Shown piece after piece: positions 1 to 64,000 of a stretch of 64,000 nt of DNA. Numbering within the stretch: position 1 is the stretch's first letter; the number at the start of each line of letters is the position of its first letter. This stretch comes from Clostridiales bacterium (GTDB lineage: Bacteria; Bacillota; Clostridia; Oscillospirales; Oscillospiraceae). The position numbers and the translations under genes are program-made. The notes under the pieces are model-generated. The model did no database searches, was not told the DNA's origin, and saw only the letters and a list, made by a program, of their open reading frames with translations. The stretch is taken from positions 21,964 to 85,963 of the forward strand of contig JAJPXL010000136.1 in NCBI GenBank assembly GCA_021205455.1. Reading direction: 5' to 3'.

Positions 1-219
1 CACGTTTTCAACAGCTTTCAATATTTTTTTGATTAACCGCTCCACAGGAATACGCAGTCCATCACCCTCGTGATGTTCAAAAGGGGGAGAGGATTTCCCC
101 AGCAAAGCAAACGCAGCGTGCCTTTGCAGCACAAAGGCGGAGCTTTCTGCTTTGTGAGATGAAGCGAAACGTACCTAAAAACGCATAAAACGGATTGTTC
201 TGCTACAATATTTGAGTAT

Positions 220-735
220 TTAACTATAATTACAGTTGTTTGACAGATGACTTCCTGTAAATCGTCCCGGCAAAAATTCCAGGGTTGCGCAGCATTTGTC
301 TGCAATGCACACCACCCACGCCTCTCTACATTTGGGCGGTATGGGTGTCAGCGGAAACATATGCCGCGTGATGATGTTTTCCTCGATGCCATTGATTCCG
401 TAATCTGCCTTGGCATTTCTTGCTGCAATGACAGGGTGCCTGTATCCGTGCAGGACGTAAGTTTTCACACTTTCATTCCTGTGATATAAGAAATAATCAT
501 GGAGCAGCGCGCCCCGCACCAGGGAATCTATGTCGAAGGAGAAAGGCAGAGCATTTGCCATTGCCAAACTGACTTCGGCAACATGAACGCTGTGGTCATA
601 CACTGTCGTTTCCCTGTGGTGCAGGAATGTTTTTTCTGACGCAAACCGCCCCTCACTGGCTAGACTTTGAATGGTCATCTGAATTTTTTGCGCATTGCGC
701 TTTTGCTGATTCTTTTTATCCCTGTTTGCCTTCAT
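220..735 (-). CDS. HD-domain phosphohydrolase-like protein
   Basis: 171 aa ORF with HD-type motifs: VYDHSVHVAEVS, GALLHDYF, HGYRHP, ITRHMFP. Confidence 0.7.
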   Translation of the reverse strand: MKANRDKKNQQKRNAQKIQMTIQSLASEGRFASEKTFLHHRETTVYDHSVHVAEVSLAMANALPFSFDIDSLVRGALLHDYFLYHRNESVKTYVLHGYRHPVIAARNAKADYGINGIEENIITRHMFPLTPIPPKCREAWVVCIADKCCATLEFLPGRFTGSHLSNNCNYS

Positions 736-809
736 GTTTCACGTCACGCTCCAACCATGATGCGCACCTGACTGTCGGCGAACTGTTCCGCCACATGGTT
801 CTATATCAG

Positions 810-1010
810 TCATAGATGTTTACTTTTTCCCTCGTCACTCATCTGTACCCAGGCGACGCGAAACACGCCATCCAACATTGTGTTCACATCGATGTTGACC
901 GCCTTGTCCAGTCGGTTTTGAAATTCTGACAGCAGCGTTATCGTTTTGATGGAATAGTTCGCAGCGGTGCAGCAGTCATAGCTAAAACAGCCAAGGTTTC
1001 CATTCTGCGC
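810..1010 (-). other. Open frame without a clear start, possible gene remnant
   Basis: Minus-strand reading ...NGNLGCFSYDCCTAANYSIKTITLLSEFQNRLDKAVNIDVNTMLDGVFRVAWVQMSDEGKSKHL*, protein-like composition, no good start codon or RBS. Confidence 0.3.
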
Positions 1011-1062
1011 ACAGTAAAATTTTTGGTGGATAAAAACGCTTGACTGTCACCGGCAACTGTGG

Positions 1063-1200
1063 TATCTTATGATTACCATAAAGAGTGCGCGAGGGACAAG
1101 CCCTGGGACCGCACAGCAACCTACCGGTAAGGCAAGGTGCTAAAGCTTGATTCGATGGGTGCATATGTTTTTTACGGCTTCCATCGATTACGATGGGAGC
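1063..1200 (+). promoter_or_regulatory. SAM-clan (SAM-I-like) riboswitch leader
   Basis: GAGGGACAAGCCC...GCACAGCAACC...AAGGTGCTAAAG matches the conserved SAM-I core (GAGGGA-nn-GCCC, CAGCAACC, AAGGTGCTAAA). P2 TGCG/CGCA is present. Alternative pairings CGATGG(1153-1158)/CCATCG(1181-1186)/CGATGG(1191-1196) lie downstream. Confidence 0.75.
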
Positions 1201-1244
1201 TCTTCTTTGCGCTTTTATGGAAAATCGCAAAGGAGTGTCATGTC

Positions 1245-1640
1245 ATGTCCAAATTAAAGAATGTCAACAGGGAAATCAAGAGGGCTGTGCAGGCCAGAAG
1301 GTGCCGGATTCCCAGAGAGGACCGCACGCTGACTGCGCTCACGAAGCTCAACGGCAGGGTCTACGTCTACTGCGGAGACCGAAAGACGCAGCAACGATTC
1401 ATCGAAGATGCGGAGAATGAGTATTTCCGCTACGGAGACGGTGTGTCGCTGCGGGAGAGAGCGCCAGACTCAATTATGGCGTTGAATCAAGACCGAACGA
1501 TCAATTTTCTCGGCTTTGTAGGGACGATGGCGTTTCACCATGCAGACCATCTCGGCATCGGGGAGGATGCTATCCCGCTTATCAGGGTCGATTACAGGAA
1601 ATACATTGCAGGCTATCAGGATTTTATCTATAGACCCTGA
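1245..1640 (+). CDS. Uncharacterised ~131 aa protein downstream of the SAM-type leader
   Basis: In-frame ATG at 1245 preceded by AAAGGAG (about 1229-1235). The longer ORF start at 1137 lies inside the riboswitch. Confidence 0.7.
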   Translation: MSKLKNVNREIKRAVQARRCRIPREDRTLTALTKLNGRVYVYCGDRKTQQRFIEDAENEYFRYGDGVSLRERAPDSIMALNQDRTINFLGFVGTMAFHHADHLGIGEDAIPLIRVDYRKYIAGYQDFIYRP

Positions 1641-1670
1641 TAGCGCTCAATCAACGTGGGTGCCATTTGC

Positions 1671-3188
1671 TTACGCCTTATGCCCTCCGATCTGTGCATT
1701 GCGGTCCTTTCCGGTGGCCCCTTCCTCCAGATTCATGCCTTTCAGCAGGGCGTTCTTCCCGTACTTTTTCTGGATGGCGAGGACCGCTTTTTGCCGCCGC
1801 TTCTCCTTTTCCAGCGCCTCCTGCTCCGCCTGCCGCTGCTGCTCCAGAGCGGCGTAATCGGTGAACAGGTCAAGCTGCTCCGGCTCCGGCGGACGCGCCA
1901 GATTCTCGCTGACAACGTGGTTGGCGACCACATACATCCTGCGCACCAGCAGATTCCGGTCAACAATGCGGTCAAACAGCTCCATGGCGGCGTTGGTGAT
2001 CAGCATGGTGGACGCCGTCTGCCGCCCCAGGTTGATGGAGCCGTGGGCCTGCTTGGGAACCTTCCTGCCGTAGTGGTCAGTGATGACTTCGCCCTTATAT
2101 GCGTTCTGCCGTGACCGGTCGGCCAGGTTTTCGATGTCGTACCCAATGGTCAGCACGATTTGGTCCGCCACCAGCCCCTTGTCAACCAGGTCGAGGGATA
2201 GCGCATCCGCCATTTCCCGAACGACCAGCTTCGCCTTGTCAAACTCATAGGGCGAATGAAGCACCTGCCCGGAGCTGATGCTGTTGTTCTCCGGTTTGTA
2301 TGCCTTGATGTCGGAAATGCGGCAGGGTTCCCAGCCCCAGGCATGGTCAATCAGCAGCTCGGCGTTGATACCGAACTCCTTGTAGAGCCTGTCCTCGCCA
2401 TAGCTGCTCAGGCTGCACCTGGCAATGTCGCCCATTGTAGAAAGTCCCAGCTTCTCCAGGCGTTTCGCGTAGCCACGGCCCACCCGCCAGAAGTCGGTGA
2501 TGGGCTGGTGCGCCCAAAGCTGCTGCCGGTAGCTCATCTCGTTCAGCTCCGCGATACGCACACCGTCCTTGTCGGCGGGGATGTGCTTCGCCACGATGTC
2601 CATGGCGATTTTGCAAAGATAGAGGTTGGTGCCGATTCCGGCGGTAGCTGTGATGCCGGTTTCCTTCAGCACCTCCCGAATCATTTTCATGGCCAGCTCG
2701 TGGGGCGTGAGCCGATAGGTCTGCAAATAGCTGGTCACATCCATGAATACCTCATCGATGCTGTACACATGGATGTCCTCCGGAGCGATGAACCGGAGGT
2801 AGACCTGATAAATCTCGGTGCTGCGCTGGATATAGTGAGCCATCTGAGGCGTGGCCACGATGTAGTCCAGCGCCAGCGACGGGTCAGCATTCAGCTCATT
2901 GATGTCGCAGGAGGTGCCGGTGAAGGTATGCCCCGGCGCGCGGCGCTGCCGGTCGCGGTTGACCTCCTTCACCCGCTGGACAACCTCAAACAGCCTCGCC
3001 CGTCCGGGAATGCCGTAGGATTTCAGCGCGGGGGACACCGCAAGGCAGATGGTTTTCTCCGTGCGGCTCTGGTCGGCCACCACCAGATTGGTGGTCAGCG
3101 GGTCAAGCCCGCGCTCTGCGCACTTCACCGAGGCGTAGAAGGATTTCAGGTCGATGGCGATATAGGAACGGTCTGACAAACGGTTCAC
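1671..3188 (-). CDS. Y-family DNA polymerase (DinB/UmuC-like)
   Basis: 505 aa; IAIDLKSFYASVKCAERGLDPLTTNLVVAD, VYSIDEVFMDVTSYL, ATAGIGTNLYLCKIAMDIVAK. Confidence 0.93.
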   Translation of the reverse strand: MNRLSDRSYIAIDLKSFYASVKCAERGLDPLTTNLVVADQSRTEKTICLAVSPALKSYGIPGRARLFEVVQRVKEVNRDRQRRAPGHTFTGTSCDINELNADPSLALDYIVATPQMAHYIQRSTEIYQVYLRFIAPEDIHVYSIDEVFMDVTSYLQTYRLTPHELAMKMIREVLKETGITATAGIGTNLYLCKIAMDIVAKHIPADKDGVRIAELNEMSYRQQLWAHQPITDFWRVGRGYAKRLEKLGLSTMGDIARCSLSSYGEDRLYKEFGINAELLIDHAWGWEPCRISDIKAYKPENNSISSGQVLHSPYEFDKAKLVVREMADALSLDLVDKGLVADQIVLTIGYDIENLADRSRQNAYKGEVITDHYGRKVPKQAHGSINLGRQTASTMLITNAAMELFDRIVDRNLLVRRMYVVANHVVSENLARPPEPEQLDLFTDYAALEQQRQAEQEALEKEKRRQKAVLAIQKKYGKNALLKGMNLEEGATGKDRNAQIGGHKA

Positions 3189-3335
3189 CCCCTCCCTTTC
3201 ACTGTTTCCAGTATACCACAGTCAGCGGAAAATTGGCAGGAAAAAATCAGTTTCCGCTCCGAGTTTCCCGCTGAGCTTCCGCAAGGCGCTCTTGAGCACA
3301 CAAAATTTTAGCTACGCTTCCGCTCCTTTCTGTGC

Positions 3336-3341
3336 TATAAT
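3336..3341 (+). promoter_or_regulatory. Extended -10 promoter element (TGCTATAAT) upstream of the Sel1 gene
   Basis: TGTGCTATAAT; no strong -35 seen. Confidence 0.45.
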
Positions 3342-3532
3342 AGTCGACAGTACATTCCATGTCATGCGAGGATGGAGAAGTTTTCCGGTAACGGTATCGC
3401 ACAAGAGGCTTTTCAAGCTGATGATTGAGGCAGGAGGAAAGCTAACATGGAAGCCCGGAGGGCGTGCGCAGTATAGGGCCCGGCCGGACGGGAACACCAT
3501 TCGCAACGTAGAACGATTAGGAGGCGAAACGT

Positions 3533-4090
3533 ATGGACTGCCAGGAGAAGGACGCACAGGGGGCAGCGTATTTGGACGCCGGGGCAGAGGCCTATCAGAA
3601 GGGCGACTATGAGACGGCAATCAAGCTGTACTGGAAGGCTTCGGAGCTGGGCAACGTGACCGCCCTCAGCAATTTGGGCTACTGCTATTACTACGGGCGC
3701 AGCGTCCCTGTGGACAAGGAGCTGGCGCGGAAGTGCTGGGCACAGGCCGCCATGTCCGGAGACATTGCGGCGACCTACAAGCTGGGCGACTTGTATCGCT
3801 TCGGTGATTTGGAACCCAATCTGGACTATTCCAACGCCCTGCACAGGCGGGCTTTCGCGCTGGCGCTGGATTCCGAGGACATCTATACCTACCCGGATGC
3901 GGCCCTGCGAATACTGCAATACTGCCCGGAGACGCTGGACGAAACGGAGATCGACAAAAGACTGTTGGCGCAGATCTGCGTGGATGCGATTCAGGCCAGG
4001 ATCGCAGACGGCGACCACTACTCCGACGGGGTGCTGAAAAAGGCAGAGGCGATTTTAGAGGAGCTGAACCGCAAACAGGGCAGCGATTAA
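3533..4090 (+). CDS. Sel1-like/TPR repeat protein
   Basis: AIKLYWKASELGNVTALSNLGYCYYYGRSVPVDKELARKCWAQAAMSGDIAATYKLGDLYRFG. Confidence 0.85.
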   Translation: MDCQEKDAQGAAYLDAGAEAYQKGDYETAIKLYWKASELGNVTALSNLGYCYYYGRSVPVDKELARKCWAQAAMSGDIAATYKLGDLYRFGDLEPNLDYSNALHRRAFALALDSEDIYTYPDAALRILQYCPETLDETEIDKRLLAQICVDAIQARIADGDHYSDGVLKKAEAILEELNRKQGSD

Positions 4091-4190
4091 ATGCTTCTCC
4101 TCCGGGCGAGGAATAGACACGGCAGGTGCTTTCCTGTTCCTGCAGGCTATGCTGACCGGTGAAGCCGTGAATGCCAATTTGCAAAAATGC

Positions 4191-4232
4191 AGAGCGAGTA
4201 TCGCCCCAAATAGGGCGATACTCGCTCTTTTT
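4191..4232. terminator. Rho-independent terminator between convergent genes
   Basis: AGAGCGAGTATCGCCC-CAAATA-GGGCGATACTCGCTCTTTTT perfect stem plus U-tract. Confidence 0.9.
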
Positions 4233-4258
4233 CTTTTGCAGCGCTGGGGCGGGGCGGT

Positions 4259-7200
4259 TTACTCCGTCCGCAGGGCCGTCACCGGGTCCTTCTTGGCGGC
4301 CTGTCTGGAGGGTATCAGTCCGCCTATCAGCGTCAGAGCCATGCTCAGGACCACCAGTATCGCGGCGTTGGATACAACCAGGACGGCGTTGATGTCGGTG
4401 GAACCCGCCACCGAGTGAACCACTGCGTTGATTGGAATCAACAGCAGCTCCGCCAGGCCCACGCCCAGCAGACCGGCGCAGAGGCCGATAATCAGCGTCT
4501 CTGCATTGAAGATTTGGGAGATGTTCCCCTTGGAGGCGCCGATGGCGCGGAGGATACCGATTTCTCTTGTACGCTCCAGCACGGAGATATAGGTAATAAC
4601 GCCAATCATAATGGAGGACACAACCAGGGAGATGGACACGAAGGCAATCAGCACATAGGAGATGACATCCATGATGGTGGTCACGGACGACATCAGAGTG
4701 CCCACCGTATCCGTATAGGTGATGACATCGTCCTCGTTGCCCTCGGCCTTCTTCATCTCGTTATAGTCATCCAGAATCGCCAGCACGCCATCTTTGCTGT
4801 CAAAGTCCTTGGGGTAGAGGTCGATTTCCGAGGGGCTGTCGAAGTCCACATAGCCCAGCGTCTCCAGATTGCCGGCATAGGTGGAGCTGCTGGAGGAGCT
4901 CATGGAGCTGATAAGCTCCATGAGGTCATCGCTGTCCATGTTGAACTCGAAGGCGTCCGTAAGGGCATCCGCGTCGATCTCCAGGGCGTCCGCCATACTG
5001 TCCTCCAGCTCATCCAGCATTCCATTCATGGCGGTCTCCATCGCGTCGGAGATCTGATTCATCACCTCATCCATGACGCCTTCCATAGCCGTGGAGAGCG
5101 CGCTGGTGATCTGACTCTCCAGCTCGGCCATCTGGCTTGCCATGGCAGAGGCGATTTGGTCCTGAATCGCGGTCATCTGGCTGGCCATTGCCGTGGCCAT
5201 CTGCTCCTCAAGGGAGGACATCTGGCTAGCCATCGCGGCGGTGATCGCCTCTGTAATGGCCTCGGTGTAAGCGGACATAATCGACTGGGTATAGCTCTGG
5301 ATGATGGCGTTCATCTGCTCCTCCATGCCGGACAGGTCCAGCATGCTCATCAGCCCGGCAGACATGAGCGCGGTGGCCTCGTCCGAGGCCAGATATTCTG
5401 AGAAGCCATCGCTGACGCTGGAGATGGTGGTCAGGCCGTTCTCCTCGGCGTAGCTCTCGTATCCGCTCGCCAGGGCGGAGGCGATTTCATCCATCTGCTC
5501 GTCAGTGATGGTAATGTCAGCGCTCACCGTGATATGCGAATCCGCCCAATCGTCAAAAATGTCCTGGGCGCGGCCTGTGGCCAGGTAGTCTGACGTAGAG
5601 ATGTCCGTGGAGCCCGCTGTCGCCTGCTCAGTCACAAAGCTCTCGTAATCCTCCAGAATGCTGGCCAGCATATCCTCCAGGCCGTCAGTGGAGACGGACA
5701 CCTCGCCGTTCTCCTCCATGATTTCCACCAGCAGGTTGGAGAGGGTGCTTCTGGCCTCGCCGCTGGACAGATAATCCGAGAAGTCCTCCGTCAGATCAGA
5801 ATAGTCTGACAAACCGTTGGATGCGGCGTAATCCGCGTAGCCGTTCAGGATGCTGGTGGCCAGTGCAGTCACGGACTCCGTGGAGACGTTGATAGACACC
5901 CCGCTCATCAGGCTGCTCATGTCAAGCTCCCCCATATCGGAGAGGTCGACGCTGGACAGGTCGATGCTGCTCAAATCCAGGTCAAAGTCCAGGTCCATGC
6001 CGGACAGGTCGATGCTGGACAGGTCAATACTGGATAGATCCATACTGGACAAATCCAGATTCAGGTCCATATCGCTGAAATCAACCATGTCGGACAAATC
6101 CATGGAGTCCATGTCCAGGTCAAAGGCGTCGGACAGGTCCAGGGAATCGGACAGGGAGTCGGTCATACTGCTGAGGTCAAAGGCGTCCTGCAGGGCGTCG
6201 GTGTCGATGGTGAACAGGGATTCCAGGTCAATGCCGCTGTCGCTGTCCTCCCCGAAGGGCTCACCGGTCAGCACGTTGGTGTCCGGGTCCGCCATCTGTG
6301 CCTGGACAACTTCGCTCTCCTCCGCCAGCTCGGAGACGTGCTCCACCAGGGAGGGCAGGTAGTTGATGCCGGAGGACAGCGCCGCGCTGACGGCGTCCTC
6401 CTTGGGCTGCACGATGCCCACGATGGTAATATCCTCACCGTTGGCCACCAGGTCCATCATATAGTCATCGTCATCCGGCTTATCCACCCACAGCTCGTAC
6501 TCGCTGTCGTACTGGTAATAGTCCGCGCTGCTGACCAGCTTGAAGGTCAGGCCCAGCACCTCATCATAGGAGAAGGAGTCGTAGCCGTCGGGGGTTTCGG
6601 CGTCCTCGCCGTTGACGAACTGGTCCAGGATGTCCTCCAGGATGGAGTAGTCCTCCAGGCCCAGGGTATACATCACGATGTCGCTGATGCTCCCGTTGGA
6701 GGAGAGGACCAGAACGCACTCGTTATAGTTCTCCGGCCAGCGCCCCGCCTTGACCTCGTACTGGTCAATGTACAGACTCTCGTTCTCCGGCATCTGGTAG
6801 AACACGCTTACGCCGGTCATGGAGGCCATCATGGTGCTGGACATGATGGTGGAACCCATCCCCATGAGGGGGGTGATGGCGGTGTCCGGGTGGACCTGCC
6901 GGTAATCGTCATCCTCCAGCAGGTAGATTTGCGGGTCCACGCCGTAGGTGTACTCGATGGCGTTGACATAATCCCAAATGTCGCTCTCCCCGCTCTCCAG
7001 GTAGGCTTTCAGGGGCGTCAGGTTGTTGCTGCCCATGATGGAGGCCAGGCTGGAAACCAGCTCGGTGACGGTGATGGTGTCCGAGTCATTTTCTGACGTG
7101 ATACTGGAGGCGATACCGGTGCCGGCCTCCATCATAGACGCAAGGTCCAGCGCGCTGGACTGAACCTGGACGGGATATTCCGACAGCGTCTGCTCCTCAA

Positions 7201-8086
7201 TGGACTGAATATAGTTGTTGACGCCTGCCGAGATGGCCAGAATCAGGGCAATGCCGATGATGCCGATGGAACCGGCAAAGGCGGTCAGCAGCGTCCGGGC
7301 CTTTTTGGTGCCCAGGTTGTTGAAGGAGAGGGCGAGTGAGGTGAAAAACGACATGGAGGACTTCCCCATGTTCTTGTGTACCGGCGCTGGCAGCGCCGCA
7401 CCTCCGACCGTATAAGGGGCGGTGTCGCTCTGAATCTTCCCGTCCTGCAGACGGACGATTCTGGTGGCGTACCGCTCCGCCAGCTCCGGGTTGTGGGTCA
7501 CCATGACCACCAGTCTGTCCTTCGCCACCTCTTTCAGCAGCTCCATGACCTGGATACTGGTGTCCGTATCCAATGCGCCGGTGGGTTCATCGGCCAGCAG
7601 GATGTCGGGGTTATTGATGAGGGCACGGGCCAGGGCCACGCGCTGCATCTGGCCGCCGGACATCTGGTTCGGCTTCTTGTGCAGCTGGTCCCCCAGCCCC
7701 ACCTTTTTCAGCGCGTCCACCGCCCGCTTCCTGCGCTCAGCCTTGGAGACGCCGGAAATGGTCAGTGCCAGCTCCACGTTGGCCAGGACGGTCTGGTGGG
7801 GAATCAGGTTGTAGCTTTGAAAGACGAATCCGATGGTGTGATTCCGGTAGGAGTCCCAGTCTCGGTCGGTGTATTTCTTGGTGGAGATGCCGTTGATGAT
7901 CAGGTCTCCGCTGTCATACCGATCCAGGCCGCCTATGATGTTCAGCAGTGTCGTCTTGCCCGACCCGCTGGGGCCCAGGATGGCCACAAATTCATTGTCC
8001 CGAAGGTTCAAATTGACATCGTTCAAGGCGGTCTGAACCAGTTCTCCGGTTCGGTACGTCTTGTTAATGCCTTTCAGTTGCAGCAT
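4259..8086 (-). CDS. Fused ABC transporter ATPase/permease (FtsE/MacB-type ATPase plus FtsX-type permease) with giant extracytoplasmic insert
   Basis: GPSGSGKTTLLNIIGG, SGGQMQRVALARAL, LLADEPTGALD; C-terminal LERTREIGILRAIGASKGNISQIF, LIPSRQAAKKDPVTALRTE. About 800 aa lie between the first and later TM segments. Confidence 0.95.
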   Translation of the reverse strand: MLQLKGINKTYRTGELVQTALNDVNLNLRDNEFVAILGPSGSGKTTLLNIIGGLDRYDSGDLIINGISTKKYTDRDWDSYRNHTIGFVFQSYNLIPHQTVLANVELALTISGVSKAERRKRAVDALKKVGLGDQLHKKPNQMSGGQMQRVALARALINNPDILLADEPTGALDTDTSIQVMELLKEVAKDRLVVMVTHNPELAERYATRIVRLQDGKIQSDTAPYTVGGAALPAPVHKNMGKSSMSFFTSLALSFNNLGTKKARTLLTAFAGSIGIIGIALILAISAGVNNYIQSIEEQTLSEYPVQVQSSALDLASMMEAGTGIASSITSENDSDTITVTELVSSLASIMGSNNLTPLKAYLESGESDIWDYVNAIEYTYGVDPQIYLLEDDDYRQVHPDTAITPLMGMGSTIMSSTMMASMTGVSVFYQMPENESLYIDQYEVKAGRWPENYNECVLVLSSNGSISDIVMYTLGLEDYSILEDILDQFVNGEDAETPDGYDSFSYDEVLGLTFKLVSSADYYQYDSEYELWVDKPDDDDYMMDLVANGEDITIVGIVQPKEDAVSAALSSGINYLPSLVEHVSELAEESEVVQAQMADPDTNVLTGEPFGEDSDSGIDLESLFTIDTDALQDAFDLSSMTDSLSDSLDLSDAFDLDMDSMDLSDMVDFSDMDLNLDLSSMDLSSIDLSSIDLSGMDLDFDLDLSSIDLSSVDLSDMGELDMSSLMSGVSINVSTESVTALATSILNGYADYAASNGLSDYSDLTEDFSDYLSSGEARSTLSNLLVEIMEENGEVSVSTDGLEDMLASILEDYESFVTEQATAGSTDISTSDYLATGRAQDIFDDWADSHITVSADITITDEQMDEIASALASGYESYAEENGLTTISSVSDGFSEYLASDEATALMSAGLMSMLDLSGMEEQMNAIIQSYTQSIMSAYTEAITEAITAAMASQMSSLEEQMATAMASQMTAIQDQIASAMASQMAELESQITSALSTAMEGVMDEVMNQISDAMETAMNGMLDELEDSMADALEIDADALTDAFEFNMDSDDLMELISSMSSSSSSTYAGNLETLGYVDFDSPSEIDLYPKDFDSKDGVLAILDDYNEMKKAEGNEDDVITYTDTVGTLMSSVTTIMDVISYVLIAFVSISLVVSSIMIGVITYISVLERTREIGILRAIGASKGNISQIFNAETLIIGLCAGLLGVGLAELLLIPINAVVHSVAGSTDINAVLVVSNAAILVVLSMALTLIGGLIPSRQAAKKDPVTALRTE
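4980..5340 (-). repeat. Helical M/A/Q-rich repeat region inside the ABC permease insert (AMASQM repeats)
   Basis: ITAAMASQMSSLEEQMATAMASQMTAIQDQIASAMASQMAELESQITSALSTAMEGVMDEVMNQISDAMETAMNGMLDELEDSM. Confidence 0.8.
5920..6190 (-). repeat. Pentapeptide-like DLSS(M/I/V) repeat inside the ABC permease insert
   Basis: DLSSMDLSSIDLSSIDLSGMDLDFDLDLSSIDLSSVDLSDM; 5-residue periodicity. Confidence 0.8.
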
Positions 8087-8225
8087 GGCAGATGCTCCTT
8101 TTCCTTTAATTCCGTTCCATTCTAACGCACAAGGATAAACTCAGGAACAAATAAAAAAGAACAAAGTGTGAACAAACCCGCTTTCCTTTTTCAGATTTGT
8201 TTACCTTAACGTGTCATTTTCGTGT

Positions 8226-8231
8226 TATACT
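8226..8231 (+). promoter_or_regulatory. Extended -10 (TGTTATACT) for the two-component operon
   Basis: CGTGTTATACTATG upstream of the response regulator; -35 weak. Confidence 0.4.
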
Positions 8232-8294
8232 ATGTGTATATCAGATGGCGCCCCCGCCGAGCAGCGCGGGGCGCAGGAAAGGAGATGTACCGGA

Positions 8295-8975
8295 ATGTTT
8301 CGGATTCTGGTGGTGGAGGACAATGCGGATATGCGGGAGCTGTTTTGCACCGTGCTGAATGGCAGCGGCTATCAGGCCATTCCCGCCTCTGACGGGGTGG
8401 AGGCGCTGGATATTATGGAACGGGAGTATATCGATTTGCTGATTGTGGACATTATGATGCCCCGCATGGATGGCTGCGAACTGACCCGCTCCCTCCGGGA
8501 TGCCGGGTACACCCTGCCTATCCTGATAGTAACCGCAAAGGATCAGTTCGATGATATGCAGATGGGCTTCCGGGCGGGAACGGACGATTACATGGTGAAG
8601 CCCATCGACGTCAGGGAGCTGGTGCTGCGGGTAGAGGCCCTGCTGCGGCGAGCCAGAATCTCCAGCGAGAAGCGCATCGTCATAGGCAGCACCGTCCTGG
8701 ATTACGATGCCCTGACTGTGACCCTGAACGGAAAGGAAACCACCCTCCCACAGAAGGAGTTCTATCTGCTCTACAAGCTGCTGTCCTATCCCAACAAGAT
8801 TTTCACCCGTCAGCAGCTGATGGATGAGATATGGGGGATGTTCTCTGAGACGGATGAGCGCACCATCAACACCCATATCAACCGGCTGCGGGAGCGGTTT
8901 GCCGACTGCAAGGATTTTGAGATCGTGACAGTCCGTGGGCTGGGCTATAAGGCGGTGAAAACAAGCGATGAATAA
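8295..8975 (+). CDS. OmpR-family response regulator
   Basis: MFRILVVEDNADMRELF, LLIVDIMMPRMDG, winged-helix C-terminus INTHINRLRERF...VTVRGLGYKAV. ATG at 8295 has upstream GGAG. Confidence 0.93.
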   Translation: MFRILVVEDNADMRELFCTVLNGSGYQAIPASDGVEALDIMEREYIDLLIVDIMMPRMDGCELTRSLRDAGYTLPILIVTAKDQFDDMQMGFRAGTDDYMVKPIDVRELVLRVEALLRRARISSEKRIVIGSTVLDYDALTVTLNGKETTLPQKEFYLLYKLLSYPNKIFTRQQLMDEIWGMFSETDERTINTHINRLRERFADCKDFEIVTVRGLGYKAVKTSDE

Positions 8976-10008
8976 ACGGCCACATTCCCAATTATGGTTT
9001 TGCCTGACCGGCTGCGTGTTCGGGGTGGTCCTGAGCGGCGCCATAGTTATGCTGCTGATTTGGTACCTCCTGTTCCACTTTCAGGTCATCACAGTCAATC
9101 CGATTGAACAGCACATCCCGTTCGTTATCATCCTGCCGGGCAGCGCTGTGGTTGGGAGCTGTATCACATGGCTGGTGGGGCGGCTCATCATCCGCCCGAT
9201 TCAGGGCATCAGCCACGCCTTTGAACGGCTGTCCCAGGGGGATTTCTCCGTTCGTGTCCCCACGGACAGCAGGGTGGTGGAAATCCGTGAGATGTCGGAG
9301 GAGTTCAACGCGATGGTCTACGACCTGTCCCACATCGAGACGCTGCGCAGCGATTTTGTGGTGAACGTCTCCCATGAGTTCAAAACCCCCATCGCCGCCA
9401 TCGAGGGCTACGCCATGCTCCTCCAGATGGAGGGCCTTGACAGGGAGCGCCATGACTACTATGTGGAGAAAATCACCGCAAACTCCCGTCGGTTGTCCGA
9501 GCTCTCCAGCAACATCCTCGCCCTCTCCAAGCTGGAAAATCAGGAAACGGTGCTCCGCCGGAAGGAGTATCGCCTGGATGAGCAGCTCCGCCGGGCCGTC
9601 CTGCTGCTGGAGAACAAGTGGTCCGCGAAGCAAATCGAGTTCGACATTGAATTGCCCAACGAAACCTTCAACGGGAATGAACCGCTTCTGGACCAAGTGT
9701 GGTCCAACCTCCTGGACAACGCCATCAAGCATTCCCCGGAGGGGGGAATCATCCAGGTGACGCTCCTGTCAGACAGCGCCTCCGTTACGGTCTCCGTCAC
9801 AGACCACGGCGACGGTATGTCGGAGGACGTTCAGAAGCACATCTTTGAGAAGTTCTACCAGGGGGACCGTTCCCGCTCCTCCGAGGGAAACGGCCTGGGG
9901 CTGGCGCTGGTCAAGCGCATCGTGGAGCTGTGTCACGGCTCCGTGGAGGTGAACAGCGCCCCGGGCGAGGGCGCCACCTTCCGGGTCACCCTTCCCCGCG
10001 AGCCGTGA
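8968..10008 (+). CDS. HAMP-containing sensor histidine kinase
   Basis: VNVSHEFKTPIAAIEGYA (H-box), DNAIKHSPEGG, GDGMSEDVQKHIFEKFYQGD, GNGLGLALVKRIVE; overlaps the regulator gene. Confidence 0.93.
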   Translation: MNKRPHSQLWFCLTGCVFGVVLSGAIVMLLIWYLLFHFQVITVNPIEQHIPFVIILPGSAVVGSCITWLVGRLIIRPIQGISHAFERLSQGDFSVRVPTDSRVVEIREMSEEFNAMVYDLSHIETLRSDFVVNVSHEFKTPIAAIEGYAMLLQMEGLDRERHDYYVEKITANSRRLSELSSNILALSKLENQETVLRRKEYRLDEQLRRAVLLLENKWSAKQIEFDIELPNETFNGNEPLLDQVWSNLLDNAIKHSPEGGIIQVTLLSDSASVTVSVTDHGDGMSEDVQKHIFEKFYQGDRSRSSEGNGLGLALVKRIVELCHGSVEVNSAPGEGATFRVTLPREP

Positions 10009-10067
10009 CCGCACGCACCGGCACCTGACGCTGTGTGCGCGGAAACGCGCCCTATTGACAGGCATGG

Positions 10068-10073
10068 TATAAT
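10068..10073 (+). promoter_or_regulatory. Extended -10 promoter element TGGTATAAT
   Basis: GGCATGGTATAATAAG upstream of the SDR micro-ORF. Confidence 0.4.
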
Positions 10074-10159
10074 AAGTTTAAAAGCGGCCATTCGCATTCG
10101 GAAACGCAGGCATCGTCCGGCCGAGGACACGCCCTCAGGAACAAAAGGGAATATACGGC

Positions 10160-10258
10160 ATGAAGCCGGAGGGCAATTCCATAGTTGTGACCGGCGCATT
10201 CTCCTGTTGCGTCAACGGCGAGGCGCTGATGGTCGACGGCGGTTGGAACGCAGGCTGA
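10160..10258 (+). pseudogene. Short-chain dehydrogenase/reductase (SDR) remnant micro-ORF
   Basis: ATG...TGA encodes MKPEGNSIVVTGAFSCCVNGEALMVDGGWNAG. The end resembles SDR C-termini (..NGEALMVDGGW); SIVVTGA resembles the SDR N-terminal TGxxxGxG strand. Confidence 0.6.
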
Positions 10259-10287
10259 TTTGCTCACATCACTCGAATATAGCAAAC

Positions 10288-10330
10288 AAGCACATCCCGT
10301 TTGTCCAGGCTACCGAATGGGATGTGCTTT
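10288..10330 (+). terminator. Hairpin terminator-like inverted repeat
   Basis: AAGCACATCCC...GGGATGTGCTTT. Confidence 0.6.
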
Positions 10331-10389
10331 CGCGCTTTCTATGGGACAGACGGGGCGCCGCCTTCCCCGAAGCAACAGGAGGTTTTTCC

Positions 10390-11232
10390 ATGATTCACTT
10401 TCGGACTGAAAAGGTAACGGACCGCATTACCCGCATCTACGCCGTCTGCACAGAGCTTTGCTACCTGGTGGAAGGCGACGACCGGGCCGCCCTCATCGAC
10501 ACCGGCAGCGGCTTCGGCAGCCTCCGTGCGGCGGTGGCGCAGCTGACCGACAAGCCCCTCATTGTGCTGCTGACCCACGGCCACACAGACCACGCCATGG
10601 GCAGCGGGGAGTTTACTGAATGCCCCGTCTACCTGAGCCATGAAGACCGGTATATCTACCTTCCCCACGGCGACGACGCCTTCCGTCACCAGGGCATGGC
10701 GCTGGCAGAGGAGGGCATCACCGTCACCGAGGAGGACTATATTCCCACCGCCCCCTTCTCCCTGTTTCGGGATTTGCAGGAGGGCGACCGGTTCGACTTG
10801 GGCGGGGAAACCGTCGCAGTATATGCCCTTCCCGGACACACGAAGGGCTCCGTGGTCATGCTGATGGAAAATGCCCGTATCCTGCTGCTGGGGGACGCCT
10901 GCAACGGCTTCACCTTCCTGTATGATACCTATTCCCTCTCCGTCGCCCACTATGAGGAACAGCTGAGACGGGTCAGGGCGGCGTTGGACGGAAAATATGA
11001 CCGCATCCTGGCCTCCCATGGCAACGGGGAGCTGCCCATAGACGTTATGGACAGCTGCATCCAGGTCTGCGAGGACATCAAGGCCGGGCGGACAGACGAC
11101 CTTCCACTGGAGTTCCGGGGCACCAAGGGGCTCATCGCCAAGGCCATGGGGCCCAACGGGCGGCTGGACGGCGGCTCCGGCAATATCGTCTATTCCAAAG
11201 CACAGATCTGGCAGGACGGCAGCCTGTGCTGA
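10390..11232 (+). CDS. Metallo-beta-lactamase-fold hydrolase
   Basis: LTHGHTDHAMG, LPGHTKGSVVML, LLLGDACNG; start MIHFRTEKV after AGGAGG. Confidence 0.9.
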   Translation: MIHFRTEKVTDRITRIYAVCTELCYLVEGDDRAALIDTGSGFGSLRAAVAQLTDKPLIVLLTHGHTDHAMGSGEFTECPVYLSHEDRYIYLPHGDDAFRHQGMALAEEGITVTEEDYIPTAPFSLFRDLQEGDRFDLGGETVAVYALPGHTKGSVVMLMENARILLLGDACNGFTFLYDTYSLSVAHYEEQLRRVRAALDGKYDRILASHGNGELPIDVMDSCIQVCEDIKAGRTDDLPLEFRGTKGLIAKAMGPNGRLDGGSGNIVYSKAQIWQDGSLC

Positions 11233-11330
11233 GGCCCTTGACAGCTTCCGCGATTTTCCACTATAATAACTCGCCCAGGCCCCGTCCCGTCTGACGGGTC
11301 TGCAATCATATCCCAGAACAGAGGTGGCCC

Positions 11331-12281
11331 ATGTTAGATCTCTCCAAATTTACGGATTACAAAGAAAAAGTGCTGGCAAATTGCTCCCAGGTCATCGTCG
11401 GGAAGGACGATGTGATCACCCTGGTGCTGACCTGCTTCCTCTGCTCCGGCCATGTGCTGCTGGAGGACGTGCCAGGCACCGGCAAGACCATGCTGCTCCG
11501 CGCCTTCGCCAAAACCGTAGGCGGCAACTTTAAGCGGATTCAGTTCACCCCAGACCTGCTGCCCTCCGACCTGACCGGCATCCACTTTTACAACCAAAAA
11601 ACCGGAGCGTTTGAGTTCCGGCCCGGCCCGCTGCTGTCCAACATCGTCCTGGCGGACGAAATCAACCGCGCCACGCCCCGCACCCAGTCCAGCCTGCTGG
11701 AGGCCATGGAGGAACGGCAGGTGACGGTGGATGGGGATACCATGCCGCTGGAGGAGCCGTTCATGGTGATGGCCACCCAGAACCCGCTGGAATCCTACGG
11801 CACCTTCCCCCTGCCGGAGGCGCAGATCGACCGGTTCTTCATGCGCCTCTCCCTGGGGTACATGACCCGGGAGCAGGAGATGTCCGTTCTGGCCCGCCCC
11901 GCCACAGCCGATTTGCTGGCCGGTTTGGGGCAGGTAGTCACGACGGAGGAGACCGCTTACGTCCGCTCCGCCTGGCGGGAGGTCAAGGTCTCCCCGGTGG
12001 TGCTGGGCTATCTGATGGACCTCATCCAGGGGACCCGGCAGGAGAGCGCCTTTGTGGCCGGCGTCTCCACCCGCGGCGCGCTGGCCCTGTATCAGGCGGC
12101 TCAGGCCACCGCCGCCCTGAACGGCCGGGACTACGTGCTGCCGGAGGATGTGAAATATCTGGCACCTTACGTCCTGTGCCACCGGCTGGGGGCCGGCGGA
12201 GGCGCAAAGGGGGCGAAGGCGGAGGACTTTCTCCAGCGCATTTTGGAGAAAACTCCGGTCCCGTTGGAATCTGTGCGATGA
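11331..12281 (+). CDS. MoxR-family AAA+ ATPase
   Basis: VLLEDVPGTGKTMLLRAFA, FEFRPGPLLSNIVLADEINRATPRTQSSLLEAMEERQVTVDG, ATQNPLESYGTFPLPEAQIDRF. Confidence 0.95.
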   Translation: MLDLSKFTDYKEKVLANCSQVIVGKDDVITLVLTCFLCSGHVLLEDVPGTGKTMLLRAFAKTVGGNFKRIQFTPDLLPSDLTGIHFYNQKTGAFEFRPGPLLSNIVLADEINRATPRTQSSLLEAMEERQVTVDGDTMPLEEPFMVMATQNPLESYGTFPLPEAQIDRFFMRLSLGYMTREQEMSVLARPATADLLAGLGQVVTTEETAYVRSAWREVKVSPVVLGYLMDLIQGTRQESAFVAGVSTRGALALYQAAQATAALNGRDYVLPEDVKYLAPYVLCHRLGAGGGAKGAKAEDFLQRILEKTPVPLESVR

Positions 12282-13345
12282 TTGCTCTGCTGATCATCGT
12301 GGTGCTGCTGGCGCTTCTGCTCCAGTACCTTGCCCAGCGCCGGGGGCTGCGCGGCCTGGAGGCGACCCTTTCCTTCTCGGCGCCGCTGGTGGAGCCGGGG
12401 GCCCAGTTTGATTTGATTTTGCATCTGACGAATCGCAACCTGGCCTTCTTCCCCTTCCTTCGGGTCGTCATCCGGCTGCCTGGGGACATCGCGGTAGACG
12501 CACCCCCCAACCAGCTCCGCTCGGATAACCGAGGCGGGCAGTATCTGTCCGTCACCACCTGGCTGTCGCCAAAGCAGCAGCTTTCTCAGCACATCCCCGT
12601 CTCTGCCAGCGCGCGGGGGCGGTACCTGGTGCAGGGGCTGACCGTCTACGGCGGTGATTTCCTGGGGCTCTCCGAGGAGCGGCAGAGCTATGACCAGTTT
12701 CTGGAGGTGGTCGTCCTGCCAAAGGAGGCCGCGGAGCAGGATATGGATCGGATTTCCGGCGGCTTCCCCGGCGACCTCTCCGTGAACCGCTTCCTCTACG
12801 AGGACCCTGTGCTGACGGTGGGCTATCGGGATTATACGGGGCGGGAGCCGATGAAAATGCTGTCCTGGACGCAGATGGCCCGCACTGGGAAACTGATGGT
12901 GAAGCAGTATGACTACACGCTGGAAACCTCCGTCACCGTGATTCTAAACGTGGCGTGCCAGGCCGAGGAGCCTGAGCCGCTGGTGGAGGCCTGCTACAGC
13001 CTTGCCCGCACCCTCTGCCGCCAGCTGGAGGAGCAGGGCATCCAGTACGCCTTTCAAACCAACGCCATCACCGCCGGAGATTTCGCCTCCTGGCAGTCCG
13101 TCAGTGAGGGGTTGGGCCAACGCCACCTCCTGCACATTTTGGAGGGGCTGGGCCGTGGCCTGTATCAGCCTGCCTGCTCCTGCGAAACGCTGCTGGAACG
13201 GGCGGTGCGCAGCTCCGACGGCACCCACGGCCTGCTGTTCATCACGCCGGAAGCGGACCCGGAAACGCTCCGGCTGGCCGCCCTGTGGGCGGACCGCGCC
13301 GGTGTGCAGCTGTGGACGCTGATTGGTCAGGAGGTATCCCCATGA
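12278..13345 (+). CDS. DUF58-type protein
   Basis: GYRDYTGREPMKMLSWTQMARTGKLMVKQYDYTLE; ATGA overlap with the moxR-like gene. Confidence 0.88.
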   Translation: MIALLIIVVLLALLLQYLAQRRGLRGLEATLSFSAPLVEPGAQFDLILHLTNRNLAFFPFLRVVIRLPGDIAVDAPPNQLRSDNRGGQYLSVTTWLSPKQQLSQHIPVSASARGRYLVQGLTVYGGDFLGLSEERQSYDQFLEVVVLPKEAAEQDMDRISGGFPGDLSVNRFLYEDPVLTVGYRDYTGREPMKMLSWTQMARTGKLMVKQYDYTLETSVTVILNVACQAEEPEPLVEACYSLARTLCRQLEEQGIQYAFQTNAITAGDFASWQSVSEGLGQRHLLHILEGLGRGLYQPACSCETLLERAVRSSDGTHGLLFITPEADPETLRLAALWADRAGVQLWTLIGQEVSP

Positions 13346-14571
13346 TAACCCTTGTTCTGTTGAAGCTGCTGTCCGACCTGGGGTTCTACTATGCCTTCGG
13401 GGGCTTTTTCGTCGTGTTGGCCGGTGCAAATGCTTCGGTGTTGGTGGCCGCCTACGCCGTGCAGAGCCTGACCGGCCTGCTGACTTACCTGCTGCGGGAG
13501 CGGGGGTGGCTGCGGTTCCTTCCGCTGGCGCTGCTGGCGGTGGGCTGGCTGCTGCCGGGAGGCAGCATCGCCGCCTGGGTCGCCATTGCGCCCTCCGCCC
13601 TCTATGTCGCCTGGCTGACGGCCGGGCGGCGCTATCTGCCGGAGTGGGGTCGGCAGGTGGACATCTTTTCCGTTTTCTGGAAGGCGCTGCTGGCCTTCTG
13701 CCTGTTCATGCTGCTGATCAACTGCGGAGAAATTCTCGCTGCCATCACCATCCCCATCGGGCTGGTTGGGCTGACCTGCTGCGTCCTGCTGACCCGCTCT
13801 CTGCGGCACGACCTGACGGTGTGCTGTCAGCCCCGGTATCAGGCCATGAACCTGTTCCTGGCAGCGGGGGTGGGCCTCACCGCTCTGGCCCTCAGCTCCA
13901 AAGCCTTTTTGCAGAGCTGCGGCACGGCGCTCTGGTGGATCTATGAAACCGTTTTCGCGCCCATCTTGATGGCCGTGGGCCAGCTGTTGGTTATGGTGAT
14001 GCAGGTCATCCTGTGGCTGTTCTCTTGGGTGCAGTTCAATGTCACCGGGGAGGAGCAGGAGGCCCAGTCGCTGAACCTGGACGGTGCAGAGGACATCCTT
14101 GGAGATCTGGAAGCCAGTGAAAACAACGGCGAACTGTTCAGCCGGGTGTGCATCGCCCTCGTGCTGATTCTGGCCGCGATTCTTCTTGTGCTGGTGTTTC
14201 GCTGGCTCTCCCGCAACTCCGGCACAGCGGCGCGGCAGCCGACTTCGCGGTCAGTACGCTCTGCGGTCAGCGGGCAAACCGCCCGCCCGCCGTCTCGGTT
14301 CGACCGCTCCCCTGTCCAGCGGGTGCGGCTGCAATATCAGAAGTTTCTCGCGCTGTACCGTACCCGGGGGCTGGAGCAGAAAATCAGCGACACCAGTCAG
14401 GAGGTAGCTTCGAAAAGCGTTTACAGCTTTGACCCTGCCAAGGTTCAGGCCCTGCGGCAGCTTTATATCGCCGCCCGCTACAATGACCAGGCCACCAAAG
14501 AGGATGCAGCCAGGGCAAAGGAGCTATATCAGTCCCTTTCCCGCGCCTCAGACCGAAACCAAACAGACTGA
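13342..14571 (+). CDS. Integral membrane protein with DUF4129-like C-terminus (MoxR/DUF58 partner)
   Basis: Multiple hydrophobic segments, then RVRLQYQKFLALYRTRGLEQKISDTSQEV; overlaps the DUF58 gene. Confidence 0.75.
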   Translation: MITLVLLKLLSDLGFYYAFGGFFVVLAGANASVLVAAYAVQSLTGLLTYLLRERGWLRFLPLALLAVGWLLPGGSIAAWVAIAPSALYVAWLTAGRRYLPEWGRQVDIFSVFWKALLAFCLFMLLINCGEILAAITIPIGLVGLTCCVLLTRSLRHDLTVCCQPRYQAMNLFLAAGVGLTALALSSKAFLQSCGTALWWIYETVFAPILMAVGQLLVMVMQVILWLFSWVQFNVTGEEQEAQSLNLDGAEDILGDLEASENNGELFSRVCIALVLILAAILLVLVFRWLSRNSGTAARQPTSRSVRSAVSGQTARPPSRFDRSPVQRVRLQYQKFLALYRTRGLEQKISDTSQEVASKSVYSFDPAKVQALRQLYIAARYNDQATKEDAARAKELYQSLSRASDRNQTD

Positions 14572-14598
14572 CCCTTGCGAGTTCTATAGAGAACACAA

Positions 14599-14640
14599 CA
14601 GCAGCCCACCAGGGTAGTTCCCTGGTGGGCTGCTGCTTTG
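14599..14640. terminator. Rho-independent terminator
   Basis: CAGCAGCCCACCAGGG-TAGTT-CCCTGGTGGGCTGCTGCTTT perfect stem. Confidence 0.85.
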
Positions 14641-14683
14641 CGCACTCCATGCGCTGTTTCTTTGTCTCTCGCGAGGCCCTCGG

Positions 14684-15391
14684 TCAGCGGCCCTTATTGG
14701 CTTTGCACAGGGCGTTCCGGGCCTTCAAGTCCCTGGAGATCTGCTGGCACAGCCTGCCGGCGGCGACTGTATCGCCGCTACTGAGGGCCGAACCGAGGTT
14801 GGAAACTTCCCCGTAAATCCTGTCCTCCAGCTCCTTCGTGGCTGCGCTGCTGACGGAATCGCTGTAGCGTATTTCCTCCGCCAGCCGCTGCAAATCGCCG
14901 GTCAGCGCGGTATCCTCCGCCTGGCTGCTGAGGGCAACCACCTGACCGTAAAACCAACGCATGAAGTCTGTGCTGGTCGCCACCTTCTGGTCCTGCTCCT
15001 CCACATAACCCCTTGTGGTTTCCGCAGTGATCAGCCCAATGGCGGCGCCCCCGGTCAGCAGAATATAGAACACCAGGGGAATCCAAAGCGGCAACCCGGG
15101 GAAAAAGACGGAAATCACCACGAAAACGACTACACAGCTCAGAAGGGCAACCGCATAATCAAAGGCTACTGTCAGGATGGGGCGACCGTAGAATCTGCTT
15201 TTGGCGGTCTCGGCATCCTTCATGGCAATGCGTTCCGCTGCAAACAGGAACAGCAGGGAGACCACAAGGAACCCGTCCGACAGCCAGAACACCCCCGTCT
15301 TTTGGAACGGAATCACAAAGGCCACCAGATTGCAGACGACCAGCACAATGGCCCAAATCAGAACGCTCTTTTGGGATGGTTTCATGTTCAT
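14684..15391 (-). CDS. Small integral membrane protein with cytosolic helical tail
   Basis: Four hydrophobic segments then a charged helical C-terminus. Confidence 0.65.
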   Translation of the reverse strand: MNMKPSQKSVLIWAIVLVVCNLVAFVIPFQKTGVFWLSDGFLVVSLLFLFAAERIAMKDAETAKSRFYGRPILTVAFDYAVALLSCVVVFVVISVFFPGLPLWIPLVFYILLTGGAAIGLITAETTRGYVEEQDQKVATSTDFMRWFYGQVVALSSQAEDTALTGDLQRLAEEIRYSDSVSSAATKELEDRIYGEVSNLGSALSSGDTVAAGRLCQQISRDLKARNALCKANKGR

Positions 15392-15436
15392 GCTATTCTC
15401 CTCCTCTATTCTTTCTGTCAGGCGTGCAACGGTGCG

Positions 15437-17134
15437 TCACATCCGGCTCAGCACCTCGTCCACCTTGGCGTCATACTTCTCCTGGGAGATATAACCGCTG
15501 TCCAGCAGCTTTTTCAGCGTCCCCAGGACTGCCATCGGGTCGTCCTGGGCAGGCTGCGCGCTGCTTTCGGCAGCATCCGGCTTCCCCGGCGTGACCGGTG
15601 CGGCGGCCCCCAGCACGGTGGCTCCCGGTGCGGTACCTTGAAGCGCGTCTCTGGTCATGTCAACCACGCTGCCCATGGCGCCCAGGGTAACACCCAGGCT
15701 GGCGATATCCCCAAGGGCGCTTCCGCCGCCGGAGCCGCCGGTGATGCCGTTCTGCATGGCCTCCAGCCCCACCTGGCGGGCGGTCTCCTGCTGATAGGTA
15801 TAGCCCTTCATCCGCATTTCCTCCGCCTCGGCGGCAGCCTTGAGGCGGTACGCCTCCGCTTCGGCCTGAGCGCCGATGAGCTGGGCCTGGGCCTTCGTCT
15901 CGGATTCCGTCAGAATGCGGCCCCTGGCAGCCTCCGCCGTCGCCTGGCCCACCTGTTCACGCCTGACACCCAGGTATTGCTGGGCATACAGCTCCTTCAT
16001 CTCCATGTACTGCTTATGCATGGGATCTGACGGATCGTCCTCCGGCGTGACAAAGCGCATGATGTGGAACCCTGACACGGTCAGGCCATAGTCCACAAGG
16101 GACACATTGATGATTTCCTGCAGGGCGTCGGAAATCTCCTTCATGTGCTCGTCCAGCTCCAGCACGCTGATGGATTGCTGCCGAATCACCTTGGCCAGGT
16201 AATCCTTAACGCACTCCACAACAGGACCGCGGAAATACTCCGACATATTGGTGGGTGCGGAGTGATACAGGTTCTGATGCTGCGCCGACCCCTGCGGCTC
16301 CTGGAGGGATTGCCCCATAATCAGGCCGGAGGAGGTACCCACCAGCTTTAACAGGATGCGCTTGGAGTCGATGACCCGAATATTAAACTCTCCGCTGGCA
16401 CCGATGGCGACATGCATCCCAGAGCTGGGGTCAAACAGCCGCGTCTTGGAATCCGTTCCCCACTTGATGCCCATTTGGGTGGTCAGGTTGATGAAGTAAA
16501 CCTCCGCATGGAAGGGCGTCCGTCCCGCACCGACAGGGAGCGGGTACCGCTTATTCATTTCGGGGAGGTTCTGCGTCTCCAGCGTGTAACGGTCGGCGGG
16601 AAACACATCCAGCGCCTGCCCGTCGCGGAAGAACACCGCCTCCTGGCCTTCATGTACAATCAACTGCGCCCCGGTTTGGAAGTTCTCAATGGGGTGCTTC
16701 CAGACGAAGGTGTGATTGTCCCCTTTATACTCGATGATGCTGACAGCCGCCTCGCTGGCGTAGCGCTGCTTCGCCAGCTCACGCTGGACGTCAATCCTGC
16801 AATCGCAGATGGGGCAGCTGTAGGACCTGGTCCCCGCCTCTGCGTTCAGCTTGACGCCGCATTGTGGGCACTGGAAGCTGACCATCTTCAGCCCGGACGC
16901 AGGGGCGATGCTGGCCTTACAGACCGGACACCTGGGGTTCTTCTTGCTCTGGTCGTAGACGATAGAATTTCGGCAGGAAGGACATACAATGGAAGTCATA
17001 CGCTCCGCGTGGATGTCGATTTTCGTGCCGCAGCGGCAGGTAACCCGATTCCGGAACAGCCCCCGCAGCCCATTATAAGCGGTGACGTAATTGCCGCATT
17101 GCGGGCATTCGATAGCAAATTGACCCATAATCAT
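15437..17134 (-). CDS. Multi-zinc-ribbon SPFH-domain protein (YdjI/virion-core-like) with C-terminal SHOCT-like domain
   Basis: Repeated CxxC pairs in the N-terminus; AEVYFINLTTQMGIKWGT; AQLIGAQAEAEAYRLKAAAEAEEM; DPMAVLGTLKKLLDSGYISQEKYDAKVDEVLSRM. Confidence 0.85.
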   Translation of the reverse strand: MIMGQFAIECPQCGNYVTAYNGLRGLFRNRVTCRCGTKIDIHAERMTSIVCPSCRNSIVYDQSKKNPRCPVCKASIAPASGLKMVSFQCPQCGVKLNAEAGTRSYSCPICDCRIDVQRELAKQRYASEAAVSIIEYKGDNHTFVWKHPIENFQTGAQLIVHEGQEAVFFRDGQALDVFPADRYTLETQNLPEMNKRYPLPVGAGRTPFHAEVYFINLTTQMGIKWGTDSKTRLFDPSSGMHVAIGASGEFNIRVIDSKRILLKLVGTSSGLIMGQSLQEPQGSAQHQNLYHSAPTNMSEYFRGPVVECVKDYLAKVIRQQSISVLELDEHMKEISDALQEIINVSLVDYGLTVSGFHIMRFVTPEDDPSDPMHKQYMEMKELYAQQYLGVRREQVGQATAEAARGRILTESETKAQAQLIGAQAEAEAYRLKAAAEAEEMRMKGYTYQQETARQVGLEAMQNGITGGSGGGSALGDIASLGVTLGAMGSVVDMTRDALQGTAPGATVLGAAAPVTPGKPDAAESSAQPAQDDPMAVLGTLKKLLDSGYISQEKYDAKVDEVLSRM

Positions 17135-17182
17135 TCCTCCTACACGAGTATAGTCTCAACACCGGCAGACAAGCGTCCGCCG

Positions 17183-18580
17183 TCAGGACTCTGCGGCAAT
17201 GATGCCGTTTCTGATTTTGACTTCCAATATTCTCAGCACGCTCTCCTGAATCCGTTCCTCAGAAATCGTGCCGTTCTCCACCGCCGACAGAATGCCCTGC
17301 ACCGCGCCGGTCAGGCTGGAGGGCTCCAGAATTACGTCAACTCCGGCCTGGACCGCCAGCACCGCCGCCTCTCCGGCGGAGTACCGGTCTGTAATGGCGT
17401 TCATCACCATGGAATCGGTGATGATCAGCCCCTGGAAGCCCAGCTCGTCCCGCAAAATTTCAATCATGGTGGCGGACAGGCTGGCAGGGGTATCGTCCCC
17501 CGTCACCTCCGGGACGGAAATGTGGCCCATCATCACGAAGTCCGCACCGGCGTCTATCCCCGCCTGAAAGGGCAGGAACTCCACGCTTCTCAGCTCCTGG
17601 AGGGTTTTCAGCACCTCCGTATACCCGTAATGGCTGTCGGTGTCTGTGTCCCCGTGCCCTGGGAAGTGCTTCAGCGTACAGAGCATCCCACTGTCCCGGA
17701 AGCCCTGAACCGCCGACGCCACCATCTCCGCCACCGCCTCCGGATCAGAACCGAAGGACCGATCCCCGATTACGGTGTTGTTGGGATTTGAGTTGACATC
17801 CGCCACCGGCGCAAAGTCCAGATTGAAGCCAAACTGCGCAATTTCCGTGCCGATGGTGCTGCCCACCTCATAAGCCTTGCTGACATCGCCGGTGCTGCCG
17901 ATGTCGGACATACTGGGGAAGGAAGTGGTGCCCATGGCGCTGTTATTGCCAATGCGGGCCACACGGCCGCCTTCCTCATCCACCGCGATAAACAGGCCGA
18001 TTTTGGAGTAGGACTGCGTGTTGGAGATCATGGTGGTACACTGCTCCGGCGTGACGATGTTGGCGGCAAAGTAGACCAGCCCGCCCACCGGATGGGTTTG
18101 AAGGGCCGCCTTGGTCGTTGCCCCCGCCTGGGTGACCGTGGACACGCCCGTCAGCGTCTCCGGTGTGACGATGAACATCTGGTAGATCTGCTCTGCCAGC
18201 GTCATGGAATCCAGAATCTCCTGCGCCTGGGCGGTGATGGCCTCTTCACGGGTGAGCTCCGGCTCCTCCGGTTCGGCGCTGCTCTCCGCCGCCGCGGAGG
18301 AATCGGACGCCTCCCCGTCCTGGTCGGCTTCCGGCTCGTCAGGCTGCTCTTCCGTGAGCTGGGACTCCTCTGCCTCGGAACCGGCTTCGGCGTCCACCCC
18401 TTCCGAGGACTGTACCGCGCTGGAGGAAGGCGCGCTGTCTGCGCCATCCTCAGCGGAGAGGGACGCCGTGTTTGCCGTTAGCCATGCCCCCAGCGCGGCC
18501 CCTATGGCCAGCATCGCCAGGGACCAGAGGACGAGGCCAAGTTTGCGGAAGCGATTCCGCCGTGGGTTCTCGTCCATCAT
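17183..18580 (-). CDS. Glycoside hydrolase family 3 (NagZ-like beta-N-acetylhexosaminidase), membrane-anchored
   Basis: VDEEGGRVARI, TLKHFPGHGDTDTDSHYGY, LIITDSMVMNAI; N-terminal TM plus acidic S/E-rich linker. Confidence 0.92.
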   Translation of the reverse strand: MMDENPRRNRFRKLGLVLWSLAMLAIGAALGAWLTANTASLSAEDGADSAPSSSAVQSSEGVDAEAGSEAEESQLTEEQPDEPEADQDGEASDSSAAAESSAEPEEPELTREEAITAQAQEILDSMTLAEQIYQMFIVTPETLTGVSTVTQAGATTKAALQTHPVGGLVYFAANIVTPEQCTTMISNTQSYSKIGLFIAVDEEGGRVARIGNNSAMGTTSFPSMSDIGSTGDVSKAYEVGSTIGTEIAQFGFNLDFAPVADVNSNPNNTVIGDRSFGSDPEAVAEMVASAVQGFRDSGMLCTLKHFPGHGDTDTDSHYGYTEVLKTLQELRSVEFLPFQAGIDAGADFVMMGHISVPEVTGDDTPASLSATMIEILRDELGFQGLIITDSMVMNAITDRYSAGEAAVLAVQAGVDVILEPSSLTGAVQGILSAVENGTISEERIQESVLRILEVKIRNGIIAAES

Positions 18581-19611
18581 TCTGTGTACCCGTCGTCAAA
18601 TTCGATGACGTAGCCGACCTTTCCGCTGACGGAGGGGAAATCCTCCACCAGGTTATCCCGCTGGTCGTTGAAGGTCCAGCCAATGTCCACCCCGTCATAG
18701 GCGGCGTTCCACAGGCACAGGCAGAATTCCTGCGTGCCGTCGGTATCGGCCAGGCTGGGCTCCCCGGGATACCAGACATCGAAGGTCCAGTCCTCTCCGG
18801 TAATCCAGCAGCCGTCCTCGCCCCACGTCATCTCATCCGTTGTCAGCGCAGCGCCCAGCCAGAGGTATTTCAGTCCGCTCTCCTCGGCCAGAGCACAGAT
18901 AGCGTCATACTCCTCCTGAGAGGTGATCGTCGCCAAATGGCCGCCTGCTTCCATCGCTGCTTCGTAGGCCTCGGACCAGGACAGGTCCGCCGCCACGATT
19001 TCATAGGTGCGCTCCGAGACGGGAACCTCTATGTGCTCCTCTTCCGCATCGGACTGCGCTTCTATCTCCGCCTCCGCTTCCGGGGACTGGACAGCGTCGA
19101 TTTCCGCTTCGTCACCTGTTTCGCTTTGCACGGCTTCCTCCGGTTGGGTCTGGCTGTCAGCGGCAGCCATCTCGCTTTCCTCTGACGCTCCGCTCGGGTC
19201 GGCCGTCTCGCCTGCCGAAACGGAGAGGTCTGCCTCCTCGCCGCCGGAGCGGCCAGAGGAGAACCAGCCCTGCCATACGCCGACCACGACCACGATGCCC
19301 ACCAGCAGCAGCACAACCAGCACTGCGCCCAGGATGACGGGAAGCCTGGATTGCTTCTTCGTCCCCCGCTCCGGGGCCTGCACCCCATCCTGCACGGTAA
19401 CAGGGGTGCGCCTCGGCGGCGCTGGCGCTGCCGTAGGGGCAGGCAAATCCAGCAGCAGCTCCGGCGGAAGCGCCGTCCCGTCAAAGCCACAGAATCTGGC
19501 ATTGGTTCTCAGCACCCGATTGCAGGAAGGGCACCGCGCAATCTGATGGCCGCAGGCGGCGCAGAATTGGGCGTCGTCCTTCGTCTCTTTTCCACAATAA
19601 GGGCAAATCAT
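18577..19611 (-). CDS. Zinc ribbon - TM - C-type lectin-like domain protein
   Basis: MICPYCGKETKDDAQFCAACG; TM; SWSEAYEAAMEAGGHLATITSQEEYDAI...LWLGA...W..GEPS...EFCLCLW...DNLVEDFPSVSGKVGYVIEF. Confidence 0.85.
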   Translation of the reverse strand: MICPYCGKETKDDAQFCAACGHQIARCPSCNRVLRTNARFCGFDGTALPPELLLDLPAPTAAPAPPRRTPVTVQDGVQAPERGTKKQSRLPVILGAVLVVLLLVGIVVVVGVWQGWFSSGRSGGEEADLSVSAGETADPSGASEESEMAAADSQTQPEEAVQSETGDEAEIDAVQSPEAEAEIEAQSDAEEEHIEVPVSERTYEIVAADLSWSEAYEAAMEAGGHLATITSQEEYDAICALAEESGLKYLWLGAALTTDEMTWGEDGCWITGEDWTFDVWYPGEPSLADTDGTQEFCLCLWNAAYDGVDIGWTFNDQRDNLVEDFPSVSGKVGYVIEFDDGYTE

Positions 19612-19711
19612 AACTCGTTCCCTTTCCTTTTGACAGCAATTTGCCTGGCCCCACCAGCCCTATGCCGCCGGGCGGCACAGGGCAGCAGGGCACAGGCAAA
19701 CCTTCCTTTGC

Positions 19712-20806
19712 TTAGCCGTTCTTCTTCTCCCGAATCAGGCTCCGCATGGCGGCGAACTGACCCTCTCCGACCGTGGAGTCCACTTCGCTGTTCACGCTGC
19801 ACGGGAAGTTACAGCCGCCTAGATATAAAACGAACTGGTTGGTGAGCCGATTCTCATAACGGCGCTTCTTTGTGTTAAAGATCTTGTACAGAGATTCGCT
19901 GAGCTGAATGCCCTCAATATCCTCATAGAAGCATTCCGCCGTATACTCATTGTAAACAAGGCCGGTGGAGATGTCCACATCGCCGGAATACATCATCACC
20001 TGATTCTCTGTAAAGGCATAGACAGTAACCTCCTGGAGCAGAGAGCGGGTTCTGCCATCTGACCCAATTTTTCTGGCGAAAACGGGGTCGTATTCTGTTC
20101 CGTTTTTCTTATTCCTGCTGAACAATCCGCTCAGAGCGGCAAAAAAGCCGTTCCGACTCTGCTTCTGCTTGGAAACCTGCTCTTGGGCGGTGGCAAAGCT
20201 GTCGTGGGGTGACTTGCCAAAGCCGACCAATACCAGCGGTTTGATTAGGCTCATCTGCTCCTGCACTAAGTTCAGCTTCTCTAGCCCACGCTTGTGCATA
20301 ACAGCCTTTTGTTCCTTCCATGCGGCGTCCACTTCATCCTCATAAGGGAAGCCGTTGAACTTGAACACAAAGTACAAAATCAGGCCAACCAAAGCCACAA
20401 GCAACCCAATACCGGTCCAAAAGAAGATTAGGCCACCGACAATCAGGATGCTGGGCAATCGGGATGTACGGCCAAAAAAGTATTCCCGTACATTGTCAGG
20501 GTCTACATTGGACCCGTAGCCAGGGCCGCCAAGGTTTCCGGAGCCGCCGGGGGTGTAGCTAGTCGTACCGCCAGGAGTGTAGCCAGTCGTACCGCCGGGG
20601 GTGTAACCGCTCGACCCGCCGGGGGTATAGGAGCTCGACCCGCCGGGGGTGTAGGAGCCAGACCCGCCGGGGGTATAAGACCCCGACCCTCCCGGGGTAT
20701 AACCTCCTCCGGCCTGCGCCGTGGTCTCCTCAGGCACCGGATTCCCACAGACAACGCAGAATCTGGCGTCCTTCTCTAAAGTAGCTCCGCAGTTAGGACA
20801 ATTCAT
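19712..20806 (-). CDS. Zinc-ribbon membrane protein with YTPGG repeat linker
   Basis: MNCPNCGATLEKDARFCVVCG; 7x YTPGG repeats; two TM segments (SILIVGGLIFFWTGIGLLVALVGLILYFVF). Confidence 0.8.
   Translation of the reverse strand: MNCPNCGATLEKDARFCVVCGNPVPEETTAQAGGGYTPGGSGSYTPGGSGSYTPGGSSSYTPGGSSGYTPGGTTGYTPGGTTSYTPGGSGNLGGPGYGSNVDPDNVREYFFGRTSRLPSILIVGGLIFFWTGIGLLVALVGLILYFVFKFNGFPYEDEVDAAWKEQKAVMHKRGLEKLNLVQEQMSLIKPLVLVGFGKSPHDSFATAQEQVSKQKQSRNGFFAALSGLFSRNKKNGTEYDPVFARKIGSDGRTRSLLQEVTVYAFTENQVMMYSGDVDISTGLVYNEYTAECFYEDIEGIQLSESLYKIFNTKKRRYENRLTNQFVLYLGGCNFPCSVNSEVDSTVGEGQFAAMRSLIREKKNG
20534..20701 (-). repeat. In-gene tandem repeat of about 24 bp encoding YTPGG(S/T)xx
   Basis: GYTPGGSGSYTPGGSGSYTPGGSSSYTPGGSSGYTPGGTTGYTPGGTTSYTPGGSG. 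Confidence 0.9.
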
Positions 20807-20927
20807 GATGGTTCCTCCATCTCTCTCTTTATTTCAAAAAGGCTGGGCTGCCGCGTTTTGCGGCAGGCGGACAACCCTTCTGACGATGTCATGCCGCCTC
20901 TCTCTGCAGGGCGGACTTTGGCAGGGG

Positions 20928-21527
20928 CTATAGGCAGGCCGGCTTTGCGGTGCCCATGGTTGCATACAGCTGCTCCACTTCGCGGGTGGTAAGGCCCGCA
21001 CGCAATGCGGATTGCAGCGCTTCCTGATAGGTGGGAGAGGTACGCAGATGCTTGTTGAAATAAAAGTCGTATTTTACATAAGAAAGGAAATAATAGTAGA
21101 TGCCCCTGGCCTGAATCATCAGCGCCGCATTGACGTATTCCTCGATTTTGAGGATGGCCGGCCGGCCGGCCAGGAAGGGCCGCTGCCCTTTCAGCAGGGC
21201 GACCGCCGCGTAAAAATAGATTTCCGCATTATTCATGTCCCCTTCCATGGCGCGCTCAAAGGCCCGCTCCGCCAGGTCGTACAGGTGCAGCCTCAGATAG
21301 CACATAGCGGCGGCAAGATTCATTTCGGCATTGTCCGGCTGTTCCTCCAGGGAGGCACGATAGGCGGCCGAATACCTTTGAGCGGTCTCCTGCGGCATAT
21401 TGAAAAAAGTATCATAATCGTTAATAATAAGCTTTCTGCCGCAGAACTCGCAAGTGGGGTTCGGTTCACTCGGGTCGAGTGGCGCGCCGCAGGTGGGGCA
21501 GGATGTCATTTTTATCCGTACTGGCAT
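20928..21527 (-). CDS. Zinc-ribbon/TPR-like protein
   Basis: CPTCGAPLDPSEPNPTCEFCG then helical repeats; internal ATG (MPVRIKMTSCPTCG) is the likely start. Confidence 0.75.
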   Translation of the reverse strand: MPVRIKMTSCPTCGAPLDPSEPNPTCEFCGRKLIINDYDTFFNMPQETAQRYSAAYRASLEEQPDNAEMNLAAAMCYLRLHLYDLAERAFERAMEGDMNNAEIYFYAAVALLKGQRPFLAGRPAILKIEEYVNAALMIQARGIYYYFLSYVKYDFYFNKHLRTSPTYQEALQSALRAGLTTREVEQLYATMGTAKPACL

Positions 21528-21633
21528 GGAAAAACCTTCTTTCGACGCATTACTGCAAAATAATTCAAATTCTGTAAATATTATACAAGACTCAGGAGTT
21601 TGTGTCAAGCGCTAATATGTAAACCAAACGAAA

Positions 21634-21664
21634 TTAAGGGCGGGAATCCGATGGATTCCTGCCC
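21634..21664 (-). terminator. Terminator downstream of the add/nim-like operon
   Basis: Minus strand GGGCAGGAATCC-ATC-GGATTCCCGCCC-TTAATTT. Confidence 0.7.
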
Positions 21665-21724
21665 CTGGGGTTTCGATATCAACAGGTTTGTCATCTGTGC
21701 TTGCAGCACTTTGTCAGGCGTCCC

Positions 21725-22207
21725 CTACGGATGCTCCTTGCAGGAGAGGTTCAGCACCTCCATCCGCCAGACCGCCGTCCGGTCCAGCATGGCGTCGGGA
21801 AAGGCCCAATCCGTCTGACCCGTGTACTGCGCCAGCAGCAGGGTCAGGGCCTGCCGCTTCTGCGTCTCATCCTCCACCAGCGCCGCCCTGCCTGTGCCGA
21901 TGACGCTCTGAAAGCGGTAGGAGTACTGACAGCCGGTGTCTCCAACGTTCAGGCGATGGTCGGTGTCCAGCTCGAAGCCCACCACCGGGCTTTCCCGCAG
22001 CAGGTTGATTTTCCGCCCCTGGGCAGCGCCGTGGAAGTAAAAGACCCGCTTCCCCTGCTCCCAGGTGAAGCCAAAGTTCAGCGGGACGATATAAGGCGCA
22101 TCGTCGGTGGCGAAGGCCACGCGGCAGCAGTCGCAGGACTGAATGATGGCGTCAATTTTCTGAGGGTCGGTGACGGCCCGGTCGCGTCTTCTCATGGGTT
22201 GGCTCAT
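21725..22207 (-). CDS. Pyridoxamine 5'-phosphate oxidase-like flavoprotein (NimA-like)
   Basis: MRRRDRAVTD...CRVAFATDDAPYIVPLNFGF...YFHGAAQGRKINLLRESPVVGFELD...SVIGTGRAALVED. Confidence 0.88.
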   Translation of the reverse strand: MSQPMRRRDRAVTDPQKIDAIIQSCDCCRVAFATDDAPYIVPLNFGFTWEQGKRVFYFHGAAQGRKINLLRESPVVGFELDTDHRLNVGDTGCQYSYRFQSVIGTGRAALVEDETQKRQALTLLLAQYTGQTDWAFPDAMLDRTAVWRMEVLNLSCKEHP

Positions 22208-23235
22208 GGGTTGGTAACCTCCTCTGGCGGGTTGCGCCGCAAAAACGCCTGCAGCGCCGCTTCATAATCAACCTTCACCTGGGCCGGGGCAAAGGAGCAA
22301 CGGTTGGCGTTCCGGAGCAGCGCCGGAATCTCCGCCGGGGTCAGCCCACAGTGAACGCAAAGCCGTTCCAGCTCAGACGCCATCGTGGTGCCGCTGACGG
22401 TGCGGTTGTCCGTGTTGACGGACACCGGCAGCCCGGCCTCCCGGAATTGCCGGAACGGATAGGCGTCCCAGCCGGACACAGCCCTGGTTTGCAGATTGCT
22501 GAGGGGGCACATCTCCACACCGATCCCCGCCTCCGCATATGCCCGGAGCAGTGCCGGGGATTTTTGCAGAGCGATGCCGTGGCCCACCCGGGCCGCGCCG
22601 TATGACAGGGCGGCTTCCAGGTTCTCCACGCTGCCCGTCTCACCGGAGTGGATGGTGAAGGGAATGCCCAGCTCCCTGGCCCGGCGGAACACAGCCACCT
22701 GCTCCCGGGTGGGGTGGGCCGCCTCGTCTCCGGCCAGGTCCAGCCCGCAGACCAGGTCAGGATACCACCGGGCGGCCTCCTCAAACATCTCCAGATTCTG
22801 CTCCGGGGAGAGGTTCCGCATGGCGCACACCAGGAAGCCACAGCGGACACCGGTTTCCGCCTCCCCGGCGGCCTTGCCCCGCCGGACGGCGGCAAAGACC
22901 TGCTCCAGCGTCAGCCCCTCCGCCCGGGAAAACGTGGGGGCAAAGCGCAGCTCCAGGTAGAACATTCGCTCCTGCGCCGCCTCCCGAAGGACGGCGCAAA
23001 TGAAGTCCGCAATGCTGTCCTCGGTTTGCAGGCACAGAAGGGGCAGGTCAAAACAGGTCAGGTAGTCCGCCAGGCTGGTGCAGTCCTCCGGGACGGAGTA
23101 CCGGAGCCTCTCCCCTGCCGGGATGCGGCCTGTCCGGGTCAGATAGTCCGTCATAACCTCCGGCGGCAGACTGCCGTCCAGATGGCAGTGCAGCTCCACC
23201 TTGGGGATTTCCGTGAGCCAGTTTCTACGTTCCAT
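22204..23235 (-). CDS. add: Adenosine deaminase
   Basis: PKVELHCHLDGSL, GLDLAGDE, FTIHSGETGS, RVGHGIAL, SVNTDNRTVSGT. Confidence 0.93.
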   Translation of the reverse strand: MERRNWLTEIPKVELHCHLDGSLPPEVMTDYLTRTGRIPAGERLRYSVPEDCTSLADYLTCFDLPLLCLQTEDSIADFICAVLREAAQERMFYLELRFAPTFSRAEGLTLEQVFAAVRRGKAAGEAETGVRCGFLVCAMRNLSPEQNLEMFEEAARWYPDLVCGLDLAGDEAAHPTREQVAVFRRARELGIPFTIHSGETGSVENLEAALSYGAARVGHGIALQKSPALLRAYAEAGIGVEMCPLSNLQTRAVSGWDAYPFRQFREAGLPVSVNTDNRTVSGTTMASELERLCVHCGLTPAEIPALLRNANRCSFAPAQVKVDYEAALQAFLRRNPPEEVTNP

Positions 23236-23254
23236 AGGCGACCCCTTTCCGATG

Positions 23255-23941
23255 TCAATAGCGCCGCACCAGCTCGGAAACCAGCTGGATGGAGCGCTCC
23301 GCCGCCCTGGCGGAAAACTGGTTGTAGTCCGCCGGGGAGTTGCCGGAGGCGTCGTCCGAGATGGCGCGAATCACCACGCAGGGCACCTGATTCACATAGC
23401 AGACCTGGGCGATGCTCCCCCCTTCCATCTCAGCGGCAATGCCCCCGAAGGCGGTGCGAATGCGTTTCTTCTCCCCGTCGCTGTGGACGAACTGGTCGCC
23501 GCTGGCGATGGTGCCCGTCTCGGTGTGGAAGCCCTGCTCCGCCGCGATCTCCTCCGCCAGGGAGACCAGTTTCGGCTGGCAGGGCAGATGGATAATGTTG
23601 ATGCCGGACAGCAGGCCGGGCGGGTCGCCGATGGCTGAGGTGTCCATATCGTGCTGCACCAGGTCGGAGGCGATGGCGATGTCCTGAATGCCGATATTGG
23701 GGGAAAGGGTGCCCGCCACGCCGGTGTTGATGACAGCCTCCACCGGATAGCTCAGAATCATGGTCTGGGCGCAGATGGCGGCGAACACCTTGCCGATGCC
23801 GCAGACGGCCAGCACCACGTCCACCCCGCAGAGGCTGCCGCTGGTGTACTCGATGCCGCTGATGGTGCAGGAGGTGGGCGCGTCCAGCATGGCCCGCAGG
23901 CCGTCAATTTCAATTTGCATTGCGCCGATAATGCCTATCAT
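23255..23941 (-). CDS. mtnN: 5'-methylthioadenosine/S-adenosylhomocysteine nucleosidase
   Basis: IGIIGAMQIEIDGL, VINTGVAG, AAEMEGGSIAQVCY, VIRAISDDAS. Confidence 0.93.
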   Translation of the reverse strand: MIGIIGAMQIEIDGLRAMLDAPTSCTISGIEYTSGSLCGVDVVLAVCGIGKVFAAICAQTMILSYPVEAVINTGVAGTLSPNIGIQDIAIASDLVQHDMDTSAIGDPPGLLSGINIIHLPCQPKLVSLAEEIAAEQGFHTETGTIASGDQFVHSDGEKKRIRTAFGGIAAEMEGGSIAQVCYVNQVPCVVIRAISDDASGNSPADYNQFSARAAERSIQLVSELVRRY

Positions 23942-23948
23942 ACTTGGG

Positions 23949-24419
23949 TCACTCCTTCTGATACTGAAAGTCGATGGGCTCCGCAGCGCGGAGTGTGTCC
24001 AGATAGGCCCGACACAAGGTCTTGGCGGACTGCAAGCTCAGGTTGCGATAGTTGCCGCACTCCTTCCGGGACGCCCCGAACACAGGGCCGTCGTAGTCCA
24101 AAATACGCTGCAATGTGTCCAGCACAGCCTGGAGCACCTGCTCCCGGCTGACGCTGCTGCGCACCAGTAGGTAGAACCCGGTCTGGCACCCCATGGGGCC
24201 GAAGTACAGCACAGCGGAGGCAATCTTGGAGTTGCGGATAAAGGTGGCAAACATATGCTCCACCGAGTGCATGGTGCAGTTGTCCATATACACCCCGGCG
24301 TTGGGGGTGCAGGTGCGCAGGTCGTAGGTGACGACGTCCCCGTCTATGCGGGAAATATAGATGCCGGGCTTCAACAGGTCGTGGTCAACGGTGAAGCTGG
24401 CAATGCGTTCAATCGACAT
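23949..24419 (-). CDS. luxS: S-ribosylhomocysteine lyase
   Basis: ISRIDGDVVTYDLRTCTPN, MHSVEHMFATFIRN, YFGPMGCQTGFYLL; true start at CAT 24417-24419. Confidence 0.93.
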   Translation of the reverse strand: MSIERIASFTVDHDLLKPGIYISRIDGDVVTYDLRTCTPNAGVYMDNCTMHSVEHMFATFIRNSKIASAVLYFGPMGCQTGFYLLVRSSVSREQVLQAVLDTLQRILDYDGPVFGASRKECGNYRNLSLQSAKTLCRAYLDTLRAAEPIDFQYQKE

Positions 24420-24452
24420 GGGTAAAGCGCTCCTTTTGCGTTGATTTTCTTT

Positions 24453-24482
24453 AGTATAGCACAGCCGCCGTGAGAATGGCAA
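24453..24482 (-). promoter_or_regulatory. Promoter for the luxS-mtnN-add operon
   Basis: Minus strand TTGCCA-N18-TATACT with extended TGC. Confidence 0.5.
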
Positions 24483-24506
24483 CCCTGGCGGCGGGGAAAA
24501 AAGCGG

Positions 24507-24535
24507 TGGAAAATCCCCCGTCAGTATGCTACAAT
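24507..24535 (+). promoter_or_regulatory. Promoter for trmN6-like/rsmI
   Basis: TGGAAA-N17-TACAAT with extended TGC. Confidence 0.45.
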
Positions 24536-24571
24536 GGAGGCCAATGAAGCAATGACAGGGGGCGTGCGCAT

Positions 24572-25237
24572 ATGGAAACCGTGGAACGCCTGGGCCGCTA
24601 CACCCTGCGCCAGCGGGACGGCCTCCCGAAGCTGGGGACGGATTCGGTGCGCCTGGCCCAATTCGCCACCCTCCGCAGCGGCTGGCGGGTGCTGGATTTG
24701 GGCTGTGGCGTGGGGGTGCTTCCTCTGCTGCTGGCGGAGCGGGCTGATAGCCTGACGCTGGACGGCATTGAGTGCGTCCCCGAGGCGGTAGCGCTGGCCC
24801 GGGAAAACCTCCGGGAGAACGGCCTAGCCGGGACGATTTTGCAGGGCGACCTTCGGGAGCCGGGCTGGCTGACGGAGGGGCACTATGACCTGGCCGTTGC
24901 CAACCCGCCCTACTTTGCCCCTGAGACGGGCTATGTAGCCCAAGGGAATCGGGGCGTGGCCCGAACGGAGCTATGCTGCACCCTGCCGGAGCTGTGCCTG
25001 GCGGCGGGGAAGCGGCTGAAAACCGGCGGACGGCTGGCGGTCTGTATCCGCCCGGAGCGGCTGGCGGATTTATTTGAGGCCATGCGGGAGGCGGCCATTG
25101 AGCCGAAACGGCTGCAGCTGGTACAGGCCAGCTCTGGCCACAGCCCCCGGCTGGCCCTGGTGGAGGGCGTCCGCCAGGGCGGCAGAGGACTGACGGTGGA
25201 GCCGGTTCTGTTGCTGAACGAGCAGGATGGAGGATAA
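24572..25237 (+). CDS. tRNA1(Val) adenine N6-methyltransferase-like (YfiC/TrmN6)
   Basis: VLDLGCGVGVLPLLLAER, DLAVANPPYFAPETGY (NPPY motif). Confidence 0.88.
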   Translation: METVERLGRYTLRQRDGLPKLGTDSVRLAQFATLRSGWRVLDLGCGVGVLPLLLAERADSLTLDGIECVPEAVALARENLRENGLAGTILQGDLREPGWLTEGHYDLAVANPPYFAPETGYVAQGNRGVARTELCCTLPELCLAAGKRLKTGGRLAVCIRPERLADLFEAMREAAIEPKRLQLVQASSGHSPRLALVEGVRQGGRGLTVEPVLLLNEQDGG

Positions 25238-26091
25238 TGATGGCAGGAACACTATATTTGGTGCCGACACCCATCGGCAACCTGGGGGACATCAGCAGCC
25301 GCATGACGGACGTGCTGAACGAGGCGGACTTCATCGCGGCGGAGGACACCAGGGTCTCCCTGAAGCTGCTGAACCACTTGGGCATTCACAAGCCTTTGGT
25401 CAGCTACTACCGCCACAACGTGGAAACCAGCGGCCCCGCCATTGTGAACCGGCTGCTGGAGGGGGAGAGCTGCGCCCTGGTGACCGATGCAGGCACTCCG
25501 GCCATCAGCGACCCGGGGGAGGATTTGGTGCGGCTGTGCGCCGAGGCGGGTATTCCCGTGGTGGCCATCCCCGGCCCCTGCGCCCTGGTGACGGCGCTAG
25601 CAGTCTCCGGCCTGCCCACAGGGCGGTTCACCTTCGAGGGGTTTCTGGCCACGAACAAAAAGAACCGGAGGGCACACTTGGATGCCCTCCGGGGGGAAGT
25701 TCGGACGATGATTTTTTATGAAGCGCCCCACAAGCTCTGCGCCACCCTGGACGACCTACAGAAAACCTTCGGTTCCCAGCGGCGGGTGGCCCTGTGCCGG
25801 GAGCTGACCAAGCTCCACGAGGAGGTGCGGCGCACCACCCTGGGGGAGGCCTGCGCCTGGTACCGGGAGAACCCTCCCAGGGGGGAGTTTGTGCTGGTGG
25901 TGGAAGGGGCCGAAGCGCCGGAGGAGGCCGCGCTCCTCACCCTGGAGGAGGGCGCCGAACGGGTGCGCCAACTCCAGGAGGAACAGGGGCTGCGGTTAAA
26001 GGAGGCCGCCCGCCAGGTGGCCCAGGAGAGCGGCCTGCCGAAGAACGAGCTGTATCAGGCGGCGCTGGCCCGGAAGGACGCGGAGGGATGA
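25237..26091 (+). CDS. rsmI: 16S rRNA (cytidine(1402)-2'-O)-methyltransferase
   Basis: GTLYLVPTPIGNLGDISSRM, EDTRVSLKLLNHLGI, LVTDAGTPAISDPGEDLVR, FEGFLATNKKNRRAHL. Confidence 0.95.
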   Translation: MMAGTLYLVPTPIGNLGDISSRMTDVLNEADFIAAEDTRVSLKLLNHLGIHKPLVSYYRHNVETSGPAIVNRLLEGESCALVTDAGTPAISDPGEDLVRLCAEAGIPVVAIPGPCALVTALAVSGLPTGRFTFEGFLATNKKNRRAHLDALRGEVRTMIFYEAPHKLCATLDDLQKTFGSQRRVALCRELTKLHEEVRRTTLGEACAWYRENPPRGEFVLVVEGAEAPEEAALLTLEEGAERVRQLQEEQGLRLKEAARQVAQESGLPKNELYQAALARKDAEG

Positions 26092-26106
26092 CCTCCGCGC
26101 CAACCT

Positions 26107-27846
26107 TTACCGGTCGCAGATAGACTCGATCCAGTCGCCAACCTCGCCGGCGTAATCCGCTTCACAGTGGGGCTGATCCCACACCAGAGCGTAGTCCACC
26201 GGCTTCCCGGCGTTGGCCAGCTTCAACGCCAGCGTCATGCCGATGGAGAAGGAGGTGTCCGCATCGCTGGCCCCGACCCGGATGCGGTAATACTTCGCCT
26301 GGTCGCAGGTCTCCGCAGTGCCGATATAGTTCATCGGGTTGATGAGATACTTCCGCTGTACCAGCGCCGCATCCTGGGTGTCCGCCACATAGCTGGCGCA
26401 GTAGCGCTCGCACTCCTCTGGGAACTGCTGCTCCAGGGCGGCAATGGCCGTGGGAACGGTTTCGTCAAAGTGGAAGGTGGGCTGCGTCGCCGTGCCGAAC
26501 ACCTTGTTCTCGCCGCTGTCGCAGTTCAGCGTGTCGAAGGCGGTGCAGGGCTTCATGCGGCGGCGATGGTTCAGCACATAGCTGTCCAGGTCGGAGATGG
26601 TGGCCTGCTGGCCGTCCCAGGAGAGCCAGGAGGTCTTGTCCTTGCCCTGTGCGATGACGGTGCCAGGCTCAAAGGGCGGAGGCGCGGGGACGCCCTTCGG
26701 CGGGCGGGTCAGCATATCGCCCAGGGTGGGCGGCTCCATCGGCTGTGCCCCGTCCGGGCCGCCCATGGGCTGCTTGTTCAGGGCGACGCCCGGTCCAGCA
26801 TGGCCCTGCATCAGGTCGGCCTCGTCCGGCTCCTTGTCGCTGTCCATGGGGGCCGGAGCCTCATAGGTGTAGTTCCCTTTCAGGTAATCCTCCGGGGTGT
26901 ACTGCTCCGGCAACTCGCCCTTGCCCAGCTTGGTCAGGTACTTGGTGGCGGAGGCGTTCAGCTGCTCCATCAGGTAGTCATAGGCGCTGCCGCTCCGGCC
27001 GTCCGGGTTCAGCATGATGGCTTCGCCGGTGACGGGATGGCGCAGGCCCAGGCCGTTGAAGTACTGGATATAGGCCCCCTTCAGCTCCCCGGACAGGGCC
27101 TCCTGGAAGGGGGTTATGGTGCCGGCAGGGCCGGCCGGGGAGGGCTCGTTCTCCTTGTCAGCGGAGAACATCCACTCATAGGCCAGGTCAGCGTGCTCCA
27201 GGTCGATGATGGGGCAGTAGATCTGGGCGGCATACACATCGTCCCGCTCATCCATAAACGCCCCGGCCTCCTCCAGGTAGGAGTCATAGTTTTTGCTGTT
27301 GCCGGTGACGGCCAGCAGGGTGGACATGGCCCCGCCTGCGCTCCAGCCCACGGAGATGATCTTCTCCAGGTCGCCGGGCAGCGCCTGGGCGTTGTGCCGC
27401 AGGAAGCGGATGACCATCTTCAAATCCACCAGGTTGATGGGGGCCTTGCCGCAGAGGGTGCCGTTCTCGTCTCTGGACTCATGGCCCCGGTTGCCGCAGG
27501 TGACATAGATGAAGCCCCGCTCCAGATACTGGGGGCCGAAGCAGCGGGGGCCGCCCAGCCACATATGGGGCATCTGCATATAACCGGCGGAGTTGTTGTT
27601 CAGGATGACGGGGGCGGTAGCGGCGGTATAGCCGTTCATGGTGCCGGTCGGGTCAATGACGCCAGGAGCACTCATGTAGGGGGCGGGGACGAAGATGCTG
27701 AGCCGCTGGAACTTCGGCGTGGTGGCCTTCAGGGTGTACAGCACATCCTCCAGGCACCAGCACTGATAAGTCTCGTCAAAGAACCACTGGTCCTTCACCT
27801 CAGTCAGCTCTAAGGTTTTGTTGATGACAGGAATCATCTCTTTCAT
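26107..27846 (-). CDS. Alpha/beta hydrolase, subtype-B tannase/esterase-like
   Basis: SVGWSAGGAMSTLLAVTGNS nucleophile elbow; internal start MKEMIPVINK at 27846. Confidence 0.75.
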   Translation of the reverse strand: MKEMIPVINKTLELTEVKDQWFFDETYQCWCLEDVLYTLKATTPKFQRLSIFVPAPYMSAPGVIDPTGTMNGYTAATAPVILNNNSAGYMQMPHMWLGGPRCFGPQYLERGFIYVTCGNRGHESRDENGTLCGKAPINLVDLKMVIRFLRHNAQALPGDLEKIISVGWSAGGAMSTLLAVTGNSKNYDSYLEEAGAFMDERDDVYAAQIYCPIIDLEHADLAYEWMFSADKENEPSPAGPAGTITPFQEALSGELKGAYIQYFNGLGLRHPVTGEAIMLNPDGRSGSAYDYLMEQLNASATKYLTKLGKGELPEQYTPEDYLKGNYTYEAPAPMDSDKEPDEADLMQGHAGPGVALNKQPMGGPDGAQPMEPPTLGDMLTRPPKGVPAPPPFEPGTVIAQGKDKTSWLSWDGQQATISDLDSYVLNHRRRMKPCTAFDTLNCDSGENKVFGTATQPTFHFDETVPTAIAALEQQFPEECERYCASYVADTQDAALVQRKYLINPMNYIGTAETCDQAKYYRIRVGASDADTSFSIGMTLALKLANAGKPVDYALVWDQPHCEADYAGEVGDWIESICDR

Positions 27847-28092
27847 TGCGTTACCTCCATTCATATCATAATGTGGTTTTACCCGGAGCCGTGTACGGGC
27901 TTTGGGTCTTGCGTTGACGGTTTCAGACAGGGGCGGAGACCGTCCCAAGCAAATATCCCGCGTTAGCTGAGGGCGTCGGAATCTCCGGCATCTGGTCGGC
28001 ATTCGGTGTACCGCCAGGCTATATAAGCGCCCTTCTCTGGCGTCAGAGTAATCTGCTTTTCCCGGTAATCCGCTCCTTTATTGTAGCATTAT

Positions 28093-29049
28093 TTACAGGT
28101 TTTTGTCCAGCCAGGCCCAGATAACGTTCAGATTCCACTCGCTGGAATACTCCTTATCCTCATGGTCGGCATTGGGCAGGGGAACGAACTCTACCCGGCC
28201 ATGGCCCAGCTTCTGATAGATGGCGTTGACGAAGTCGACGCTCTGCATAAAGGGCACCAGCTTATCCACACAGCCATGCTCCACCAGCATGGGGGCCATG
28301 TTCTCATTGATGTAGGTGGCGGGGTTTGCCTTGGCCAGCCACTCGTCGGACAGGGATGGCAACGCGCCGCCCATATAACTGCTCTCGGCGGACTGGGGGG
28401 TGTCGTGGTCCACAAAGCTGACGCCGTTGGCTCTGGCCTGGTCGTCCATGGTACGGAAGTCCATGGGGCCGAATTGGTCGATGCAGGCCTGCACGGTGCA
28501 GTCCGTGTCGAAGGTCATGCCCTCCTCACCGGGGAACTGCCCGTTGGGGATGTTCATGCCCATCAGCGCCGACAGGTTGCCGCCTGCGCTGCCGCCCAGG
28601 GCGCAGATGCGATTGGGGTCGATGGCGTACTGGGCCGCGTTTTTGCGCAGGAACCGGAACGCCTCCCGGCAGTCCAGCACGGCGGCGGGGAAGATGGCCT
28701 CACTGCTGAGGCGGTACTCCACCGAGGCGATGGCGTAGCCGTGGGCCAGCCCTTTCAGGTAGGTGTCCATGTGGTCGTCCCGCTTGTCGCCCATGCCGAA
28801 GCCGCCGCCGTGGAGATGTACCACCAGCGGGAAGGGGCCCTCTCCCTCCTCCGGGAGATAGAGGTCCAGCCGCTGGGCGGGGGACTGGTCAGCATAGGGG
28901 ATGTCCAGATATTTCCGTTTCACCCAGCTGATGTCGGCCATTTTGACTTCCATAGCCGGAGCCCCGCCTTCGGCGGAGGCATCAAAGCGGAGGGAGCCGC
29001 TCAGATCGGCGTAATCCTCTACGCCAAAGGGCTTATTTTGTTCTTCCAT
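28093..29049 (-). CDS. Alpha/beta hydrolase (HSL-type esterase)
   Basis: VVHLHGGGFGMGDK, SVEYRLSSEAIFPAAVLDC, ICALGGSAGGNLSALMG. Confidence 0.9.
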   Translation of the reverse strand: MEEQNKPFGVEDYADLSGSLRFDASAEGGAPAMEVKMADISWVKRKYLDIPYADQSPAQRLDLYLPEEGEGPFPLVVHLHGGGFGMGDKRDDHMDTYLKGLAHGYAIASVEYRLSSEAIFPAAVLDCREAFRFLRKNAAQYAIDPNRICALGGSAGGNLSALMGMNIPNGQFPGEEGMTFDTDCTVQACIDQFGPMDFRTMDDQARANGVSFVDHDTPQSAESSYMGGALPSLSDEWLAKANPATYINENMAPMLVEHGCVDKLVPFMQSVDFVNAIYQKLGHGRVEFVPLPNADHEDKEYSSEWNLNVIWAWLDKNL

Positions 29050-29223
29050 TTTTGTTTACCTTCCTTCTTAAAATACTGTTTTACAGGTTTTACGGCAGTT
29101 GGCAGGGGCGGATTCCGCTTTTCACAGATCTTTCCCCCTGCAAAAAAGGAGCCGGGGCAGCGGAGCAGTGTGGCTGCGTGCTGCCCCGGCAGAGTTGGGG
29201 AGTGCTTTTGTGTGTCGTCAGAA

Positions 29224-30564
29224 TTACCTGGCAGGCGCATCCTTGCTGTGGAACTGATCTGCGTACTTCTCCACATCGGTCAGCAGCACCAGCACCAGAA
29301 TCACAACGCCAAGAGCAGCGCCGACATAGGTGTAGTTGATTTGAATGGCATTCACAACAGCGGCAGACTGGACTTCCAGCGTGCCATCGTAGCCCACAGC
29401 GGCCAAAATCCAGGCACACATGGCGGAGCCAAAGCCCATGCCGATTTTAGAGCCGATGGACTGTGCGGAGGAGATCAGGCCCTCAGAGCGGACACCAAAC
29501 TTCCAGTAACCGTACTCCACCACGTCGGGAACCAGGGCAAACACTGCACTGAGCAGCGGGCCTGCGCCCAAGGCGCGGATTACCACGCCGATGACCACCA
29601 GCGTAGTATTGGTTCCTGCAAAACCGGTAATCAGAAATCCGGCGATTAGCAACACAGCACCCATGGACAGATATGCCCGCTTCGACCAACGTTTGGAGAT
29701 GGCAGGCATCAGGAACAGGATGATAATGCCAGGCGCCTGCCCTGCCGTCATCAGGGTGGACATGAACATGGCGTCGCCAATCACATAAGAAGCATAGTAG
29801 CTCTGAGCGGCGATTGCGTTAGCGTTCATCAGCAGGGAGAAGGTGCCAATCAGCAGGAGCAGCCAGAAGTACTTGTTCTTCATGACAGCGGGGAACTGCT
29901 GCTTCAGGGAGGGTTGCTCGACCTGATCCAGGTCTGCATCCCCTTCTTCGGGCTGCATCTCCTTATTCACCAGGCCGGAGATGAGAATCAGGACGCCAGC
30001 GACCAGGCCCAAGATAATGCTGGCCCAATGCCAGCCAAAGGCCAGCACCAGAGGGGTGATAGAGGAGCCTGCAATCAGGCCGATGACGCTGTTGCCCACA
30101 GCGGAGAAGGTGGCCAGCATAGTGTTGTCATCCCGGTCACGGGTCATCAGGGGCAGCATAGCAGTGTTGGCAATGCCAAAGATGGTGTAGACGATGACGG
30201 ACATGAAGATATAGGTGATGTAGGCATACACCAGCTTCATCCCATCGCTTGCGCCAGTGGGAACGTGCATCAGCAGCACAATGCCAAGGAAGGTCAACGG
30301 AGCGGAGAGAATCAGCCAAGGACGAGCCTTGCCCCATTTGGTGTTGGTCTTGTCCACGATGGCGCCCATAATCAGGTCGCTGACACCGTCAAAGACACGG
30401 CAGACAACGAACATGGTACCAATGGCCGCTGCGCCAATCAGGGCGGTGTCTGTGTAGTAGCTCAGCAGAAATGCCGCGCCAATCTGGCTAAAGACGTTAC
30501 CGCCGCCAGTACCAAGGCCATAGATTGTTTTCCGCCAAAGCGGAACCTTTTTGCTTTTGTTCAT
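29224..30564 (-). CDS. GPH-family (glycoside-pentoside-hexuronide) MFS symporter
   Basis: YGLGTGGGNVFSQIGAAFLLSYYTDTALIGAAAIGTMFVVCRVFDGVSDLIMGAIVDKTNTKWGKARPWLI. Confidence 0.92.
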   Translation of the reverse strand: MNKSKKVPLWRKTIYGLGTGGGNVFSQIGAAFLLSYYTDTALIGAAAIGTMFVVCRVFDGVSDLIMGAIVDKTNTKWGKARPWLILSAPLTFLGIVLLMHVPTGASDGMKLVYAYITYIFMSVIVYTIFGIANTAMLPLMTRDRDDNTMLATFSAVGNSVIGLIAGSSITPLVLAFGWHWASIILGLVAGVLILISGLVNKEMQPEEGDADLDQVEQPSLKQQFPAVMKNKYFWLLLLIGTFSLLMNANAIAAQSYYASYVIGDAMFMSTLMTAGQAPGIIILFLMPAISKRWSKRAYLSMGAVLLIAGFLITGFAGTNTTLVVIGVVIRALGAGPLLSAVFALVPDVVEYGYWKFGVRSEGLISSAQSIGSKIGMGFGSAMCAWILAAVGYDGTLEVQSAAVVNAIQINYTYVGAALGVVILVLVLLTDVEKYADQFHSKDAPAR

Positions 30565-30680
30565 GGATAAAGTCCTCCTTTTTCTTGTGATACCACTTGA
30601 CCGGCTGGAGCAGACCCTGGCGCGCCGCGTGTTTCAGCGCCTCAACTGCCTTTGGTAGTCGGTTTTCGTATCTGTTTCAT

Positions 30681-30709
30681 ATTATAGTTTCCAAAAACTT
30701 GACTTTCAA
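30681..30709 (-). promoter_or_regulatory. Promoter for GPH transporter/esterase operon
   Basis: Minus strand TTGAAA-N17-TATAAT. Confidence 0.7.
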
Positions 30710-30727
30710 TTCATTTTCCTGTATAAT
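30699..30727 (+). promoter_or_regulatory. lysR-type regulator promoter
   Basis: TTGACT-N17-TATAAT; -35 overlaps the divergent -35. Confidence 0.75.
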
Positions 30728-30730
30728 CGA

Positions 30731-30743
30731 TTCCAGACTAGAA
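30731..30743. promoter_or_regulatory. LTTR box (TTC-N7-GAA)
   Basis: TTCCAGACTAGAA, T-N11-A dyad just downstream of the lysR -10. Confidence 0.55.
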
Positions 30744-30764
30744 TAGATTTGTGAGGTTTGTCAA

Positions 30765-31679
30765 ATGAATCTGAGCTATTTTCGTGAATTTATTGTACTG
30801 GCAGATACTTCCAATTACCTGGAAGCGGCAGAGCGCCTTTTCATCGGCCAGTCCACCCTGTCCAAACACATCATGTCCATGGAGCGGGAGCTCGGGGTCT
30901 CCCTGTTTGAGCGCACCTCCCGCAAGGTGACGCTGACGAAGTTCGGCAAGCTGCTGCTGCCCCACGCCAGAACCATTGTACAGGCCCAGTATGATTACAC
31001 CGCCGACCTGGAGAATGAGCTGGAGTCCATGCGGGGCCGGGTCACAGTGGGAACGGTCGCCGCCACCGCAAAATACCAAATCACCGAAGTCCTCGCCAAA
31101 TACAAGCGGCGTTACCCCAATAGCAGCGTGCGCATGATAGAAGGAGACCCCAGCGACCTGATCGCCCAGCTAAAGGCGCGGAGGTGCGACGTGATTTTTG
31201 CCCATCTGCCGGACAACAGTCCGGAGAAGGCGGGGCTCCACGGGATTCGGTACTGTGAGGACTACCTGGTTGGCGTCTTTCCCAACAGCCATCCGCTGGC
31301 AAAGGAGAAGGTGCTGCCGCTGGAGCGGCTCCAGGACGAGACCTTCATCGCCCTGACGGAGAACAGCGTCGCCCACAACCTGGTGCTGGAGAGCTGCCAT
31401 CGGGTGGGTTTTTCCCCTAACATCGCCTTCCTCTGCAATCGAATCGACAGCGCTCTGGATCTGGTCACGAAGGAGATGGGTATCGCCATTTTGATGGAAT
31501 ATCAGACGGTGCGGCCGGAGGACGCCAACTTCCCGGATCAGGCTCCCTTCTCCGTCGTTGAGCTGCAGCCCCGCGTCACCGCCCCGGTCTTTCTCTGCTA
31601 CCGTGAGGATGAGGAGCTTTCCCCCGCTGCGAAGCGATTCGTCCAGTCTGTGCAGGAGGAAATTGCCGACCGAGCCTAA
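30765..31679 (+). CDS. LysR-family transcriptional regulator
   Basis: FREFIVLADTSNYLEAAERLFIGQSTLSKHIMSMERELGVSLFERTSRKVTLTKFG. Confidence 0.93.
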   Translation: MNLSYFREFIVLADTSNYLEAAERLFIGQSTLSKHIMSMERELGVSLFERTSRKVTLTKFGKLLLPHARTIVQAQYDYTADLENELESMRGRVTVGTVAATAKYQITEVLAKYKRRYPNSSVRMIEGDPSDLIAQLKARRCDVIFAHLPDNSPEKAGLHGIRYCEDYLVGVFPNSHPLAKEKVLPLERLQDETFIALTENSVAHNLVLESCHRVGFSPNIAFLCNRIDSALDLVTKEMGIAILMEYQTVRPEDANFPDQAPFSVVELQPRVTAPVFLCYREDEELSPAAKRFVQSVQEEIADRA

Positions 31680-31801
31680 GCGCAGGTATACCTGCGGCCT
31701 CCCGCGCCTTTGCCGCTTTCATGCCAATATGGAATGGTACGCCGCTTTGCGCCAGCGCGGCGGCCGCCTTGGCCGCCCCGCACCCTTCGCCCAGCCAGCG
31801 C

Positions 31802-31847
31802 ATAAAATAAGTCGAACGCCGCATCATGCAGCATTCGACTTATTTTT
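31802..31847 (+). terminator. Rho-independent terminator
   Basis: AAATAAGTCGAA...TTCGACTTATTTTTT. Confidence 0.8.
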
Positions 31848-31868
31848 TAGCAGAAGGAGCTTGTGCTT

Positions 31869-32318
31869 ATGACCAGAAAGTCATCTGAAACCGGCCGCTG
31901 CCCGGAATGCAGCGGCACCATGCCCTCCTGTGCGCCGCTGGCGGTACCCTATGTACCCTTCCAACAGGAGAACGCCTCGATTTACAAGGACTGCGACGCC
32001 CTGAGCCAGGGAACTCTGTTTCCCTGCCTGAACCTCCCCTTCCATCTGGCGGTCAACGGCACCCCGGTGCCCATGACGCCGCTGGCCCAGCTCCAGGCGC
32101 TGGACTTTGTCCTCCAGGAGCTGGCCCTTTACCTGGACACCCATAAGGACGATGAGGAAGCGTTTGAGCTTTTCCAGCAGTACACCGCCCTGATGGAGCG
32201 CTCCCGCGCCGCCTATGAGCGGCAGAACGGCCCTCTGAATTTGACTGCCGCCGCCGCGGACAGCAGCTGGCAGTGGACCCATTCCCCGTGGCCCTGGGAC
32301 CTGAAAGGAGAGGATTGA
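31869..32318 (+). CDS. CotJA-CotJB fusion spore coat protein
   Basis: CotJA-like YVPFQQENASIYKDCDALSQGTLFPCLNLPF followed in frame by CotJB-like LAQLQALDFVLQELALYLDTHKDDEEAFELFQQY...WQWTHSPWPWD; SD AGAAGGAG before ATG 31869. Confidence 0.85.
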   Translation: MTRKSSETGRCPECSGTMPSCAPLAVPYVPFQQENASIYKDCDALSQGTLFPCLNLPFHLAVNGTPVPMTPLAQLQALDFVLQELALYLDTHKDDEEAFELFQQYTALMERSRAAYERQNGPLNLTAAAADSSWQWTHSPWPWDLKGED

Positions 32319-32321
32319 CCC

Positions 32322-32924
32322 ATGTTTGTCTATGAAAAGAAGCTGGAATACCCCGTCCACATCAAGAACCCCAACCCCAAGCTGGCCAATCTGATCATCT
32401 CCCAGTACGGCGGGCCGGACGGCGAGCTGGGGGCCTCCCTGCGCTACCTCTCTCAGCGGTACAGTATGCCCTTTGACGAGTGCAAGGCCGTCCTGACGGA
32501 TATCGGCGTGGAGGAGCTGGGCCACCTGGAAATGGTGGGCACCATCGTCCACCAGCTGACCAAAAACCTGACCCAGGAGCAAATCGAGACCGCCGGGTTC
32601 GACGCCTACTTTGTGGACCACACCGCCGGCGTCTATCCCATCGCCGCCAGCGGCGACCCCTGGACCGCCGCCACGATGCAGGTCACGGGGGATGTCATCG
32701 CCGACCTGTCGGAGGACCTGGCTGCCGAGCAGAAGGCCCGCCTGACCTATGACAACATCCTCCGCTTCTGCCGGGATGACCCTGATGTCACCGATGTCAT
32801 CCGGTTCCTGCGGGAGCGGGAAGTGGTGCATTTCCAGCGCTTCGGCGAGGTGCTGGAGCTTGCGAAGGAGAAGATGAACCACAAAAACGTCTATCTCTGT
32901 AACCCGTCCTTTGACCGGACGTAA
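32322..32924 (+). CDS. cotJC: Spore coat protein CotJC / manganese catalase family
   Basis: MFVYEKKLEYPVHIKNPNPKLANLIISQYGGPDGEL...GVEELGHLEMVGTIVHQL. Confidence 0.95.
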   Translation: MFVYEKKLEYPVHIKNPNPKLANLIISQYGGPDGELGASLRYLSQRYSMPFDECKAVLTDIGVEELGHLEMVGTIVHQLTKNLTQEQIETAGFDAYFVDHTAGVYPIAASGDPWTAATMQVTGDVIADLSEDLAAEQKARLTYDNILRFCRDDPDVTDVIRFLREREVVHFQRFGEVLELAKEKMNHKNVYLCNPSFDRT

Positions 32925-32933
32925 GCGATAGGA

Positions 32934-32968
32934 AAGCGTCTGCCGTTTTCGCGGCAGACGCTTTTTTT
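32934..32968 (+). terminator. Rho-independent terminator
   Basis: AAGCGTCTGCCG-TTTTCG-CGGCAGACGCTTTTTTT. Confidence 0.92.
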
Positions 32969-33044
32969 GACAGTATGGATTTCCCCCAAGGGCTGTGCCG
33001 CCGGAAGGGGCATGGGGCAATTCCTTTTTCAGGGCCGTACCCCG

Positions 33045-35006
33045 TCAATCCTGCGGGTCGCTGACCAGCTTCCAAAAGGGCATATCCTGAATGGAGATCA
33101 GCGGCGCGTTCCCGATTTTCACGATGCTCTGATGCTTCTCCAGCGCCTTGATCTGGTGGAAGATACGCTCCGTCTCCGCCGGGACGGCGTCCGTCTGGAA
33201 CACAAACTCCACATCGGAGCGCTTCAGGTCCGCCACGTTGTGGACGGCCCAGGTCAGGATATACTTGGAGTAATCATCGGAACCTGTGCCGAAATGGGTC
33301 AGGAACTGGGTGGAGAGGATGGTGCCAACGCCAAACTCCCGGCCCTCCTTCAGAATCTTTTTCAGCGCGGGGAAGTTCTGGGACATGAAGTTGTCCGCCT
33401 CATCCACCAAAATCAGCTTCTTCAGCTGGCGGTACCGCTTGTCCATCCTGCTGGAACCGGAGTTTTGCATCTGGGAATAGAACAAATCCAGCGTGATGGC
33501 CACAATCAGGTTCTGAATATCGGCGTCATATCCGGAGAGGTCAAGGACGACTACGCCGTTCAGCAGCGCAAACAGGGACTTCGTCCGCTCTGGGCTGTCC
33601 TCAAAAATCTGGAATTGGAACAGCTTTTCCATGACCGCATAGAGGGAGTCGTTCTTCTTGATATCATCGTTGGCGCAGTACACGTCGTACACCTGAGAGA
33701 AGGTGGGCGCGGGCCGCTTCCAGGTGGTAGGGTCCCCCGGTACAATGCCGCAGTTCTGATACGCCTGAATGATGCAGCGCAGCAGGGACGCGGACTGCTT
33801 GGGGCCCAGGCCGTAAATCTTCGCGATGGTATCGGTGAAGGTGTTGGCGATATGAATCGGCAGCTGGGGCTTCGGCCGGATCTCCGTCAGGGAGAAGGGG
33901 TTGAAGGGCAGCCGATACGCCTTCAGGATGCGGGCATGGGTGGCCCGCACAAAGCCCGGCTTGCTCTCGTTATAATCCCCTTTGTAGTCAAAAATCAGGA
34001 TGCCCAGCCTCTGACCGTCAAAATTGTTGTGCTGCTGACGGTAGAGCTGCGTGACAAGGGACTTGGTGAACTGGGTCTTGCCGGTGCCCATGGTGCCAAT
34101 GATTCCCATATTCGTGTGAAAGACCTGCTCCGTGTCATTGGGGCACCAGTATACCGGCTCCTGGGTCTCCGTGCTCTCCCCCAGCAGAATCTGCATGGAG
34201 CGGGGCACGTCGGAGCTGTCGTTCTCCTCCTGCAAGGGCGCCGGTTCCTCCTCCGAGGATGCAGACGCTTCCTCCTCTGGGGGTGCAGTCGCTTCCTCCG
34301 CGGCAAACCAGTCCGCCTCCGTGACCGGAGCGCTTTGCAGCGGGTCCTCCGGCGTCGGCTCCGGTTCCTCAGTGGGCGTTTCCTCCGTATCGGACGCCGC
34401 CTCTGTATCAGGCCCTTCCTCTGCCCCGTCTGTCTGCTTTAATTTGCAGAGCAGCACCTGACAGTGCGCGCACATCCCCTTGGACGCGGCGTATTCATAA
34501 CAGTCGCAGGAGTAGTCCGCAACCTCATCGCTGCCCAGGATGTGCAGCCTGGGATGGTGGACAAAGCCAAAATCGCAGAACACCCTGGCCGCCGCGTAAC
34601 GGCCGAACGCGTCTTGGCGGTCCTCCTCAATCTGCACCTGCTCCATGGGAATCGGCTGGAACAGCCGGCCCGTTCCGGCAGCCGCGCCCTGTCCGCTGTG
34701 CTTTTCAAAGATGATCTCCCGGTCATCGCCATAGGCTGCAATGGCAAGGGCGGCGCAATGGGAACAGAAGCCGGAAGCGCCGTTGCCTTCATAGCAGTCA
34801 CAGGTGTAATCGGTCACCACATTCGCGTCCCTCAGCTCCACCACATTGATCCTGGGATGGTGGACAAAGCCAAAGCTGCAGAACACCTTGCCCTGCACCT
34901 CTGCCGCGGTGTCGCCGAGATGCTGCCGGGTCGTCACGGCAACCTGCTCGTTTTGAACAAACTCTCTGCCCTTCTGCCGAATCGCATTGGACAATAATTC
35001 GCGCAT
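33045..35006 (-). CDS. HerA-like P-loop ATPase with two N-terminal SWIM-type zinc fingers
   Basis: CDCYEGNGASGFCSHC and CDCYEYAASKGMCAHC (CxCxnCxH); Walker A IGTMGTGKTQFTKSL; GILIFDYKGDYNES; Walker B KLILVDEADNFM. Confidence 0.85.
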   Translation of the reverse strand: MRELLSNAIRQKGREFVQNEQVAVTTRQHLGDTAAEVQGKVFCSFGFVHHPRINVVELRDANVVTDYTCDCYEGNGASGFCSHCAALAIAAYGDDREIIFEKHSGQGAAAGTGRLFQPIPMEQVQIEEDRQDAFGRYAAARVFCDFGFVHHPRLHILGSDEVADYSCDCYEYAASKGMCAHCQVLLCKLKQTDGAEEGPDTEAASDTEETPTEEPEPTPEDPLQSAPVTEADWFAAEEATAPPEEEASASSEEEPAPLQEENDSSDVPRSMQILLGESTETQEPVYWCPNDTEQVFHTNMGIIGTMGTGKTQFTKSLVTQLYRQQHNNFDGQRLGILIFDYKGDYNESKPGFVRATHARILKAYRLPFNPFSLTEIRPKPQLPIHIANTFTDTIAKIYGLGPKQSASLLRCIIQAYQNCGIVPGDPTTWKRPAPTFSQVYDVYCANDDIKKNDSLYAVMEKLFQFQIFEDSPERTKSLFALLNGVVVLDLSGYDADIQNLIVAITLDLFYSQMQNSGSSRMDKRYRQLKKLILVDEADNFMSQNFPALKKILKEGREFGVGTILSTQFLTHFGTGSDDYSKYILTWAVHNVADLKRSDVEFVFQTDAVPAETERIFHQIKALEKHQSIVKIGNAPLISIQDMPFWKLVSDPQD

Positions 35007-35020
35007 TGATAGTCACCTCT

Positions 35021-36082
35021 CTAATCTGCGTTGAACTGGTACTGCTCCAGGTAGCTCAGCCGCTCGCTGCTCGTCATATCCTTCGGGTCCTTTTGGGCCT
35101 TGGCCTGCGCATCGGAGGTCGTGCTGGCGGGGGTTCCAAGCGCTGCCACACCCTGCGCGAGCAGCACGGCGCCGCCGGTGGGCTGGGGCCGATGGAGCAC
35201 CTCCAAAATATCCAGGACGGTGTCCTGGTCCAGGGCAATGGAGACGTCCAGCTTCTGATACTCGCTGCGCTCCCCCTGGTGAACCAGCTCCATCTTCAGC
35301 AGGAACAGGAAGTCTGACAGGCAGCGGTAGGACAGGCCATCGGTCTGCTCCGCCAAATCGTCCACAGACAGACCGGACACGGAGAGCTTGATATCCTTGT
35401 TCAGCCCGCTTCCGGGGCTTCGCCAGTCCGGAACGCTGTAGCTCAGCCCGGCTTGCAGGAATTTCTTCCTCTGCCGCAGTCCCGGATTCTCGCAGGAGCA
35501 GCAAAGCAGCTCCGGGAACAGGCTGGAATTATACAGGGAGGAATCCTCTGTGATACAGATGAGGAAGCACTCCTTGGCGCATCCCATGCTGTCCGAATAC
35601 TCCCCCACGGCTTCTCCGATGGCGTTCAACACGAGCTGTACGTTGCCGTACTGCTCCATCTGGTCGAACAGCAGGACGCAGTATTCCGCAGAGCCATCCT
35701 TAATCAACGCTTCCGCGTGCGCAAACACCGCGTTCACCCGTCCCACCGTTTCCTTCGACGCCTGCCCCTCTGGAAACGCCTGGGCCTGGACATACGCATA
35801 GCAAGCCTTGTCTTCCGGAATGTCGCGCTTCCGCCAAAGCGAATTGAGCAGCGCCTTGGCCAGGGTGTGCTTCCCGTTGCCAGGCGGGCCGGAAAACAGC
35901 ACCCCCGGATAGTTTTTCAGCTGAAAATACTGGTACAGGAACTGATCGTTCAGCCCCTCCAACACGGGCTTCCAGAAATAGGTGTCGGGCAGCTCTGACA
36001 GCGTAATATCGTCACAGGAAGGATCATAAAATACATTTTCTGCCCACTCCTGGCACAGACGTGCCTGCTCCGCCTGCTCCAT
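35021..36082 (-). CDS. AAA ATPase
   Basis: FSGPPGNGKHTLAKALL Walker A; YCVLLFDQMEQYG Walker B-like. Confidence 0.8.
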   Translation of the reverse strand: MEQAEQARLCQEWAENVFYDPSCDDITLSELPDTYFWKPVLEGLNDQFLYQYFQLKNYPGVLFSGPPGNGKHTLAKALLNSLWRKRDIPEDKACYAYVQAQAFPEGQASKETVGRVNAVFAHAEALIKDGSAEYCVLLFDQMEQYGNVQLVLNAIGEAVGEYSDSMGCAKECFLICITEDSSLYNSSLFPELLCCSCENPGLRQRKKFLQAGLSYSVPDWRSPGSGLNKDIKLSVSGLSVDDLAEQTDGLSYRCLSDFLFLLKMELVHQGERSEYQKLDVSIALDQDTVLDILEVLHRPQPTGGAVLLAQGVAALGTPASTTSDAQAKAQKDPKDMTSSERLSYLEQYQFNAD

Positions 36083-36105
36083 CCGTCAACCGCCTCCCAC
36101 AATAC

Positions 36106-37365
36106 TCAAAGGGTACGCATCTGCTCTTCAAACTCGTTCAGCGAACGCTCAATGTCGTCCTTGGGGGACGGCACATAGGAGGCTTTGGCGGTCTCAAACA
36201 GCTCCCGCGTCAGCCGGAAGGAGCCGTCCTGTAACCGTGCGACGGCGCTCTCCCCATCGGCGCAGCCCTCCGCAACGGAGGTGCGAATCAGATTCAGCAG
36301 CTTCGTGCTGACCCGATTGATGTCCCGCTGATTATAGCACTCGGTGCAGTCCGCCATGTCGCTCCAGTCGAAGCCGTCCTCCAGCTGAATGATGTCTCCA
36401 AACTTATTGCGGAAGGCGTGGGCGCGGGCGGCCTGGTCGGGCAGCGGGATCTGCACCAGCTCCACCCGGTCCAGCATGGCCGTGTCCACATTCGCGGGAT
36501 AGTTGGTGGCGCCGATGAAGATGACGGACTTCTTCTCCTTGTTGGCCTTCTGGAGCTGGTTAAAGCTGGTCAAGAAGGTGGTCGTCAGCTGCATATTAAA
36601 GTCAGAGAGGTTTGCAATGGAGCGATTCTGGCAGATGCCGTCCACCTCGTCCATGAACAGGATGCAGGGCGCGTTCTTGGTCGCCTCTTCAAAGGCCCGC
36701 CGGACGATTTTATCCGCCTCGCCGGAGAACTTGCTGTGAATGTCCGCCGTGGCCAGGGACATATACTTATAGCCCTGCTGCATCAGCTCGTGGGCAAATG
36801 CCTCGATGATAAAGGTCTTCCCGCAGCCGGGAGGGCCGTAGAAGAAAAAGGACTGGACGGTGGGCATCCCCAGATAGTCATTCAGGGCGTTCATGGAGAC
36901 ATCCCGTACGCAGTCGGACAGCAGCTTCTTCACATTGTCCATGCCGGCCACTTCTTCAAAACCATATCCGGGGTCCGGCTTGAACCACTTCTCCACCGTT
37001 GCATCGGAAATATCTTCCTTTGCGGCAGCCTTCTTCTTTGCTGCGGGCTTGGCGGGGGCAGGTTTCTGCTCCTCCTCCGGTTCGTCGGGCTCCGCAGGCG
37101 CAGCCTCGGCCTCGGTCTCCTCCTCCGGAAACAGGTCCTTCCAAATCTCCCGCATTTTATCCTGGCACATGGTCTGGCAACGCATCCAGCGCTGCGCCTC
37201 CGCGCCGGTGGTCAGCGTGGCCAGCTGGCCGCAGATCTGGGCGGCCCGCTGATAGTTCAGCCCCTCTTCCCGGCTGGCCTCCTTCTTCATGCTTCGGATG
37301 GTTTCCGCCTCATAGACGTAGGCGCGGTATTCATTATTTAAGCGATTGATCGTTCTAATGTTCAT
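36106..37365 (-). CDS. Classical AAA+ ATPase, Vps4/meiotic-clade-like, with helical N-terminal domain
   Basis: FFFYGPPGCGKTFIIEAFAHEL, ADIHSKFSGEADKIVRRAFEEATKNAPCILFMDEVDGI, IGATNYPANVDTAMLDR; start MNIRTINRLNN. Confidence 0.88.
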   Translation of the reverse strand: MNIRTINRLNNEYRAYVYEAETIRSMKKEASREEGLNYQRAAQICGQLATLTTGAEAQRWMRCQTMCQDKMREIWKDLFPEEETEAEAAPAEPDEPEEEQKPAPAKPAAKKKAAAKEDISDATVEKWFKPDPGYGFEEVAGMDNVKKLLSDCVRDVSMNALNDYLGMPTVQSFFFYGPPGCGKTFIIEAFAHELMQQGYKYMSLATADIHSKFSGEADKIVRRAFEEATKNAPCILFMDEVDGICQNRSIANLSDFNMQLTTTFLTSFNQLQKANKEKKSVIFIGATNYPANVDTAMLDRVELVQIPLPDQAARAHAFRNKFGDIIQLEDGFDWSDMADCTECYNQRDINRVSTKLLNLIRTSVAEGCADGESAVARLQDGSFRLTRELFETAKASYVPSPKDDIERSLNEFEEQMRTL

Positions 37366-37404
37366 AATTCCCTCCTGCGGCACCGGATGCCCTCTCTGTC
37401 AGGC

Positions 37405-38064
37405 TCAACGCCTGCCGGCCCGGTTTTTGAGAATCTGCTCTTCATCGCTGGTGATTTTCTTATCATCGGGGGGCGTTTCAAAGTTGATGCCGCCCATGTC
37501 CGCAGCGCCAGCGCCTGTCACATTCGTCTGCTCCATGCACTCTTTGATGCTGTAGCCCTGAATCACCCGCTCGACGAACCGCTCATCCACCAGCTCCGCA
37601 CGGCTGGAAAAGGTGATGGGCTCCATCGTATCGTCAAACTCCATGCCCGTGTTCTCCCGCAGCTCCTTCTTGGTCAGGGAGGTGCTGCTGGCGTTCATGC
37701 GGTACATCTGGCGGAGAATCTTCTCCAGGTTCCGCATGGCATAGTCCATATCCTTTGCGGAGCTGATGGAGCTCAGGTCCAGCTTGGCCTCCTCCACAGC
37801 CAGCAGGCCGATGATGGCGTCATGGATGCGCTCCTTTTCCATGGCATCGCTGACGCGGGCTTCCCTTCGGCGCAGCACGTTCAGCCGGCCGGAATCCACC
37901 GTGTGCTGGAAGAACAGCCTGCACTCCTCCAGCTGTGCGGCGTATGCCGCAATGGTCTGGGCGTGCTCCTGCCGCTGGCGAATCTGTTTTACGGTCTTGT
38001 CAACAAAGGCGTCCTCAGGGCTGCGCTTGGAAAAAATTTTCGGCATATTCGGCATTTTCGTCAT
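37405..38064 (-). CDS. Helical 219 aa protein, candidate ESCRT-III-like substrate of the adjacent AAA+
   Basis: Basic N-terminus KIFSKRSPEDAFVDKTVKQIRQRQ then long predicted helices; no family recognised with certainty. Confidence 0.55.
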   Translation of the reverse strand: MTKMPNMPKIFSKRSPEDAFVDKTVKQIRQRQEHAQTIAAYAAQLEECRLFFQHTVDSGRLNVLRRREARVSDAMEKERIHDAIIGLLAVEEAKLDLSSISSAKDMDYAMRNLEKILRQMYRMNASSTSLTKKELRENTGMEFDDTMEPITFSSRAELVDERFVERVIQGYSIKECMEQTNVTGAGAADMGGINFETPPDDKKITSDEEQILKNRAGRR

Positions 38065-38089
38065 GCTCCTTTCTTAATTCCGCTGGGAT

Positions 38090-39358
38090 TCAGGTGTTGT
38101 AATTGTACTGCTCGTTAACGGCTTCGTTTTCTTCCGTATTCTCATTCAGTTCCGTGTCGAAGTTGATATCGAAATTCGTCGTCTGGTTCGTCTCCGTATT
38201 CTCCAGGACGGCGCGGTTCTTCCGCATCTCTTCCAGCTGCTCCGTTCTGCGTCGGGCGATCTGCTCGGAAATGGTGTCCACGGAGTAATCCTCCTCCTGG
38301 ACCTTCTCCATCCACGCCAGCATATTGCTGCGGATGGCCACCGCATCCTCGCCGTTCAGGACGCTCTTCCGGGCCGCGGCATACTTCACCGCAGCATCGG
38401 ACATCTCCCTGGCCACCGCGTACTGGGCTGCCAGGTGGGCGACCTGCTCATCCAGCAGGGCGATATACTGGGCATTGATGGTCTCGTCATAGACCACCGG
38501 CTGCTCGTTCAAAGCGATACGGAAGGTTTCCGCCTTCTGATAGGCCGTCAAAAGCTGCACCTTGTTGCCGGCTGTGATGTCCTTCTGCTGGTCAATGGCA
38601 TACGCCATGTTGGCGTAGACGCCCAGCTCATCGTCGAACGCCCTCTCCTCGGCGGTGAGCCGGTCATTCTGGTCCACATGGGCTTTCAGCCTGCCGTAGA
38701 GCCGCTGACCTTCCTCCGTCTCCTGCATCTCCTTGAGGCGCTTTTTAAACGCCTCCACCTGCTTCCACTTTTCATCGACCAGGGCATCCGCGGCACGGAT
38801 GGTCTTTTCCAGGTTGTCGATCTCCTCATAGGTGTGGATGATGTTGTCGTACTTTTCCATATACTTGACCCGGGCCGCCAAAATCTGCTCCTTGCGGTCC
38901 TCCTGATCCTCAGGAATGTTGTCCCTCAGGAACAGGACGCCCGCACTGAGGGCGTTCATAGCCCACTCCGCCTTGTTGGGGGAGCCGTCCTCTACGGCGG
39001 TCTTCCATGCCCGGGCCGCATAGAGCAGCACCCGGTCAATGCCCTCAATTTGGTCAAAAATCGTGGGGGCGTTGTCGATTTTCTTCAGAATCGCGTTGCG
39101 GGTCATCTCCATATCGCCGCAGGGCTGATTCTCATTGCTCTTCGTATCCGGCAGCTGGCCCTGGGCAAACTGGATGCTGCGCAGCGTGCTGACGATTTCC
39201 TCGCCTTTGCTCCGGTTCTCGCTCATAACGGCGGCAGGGGATTCCTCCTTCTGCGGCGCCAGGCCCACAGCGACCTTCACGTCTTCGATCACCTTGCCTA
39301 CCCCGCTGGCAGATGAACGGGATGCGGTCCGCTTCTTGTTTTTTCCCGTAAATGGCAT
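38090..39358 (-). CDS. Helical/coiled-coil orphan protein (422 aa)
   Basis: Long K/E-rich helical translation, Asn/Glu-rich C-tail (NETTEENEAVNEQYNYNT-like); spacing consistent with the operon. Confidence 0.6.
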   Translation of the reverse strand: MPFTGKNKKRTASRSSASGVGKVIEDVKVAVGLAPQKEESPAAVMSENRSKGEEIVSTLRSIQFAQGQLPDTKSNENQPCGDMEMTRNAILKKIDNAPTIFDQIEGIDRVLLYAARAWKTAVEDGSPNKAEWAMNALSAGVLFLRDNIPEDQEDRKEQILAARVKYMEKYDNIIHTYEEIDNLEKTIRAADALVDEKWKQVEAFKKRLKEMQETEEGQRLYGRLKAHVDQNDRLTAEERAFDDELGVYANMAYAIDQQKDITAGNKVQLLTAYQKAETFRIALNEQPVVYDETINAQYIALLDEQVAHLAAQYAVAREMSDAAVKYAAARKSVLNGEDAVAIRSNMLAWMEKVQEEDYSVDTISEQIARRRTEQLEEMRKNRAVLENTETNQTTNFDINFDTELNENTEENEAVNEQYNYNT

Positions 39359-39430
39359 ACTTTTGTCCTCTCTTTCGTTTGATTGATTCAGGATGGATGA
39401 TGGTTGGGTTCTGTATTGTTTGTGCCGATG

Positions 39431-41035
39431 CTACCTCCTGTTGGCGCGTTCCTCCAGGATGCGGCTGGCTGTTTCACTGTCTAACTCGGAGGCTGCGTCG
39501 TGCGCCGCCGGTTGGACGCTCTCCAGGAGCGTTTGCAGGGTATCGGTCAGGTCGATGTTGCCGGTCTCCGAAACGGTCTGATACTCCGTGTCGGCGTTCT
39601 CCAGCGCGATTCCATAGCTGTACAGCTGGCCCTGCACTGCAGTAACTGCGTCCGTGCCGGAGGACTTGATGCGCAGGTACTCCCTGTATTTGTCAAAATA
39701 TCCGTCCGAGACTATGAGGTACCGCTCGCAGCCCTCACAGTACTGGTCGAACTCCCCCTTGGTATAGAGGTTGTTCCCACAATACAGCAGCACATTGACC
39801 GTGCGCCGCACCGTCCAATGGTCGCCGCGGTTCTCCGCCCGCTTCATGCGCACCACAAATTTGTCGATCCAGCGGATGCGCGTCCTGGGCAGCGGGTGGT
39901 TCCGCGCCTTCAAAAGGCTCTGCTGCATGGCGTCCCATTCCCCCTCCGAGGCCTCCCGGATCTGGAACGGCGACGTTCCCTTTCGGTAGGCCCACTCAGG
40001 CCAGGGCAACTCAGCCAGGGCGGACAGCTCCGGCTCCGCAAACACAACGTGGCTTTCCTGCAAGGGGTAATCCTTGGGCAGCGGCCCAAACTGACGCACC
40101 AGAATGTCGATCAGCCGCTCCGACTCGTTCTTATTCCTGGCGGAGCGCCGCAGGCGCTGGATGCGCTCCTCCATCGCCGTGATGCCGTTGTCGCAGAGGC
40201 AGCGGAACAGGGCCGCATAGGTGATCGGCTGCTTCAGGGCGGAAAACAGGCCCTGGCAATAGGCCCGCAGACCGGGCTTGTACGTCCAGAAGTAGAGGAA
40301 ATTGGTATAGTCCAGCAGGGTTCCTTCGTCCCAGGCCTCATCCCGGGCAAAGCGGACATTCCCCATCAGCGTTTTCAACCCGTCAAACGTGAAGGTGCCC
40401 AGCTCAAGGAACTGATCCCCAATCTTCTCCCGCAGCCGGTCGAAGAAGCACAGATTCTCCTTATCCAACAGCAGCTCCCGGGCGTTCCTGCAAAGGCTCT
40501 GGCCGGTTTCACTGTCCGCATAGGCCAGGACACTGCCCGGCCCGGTGTACAGGGCCAGCACCTCTTCCGTCATCTCCATCGGGCCGACCAGGACGATGGT
40601 ATCCCGACAGCTGTGAAACCGCTGTATCAACCTGTCCAGCAGCCGGGCCTTCGAGGGATAATCCGGCTGGAACAGCCGGGCAAATGCCTCCATGCGGAAC
40701 ACGAATGCGGATTCCCCGTTCTTCCTTCCCAGCTCCTTCACCAGCCACTGGACGGCCTTCTCCTGGTCCAAATCAATACAGACCTGCCCCTGAAAGTCGG
40801 GCTTGAACCAAAGGCTTCTGGCATAGTACTGGTGATAGCTGTCCGCATCCAACAGGGTCAGCTTCATCTGGCTGCCCACCGCGTCCAGGAAGTAGGTATA
40901 GCGATACCCGCTCCGGCGCAGGGAAAGCCGAAGCCAATCGTCCAGCTTCAGCTGGAGCGTACTGTCCAGAAAGTAGGTCTCGCCCTCGTGCTGGAACACG
41001 AAATACAGCTGTTTATGTGTGGAAAACAAACGCAC
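39431..41035 (-). CDS. Orphan 534 aa protein
   Basis: Long ORF in the co-directional array; no recognisable motif. Confidence 0.6.
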   Translation of the reverse strand: MRLFSTHKQLYFVFQHEGETYFLDSTLQLKLDDWLRLSLRRSGYRYTYFLDAVGSQMKLTLLDADSYHQYYARSLWFKPDFQGQVCIDLDQEKAVQWLVKELGRKNGESAFVFRMEAFARLFQPDYPSKARLLDRLIQRFHSCRDTIVLVGPMEMTEEVLALYTGPGSVLAYADSETGQSLCRNARELLLDKENLCFFDRLREKIGDQFLELGTFTFDGLKTLMGNVRFARDEAWDEGTLLDYTNFLYFWTYKPGLRAYCQGLFSALKQPITYAALFRCLCDNGITAMEERIQRLRRSARNKNESERLIDILVRQFGPLPKDYPLQESHVVFAEPELSALAELPWPEWAYRKGTSPFQIREASEGEWDAMQQSLLKARNHPLPRTRIRWIDKFVVRMKRAENRGDHWTVRRTVNVLLYCGNNLYTKGEFDQYCEGCERYLIVSDGYFDKYREYLRIKSSGTDAVTAVQGQLYSYGIALENADTEYQTVSETGNIDLTDTLQTLLESVQPAAHDAASELDSETASRILEERANRR

Positions 41036-41065
41036 CCCTCCTCTCCTGCCGAAGTGTCGTTTCCC

Positions 41066-41557
41066 TTATTCCACGCCCACCAGGGAAATCGGAGCAGACA
41101 TGGTTTGCTTCTGGCCGTTGCGCAGCAGTACGCTGACCCTGAGCCGCTCCTGGAGCCGGAGGCCAACCTGCTGAAGCCCCGGCTCTTTCAGGTTGGGGAC
41201 GGAAACGCTGATTTCCTTCCGGGCGCCGCCCTTCTCCGTCACCAGCGTCAGGGAAAGATCGTCCCCTTCGGGGTTGCGGGCAAACTCCTGGTCGCACCAT
41301 ACCTCGCCCTGCTCCAGCTCAGTCCCGCTGGCAAAGAGCTGACACGCCGTTTCATCCAAAACCAGCTGCTCCCCGCTGGCCTTCCAGCGGAAGCAGAGCA
41401 CCCCCAGCTTCATGTCCTTCAAGTACTCTTTCCGGTACTGGTTGGCGTAGTCCATCAGGGGCGCGTTGTCATCGCCGATGACGCTGACCTCCGGAAAATG
41501 GCAGTATGGGCACTCCGTATCCACATAGCTGCCCCCGCATACAATACAAGTTTTCAT
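41066..41557 (-). CDS. Small zinc-ribbon protein
   Basis: MKTCIVCGGSYVDTECPYCHFPEV (two CxxC). Confidence 0.65.
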   Translation of the reverse strand: MKTCIVCGGSYVDTECPYCHFPEVSVIGDDNAPLMDYANQYRKEYLKDMKLGVLCFRWKASGEQLVLDETACQLFASGTELEQGEVWCDQEFARNPEGDDLSLTLVTEKGGARKEISVSVPNLKEPGLQQVGLRLQERLRVSVLLRNGQKQTMSAPISLVGVE

Positions 41558-41584
41558 CGAATCTTCCGCCTTCCTCACCATGCT

Positions 41585-43396
41585 TTAATGGCTGCTTACC
41601 TTTTCCTGGTAGCTTTTGATGGCCTGCCGCGCCTCCGAGAGGGTGCGCTCCGCCTGATTCATCTCATCCTGCAATCCCTTTGCCAGCGAGAACGGCTTCC
41701 GGTCAAAGAACCTGCTGTCCTCCTCCAGCCGCTTCACAATCACATTCATCGCGGACAGGCGCGTTTGCAGGCTTGCCAGCTCGGTTTCCTTTTGGGTCAT
41801 GCCCTGGAACTCCAGCTCCAGCTGCTGATAGTCCTCAACGGCCTTCTGCTGGCGGGCCTGCGCCTCCGCCTGCCGCTCTGCCAGCAGCGCCCGCTGCTGC
41901 TCCTGCGCCTCGTTCTCCCGCTGCAGTCGGCTGATTTCCTGGTTCATTTGTTCGCAGTCCTTTATCCTGCGCTGCAAATCCGCCTGCTGCTGTGCCAGGG
42001 TGGCCTGGATCTTGTCCTCATTCTTCTGCTCCAGGGAGGCGTTCAACGCCTCTACCTCCGCCGTCATCTGCCTGGTCTTGTTGTCCACCGCCTGGATGGA
42101 GCGCAGCATACTCTCTTTTTTCGTTTTGACTGCGTCCAGCGCATCGTCGGCCTTCCGGTATGCGGCCTCTGCCTCGGCAAGGGCCTGGCGCTCCGCCTCG
42201 CTCTCCCGGAGCTTGCACGCAATGCCCTCCTGCAGCTCCGCCTGCTTCTTCCGGCTCTCCTCCACATCCTGGGTATGCAGCTCCAGCTGAGCGTTCAGCT
42301 CGGGCAAGACTGCGCTCTCCAGCCTCACGCGTTCCGCTTCCTGCACGTCCACCTGCGCTCGAAGGTCGGCTTCCATCTGCCGCAGGGCGTCGTTCTCCTG
42401 TCTGAGCGTATCCGCCCGATCGCCATATTGACGGTTCTTCTGTTCCAGCGCCGGATTCCCATGCTCCAGGCTGGCGATTTCCGCGACAAGCTCCTGCGTG
42501 CGGGTTTGCAGCGTCTCCTTCTCGTTTTTCAGCTGCTCCGCAAGGGGCGCCTTTTCCGCAAGGAGGGCCGCCTGCGCCTCCTTCTGACAGGTGAAGTGGT
42601 CAATGGCGGTGCAGGTCTCCTGATACGTCTGCTCCACCTCCGCCAGGGACGTTTGCAGCGCCGCAAGCTCGGCCTGCTGCCCCTCCAGCGCATCCTGATG
42701 CTGCCGGAGCTTCTGCGTCTCGGCAGCCAACGCCGCATTGCCTTCCGCAAGCGTCTGAATCTCCGACTGCAAGGCCGCAATATCGGCCTGGCTGGCTGCC
42801 CTGGCGCTGTCCAGCGCCTGCCGCTGGCCGGTAAGCTGCTCCCGGGTGGTTTGCAGCTCCTGCACAGATTCCTCCAGGGCGCGATTCTCCGCCCGCAGTC
42901 CTTCCAGGTCCAGCTGACGCAGGCTGTCCAGCTGAGCCGTCAGCGCCTGCCGCTCCGTTTGCAGGCGTTCGGCATCCTGCCGGCGCGTCTGCAATCGCTG
43001 GAGTTCCGCCCGGAGCTCTGCCACTTCCGCCTCCAGCTCTGCGGCGGCGGCCGCCTCCTGCTCCAGCTTTCCCTGCTCCTGCTCATAGGCGCTCACCTTC
43101 TGCTGGAGCGCCTGGGTGCGTTCCTGAAGCCGACGGTAGCGGGATTCGGCGGAAAGGGCCTGGGCATTGTTCTTTTCAATTTTGACAGGCAAATTGCACA
43201 GCCAAATCAGCTTGCTGGTCAGCTCATCGGAATCGCCCACCGGGCTGGTTTCTATCTTCTGTTGCGCCTTCTTTACGTCCAGCTCCAGATTTTGGAACAT
43301 CCCCAACAGCTCGTTCAGCGTCAGGTCGTCCCGGTCTCGGAATTTTTGAATGTCACTGCTGACGTTATCAAATCTCATAGATGGCTCCTCCTGCAT
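41585..43396 (-). CDS. Long coiled-coil protein (about 600 aa)
   Basis: Continuous heptad-rich E/Q/L/A sequence from about residue 85 to 590. Confidence 0.75.
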   Translation of the reverse strand: MQEEPSMRFDNVSSDIQKFRDRDDLTLNELLGMFQNLELDVKKAQQKIETSPVGDSDELTSKLIWLCNLPVKIEKNNAQALSAESRYRRLQERTQALQQKVSAYEQEQGKLEQEAAAAAELEAEVAELRAELQRLQTRRQDAERLQTERQALTAQLDSLRQLDLEGLRAENRALEESVQELQTTREQLTGQRQALDSARAASQADIAALQSEIQTLAEGNAALAAETQKLRQHQDALEGQQAELAALQTSLAEVEQTYQETCTAIDHFTCQKEAQAALLAEKAPLAEQLKNEKETLQTRTQELVAEIASLEHGNPALEQKNRQYGDRADTLRQENDALRQMEADLRAQVDVQEAERVRLESAVLPELNAQLELHTQDVEESRKKQAELQEGIACKLRESEAERQALAEAEAAYRKADDALDAVKTKKESMLRSIQAVDNKTRQMTAEVEALNASLEQKNEDKIQATLAQQQADLQRRIKDCEQMNQEISRLQRENEAQEQQRALLAERQAEAQARQQKAVEDYQQLELEFQGMTQKETELASLQTRLSAMNVIVKRLEEDSRFFDRKPFSLAKGLQDEMNQAERTLSEARQAIKSYQEKVSSH

Positions 43397-43428
43397 CAGA
43401 TAGGTTTAGGATACGCCTTCTGACCGCC

Positions 43429-45195
43429 CTATGTCCCACTCTCCGTGACAAACTTGGCCTCCGTCAGGCCAAACATCTTGTTATAATCGGACAGTTCAAT
43501 GGGGATGGTATGCCCCACAGACCTGGTCGTCGGCTCATAGTACTGCACCAGCATGGATACGATTTCAGACTCATCCATGGTAAAGCCGATGTGATGGAGC
43601 GGCTTTGAATACTTGTTGGGGAACTGCCGCTGATACTCATCCGTCATGTCCTGGTACGCCTTTATGATTTTATCCTGCATCGTGGGGGTCAGCGGCAGGA
43701 TGGTACCGGCGTGGGCGTCCTCATCCGTGCCGATCGACAGGTGCGTGATCGCGCTGGCGCCGTTTACGAAGGACGTGGGCGTTCCGGCGCTGCCGGACGC
43801 GCCGGATTGGCCGCAAATCCAGTACTCGTGTTTTGGAATCAGCTCCTGCCGGAAATTGATGGCGTAATGGAAGCGCTTATCCGTTTCGGTATAAATGCCG
43901 ATGCCATAGGGCGCTGTGCGCTTGATGGTCATAATGCCGGAGGCCAGCAGGGCCGCCCCCATGGAGACCGCGTATTCCCGGTCCTTCCCCAGGCTGTACT
44001 GGAACCGGCGGTCCCCGGTCCGGGAACGCTCAAAGTACCATTCCACCTGCTTTTGCACCAGGATAAACTTTCCGAATCCGCCAGCCAGCACCACATAGAA
44101 GTCGGGCTTGTTATGCTTCTTCGTCCAGGCCGTGACCTCTTTCATGCACTTTTCCAGCGTCGGGGCGATGATTTCATTATACGCCTGCATGAGGTGGGCA
44201 AAGGTGACGATGACCGGCTTTCTGCCATAGCGGATTTTGGCGAATTGCTCCGTATTGTCCAGCAAGTCGGTCAGCTCCGCGCCGCACTCCTCCACCGCAT
44301 ACCAGAGGCGTTTTTGGTTGTCGCTGCTGGAGTCCTTGCCGTTCTCTCCTCCGGCGTCCAGGGAGACCTGATCCATCAGCTTATTTTCCAGGGAGCTGAC
44401 CGCCTTCCGAAAGCTGGCATTCTTCGGAATGGCATCCGCATCGCCCCCCGTCGCCTCCGCGATGGCGAGCTGCATCACCCGCTCCATATACGCGATACCG
44501 GCATTTCCGATTTTGCCGTTTTCATTTTCCCCAAAGCCGGTACGGTACAGCACCTTAATTTCCACAGAGGCGCCCTGGGAATGCACCTCTGTCAGGGTCA
44601 AATCCAGCGTGCCGCCGCCGTAGTCGATAATGAGGAGGCGATAGCTCTGGGGCGCCGTCTCCCGATACCGGTAGGCGAAATACGCGCTGGCCGCCGCCGG
44701 CTCGCTGACCACATTCACATTCCTGACCTCCGGGATGCTGTCACAAATATCCCGCAGGATGGTGCGCCCGTCCATCTGCCCGTGCCGGACGGCGTTCTGG
44801 GTCGTCCACACCTCCGGCGCGCAGATGACAAGGTTCTCGATTTCAGAGGCCGCGTGATTGCTCAGAATCCTGTGAATCTGCTGCTGGAGGAACGCCCCCG
44901 CCACCCGCTTGGGGGTGTACTCCGCCGAATAATTCCGGCTGCTGAGGATGCGCTGGTCCTGTTCGTTCAGCAGCATTTTGAACGCGGAGAAGGAAAGCGC
45001 CTCCGGGTCCTCCAGCTGGATATGGGCTTTGGCGCTGTATCCGGTCAGGAGGTTGCCGTCATCGTCAATGCAGGCAACAGAGGGGATCGCCTCAGGGTCC
45101 TTCTCCCCCGGTTTGCACAATTCGATTTTTTTCTCAATCTCGTCATAAAACGAAAAGCTGGAATAAGTACTGCCAAAATCAACGCCCAGGTTCAT
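43429..45195 (-). CDS. Hsp70/actin-fold ATPase with divergent C-terminal domain
   Basis: MNLGVDFGSTYSSFSFYD, NVVSEPAAASAYFAYRY, LLIIDYGGGTLDLTLTEV, YVVLAGGFGKFILVQKQVE; likely start at CAT 45193-45195. Confidence 0.85.
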   Translation of the reverse strand: MNLGVDFGSTYSSFSFYDEIEKKIELCKPGEKDPEAIPSVACIDDDGNLLTGYSAKAHIQLEDPEALSFSAFKMLLNEQDQRILSSRNYSAEYTPKRVAGAFLQQQIHRILSNHAASEIENLVICAPEVWTTQNAVRHGQMDGRTILRDICDSIPEVRNVNVVSEPAAASAYFAYRYRETAPQSYRLLIIDYGGGTLDLTLTEVHSQGASVEIKVLYRTGFGENENGKIGNAGIAYMERVMQLAIAEATGGDADAIPKNASFRKAVSSLENKLMDQVSLDAGGENGKDSSSDNQKRLWYAVEECGAELTDLLDNTEQFAKIRYGRKPVIVTFAHLMQAYNEIIAPTLEKCMKEVTAWTKKHNKPDFYVVLAGGFGKFILVQKQVEWYFERSRTGDRRFQYSLGKDREYAVSMGAALLASGIMTIKRTAPYGIGIYTETDKRFHYAINFRQELIPKHEYWICGQSGASGSAGTPTSFVNGASAITHLSIGTDEDAHAGTILPLTPTMQDKIIKAYQDMTDEYQRQFPNKYSKPLHHIGFTMDESEIVSMLVQYYEPTTRSVGHTIPIELSDYNKMFGLTEAKFVTESGT

Positions 45196-45311
45196 CCATG
45201 CCACCCCTAAACACCCGTCTCGCTCTGACGCATCCGCGCGCGCCATACCGTTCAGCCCGTGCGGAGCCCGCCTGCAAGGGGCCATTGTGCAGTCAAAACG
45301 AAACAGAAAAA

Positions 45312-45345
45312 ATTATACTGTGGTTATTATAACATAATCTATCAA
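45312..45345 (-). promoter_or_regulatory. AT-rich promoter region upstream of the Hsp70-like gene
   Basis: Two minus-strand TATAAT hexamers and a TTGATA in an AT-rich 240 bp gap; spacing not ideal. Confidence 0.35.
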
Positions 45346-45435
45346 ACTTTGGAATAGTTTTATATATTTTTTGTTTTCCTGTCAGCCGTTTTTCTGCGGA
45401 GGCAAGGCTGCCCTGCGCGTTTGTTCAGAGGTTCC

Positions 45436-46581
45436 CTAGCCCGTCACATTGCACTGACCGAACTGATTGCTTCCCACGGCCACCATTGTGCCGTCGGATC
45501 GCAGCCCCACCGTATGGTTATCCCCGGCGGCCACGGCTACGATATCCGTCCAGCCTTCCACATTGCACTGACCAAAGCTGTTGTCCCCCACGGCCACCGC
45601 TCTGCCGTCAGACCGCAGGCCCACCGTGTACTCATCCCCGGCGGCCACTGCCAGAATGTCCGTCCAATCCTTCACATCGCATTGGTCACGGTTATTGTCT
45701 CCCACGGCCACAACGGTGCCGTCAAACCGCAGCCCCACCGTGTGGTTATCCCCGGCGGCTACGGCCACGATGTTGGTCCAACTGACCACGCTGCACTGAC
45801 CATAGAAGGCGCCTCCCACGGCGGTCACCGTGCCGTCGCACCGCAGCCCAACCGTGTGATGGTATCCGGCGGCTACGGCGGCCATCTCTGTCCAGCCGCC
45901 TACGCTGCACTGGCCGAAGGTGTTCCGCCCCACGGCTACCACGGTGCCGCCGGGCCGCAGGCCCACCGTGTGGTTGGCACCGGCGGTCACAGCAATGATA
46001 TTGGTCCAGCGCTGCACGTTGCACTGGCCATCGTCGTTCTCCCCCACGGCCGCAACGGTGCCGTCAGAACGCAGGCCCACAATATAACTGTCCCCGGCGG
46101 ACACTCCGATAATGTCCTTCCAGGACTTTACGCTATACTGGTCAAAGCGGTTATCCCCCGCCACAGCCACGGTTCCGTCCTCCCGTATGGCAATCGTCGT
46201 CTGCCTTCCGCAGGCAATTACGGAGCCGCGGCAAAAGCCCTTGCCGGCCTCCCCGCTCGCCGGCTGGTACCATTGGGGTTCCGTCCTGAACCGCGGCGCC
46301 CATCTGAGCCCTGCCGGTGTGTGGCAATTCGTGCAGATATGCTGCCGCAGCTTCGTGGAGACGTAGAAGGTCACGCCGCCGCAGGTGGGGCAGGTCAGCG
46401 CCCCCGGCACCAGCTTCCGCTGCCAGTCCGCAGTTAGGGCGGACACCGGCCTGGCCCCGGCAGGAAGAGGCGCGGTCAGCGTCCCATAGCGCTCATAGTC
46501 GCGGCTGCGGTCATAACCGCATTTGGGGCAAACCCACGGGTCGGAGCATTCCGCCCGGCAGACTGGACAAATCCATACCAT
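45436..46581 (-). CDS. Zinc-ribbon RCC1-type 7-blade beta-propeller protein A
   Basis: CPVCRAECSDPWVCPKCG, second CxxC pair, then seven 38-aa units AVAAGDNHTVGLRSDGTVVAVGxNxxGQCNVxxWTDI. Confidence 0.9.
   Translation of the reverse strand: MVWICPVCRAECSDPWVCPKCGYDRSRDYERYGTLTAPLPAGARPVSALTADWQRKLVPGALTCPTCGGVTFYVSTKLRQHICTNCHTPAGLRWAPRFRTEPQWYQPASGEAGKGFCRGSVIACGRQTTIAIREDGTVAVAGDNRFDQYSVKSWKDIIGVSAGDSYIVGLRSDGTVAAVGENDDGQCNVQRWTNIIAVTAGANHTVGLRPGGTVVAVGRNTFGQCSVGGWTEMAAVAAGYHHTVGLRCDGTVTAVGGAFYGQCSVVSWTNIVAVAAGDNHTVGLRFDGTVVAVGDNNRDQCDVKDWTDILAVAAGDEYTVGLRSDGRAVAVGDNSFGQCNVEGWTDIVAVAAGDNHTVGLRSDGTMVAVGSNQFGQCNVTG
45439..46228 (-). repeat. Seven 114-bp RCC1 repeat units
   Basis: 38-aa periodicity counted in the translation. 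Confidence 0.9.
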
Positions 46582-46609
46582 TGTGTTCTTCCTCTTTCAT
46601 TGGGTGCGG

Positions 46610-47785
46610 TCAGGGTTGGGGCTCCGGAAAGGCGATATTGCGCCACTGCTTCACATTGCACTGGCCGCTCTGGTTTGCCCCTGCGGCGACCACCGTACCA
46701 TCCGCCCGCAGCCCTACCGTATGATTGGCCCCGGCCGCTACCGCGACCATATTTTTCCAGCCGGTTACGCTGCACTGGCCTTTGTTCTTCTCACCCACGG
46801 CGACCACAGTGCCATCGGATTTCAGCCCTACCGTATGCAGTTCCCCGGCGGACACGGCAACGATATTTGCCCAGCCCTGCACATTGCGTTGCCCCCGCTC
46901 GTTTTTTCCTGCGGTAACCACTGTGCCATCGATACGCAGGCCAACCGTATGATACACCCCGGCGGCCACCGCCGCGACATCATGCCAGTCATCCACATTG
47001 CTCTGCCCATAGAAGTTCGTCCCCACAGCGACCACTCTATGGTCTGCCCGCAGCCCCACCGTATGGTCGCCTCCGGCAGCCACCGCAATGATATTGGTCC
47101 AGTCGCCCACATTACACTGTCCGTCTCCGTTGCCGCCCACGGCCACAACGGTACCGTCCGCTTTCAGCCCTACCGTGTGCCAGCGTCCGGCGGCGATAGC
47201 GATGATGTCCGTCCAGCTGCCTACCTCACATTGACCGCTCCAGTTGCTCCCTGTAGCTACAACGGTTCCGTCAGAGCGCAACCCCACCGTGTGATTGCCG
47301 CCGACGGCCACCGCGATCAGATTCTTCCAGCTTTCCACCCTGCACTGTCCAAAGCGGTTATTGCCCGCCGCAACACACGTTCCGTCAGCTAAGACGGCTG
47401 CGGTGGTATCTGCCCCGCAGGCAAGCGTAGCACAGCTGCGTGGGACGATGAGAGGCTTTGCAGCGGAGGTGCCAGCAGTAATATGGTTCGCCCGAGGCTC
47501 CTGCACCAGCGGTACCGCTTTGCGGCAGCGGGTGCAAATCAGCTGCCCCAACTGCACAGAGTAGTAAAACGTCGTGCTGCCGCAGTCGGGGCAGGCCAGC
47601 GCCCCAGGCACCAGCTTCCGCTGCCAGTCCGCGGCCAGGGCGGGCACCGGCTTGGCCCCGGCAGGAAGAGGCGCGGTCAGCGTCCCATAGCGCTCATAGT
47701 CACAGGTACAGTCAAAGCCGCATTCCTTACAAAAGCTCCCACCACCACCGTTTTCGGCATGGCACACAGGGCAAGTCCACGTCAT
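46610..47785 (-). CDS. Zinc-ribbon RCC1-type 7-blade beta-propeller protein B
   Basis: CPVCHAENGGGGSFCKECG, second CxxC pair, seven 38-aa RCC1 units. Confidence 0.9.
   Translation of the reverse strand: MTWTCPVCHAENGGGGSFCKECGFDCTCDYERYGTLTAPLPAGAKPVPALAADWQRKLVPGALACPDCGSTTFYYSVQLGQLICTRCRKAVPLVQEPRANHITAGTSAAKPLIVPRSCATLACGADTTAAVLADGTCVAAGNNRFGQCRVESWKNLIAVAVGGNHTVGLRSDGTVVATGSNWSGQCEVGSWTDIIAIAAGRWHTVGLKADGTVVAVGGNGDGQCNVGDWTNIIAVAAGGDHTVGLRADHRVVAVGTNFYGQSNVDDWHDVAAVAAGVYHTVGLRIDGTVVTAGKNERGQRNVQGWANIVAVSAGELHTVGLKSDGTVVAVGEKNKGQCSVTGWKNMVAVAAGANHTVGLRADGTVVAAGANQSGQCNVKQWRNIAFPEPQP
46637..47434 (-). repeat. Seven 114-bp RCC1 repeat units
   Basis: 38-aa periodicity counted in the translation. 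Confidence 0.9.
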
Positions 47786-47836
47786 CCTTCATCATCCCCT
47801 CAACGGTTTCCCGTAAATTTGATCCTATGCGTTTCA

Positions 47837-47865
47837 ATTATAGCATATTGGTACTATTTTGAAAA
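47837..47865 (-). promoter_or_regulatory. Promoter upstream of the RCC1 pair
   Basis: Minus strand TTTTCA-N17-TATAAT with extended TGC. Confidence 0.55.
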
Positions 47866-47952
47866 GAATAAATGTTCCTTTTTTTACGGCATTCACAAAA
47901 ATACGCAGGGGGACTGCACGAAACCGCAATCCCTCTGCGTACTGATTGGTTT

Positions 47953-49362
47953 TTATTTGTTCTTGATATAGGTGTCAATGGCGGCGGCGGCCTTCTTCCC
48001 GGCTCCCATAGCCAGGATGACCGTGGCCGCGCCGGTGACTGCGTCGCCGCCGGCGAACACGCCCTCACGGGTGGTGGTGACGCCGTCCTCCCCTACCAGC
48101 AGGCAGCCCTTGCGGTTGGCCTCCAGGCCGGGGGTGGTGGAGCGAATCAGCGGATTGGGGGAGGTGCCCAGGGCCATGATGACGGTGTCCACATCCAGCA
48201 CGAACTCGCTGCCGGGGATAGCGATGGGGCGGCGGCGGCCGGAGGCGTCCGGCTCGCCCAGCTCCATGCGGATGCAGCGCATCCCGGCCACCCGGCCGGT
48301 GGGCTTGCCGTCCTCAGTGACGCCGCCCAGAATCTCCACCGGGTTGCACAGAGTCAGGAACTCAATGCCCTCCTCCTTGGCGTGCTCGATTTCTTCATTC
48401 CGGGCGGGCATCTCCGCCTCGCCGCGGCGATAGACAATGTAAACGTGCTCCGCGCCCAGACGCTTGGCGCAGCGACAGCCGTCCATAGCTACGTTGCCGC
48501 CGCCCACCACAGCCACCGCATGGCTCTTCAGCACAGGGGTGTCGTAGTCCTCCAGGTAGCCCTTCATCAGGTTGATACGGGTCAGGTACTCGTTGGCGGA
48601 GCAGACGCCTGCCAGCCCCTCGCCGGGGATGTTCATAAACATGGGCAGGCCCGCGCCTGTGCCGATGAAGACGGCCTCAAAGCCCATCTCGTCCAGCAGC
48701 TCGTCGATGGACAGCACCTTGCCCATGACCATGTCGGTCATAATGGTGACGCCCAGGGCCTTCAGCTTGTCCACCTCACCGGCCACGATGCTCTTGGGGA
48801 GACGGAACTCCGGAATGCCATAGACCAGCACGCCGCCTGCGGTGTGGAACGCCTCAAAAATCGTGACCTCATAGCCCATCTTCGCCAAGTCGGCGGCGCA
48901 GGTCAGGCCGGAGGGGCCGGAGCCCACCACGGCAACCTTGTGCCCGTTGGAGGCGGGCTTCTCCGGCAGCTCGTCGCTGTGCTCCCGGTGCCAGTCCGCC
49001 ACAAAGCGCTCCAGCCGACCGATGCCCACCGGCTCGGTCTTGACGCCGCGGACGCACTTGGACTCGCACTGGCTCTCCTGGGGGCAGACGCGGCCGGAGA
49101 TGGCGGGCAGAGCGTTGGTGCTGGCCACCACCTGGTAGGCGCCTTCAAAGTCGCCTGCCACGATTTTCTGAATGAAGTGGGGGATCTGCACGTTCACAGG
49201 GCAGCCCTGGACACACAGCGGCTTCTTGCAGTTCAGGCACCGGGCCGCTTCCCCCTGGGCCATCTCGATGGTGTAGCCCAGGGCTACCTCTTCAAAGTTC
49301 TTATTTCTGACATCCGGCTCCTGGGAGGGCATCGGAGTCTTGTTGGGGCTCATGTTTGCCAT
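47953..49362 (-). CDS. NADPH-dependent glutamate synthase-family / NfnB-like flavoprotein
   Basis: ARCLNCKKPLCVQGCPVNVQIPHFI, VAVVGSGPSGLTCAADLAKMGYEVTIFEAFHTAGGVLVYGIPEFRLPK. Confidence 0.93.
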   Translation of the reverse strand: MANMSPNKTPMPSQEPDVRNKNFEEVALGYTIEMAQGEAARCLNCKKPLCVQGCPVNVQIPHFIQKIVAGDFEGAYQVVASTNALPAISGRVCPQESQCESKCVRGVKTEPVGIGRLERFVADWHREHSDELPEKPASNGHKVAVVGSGPSGLTCAADLAKMGYEVTIFEAFHTAGGVLVYGIPEFRLPKSIVAGEVDKLKALGVTIMTDMVMGKVLSIDELLDEMGFEAVFIGTGAGLPMFMNIPGEGLAGVCSANEYLTRINLMKGYLEDYDTPVLKSHAVAVVGGGNVAMDGCRCAKRLGAEHVYIVYRRGEAEMPARNEEIEHAKEEGIEFLTLCNPVEILGGVTEDGKPTGRVAGMRCIRMELGEPDASGRRRPIAIPGSEFVLDVDTVIMALGTSPNPLIRSTTPGLEANRKGCLLVGEDGVTTTREGVFAGGDAVTGAATVILAMGAGKKAAAAIDTYIKNK

Positions 49363-49376
49363 AATGCGATTCCTCC

Positions 49377-50231
49377 TTACTGAATGAGATCCTTGCCCAG
49401 CTTCTCAAAGCGGCACATATGATCCTTGACCATCTGCGCCTCCTGATCGCGGTAGGTGCCGTTGCGGTTCATCAGCTCGTCAAAATCCACCTGGTAGCCG
49501 TCAAACTCCGGCCCGTCCACGCAGGCGAACTTCATCTTCCCGCCTACGCTGACGCGGCATCCGCCGCACATGCCTGTGCCGTCGATCATAATGGGGTTCA
49601 GGGAGACCCGACAGGGCACCCCAAAGGGCTCCGCCGTCTTCACCACGAACTTCATCATGGGTACGGGGCCGATGGCGATGATGACATCATACCGCTTCCC
49701 CGCCTCCAGCAGCTGCTGCTCCTTGGCGGTGGTGAAGCCCTTCTCCCCATAGGAGCCGTCGTCGGTCATGAGGTAGAAGTTGTCACAGGCGTTCTTAAAG
49801 TCCTCCTCCAGAATCACCAGATCCTTATTCCGGAAGCCCACGATGACATCCGTCTCCACCCCGGCGTCGTGGAAGCCCTTCGCCACGGGGTAGGCAATGG
49901 CCGTGCCCAGGCCGCCGCCGATAACGCAGGCGCTCTTGACGCCCTCCATCTCGGTGGGCTTCCCCAGGGGGCCGACGAAGTCCAGCAGGTACTCCCCTTC
50001 CTCCATCTTCGCCAGCGCCTGGGTGGTCAGACCCACCAGTTGGAAGATGATGGTGATGGTACCCTTCTCCCGGTCAAAGCCGCCGATGGTCAGCGGGAGC
50101 CGCTCTCCCTTTTCATCAATGCGGAGAATGATGAACTGACCTGGCTGCGCCTTTCTTGCCACAAAAGGCGCTTCCACCTCCAGAAGTGCGATGGTCGGAT
50201 TCAGAATTTCTTTTCGGACGATTCGATACAT
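49377..50231 (-). CDS. NfnA-like (sulfide dehydrogenase/ferredoxin-NADP reductase subunit alpha)
   Basis: VGPLGKPTEM, ACVIGGGLGTAIAYPVAKGFHDAG, MIDGTGMCGGCRVSVGGKMKFACVDGPEFDGYQVDFDELMNRN. Confidence 0.93.
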   Translation of the reverse strand: MYRIVRKEILNPTIALLEVEAPFVARKAQPGQFIILRIDEKGERLPLTIGGFDREKGTITIIFQLVGLTTQALAKMEEGEYLLDFVGPLGKPTEMEGVKSACVIGGGLGTAIAYPVAKGFHDAGVETDVIVGFRNKDLVILEEDFKNACDNFYLMTDDGSYGEKGFTTAKEQQLLEAGKRYDVIIAIGPVPMMKFVVKTAEPFGVPCRVSLNPIMIDGTGMCGGCRVSVGGKMKFACVDGPEFDGYQVDFDELMNRNGTYRDQEAQMVKDHMCRFEKLGKDLIQ

Positions 50232-50322
50232 ACGCTCTCTTTGCTCCTTTTCGTTTTTATGTACGCTGCATATACAGCAAAAAAGCAGACAGCCTCCACA
50301 CCGTATGCCTTTTTACGAATTG

Positions 50323-51498
50323 TCAGGACAGCTGCAAAATCCCACTGTCCCGAATGGCGGCTACCGCCTCCTGAATACGCTCCGGCGGCAGCACCAGCGC
50401 AAACCGCACATAGCCCTCCCCCAGGCTGCCGAAGGCGCTGCCGGGGGTGCAGAGCACGCCGGTCCTGTCCAGCAGCCGGAAGCAGAAGTCCACTGAGCTG
50501 TCAAAGCCTTTCGGAATGGGCGCCCAAGCGAACATGGTACCCTCGCTGTCCGGTACGTTCCAGCCGATTTCCCGGAGGCCGCCGCAGAGGGCGTCCCGCC
50601 GGGCCTGGTACCCCGCTCTCCGCCGGGCTACGCCGTCCTGGGGCCCCTCCAGCGCCGCAATGGCCGCGTATTGAATGGGGTAGAACACGCCGTAGTCGAT
50701 TTGGCTCCGCAGGGTGGAAAACTTCTTCACAATGTCCCGGTTCCCCACCACGAAGGAGATGCGGCACCCCGTCAGGCAGTAGGTTTTCGACAGGCTGTTC
50801 AGCTCAATCCCCACGTCCTTCGCGCCAGACACCGACAGGAAGGAACGCCCTTCCCTGCCGTCGAACAGGATGTCCGAATAGGCGTTGTCGTGGACGATGA
50901 TGATATTGTACCGCTGGGCGAAGGCCACCAGCTCCTCATAGAAGGACAGGGGTGCCGTAACGCAGACCGGGTTCAGCGGATAGGAAACCACCATCACCTT
51001 TGCCCGCCGGGCAAGTTCCGGGTCGATGGCGTCCAAATCGGGCAGGTAGTGCCGCTCCGGCAGCAGGTCGTAGTAGGCGATTTCCGCGCCGCACAGCTCC
51101 GGGCCCACGGCGAAGATGGGGTAGCCGGGATTGGGGCAAAGCACCACGTCCCCCGGGTCGCACAGCGCCCAGGCGATATGGGCCAGGCCCTCCTGGCTGC
51201 CGTTCACCGACATGATCTCATCCGCCGCCAGCGTCACGCCGTACCGGCGCTGATACCAATGCTGCACCGCCGCGTGCAGCTCCGGCAGGTCGCCCAGGGA
51301 GTACTGGTATTCCTTAGGCTGGCAGGCCTTGCCCACCAGCGCAGTCATAACATGGTCATCCGGTGGGAAATCCGGCGTCCCTACCGACAGGTTATAGACC
51401 TGTCGGCCTGCCGCCTCCAGCTCTTTTCGTTTTTCGTCCAGGACGTTGAAGATGCCCGGCTGAAACGCATCCATACGCTGCGCAAAACGAATATTCAC
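50323..51498 (-). CDS. Class I/II PLP aminotransferase
   Basis: VYNLSVGTPDFPPDDHV, LCPNPGYPIF, VSYPLNPVC, ELNSLSKTYCLTGCRISFVVGN. Confidence 0.92.
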   Translation of the reverse strand: MNIRFAQRMDAFQPGIFNVLDEKRKELEAAGRQVYNLSVGTPDFPPDDHVMTALVGKACQPKEYQYSLGDLPELHAAVQHWYQRRYGVTLAADEIMSVNGSQEGLAHIAWALCDPGDVVLCPNPGYPIFAVGPELCGAEIAYYDLLPERHYLPDLDAIDPELARRAKVMVVSYPLNPVCVTAPLSFYEELVAFAQRYNIIIVHDNAYSDILFDGREGRSFLSVSGAKDVGIELNSLSKTYCLTGCRISFVVGNRDIVKKFSTLRSQIDYGVFYPIQYAAIAALEGPQDGVARRRAGYQARRDALCGGLREIGWNVPDSEGTMFAWAPIPKGFDSSVDFCFRLLDRTGVLCTPGSAFGSLGEGYVRFALVLPPERIQEAVAAIRDSGILQLS

Positions 51499-51624
51499 TC
51501 TGTTTCACCTTGATTCCGCTCCGGAAGGGTCTGCCTACCGAAGCCATCTGTCTGTTATTATACGACAGCTTGCCCGAATATGCAAGCGCGTTTTTCCTTT
51601 CCTGCAACCAGGCGCAGGGGCAAA

Positions 51625-54299
<2,675 letters not shown>

Positions 54300-54340
54300 A
54301 CCACCACCTCTAAGGGTAGGATAGTCGCGCCCGCGCCGCT

Positions 54341-55603
54341 TTATGATTCCTTCAGCAGTTCCTCCGCCGCCAGCATCAGGCCGGTCTTGCCCGACTCATA
54401 GGTCAGCCCGCCTTGCAGGTAGACCGTATAGGGCGGGCGCATAGGCGCGTCGGCGGACAGCTCAATGGAAGCCCCCTGGATAAACGCCCCCGCCGCCATA
54501 ATGACCTGGTCCTCGTAGCCGGGCATATCCCAGGGCAGCGGGGTCACATAGCTGTCCACCGGGGAGCCGGACTGGATGCCCTTGCAGAACTTCACCACGG
54601 CCTCCGGCTGGTTCAGCGAGATCATCTGGATAATATCGTGCCGCGTTTCGTTAGAGCGGGGCTCCGTCTCATAGCCCATCAGCTCCATCAGGCGGGCCCC
54701 AAAGACGGCGGTCTTCACCGCCTGGGCCACGGTATGGGGGGCCAGGAACAGGCCCTGGTAGAGCTGGCGGTTGTAGCCCAGGGTCGCGCCGCACTCCCGA
54801 CCGATGCCGGGCACCGTCAGCCGCATGGCGGCGGCCTCCACCAAATCGTGACGGCCTGCGACGTAGCCCCCCATGGGGGCCAGCCCGCCGCCGGGGTTCT
54901 TGATGAGGCTGCCCACAATCAGGTCAGCCCCCACCTGGGTGGGCTCCAGCGTTTCCACGAACTCCCCATAGCAGTTGTCCACAATGACGGCGGCGCTGGG
55001 GTTATGCTCCTTCACGATGGCGGTCAGTTCCCCGATTTCAGCCACGGACAGGGTGGCGCGGGTGGAGTAGCCCTTGCTGCGCTGAATCAGCACAGCCTTC
55101 ACCCTGGGGTCCCGCACCGCCTCTGCAAGGCCAGCCTTGTCCGGGGCGTTGTCCTTGATGTCCACTTGGCGGTAGCCGATGCCGTAGTCCTTCAGGCTGC
55201 CCGGCTCGTTGCCGGTGACGCCGATGACGCTGAGCAGCGTGTCGTAGGGTGCGCCCACCGCGCTGACCAGGACATCCCCGGTTTTCAGCGCACCGTACAG
55301 AGTGGAGGCGATGGCGTGGGTACCGTTCACGAACTGGATCCGCACCAGGGCGTCCTCCGCGCCGAAGATCTCGGCGTAAATCTTCTCCAGCTCGTCCCGC
55401 CCCTGGTCGTCATAGCCATAACCAGTGGTACCGGCAAAGTAGCCCTCCGCCACCCGATGGTTCTGGAAGGCGGACAACACCTTTCGGGTGTTATATTCCG
55501 CGATGGCGTCGATGGAGGCAAACTGCCCCGCAATGTCCTGCTGGGCCTGCCCGCTCAGCTCCAACACCCTCTGGGAAAAGGGCAGCGGCGCGTCAAAATT
55601 CAT
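54341..55603 (-). CDS. Methionine gamma-lyase family protein (YnbB/aluminium-resistance-like, PLP)
   Basis: GTTGYGYDDQGRDELEKIYAEIFGAEDALVR, VGSLIKNPGGGLAPMGGYVAGR. Confidence 0.9.
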   Translation of the reverse strand: MNFDAPLPFSQRVLELSGQAQQDIAGQFASIDAIAEYNTRKVLSAFQNHRVAEGYFAGTTGYGYDDQGRDELEKIYAEIFGAEDALVRIQFVNGTHAIASTLYGALKTGDVLVSAVGAPYDTLLSVIGVTGNEPGSLKDYGIGYRQVDIKDNAPDKAGLAEAVRDPRVKAVLIQRSKGYSTRATLSVAEIGELTAIVKEHNPSAAVIVDNCYGEFVETLEPTQVGADLIVGSLIKNPGGGLAPMGGYVAGRHDLVEAAAMRLTVPGIGRECGATLGYNRQLYQGLFLAPHTVAQAVKTAVFGARLMELMGYETEPRSNETRHDIIQMISLNQPEAVVKFCKGIQSGSPVDSYVTPLPWDMPGYEDQVIMAAGAFIQGASIELSADAPMRPPYTVYLQGGLTYESGKTGLMLAAEELLKES

Positions 55604-56597
55604 GGGTACTCAGCTCACTTTCACAGACTGCCCGCACCAGCGCGATGCAGGCCTCCACGTCCTCCTGGGCCACCGTCTCGGCAGGGGTATGGGTGTATCG
55701 GCAGGGGATGGAGATACCGCCGGTTTTCACGCCGCTGTGGGAGACCTGCATCGGCCCCGCATCGGTGCCGCCGCAGGTCAAAATATCGTCCTGAACGGCG
55801 ATTTGATTGGCCTCGGCAATCTCATGCATCCGCTTCACCAGGGACGGGGTGCAAATCACGCTGCGGTCCATCACCTTGACGGCAGCCCCCTTCCCCAGGG
55901 CGGTGCTGCCATCGTGAACCGTGCCGGGCAGATCGTCCGGGCAGGTCACGTCCACCGCGATGCCGCACTCCGGGTGAACAGACCAGGCCGCCGTCTTGGC
56001 CCCCCGGCAGCCCACCTCCTCCTGGACGGAAAAGACGAAGTACAGGTCATTCTGGGGCCGCTCCACCTGTTTGAGGGCCTCAATCAGCACAAAGCAGCCC
56101 GCCCGGTTGTCCAGGTAGGAGGAGATAATCTGGCTGCGGTTCGTCAGGAAGGTGGGCGCATAGGCCGCCACGTCCCCGATTTTCACCATGGTCTCCGCGT
56201 CCGCCCGGTCCTTTGCTCCGATGTCCACAAAGAGGTCGGTCAGCTTAAACTGCTTGTCCGCCTTGTCCTCATCTGCGGAGATGACGCCGCAGACGCCGTT
56301 TTGGAACCGCACTGGGGTCTGATAAATGGCGGCAGGCTCCAGGCCCCCCACCTGGCAGAATCGGAGGTAGCCCTTCTCGTCAATATGGGTGACCATCAGG
56401 CCGATGCTGTCCATATGGGCGGAGAACATCAGCTTTGGCCCGCTGCCCTGTCTGTGGGCAATAACGTTGCCCAGGGCGTCCACGGTCACGTCATCCGCAT
56501 AGGGCGCGACCTCCTGGGTAATCAGCGTGCGAATCTCATCCTCACAGCCGGAGACGCCGAACGCGCTGGTCAGCGACTGCAACAGTGTCAAATTCAT
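55593..56597 (-). CDS. M42-family metallopeptidase
   Basis: LMFSAHMDSIGLMVTHIDEKGYLRF, YLDNRAGCFVLIEAL, FSVQEEVGCRGA. Confidence 0.92.
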   Translation of the reverse strand: MNLTLLQSLTSAFGVSGCEDEIRTLITQEVAPYADDVTVDALGNVIAHRQGSGPKLMFSAHMDSIGLMVTHIDEKGYLRFCQVGGLEPAAIYQTPVRFQNGVCGVISADEDKADKQFKLTDLFVDIGAKDRADAETMVKIGDVAAYAPTFLTNRSQIISSYLDNRAGCFVLIEALKQVERPQNDLYFVFSVQEEVGCRGAKTAAWSVHPECGIAVDVTCPDDLPGTVHDGSTALGKGAAVKVMDRSVICTPSLVKRMHEIAEANQIAVQDDILTCGGTDAGPMQVSHSGVKTGGISIPCRYTHTPAETVAQEDVEACIALVRAVCESELSTHEF

Positions 56598-57625
56598 CCT
56601 TTCTGCTCCTTTCCAACGGCTCCCAAAAACGCCTCCGCCAGCTGCAAGACGGCCTCCAGGTCGCTTTCTGCGGCCACCTCTGACGGCGTCCGGGCATAGC
56701 GCACCGGTGCGGCAATGGCCGCCACCGCTGCGCCGGAGCAGCTGCGCTGCACCGCCATGGCGTCGGTCTTCCCTTCCGGCTCCCCCGGCATCTGCCAGGG
56801 AATTTGCGCCGCCTCTGCGGTGTCCCGCAAAAGGGTGAACAGCCTCCTGTCATAGACAGTGCCTCTGTCCATGGCGGGAATCACCGCGCCCTTGCCCAGG
56901 GCGCAGCCCTGCCGCTCTGGCGGCACGTCGGGCAGGTCGTTGGCCGCCGCGCTGCCAATCACCAGCGCCAGCTCCGGTTTGACCGAAAAGGCCGCGCCGA
57001 AGGCGCCCCGTGCGCCGACCTCCTCCTGGACGGTAAAGACGAAGGTGCAGTCCACCGGCAGGGGCTGCTTCATCAGCTCCAGCAGCACCGCGCAGCCGAC
57101 CCGTCCGCTGATGGCCTGGGACTTAATGCGCCCCTCGCCGAAACCCAGGAACTCGCTGGCGAACACGCCCACGTCCCCTCTGGAGACGAGGCTTTGGGCC
57201 TCCGCCTTGTCCTTTGCGCCGATGTCAATGTACAGGCTGCCGGTCTTGGGGTAGGACTGGCGCTCCTCCCTGCTGGTCAGGTGGATGGGCTTCATGCCGA
57301 ACACGCCAGGTACCCCCGCCTTCCCCAGGAAAACACGCTTCCCGATGACTGCGCGGCGGTCCACTTCACCCACAAAGTCGAATTTGACAGAGCCGGAATC
57401 TGTAAAGCCAGTTACCATTACACCAACTTCATCCATGTGGGCGGTCAGCATCACGGGGGTTCCATGGGATTTACCCTGCTTGTATGCAAGGACGTTCCCC
57501 ATCCGGTCCACCCGCACCTCGTCCGCATGCGGTTTCGCGGCGGAGACGATATAGTCCCGCACCGCCTCCTCCCGGCTGGCCACACCGGGCAGCAGACAGA
57601 GCAAATTCAGTTCATTCAGCAGCAT
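56594..57625 (-). CDS. M42-family metallopeptidase (paralogue 2)
   Basis: VMLTAHMDEVGVMVTGF, FVFTVQEEVGARGAFGA. Confidence 0.9.
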   Translation of the reverse strand: MLLNELNLLCLLPGVASREEAVRDYIVSAAKPHADEVRVDRMGNVLAYKQGKSHGTPVMLTAHMDEVGVMVTGFTDSGSVKFDFVGEVDRRAVIGKRVFLGKAGVPGVFGMKPIHLTSREERQSYPKTGSLYIDIGAKDKAEAQSLVSRGDVGVFASEFLGFGEGRIKSQAISGRVGCAVLLELMKQPLPVDCTFVFTVQEEVGARGAFGAAFSVKPELALVIGSAAANDLPDVPPERQGCALGKGAVIPAMDRGTVYDRRLFTLLRDTAEAAQIPWQMPGEPEGKTDAMAVQRSCSGAAVAAIAAPVRYARTPSEVAAESDLEAVLQLAEAFLGAVGKEQKG

Positions 57626-58655
57626 ATTGCTCCGCCTCCTTCCCCAAATCCCGCACAAAGGCGGCCAGCAGTTTGGCGCAGTTCTTGAAATCCTTCCGGT
57701 GAATCACCTCAATCGGGGTGTGCATATACTTTTCCGGCAGGCTGAGGATGGCCGTCGGCACCCCCTCCCGGGAGATTTGCAGCTCCCAGCCGTTGGTGCC
57801 GGTGTTCCCCGCCATAACTTCCTCGCTATATTGGATGTTAAGCTCTTTTGCCTTATAGATAAAACGTTCCGCCATCCACCAGGCTACGTTGGGCCCGATG
57901 CCGATGGCCGGGCCGGAGCCCAGGGCGAAGCCCTTGTCCGGCGCGTCCGGCGTTTGGGCAAAGGTGACATCCAGCGCCACCGCCCAATCCGGGGCGATGT
58001 CGTAGGCCGTGACCACAGCCCCCTGTCCGCCTACCTCCTCGCAGCAGGAGCCGACGACGTACAAATCCACATCCAGCGTCTCCCCGGCCAGCAGCTGCAG
58101 GGCCTTCAGAATGACCGCAAAGCAGCTACGGTCATCCATGGATTTGGAGGCGATTTGCTTTTTGCCCAGGGCGAAGCAGGGCTCCCGATAGGCAACGGGG
58201 GTACCGACCGGAACCAACTCTTTCAGCCTCTCCGTAGGATAGCCGGTATCGATAGCCAGTTTCGTCATGGGCAGCGCGCTGTCGGCTCCCTCATAGAAAG
58301 ATGCGGACTGGGCCGTAATCACCCCAAACAGGGGCTGCTCAGCCAGAATCGTCACCTCACGGTCCGGCAGCAGCCGGGGGTCGATGCCGCCAAGCTGCGT
58401 AAACCGCAGGAAGCCGCCCTCCTCGTAGCCGGTGACAATCAGCCCCACCTCATCGATGTGGGCGTCCAGCAGCAGCCGCTTCGCGTGCTTCTTCCCGCAG
58501 CGGCGGACGCCGATGACGTTGCCCATGGGGTCAATGCGCACCGTATCCACCAGCGGCTCCAGCATAGCCGCGGCGGTTTGGGAGGCGCCTGACAGCTCGT
58601 AGCCGGAGGGGCCGCTGGCCTGGGTCAGCGTATCCAGAATCTCAAACGTACTCAA
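57612..58655 (-). CDS. M42-family metallopeptidase (paralogue 3)
   Basis: LLLDAHIDEVGLIVTGYEEGGFLRF, SMDDRSCFAVILKAL, VVGSCCEEVGGQGA. Confidence 0.92.
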   Translation of the reverse strand: MSTFEILDTLTQASGPSGYELSGASQTAAAMLEPLVDTVRIDPMGNVIGVRRCGKKHAKRLLLDAHIDEVGLIVTGYEEGGFLRFTQLGGIDPRLLPDREVTILAEQPLFGVITAQSASFYEGADSALPMTKLAIDTGYPTERLKELVPVGTPVAYREPCFALGKKQIASKSMDDRSCFAVILKALQLLAGETLDVDLYVVGSCCEEVGGQGAVVTAYDIAPDWAVALDVTFAQTPDAPDKGFALGSGPAIGIGPNVAWWMAERFIYKAKELNIQYSEEVMAGNTGTNGWELQISREGVPTAILSLPEKYMHTPIEVIHRKDFKNCAKLLAAFVRDLGKEAEQYAAE

Positions 58656-58669
58656 ACCTCTGCCCCTCC

Positions 58670-60055
58670 TTACAGGCTGCGGACGATCTCCTTAAACGTA
58701 TCGCCCCGCACCATAAAATTCTTAAATTTGTCAAACGAAGCGCTGGCCGGAGACAAAATGACCACGTCCCCCGGCTCCGCCACCGACGCCGCATAGCGCA
58801 CCGCCTCTGCAAAATCGTCAATGGTAGTGATGGGAAGGGCCTCCTCGCTGTACCCCTCCGCATGGCGGGCGGCGGCTTCGATGACCCCGGCCGTGGTTCC
58901 GGTCAGCACCAGGCGCTTCGTATGGGCCACCAGGTCCGGCCCCAGCACCTCATAGTCCAGATGCTTGTCATAGCCTCCGGCAATCAGAATCACCTTCTGC
59001 CGGAAGGAGCGCAGCCCTGCCATGGTGCGGCTGGGGCTGGAGGCGATGGAGTCGTTGTAGTACCGGACGCCGTCCTTCTCCCGCACCAGCTCGATGCGAT
59101 GCTCCACCCCGCCGAACTCCTTTGCGAAGGCGCGAATCACCTCATCGGGCACCAGGCCGTCCACGGCGGCGATGGCCGCCTCGTAGTTCTCTATATTATG
59201 GACGCCGGGCAGCAGAATGTCCTCCACAGGCAGCACGTCCCGCTTGATGCCATCCTGCTTCACGCAAATCACGCCGTCCTCAATGGCAACGCCGCTTTCC
59301 AGCGGATTCTGGCGGGAAAAAAGGGTCACCTGGCCGCGTGCCTCCCGGGCAAACGAATTGGTGATGGCATTGTCCCGATTTAAGACCAGCTTTCCGTCTG
59401 GGGACTGGTGGAGGAAGATGTTCTTCTTCGCGGCCACATACTCCTCCATGCCCTTATGCACGTCCAGATGGTTGGGGGCCAGATTGGTCACCACCGCGAT
59501 CTCCGGGCTGGCGTCCATTGTCATGAGCTGGAAGGAGCTGAGTTCCAGCACGGCGATGTCCTCCGGCTGCATCTCTCCGGCCTCCGGCAGGAGGGGCTTT
59601 CCGATGTTGCCCCCCAGATGGACGGTATAGCCCGCCCGCTCCAGCAGCCGGGCTATGATGGTGGTAGTGGTGGTCTTGCCGTCGGAGCCGGTCACGGCGA
59701 TGCGCTTGCAGGGGCAGACGTGGAAGAACACCTCCATCTCCGAAGTGATGAGGCTCCCCCGCTCCCTGGCCTGCTGGAACGCGGGAATGTCCGGCCGAAT
59801 GCCGGGGGAGCGGAAAATCACGTCCTGATTCAGCCCGTCCAGGTAGCCTTCCCCCAGCTTCAGCACCGCGCCCTGGGCCTCCAGCTCCCGCAGTAGGGCG
59901 TCATTGCCAAACTGGGCCCGGCTGGCCCTGTCGCAGGCCGTCACGGCGATGCCCCGCCGCAGCAGCAGCTGGATCAGCGGCGTATTGCTGACGCCAATGC
60001 CGATGATGGCCACCGTCTTCCCCTGTAACGAATCAAGATAGTCTGTGAAGGTCAT
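58670..60055 (-). CDS. murD: UDP-N-acetylmuramoylalanine--D-glutamate ligase
   Basis: VAIIGIGVSNTPL, RIAVTGSDGKTTTTTIIARLL, NLAPNHLDVHKGMEEYVAAKKNIF, YYNDSIASSPSRTMAGL; start MTFTDYLDSLQGK. Confidence 0.95.
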   Translation of the reverse strand: MTFTDYLDSLQGKTVAIIGIGVSNTPLIQLLLRRGIAVTACDRASRAQFGNDALLRELEAQGAVLKLGEGYLDGLNQDVIFRSPGIRPDIPAFQQARERGSLITSEMEVFFHVCPCKRIAVTGSDGKTTTTTIIARLLERAGYTVHLGGNIGKPLLPEAGEMQPEDIAVLELSSFQLMTMDASPEIAVVTNLAPNHLDVHKGMEEYVAAKKNIFLHQSPDGKLVLNRDNAITNSFAREARGQVTLFSRQNPLESGVAIEDGVICVKQDGIKRDVLPVEDILLPGVHNIENYEAAIAAVDGLVPDEVIRAFAKEFGGVEHRIELVREKDGVRYYNDSIASSPSRTMAGLRSFRQKVILIAGGYDKHLDYEVLGPDLVAHTKRLVLTGTTAGVIEAAARHAEGYSEEALPITTIDDFAEAVRYAASVAEPGDVVILSPASASFDKFKNFMVRGDTFKEIVRSL

Positions 60056-60194
60056 AAAGCATCTCCAATCTGCCGCTGCAACGCCGCTGCAGCCCTCCAT
60101 GGGTGCGCTCCGCCAGCGGCAGTCGGACCGCTCCGTTTGAAGGCTGCAATCATGGTTATTATACCCGTTCTTTCCTGGAAATTCAACGCCCCAG

Positions 60195-60223
60195 TTGACA
60201 ATCCGAAGAAAATTCGCTAAAAT
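60195..60223 (+). promoter_or_regulatory. rnpB promoter
   Basis: TTGACA-N17-TAAAAT. Confidence 0.85.
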
Positions 60224-60229
60224 ATACGC

Positions 60230-60585
60230 TGCAAGCAGGCTGGACAGCCGCGCGGATGGGGCGAAAGGCCCACCCGTGAGGAAAGTCCGGGCTCCACAGG
60301 GCAAGAATAACGGGTAACGCCCGCCGAAGGCGACTTCAGGACAAGTGCAACAGAGAGATACCGCCAGCCGCCGGTTCCCGGCGCGCCGGTAAGGGTGGAA
60401 AGGTGCGGTAAGAGCGCACCAGCCGACTGGGAACAGCTCGGCTCTGTAAACTCTATTCGGAGCAACACCGTGGGTGGAACATATGGTCGGCCCGGCCGTT
60501 CCCAGGAGGTGGCTTGAGCCTGTTGGCAACAGCAGGTCGAGATAGATGGCTGTCAAAACAGAACCCGGCTTACAGGCCTACTTGT
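60230..60585 (+). ncRNA. rnpB: RNase P RNA
   Basis: GGGGCGAAAGGCCCACCCGTGAGGAAAGTCCGGGCTCC, ACAGAGAGATACCGCC, GGTAAGGGTGGAAAGGTGCGGTAAGAGCGCACC, ATAGATGGCTGTC...ACAGAACCCGGCTTACAGGCC. Confidence 0.95.
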
Positions 60586-60591
60586 ATCAAA

Positions 60592-60626
60592 AAAGCGAAC
60601 TGCACACTCATGCAGCTCGCTTTTTC
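60592..60626 (+). terminator. rnpB terminator
   Basis: AAAGCGAACTGCA...TGCAGCTCGCTTTTTC. Confidence 0.8.
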
Positions 60627-60658
60627 TTATGGAACCGGTTCTGAGCAGACCGAGGAGG

Positions 60659-61399
60659 TTATTCGTCCTCCTGATCCCAGTTGTGCCAGACGTTCTGGAC
60701 GTCGTCGTCCTCCTCCAGCAGCTCGATCATGCGGGTCATATTCTTGATGTCGCCCTCTTTTTCCAGCTTAACGGTGGTCTGGGGCACCATGGCGATGTCG
60801 GCGGATTCAAAGGTGTAGCCCTTGCTCTCCAGCGCGTCCACCACGGTGGACAGGGCGTCAGGCTCGGTGTAGACGATGAACACGTCACCCTCGTTCTTCA
60901 GGTCGTCGCCTCCGGCGTCCAGCACGTCCATCATCACCTCATCCTCGTCCAACTCCTCGTCCTCATTGTTGATGACGATCATGCCCTTCTGGTCAAAGGA
61001 CCAGGACACGCACCCTGTGGCGCCCAAGTTGCCGTTGTACTTGTCAAAGATGTGCCGGACGGCGGGGGTGGTGCGGTTGCGGTTGTCGGTGACGGCCTCC
61101 ACGATGACGGCCACGCCGGAGGGGCCGTAGCCCTCAAAGGTCAGGTTCTCAAAGTTATCCCCGGAGCCGGCGGACAGGGCCTTGTCAATGGTGCGCTTGA
61201 TATTGTCCTTCGGCATATTGATGGCCTTGGCCTTGGCCACGACGGTGGCCAGCTGGGAGTTATAGGCGGGGTCGCCGCCGCCGCCCTGTTTGACGGCAAT
61301 CACGATTTCCCGTGCAATCTTCGTAAAGGCCGCGCTGCGTTTCGCGTCCGCAGCGCCCTTTGTTTTTTGAATGTTATGCCACTTGGAATGTCCAGACAT
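60659..61399 (-). CDS. YebC/PmpR family regulator
   Basis: MSGHSKWHNIQKTKGAADAKRSAAFTKIAREI, NMPKDNIKRTIDKA, GYGPSGVAVIVEAVTDNRNRT. Confidence 0.96.
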   Translation of the reverse strand: MSGHSKWHNIQKTKGAADAKRSAAFTKIAREIVIAVKQGGGGDPAYNSQLATVVAKAKAINMPKDNIKRTIDKALSAGSGDNFENLTFEGYGPSGVAVIVEAVTDNRNRTTPAVRHIFDKYNGNLGATGCVSWSFDQKGMIVINNEDEELDEDEVMMDVLDAGGDDLKNEGDVFIVYTEPDALSTVVDALESKGYTFESADIAMVPQTTVKLEKEGDIKNMTRMIELLEEDDDVQNVWHNWDQEDE

Positions 61400-61476
61400 G
61401 GTTCATCTTCCCTTCAAAAAAATCATCTGCCCCCCAGGCACAGCCTGAAAAGCACTCTAATACAGATAATAGAGTT

Positions 61477-61505
61477 ATTATAGCATAGCCGTCTGCCCTA
61501 CGCAA
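61477..61505 (-). promoter_or_regulatory. yebC-type gene promoter
   Basis: Minus strand TTGCGT-N17-TATAAT with extended TGC. Confidence 0.6.
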
Positions 61506-61509
61506 GTGT

Positions 61510-62310
61510 TTATGCGTAGGAAATCACTTCCCGTTTTGCAGTGGATTTTGTGATTTTCACAGCGGGAAAGGCCCTTTCCAGCCAACGGGCCAGCACCTCA
61601 GTCACCGGATGCTCCGTGGGGAAGTGCCCCGCATCGATCAGGTTCAGCTTCAGCGCGGCAGCGGAGAGGAAGTCGTTATACTTCAGGTCGCTGGTGACGA
61701 AGGTGTCGCAGCCCGCCCGCACCGCGTCCTCCATCATGCTGCCGCAGGCGCCGCCGCCCACCGCCACCCGCCGCACCATCCGGCTGCCGGCCACATAGCG
61801 GACGCCGTTGGGGTGCAGTGCATCCTTCACCAGCGTCAGGAAGCTGTCAAGCGGCATGGGCTCCGGCAGCTCACCGGTGCGCCCAATGCCATAGGGCCGG
61901 TCGTAGCAATCCACGCCGGTTTGCTTCAGCTGCTCCACCCTGACCAGGTGCAGCGCCTTCGCCAGGGCGTCGTTGACACCCCCTTCCACGCTGTCCAGGT
62001 TGGTGTGGCAGCAGATGGCCGCCACGTGATGCTCCACAAGGGAGAGCAGAATCTTCCCGTCCCCGTCCAGCTGCCGGTCGGTCAGCGTCTTTGCCGGGTG
62101 GAAGATGACCGGGTGGTGGGAGACGATCAGCTCCGCGCCGCAGTCTGCCGCCTCCTGCACCGTGTCCTCCGTAATGTCCAGGGCAATCAAAAGGGAGGTC
62201 ACCTCCTGCGCCTCGTGGCCCACAAGGAAGCCTGAATTATCCCAGCTCTCCTGGAGGGAAAACGGGGCCATTTTGTCCAGAAAAAGGAACACGTCCTGTA
62301 CCGTTGTCAT
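61510..62310 (-). CDS. Nif3-like dinuclear metal centre protein
   Basis: ESWDNSGFLVGHEAQEVTSLLIALDITEDTVQEA, ELIVSHHPVIFHPAK, CCHTNLDSVEGGVNDALA. Confidence 0.93.
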   Translation of the reverse strand: MTTVQDVFLFLDKMAPFSLQESWDNSGFLVGHEAQEVTSLLIALDITEDTVQEAADCGAELIVSHHPVIFHPAKTLTDRQLDGDGKILLSLVEHHVAAICCHTNLDSVEGGVNDALAKALHLVRVEQLKQTGVDCYDRPYGIGRTGELPEPMPLDSFLTLVKDALHPNGVRYVAGSRMVRRVAVGGGACGSMMEDAVRAGCDTFVTSDLKYNDFLSAAALKLNLIDAGHFPTEHPVTEVLARWLERAFPAVKITKSTAKREVISYA

Positions 62311-63023
62311 GTAGCAGCGCCCTCCTCCCGCGCCTGAATCCATTGTTCCAACGCCGTCACGCACTCTGCCAGCTCCGCCCGGCGGGCCACATCCGCCGCC
62401 TTCTCCGAACGCAGCACCGCGTCCAGCTGGCGGCGGCACTGTTCCCGCAGGAAGATAAGATAGTCCAGCCGCAGCGGTTCCTGTCGCCAGGCCCGCTCCG
62501 GCCCCACCAGCGCCTCCGGCGCAGAGAGGACGGTGCTTCGCCCGCCCCGCACCAGCAGCACCGGATACCAGCGATGGGCCTCCTTCGCCAGACATTCCAG
62601 CTGAATTTCATAGCCGTGGGCCGTCAGCCAGCGCCGCAGCCTGGGCTGGCCGCTCTGGGGCTGCAAAATCAGGGTGACCCCGTCCCTCGTCCAGGGGGCG
62701 GCCTCCAAAATGCCAATCATCATGTCGCCGCCCATGCCGCAGATGGTCACGGTGTCCGCCTCATGGGGGGCCACCCCCTCCAGGCCCGGGCAGAGCCGCA
62801 GGGAGACCCGCTCCTGCAAGCGATACGTCTCCACCGTCCGCTCCGCCCGTTCCAGCGGACCGGGGCGGATGTCCGACGCAATGGCGCCTGTGATGCGCCC
62901 CTCCCGCAGCAGCCAGACCGGAAGGTGGGCGTGATCCGTACCCACATCCGCCAGGCGTGCGCCCTCCGGCACAAGGTCCGCCACCACCTGCAGACGGGGC
63001 GTTAATTGCAGCTGTTCCATCAT
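62307..63023 (-). CDS. trmK: tRNA (adenine(22)-N1)-methyltransferase
   Basis: LTPRLQVVADLVPEGARLADVGTDHAHLPVWLLREG, ADTVTICGMGGDMMIGIL. Confidence 0.92.
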   Translation of the reverse strand: MMEQLQLTPRLQVVADLVPEGARLADVGTDHAHLPVWLLREGRITGAIASDIRPGPLERAERTVETYRLQERVSLRLCPGLEGVAPHEADTVTICGMGGDMMIGILEAAPWTRDGVTLILQPQSGQPRLRRWLTAHGYEIQLECLAKEAHRWYPVLLVRGGRSTVLSAPEALVGPERAWRQEPLRLDYLIFLREQCRRQLDAVLRSEKAADVARRAELAECVTALEQWIQAREEGAAT

Positions 63024-63066
63024 CTCTGCAAAAGAATTCCCGGAAGCACAGCCTCCGGGAAAACGC

Positions 63067-63270
63067 TTATTGGGCGCTCAGCGCCTGATGGATGCTCTCC
63101 ATCATCTCGTCCGGATCGATGCCGTGCACAATGCAAGCCTCTTCAATGGTCTCGCCCTGTGCCGCGCCGCAGAACAGGCAGTGCATCCCCGCCTCCATGA
63201 AAACCGGAATCAGGTCAGGGGCATACTGCAACACTTCACCGATAATGGTGTCTTTTGTAATCTCAGGCAT
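63067..63270 (-). CDS. DUF1858-type small protein
   Basis: ITKDTIIGEVLQYAPDLIPVFMEAGMHCLFCGAAQGETIEEACIVHGID. Confidence 0.9.
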   Translation of the reverse strand: MPEITKDTIIGEVLQYAPDLIPVFMEAGMHCLFCGAAQGETIEEACIVHGIDPDEMMESIHQALSAQ

Positions 63271-63329
63271 TCTGACATACCTCCTTTATGATATTCTATT
63301 ATACCCACTTCTTCTGTTTTTTGCAATAG

Positions 63330-64000
63330 TTATTTGCGCCAGGTGGACGGGAAAAGGAGAATCAGCATGGGGAACACCTCCAGCCGACCAGCCAGCATAT
63401 CAAAAATCAGCACCAGCTTGGACAGCGGATTGAAAAAGCTGAAATTGGCGGTCGGCCCCACCGCGCTGAATCCTGGGCCAATATTGTTGATGGTGGCGGC
63501 GACTGCGGTGAAGCAGGTGGTCAGGTCCCCGCAATCCACCGAGATGATAATCATGGAAACGACGTAAATCATCAGGTAGCAGCCCAGGAACATCATGGTC
63601 GCCCGCAGAACCTTATTGTCCACCGTCTTGCCGTTGATGCGCACACTGCGCACCTGACGGGGGAAGATGACGCTCTTCGCCTCACGCACCCCCGCTTTGG
63701 CATAAATCATAATGCGGCAAACCTTTAAGCCGCCGCCTGTGGACCCTGCGCAGGCCCCGCAGAACATCAGCACCAGCAGAATCACCTTGCAGAACACCGG
63801 CCACAGGTCGAAATCACAGGTGGCATACCCGGTGGTGGTCATAATGCTGGCCGCCTGGAAGGCGGACTGCTGGAGGTTATAGAGCCAGTTCCCGCCCTGC
63901 TGCACCGTCAGCCCGACGGTGATGGCGATGGTTGCGGAGAAGAAGATGACCAGATACCAGCGCACCTCCTCCATTCTGGCGGCATCGCCAAAGCGCCGCA
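63330..64000 (-). CDS. TrkH-family potassium transporter subunit, N-terminus cut by window edge
   Basis: SIMTTTGYATCDFDLWP, MFCGACAGSTGGGLKVCRI, NNIGPGFSAVGPTANFSFFNPLSKLVLIFDMLAGRLEVFPML; open to the window end. Confidence 0.9.
   Translation of the reverse strand, partial: RRFGDAARMEEVRWYLVIFFSATIAITVGLTVQQGGNWLYNLQQSAFQAASIMTTTGYATCDFDLWPVFCKVILLVLMFCGACAGSTGGGLKVCRIMIYAKAGVREAKSVIFPRQVRSVRINGKTVDNKVLRATMMFLGCYLMIYVVSMIIISVDCGDLTTCFTAVAATINNIGPGFSAVGPTANFSFFNPLSKLVLIFDMLAGRLEVFPMLILLFPSTWRK

Follow-up and report, generated by a model that had tools for sequence, protein, structure and literature searches.

According to a survey of ESCRT evolution (PMC10936438), many components of the ESCRT machinery have homologs in archaea but not in bacteria, with the exception of PspA/Vipp1, the ancestral relatives of ESCRT-III. 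In another study (PMC11237479), transfers of Vps4-like AAA proteins to bacteria are reported, and bacterial PspA is described as adjoining a double-AAA protein whose N-terminal copy is inactive. Other HerA systems and other HSP70 systems have been placed in defence or stress contexts (PMC10853773, PMC7159879).

The locus analysed here lies in a 64,000-nucleotide stretch of a clostridial genome (the window), located on contig 60 of a 2.67 Mb assembly of 175 contigs. As in ESCRT-III/Vps4 (CdvB/CdvC), a helical protein of about 220 aa (E219) is encoded next to a single-cassette AAA+ ATPase (AAA1) with a three-helix N-domain, a linker and a C-terminal helix. Unlike in ESCRT-III/Vps4, E219 has no significant sequence or fold match, AAA1 appears to fall outside the Vps4 clade and has no evident beta-domain insertion, and the operon adds a second AAA protein (AAA2), an Hsp70-like protein and HerA. 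PspA/Vipp1 and their AAA+ partners likewise combine a bacterial helical protein with AAA domains, one of them degenerate, and some E219 proteins have an MGIFSR-like start; however, E219 is not a PspA by Pfam or hhalign, the genome itself gives no PspA_IM30 match, and the two AAA proteins are separate. The operon resembles ESCRT in layout; kinship with or membership in that family is neither shown nor excluded. A bacterial pair made up of a helical partner and an AAA protein in MIT-AAA layout would count either as a remote ESCRT relative or as a convergent case, and the pair is small enough for in vitro testing. No description of the combination of an Hsp70-like protein, an AAA pair and a DptH-type HerA was found in full-text searches of an open-access library, although an earlier description is possible.

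Operon layout and the proposed action of AAA1

A preliminary description of the window had proposed that the AAA+ gene and the gene preceding it encode a bacterial ESCRT-III/Vps4-like pair. Both genes, as well as every peptide quoted there, were found (Table 1). The ORF of AAA1 spans 36106–37383 on the minus strand (425 aa from a GTG codon), but the ortholog alignment starts at the ATG at 37365, so that the protein is probably 419 aa long.

Table 1. Features of the operon and its components in the window (positions of the whole stretch)
Feature	Position	Strand	Basis or remark
AAA1, single-cassette AAA+ ATPase, 419 aa	36106..37365	-	PF00004 E = 4e-29; AF2 pLDDT 85; 18 orthologs aligned
AAA1 N-domain, three helices, MIT-like size/topology	37126..37365	-	AF2 model
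AAA1 C-terminal helix, residues 403–418	36112..36159	-	AF2 model
E219, 219 aa helical protein, always directly upstream of AAA1	37405..38064	-	ORF, alignment, AF2, gene order
E219 N-terminal IFSKR, residues 10–14	38023..38037	-	aligns with ortholog MGLFSR/MGIFNK/MAFFSK
E219 long helix 1, residues 16–68	37861..38019	-	AF2 model
E219 helices 2 (74–98) and 3 (103–124)	37693..37845	-	AF2 model
E219 C-terminal tail helix, residues 206–217	37414..37449	-	AF2 model
p422, 422 aa helical protein	38090..39358	-	precedes E219 directly in 20/20 loci; frequently duplicated
AAA2, AAA protein with degenerate sites	35021..36082	-	Walker A GPPGNGKHT, Walker B LLFDQ
SWIM-like zinc-binding region and HerA ATPase	33045..35006	-	identity of the ATPase to DptH up to 50%
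p534, conserved operon protein	39431..41035	-	no family match
ZnR171, zinc-ribbon protein	41066..41581	-	sequence and gene-order table
CC603, long coiled-coil protein	41585..43396	-	family searches, iterated profiles
Hsp70-like (actin-fold) protein	43429..45195	-	PF00012 E = 6e-7; heads core operon in many loci
ZnA/ZnB, two zinc-ribbon and RCC1-repeat proteins	45436..47785	-	conserved YxxY(P/G/A)TL motif

Based on ORF calls and iterated profiles, the common gene order is Hsp70-like, CC603, ZnR171, p534, p422 (one or two copies), E219, AAA1 and AAA2, usually with HerA, placed either at the 3′ end of the operon or directly before the Hsp70-like gene. A second order (CC, p422, E219, AAA1, AAA2, Hsp70, ZnR) is carried by loci L049 and L053. 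The p422-E219-AAA1 block is contiguous in 20 of 20 loci across both gene orders, its genes being separated by 0–24 nt or overlapping by 1–4 nt, with the exception of L051, in which the ORF calls divide E219. AAA1 directly follows E219 in all 20 loci that hold both genes (gaps of at most 24 nt, 4-nt overlaps in three), and AAA1 and AAA2 are adjacent in 17 loci. The adjacency of E219 and AAA1 is not a product of chance; however, it is compatible with any stable complex, and the linkage extends to AAA2, HerA and Hsp70. The pair is part of a larger system of 8–10 genes, which was absent from the preliminary description. With its Hsp70-like protein, its AAA pair, of which one member is degenerate, and its DptH-type HerA, the operon has the look of a multi-gene system.

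The explanation that we tentatively favour is that AAA1, with AAA2, remodels an E219/p422 helical assembly inside a larger, probably defence- or stress-related machine. AAA1 would be an AAA+ ATPase that threads its substrate; its three-helix N-domain, carried on a flexible linker, may dock a helical partner consisting of E219 and, probably, the adjoining p422. From this putative E219/p422 assembly AAA1 would pull subunits, most likely in concert with AAA2, whose hydrolysis is probably impaired, following a logic like that of ESCRT-III/Vps4 inside a larger Hsp70-like/coiled-coil/HerA machine. The whole would probably serve defence or envelope stress, possibly in contact with the membrane. The gene linkage, the predicted domain architecture and the degenerate AAA2 motifs are established; the action of AAA1 on an E219/p422 assembly is suggested by the architecture and the tight gene linkage, and the defence or stress setting by the DptH-like HerA, the rarity of the system and its variable repeat proteins. 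The proposed disassembly of E219/p422 is supported by the constant p422-E219-AAA1 block, kept across both gene orders, by the frequent AAA1-AAA2 adjacency, by the modelled layout of AAA1 with its pore-loop aromatics and intact Walker motifs, and by the matched E219 and AAA1 subgroups, the N-terminal motif and the tail helix of E219. It is doubtful that the operon encodes an ESCRT-III/Vps4-like machine of bacteria separate from PspA/Vipp1, in which E219/p422 membrane polymers would be disassembled by AAA1 and AAA2 via the MIT-like domain, coupled to the Hsp70-like protein and HerA.

Accessory genes, distribution and a possible defence role

The HerA protein (653 aa) contains SWIM-like regions, and its ATPase is 48–50% identical to DptH of DndFGH, to which other HerA/FtsK capture systems are related (PMC10853773). 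In contrast to DndFGH, the operon places HerA beside Hsp70, AAA and E219 genes, and PADLOC searches with nine core proteins returned no DndF/DndG match. As in NTP-dependent conflict systems with HSP70 (PMC7159879), an Hsp70-like protein and zinc ribbons occur in a single operon; here, however, the place of DO-GTPases or MoxR-vWA is taken by an AAA pair and HerA.

Across 85k prokaryote species genomes, scanned with the Hsp70-like protein as a query, about 29 clostridial loci (L038–L066) were obtained, mostly from gut and rumen Oscillospiraceae, Lachnospiraceae and Ruminococcus MAGs. The operon is presumably carried by about 28 clostridial genomes in a patchy spread. The E219 profile found its own genome alone among 391 genomes of the class and 399 of the phylum, as did a single-sequence search among 101 genomes of the family; the system is rare. 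No copies of E219 were found in viral, phage or plasmid sequences. In an empty-site comparison with one genome of the same genus, the flank gene had no ortholog there.

A possible, albeit rather unlikely, alternative to remodelling is that the operon, with its Hsp70, AAA and HerA components, acts against invaders or stress; E219 would then serve as an adaptor or scaffold recruiting AAA1 to clients and not as a polymer that is taken apart. The identity of HerA to DptH and the rare, patchy occurrence agree with this possibility, as do the 5′-end genes for variable zinc-ribbon/repeat proteins, the kinase downstream in L043, the vWA protein and kinase in L060, and the HSP70-bearing bacterial conflict systems on record (PMC7159879). 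Against it, no nuclease or toxin domain was seen in the operon core, the PADLOC matches of the core are confined to AAA/HerA/coiled-coil proteins, apart from a weak one between the Hsp70-like protein and Csx20, E219 lacks mobile-element copies, and one locus (L057) adjoins rpoB/rpoC-like genes, which is not an obvious island.

ZnA (45436–46581) and ZnB (46610–47785) both combine a zinc ribbon, RCC1 repeats and the YxxY(P/G/A)TL motif. Their relatives in L038–L040, L042, L045, L048, L051, L054, L056 and L065 keep the ribbon and the motif, while the remainder is exchanged for LRR-like or other repeats or for TM segments. Proteins of this type may be clients of the system or receptors for it. Downstream of the operon in L060 (L115, about 4900–9760), a vWA protein and a protein kinase are encoded along with zinc-ribbon proteins, and a protein kinase is encoded downstream in L043 (L114, 2274–4154); these flank genes recall TerY-type triads. 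In the window, an SPFH/Band-7 protein with an N-terminal zinc-binding region is encoded at 15437–17134, within a zinc-ribbon gene group that lies about 20 kb from the operon.

AAA1 and E219 in comparison with Vps4 and ESCRT-III

It is improbable that the operon encodes a homologous bacterial ESCRT-III/Vps4 pair, in which the ancestry of E219 would lie in the ESCRT-III/PspA superfamily and that of AAA1 in the Vps4 lineage. Regarding the architecture of AAA1, the preliminary description was borne out: the protein has one AAA cassette with intact Walker A/B motifs and, in the AF2 model, an N-domain of MIT-like size and layout (helices 3–27, 32–51 and 55–78; pLDDT about 90), a disordered linker (83–116) and, after the cassette, a C-terminal helix like those of the meiotic clade. 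AAA1 thus has a predicted MIT-AAA architecture. The Foldseek matches of the model are p97 and katanin cassettes, and the pore-loop aromatic position (SKF, SRY, SYV) is present in 15 of 18 AAA1 proteins.

The Vps4-like affinity that had been suggested was not recovered. In a maximum-likelihood tree of small sampling, with AAA1 on a long branch and the reference sequences confirmed in part, AAA1 forms a separate clade (100/100) and is absent from the group that unites Vps4, katanin and spastin (97/92), which would place AAA1 outside the meiotic clade. The NCBIfam scores of AAA1 (CDC48, 110 bits; CdvC, 106; PAN, 94) are all far under the cut-offs, the CDC48 score slightly exceeding that of CdvC, for which the curated cut-off is 650 bits. 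Agreement with PDB chains was established for the reference sequences of VPS4B, Snf7, CHMP3 and the archaeal MIT; the other references used were CHMP4B, CHMP2A, CHMP1B, CHMP6, IST1, PspA, spastin, katanin, PAN and FtsH.

Searches with the N-domain alone against Pfam (PF04212), PDB profiles and hhalign gave no significant MIT match. Nevertheless, the alignment of the full AAA1 profile with VPS4B begins at residue 6 and runs in register through the MIT domain, each helix lying on its counterpart; the profile scores 159 bits against full-length VPS4B versus 144 against its cassette, about 15 bits coming from the MIT part. In an HMM rank test, six of eight MIT sequences ranked in the top 1.3–5% of 2288 helical 80-mers, whereas the MIT domains of spastin and yeast Vps4 did not. 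These comparisons offer a hint, not proof, of MIT kinship.

E219 proved to be an all-helical protein, as had been described, with mean pLDDT of 72 and pTM of 0.63 in an AF2 model built from 19 sequences; at this moderate confidence, helix 1 spans 53 residues and helices 2 and 3 span 25 and 22, and further short helices lead to a disordered tail closing with a helix. The modelled lengths of helices 1 and 2 are unlike the alpha1-alpha2 hairpin of ESCRT-III folds, the comparison by which the earlier proposal was to be checked, and Foldseek gave no match at E ≤ 0.001. The best match is the ESCRT-III protein CdvB2 (E = 0.44), and 7 of the 50 matches listed are ESCRT-III chains (TM 0.19–0.34), interleaved with translin and designed bundles.

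No family match of E219 was found in Pfam, NCBIfam, PADLOC or PHROGs; Snf7 and PspA_IM30 are absent among the 25 Pfam families listed for 19 members (E ≤ 10), and the genome itself has no match to PF03357 (Snf7) or PF04012 (PspA_IM30). PDB profile searches with E219, the AAA1 N-domain and p422 returned chance helical matches only, and HMM rank tests gave no ESCRT-III signal for E219. By hhalign, E219 reached P of 0.03–0.4 against CHMP/Snf7/PspA, and neither E219 to Snf7 nor the N-domain to MIT was matched; the positive controls failed too (ESCRT-III vs. PspA, 0.18; vs. IST1, 0.24), so that these tests lack the power to settle a remote kinship of E219 with ESCRT-III. The possibility that E219 and p422 are paralogs was rejected (A2 vs. 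A5, P = 0.21).

The N-termini of E219 subgroups A and B (MGLFSRAK, MSIFSRAN, MGIFNKK, MAFFSKK, KIFSKRS) carry a CHMP/PspA-like start of the MG-[LI]F-[SN]-[KR] type, which is absent in subgroup C. A regular expression written post hoc, and hence descriptive, fits 10 of 19 aligned sequences compared with 18 of 625 background ORFs (2.9%); E219 of L053, trimmed in that alignment, fits with its full N-terminus. The tails vary by subgroup as well, ending in DDLMSSSLFG, in ILRKNxxKR or, in C, in several variants. The same three subgroups are found in E219 and AAA1, as expected of any co-inherited pair. Of the proposed Snf7/CHMP likeness of E219, the N-terminal motif holds in two subgroups; no profile match was found, and the moderate-confidence model shows no hairpin of equal long helices. 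The pair keeps its ESCRT-III/Vps4-like layout and strict gene coupling, but the E219 profiles, Foldseek and the AAA1 tree give no significant sign of kinship.

AAA2 and the distant tandem-AAA proteins

Instead of GKT/S, the Walker A motif of AAA2 reads GxxGxG[KRQ][HR]: the Lys is replaced by R/Q in several orthologs and the Thr/Ser in all examined. AAA2 of the window has His at the Thr/Ser position and DQ for DE (Glu to Gln) in Walker B, and, judged by these motifs, is probably hydrolysis-impaired. This degeneracy and the frequent AAA1-AAA2 adjacency could also mean that a heteromeric unfoldase with AAA2 is the only working form of AAA1 and that E219 is an unrelated operon subunit, which is improbable, as the adjacency and overlapping starts of E219 and AAA1 are equally tight.

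Two distantly related loci, L067 of Thiocapsa and L036 of G538, encode an Hsp70-like protein, a coiled coil, a radical-SAM-type protein and a tandem-AAA protein; no E219-like gene was found in either. An origin of AAA1 and AAA2 from these tandem-AAA proteins was rejected, their cassettes being of the GVLFIDEA type with intact motifs. The only part that the tandem-AAA proteins have in common with the operon is a p534-like N-terminal stretch of ~46 aa.
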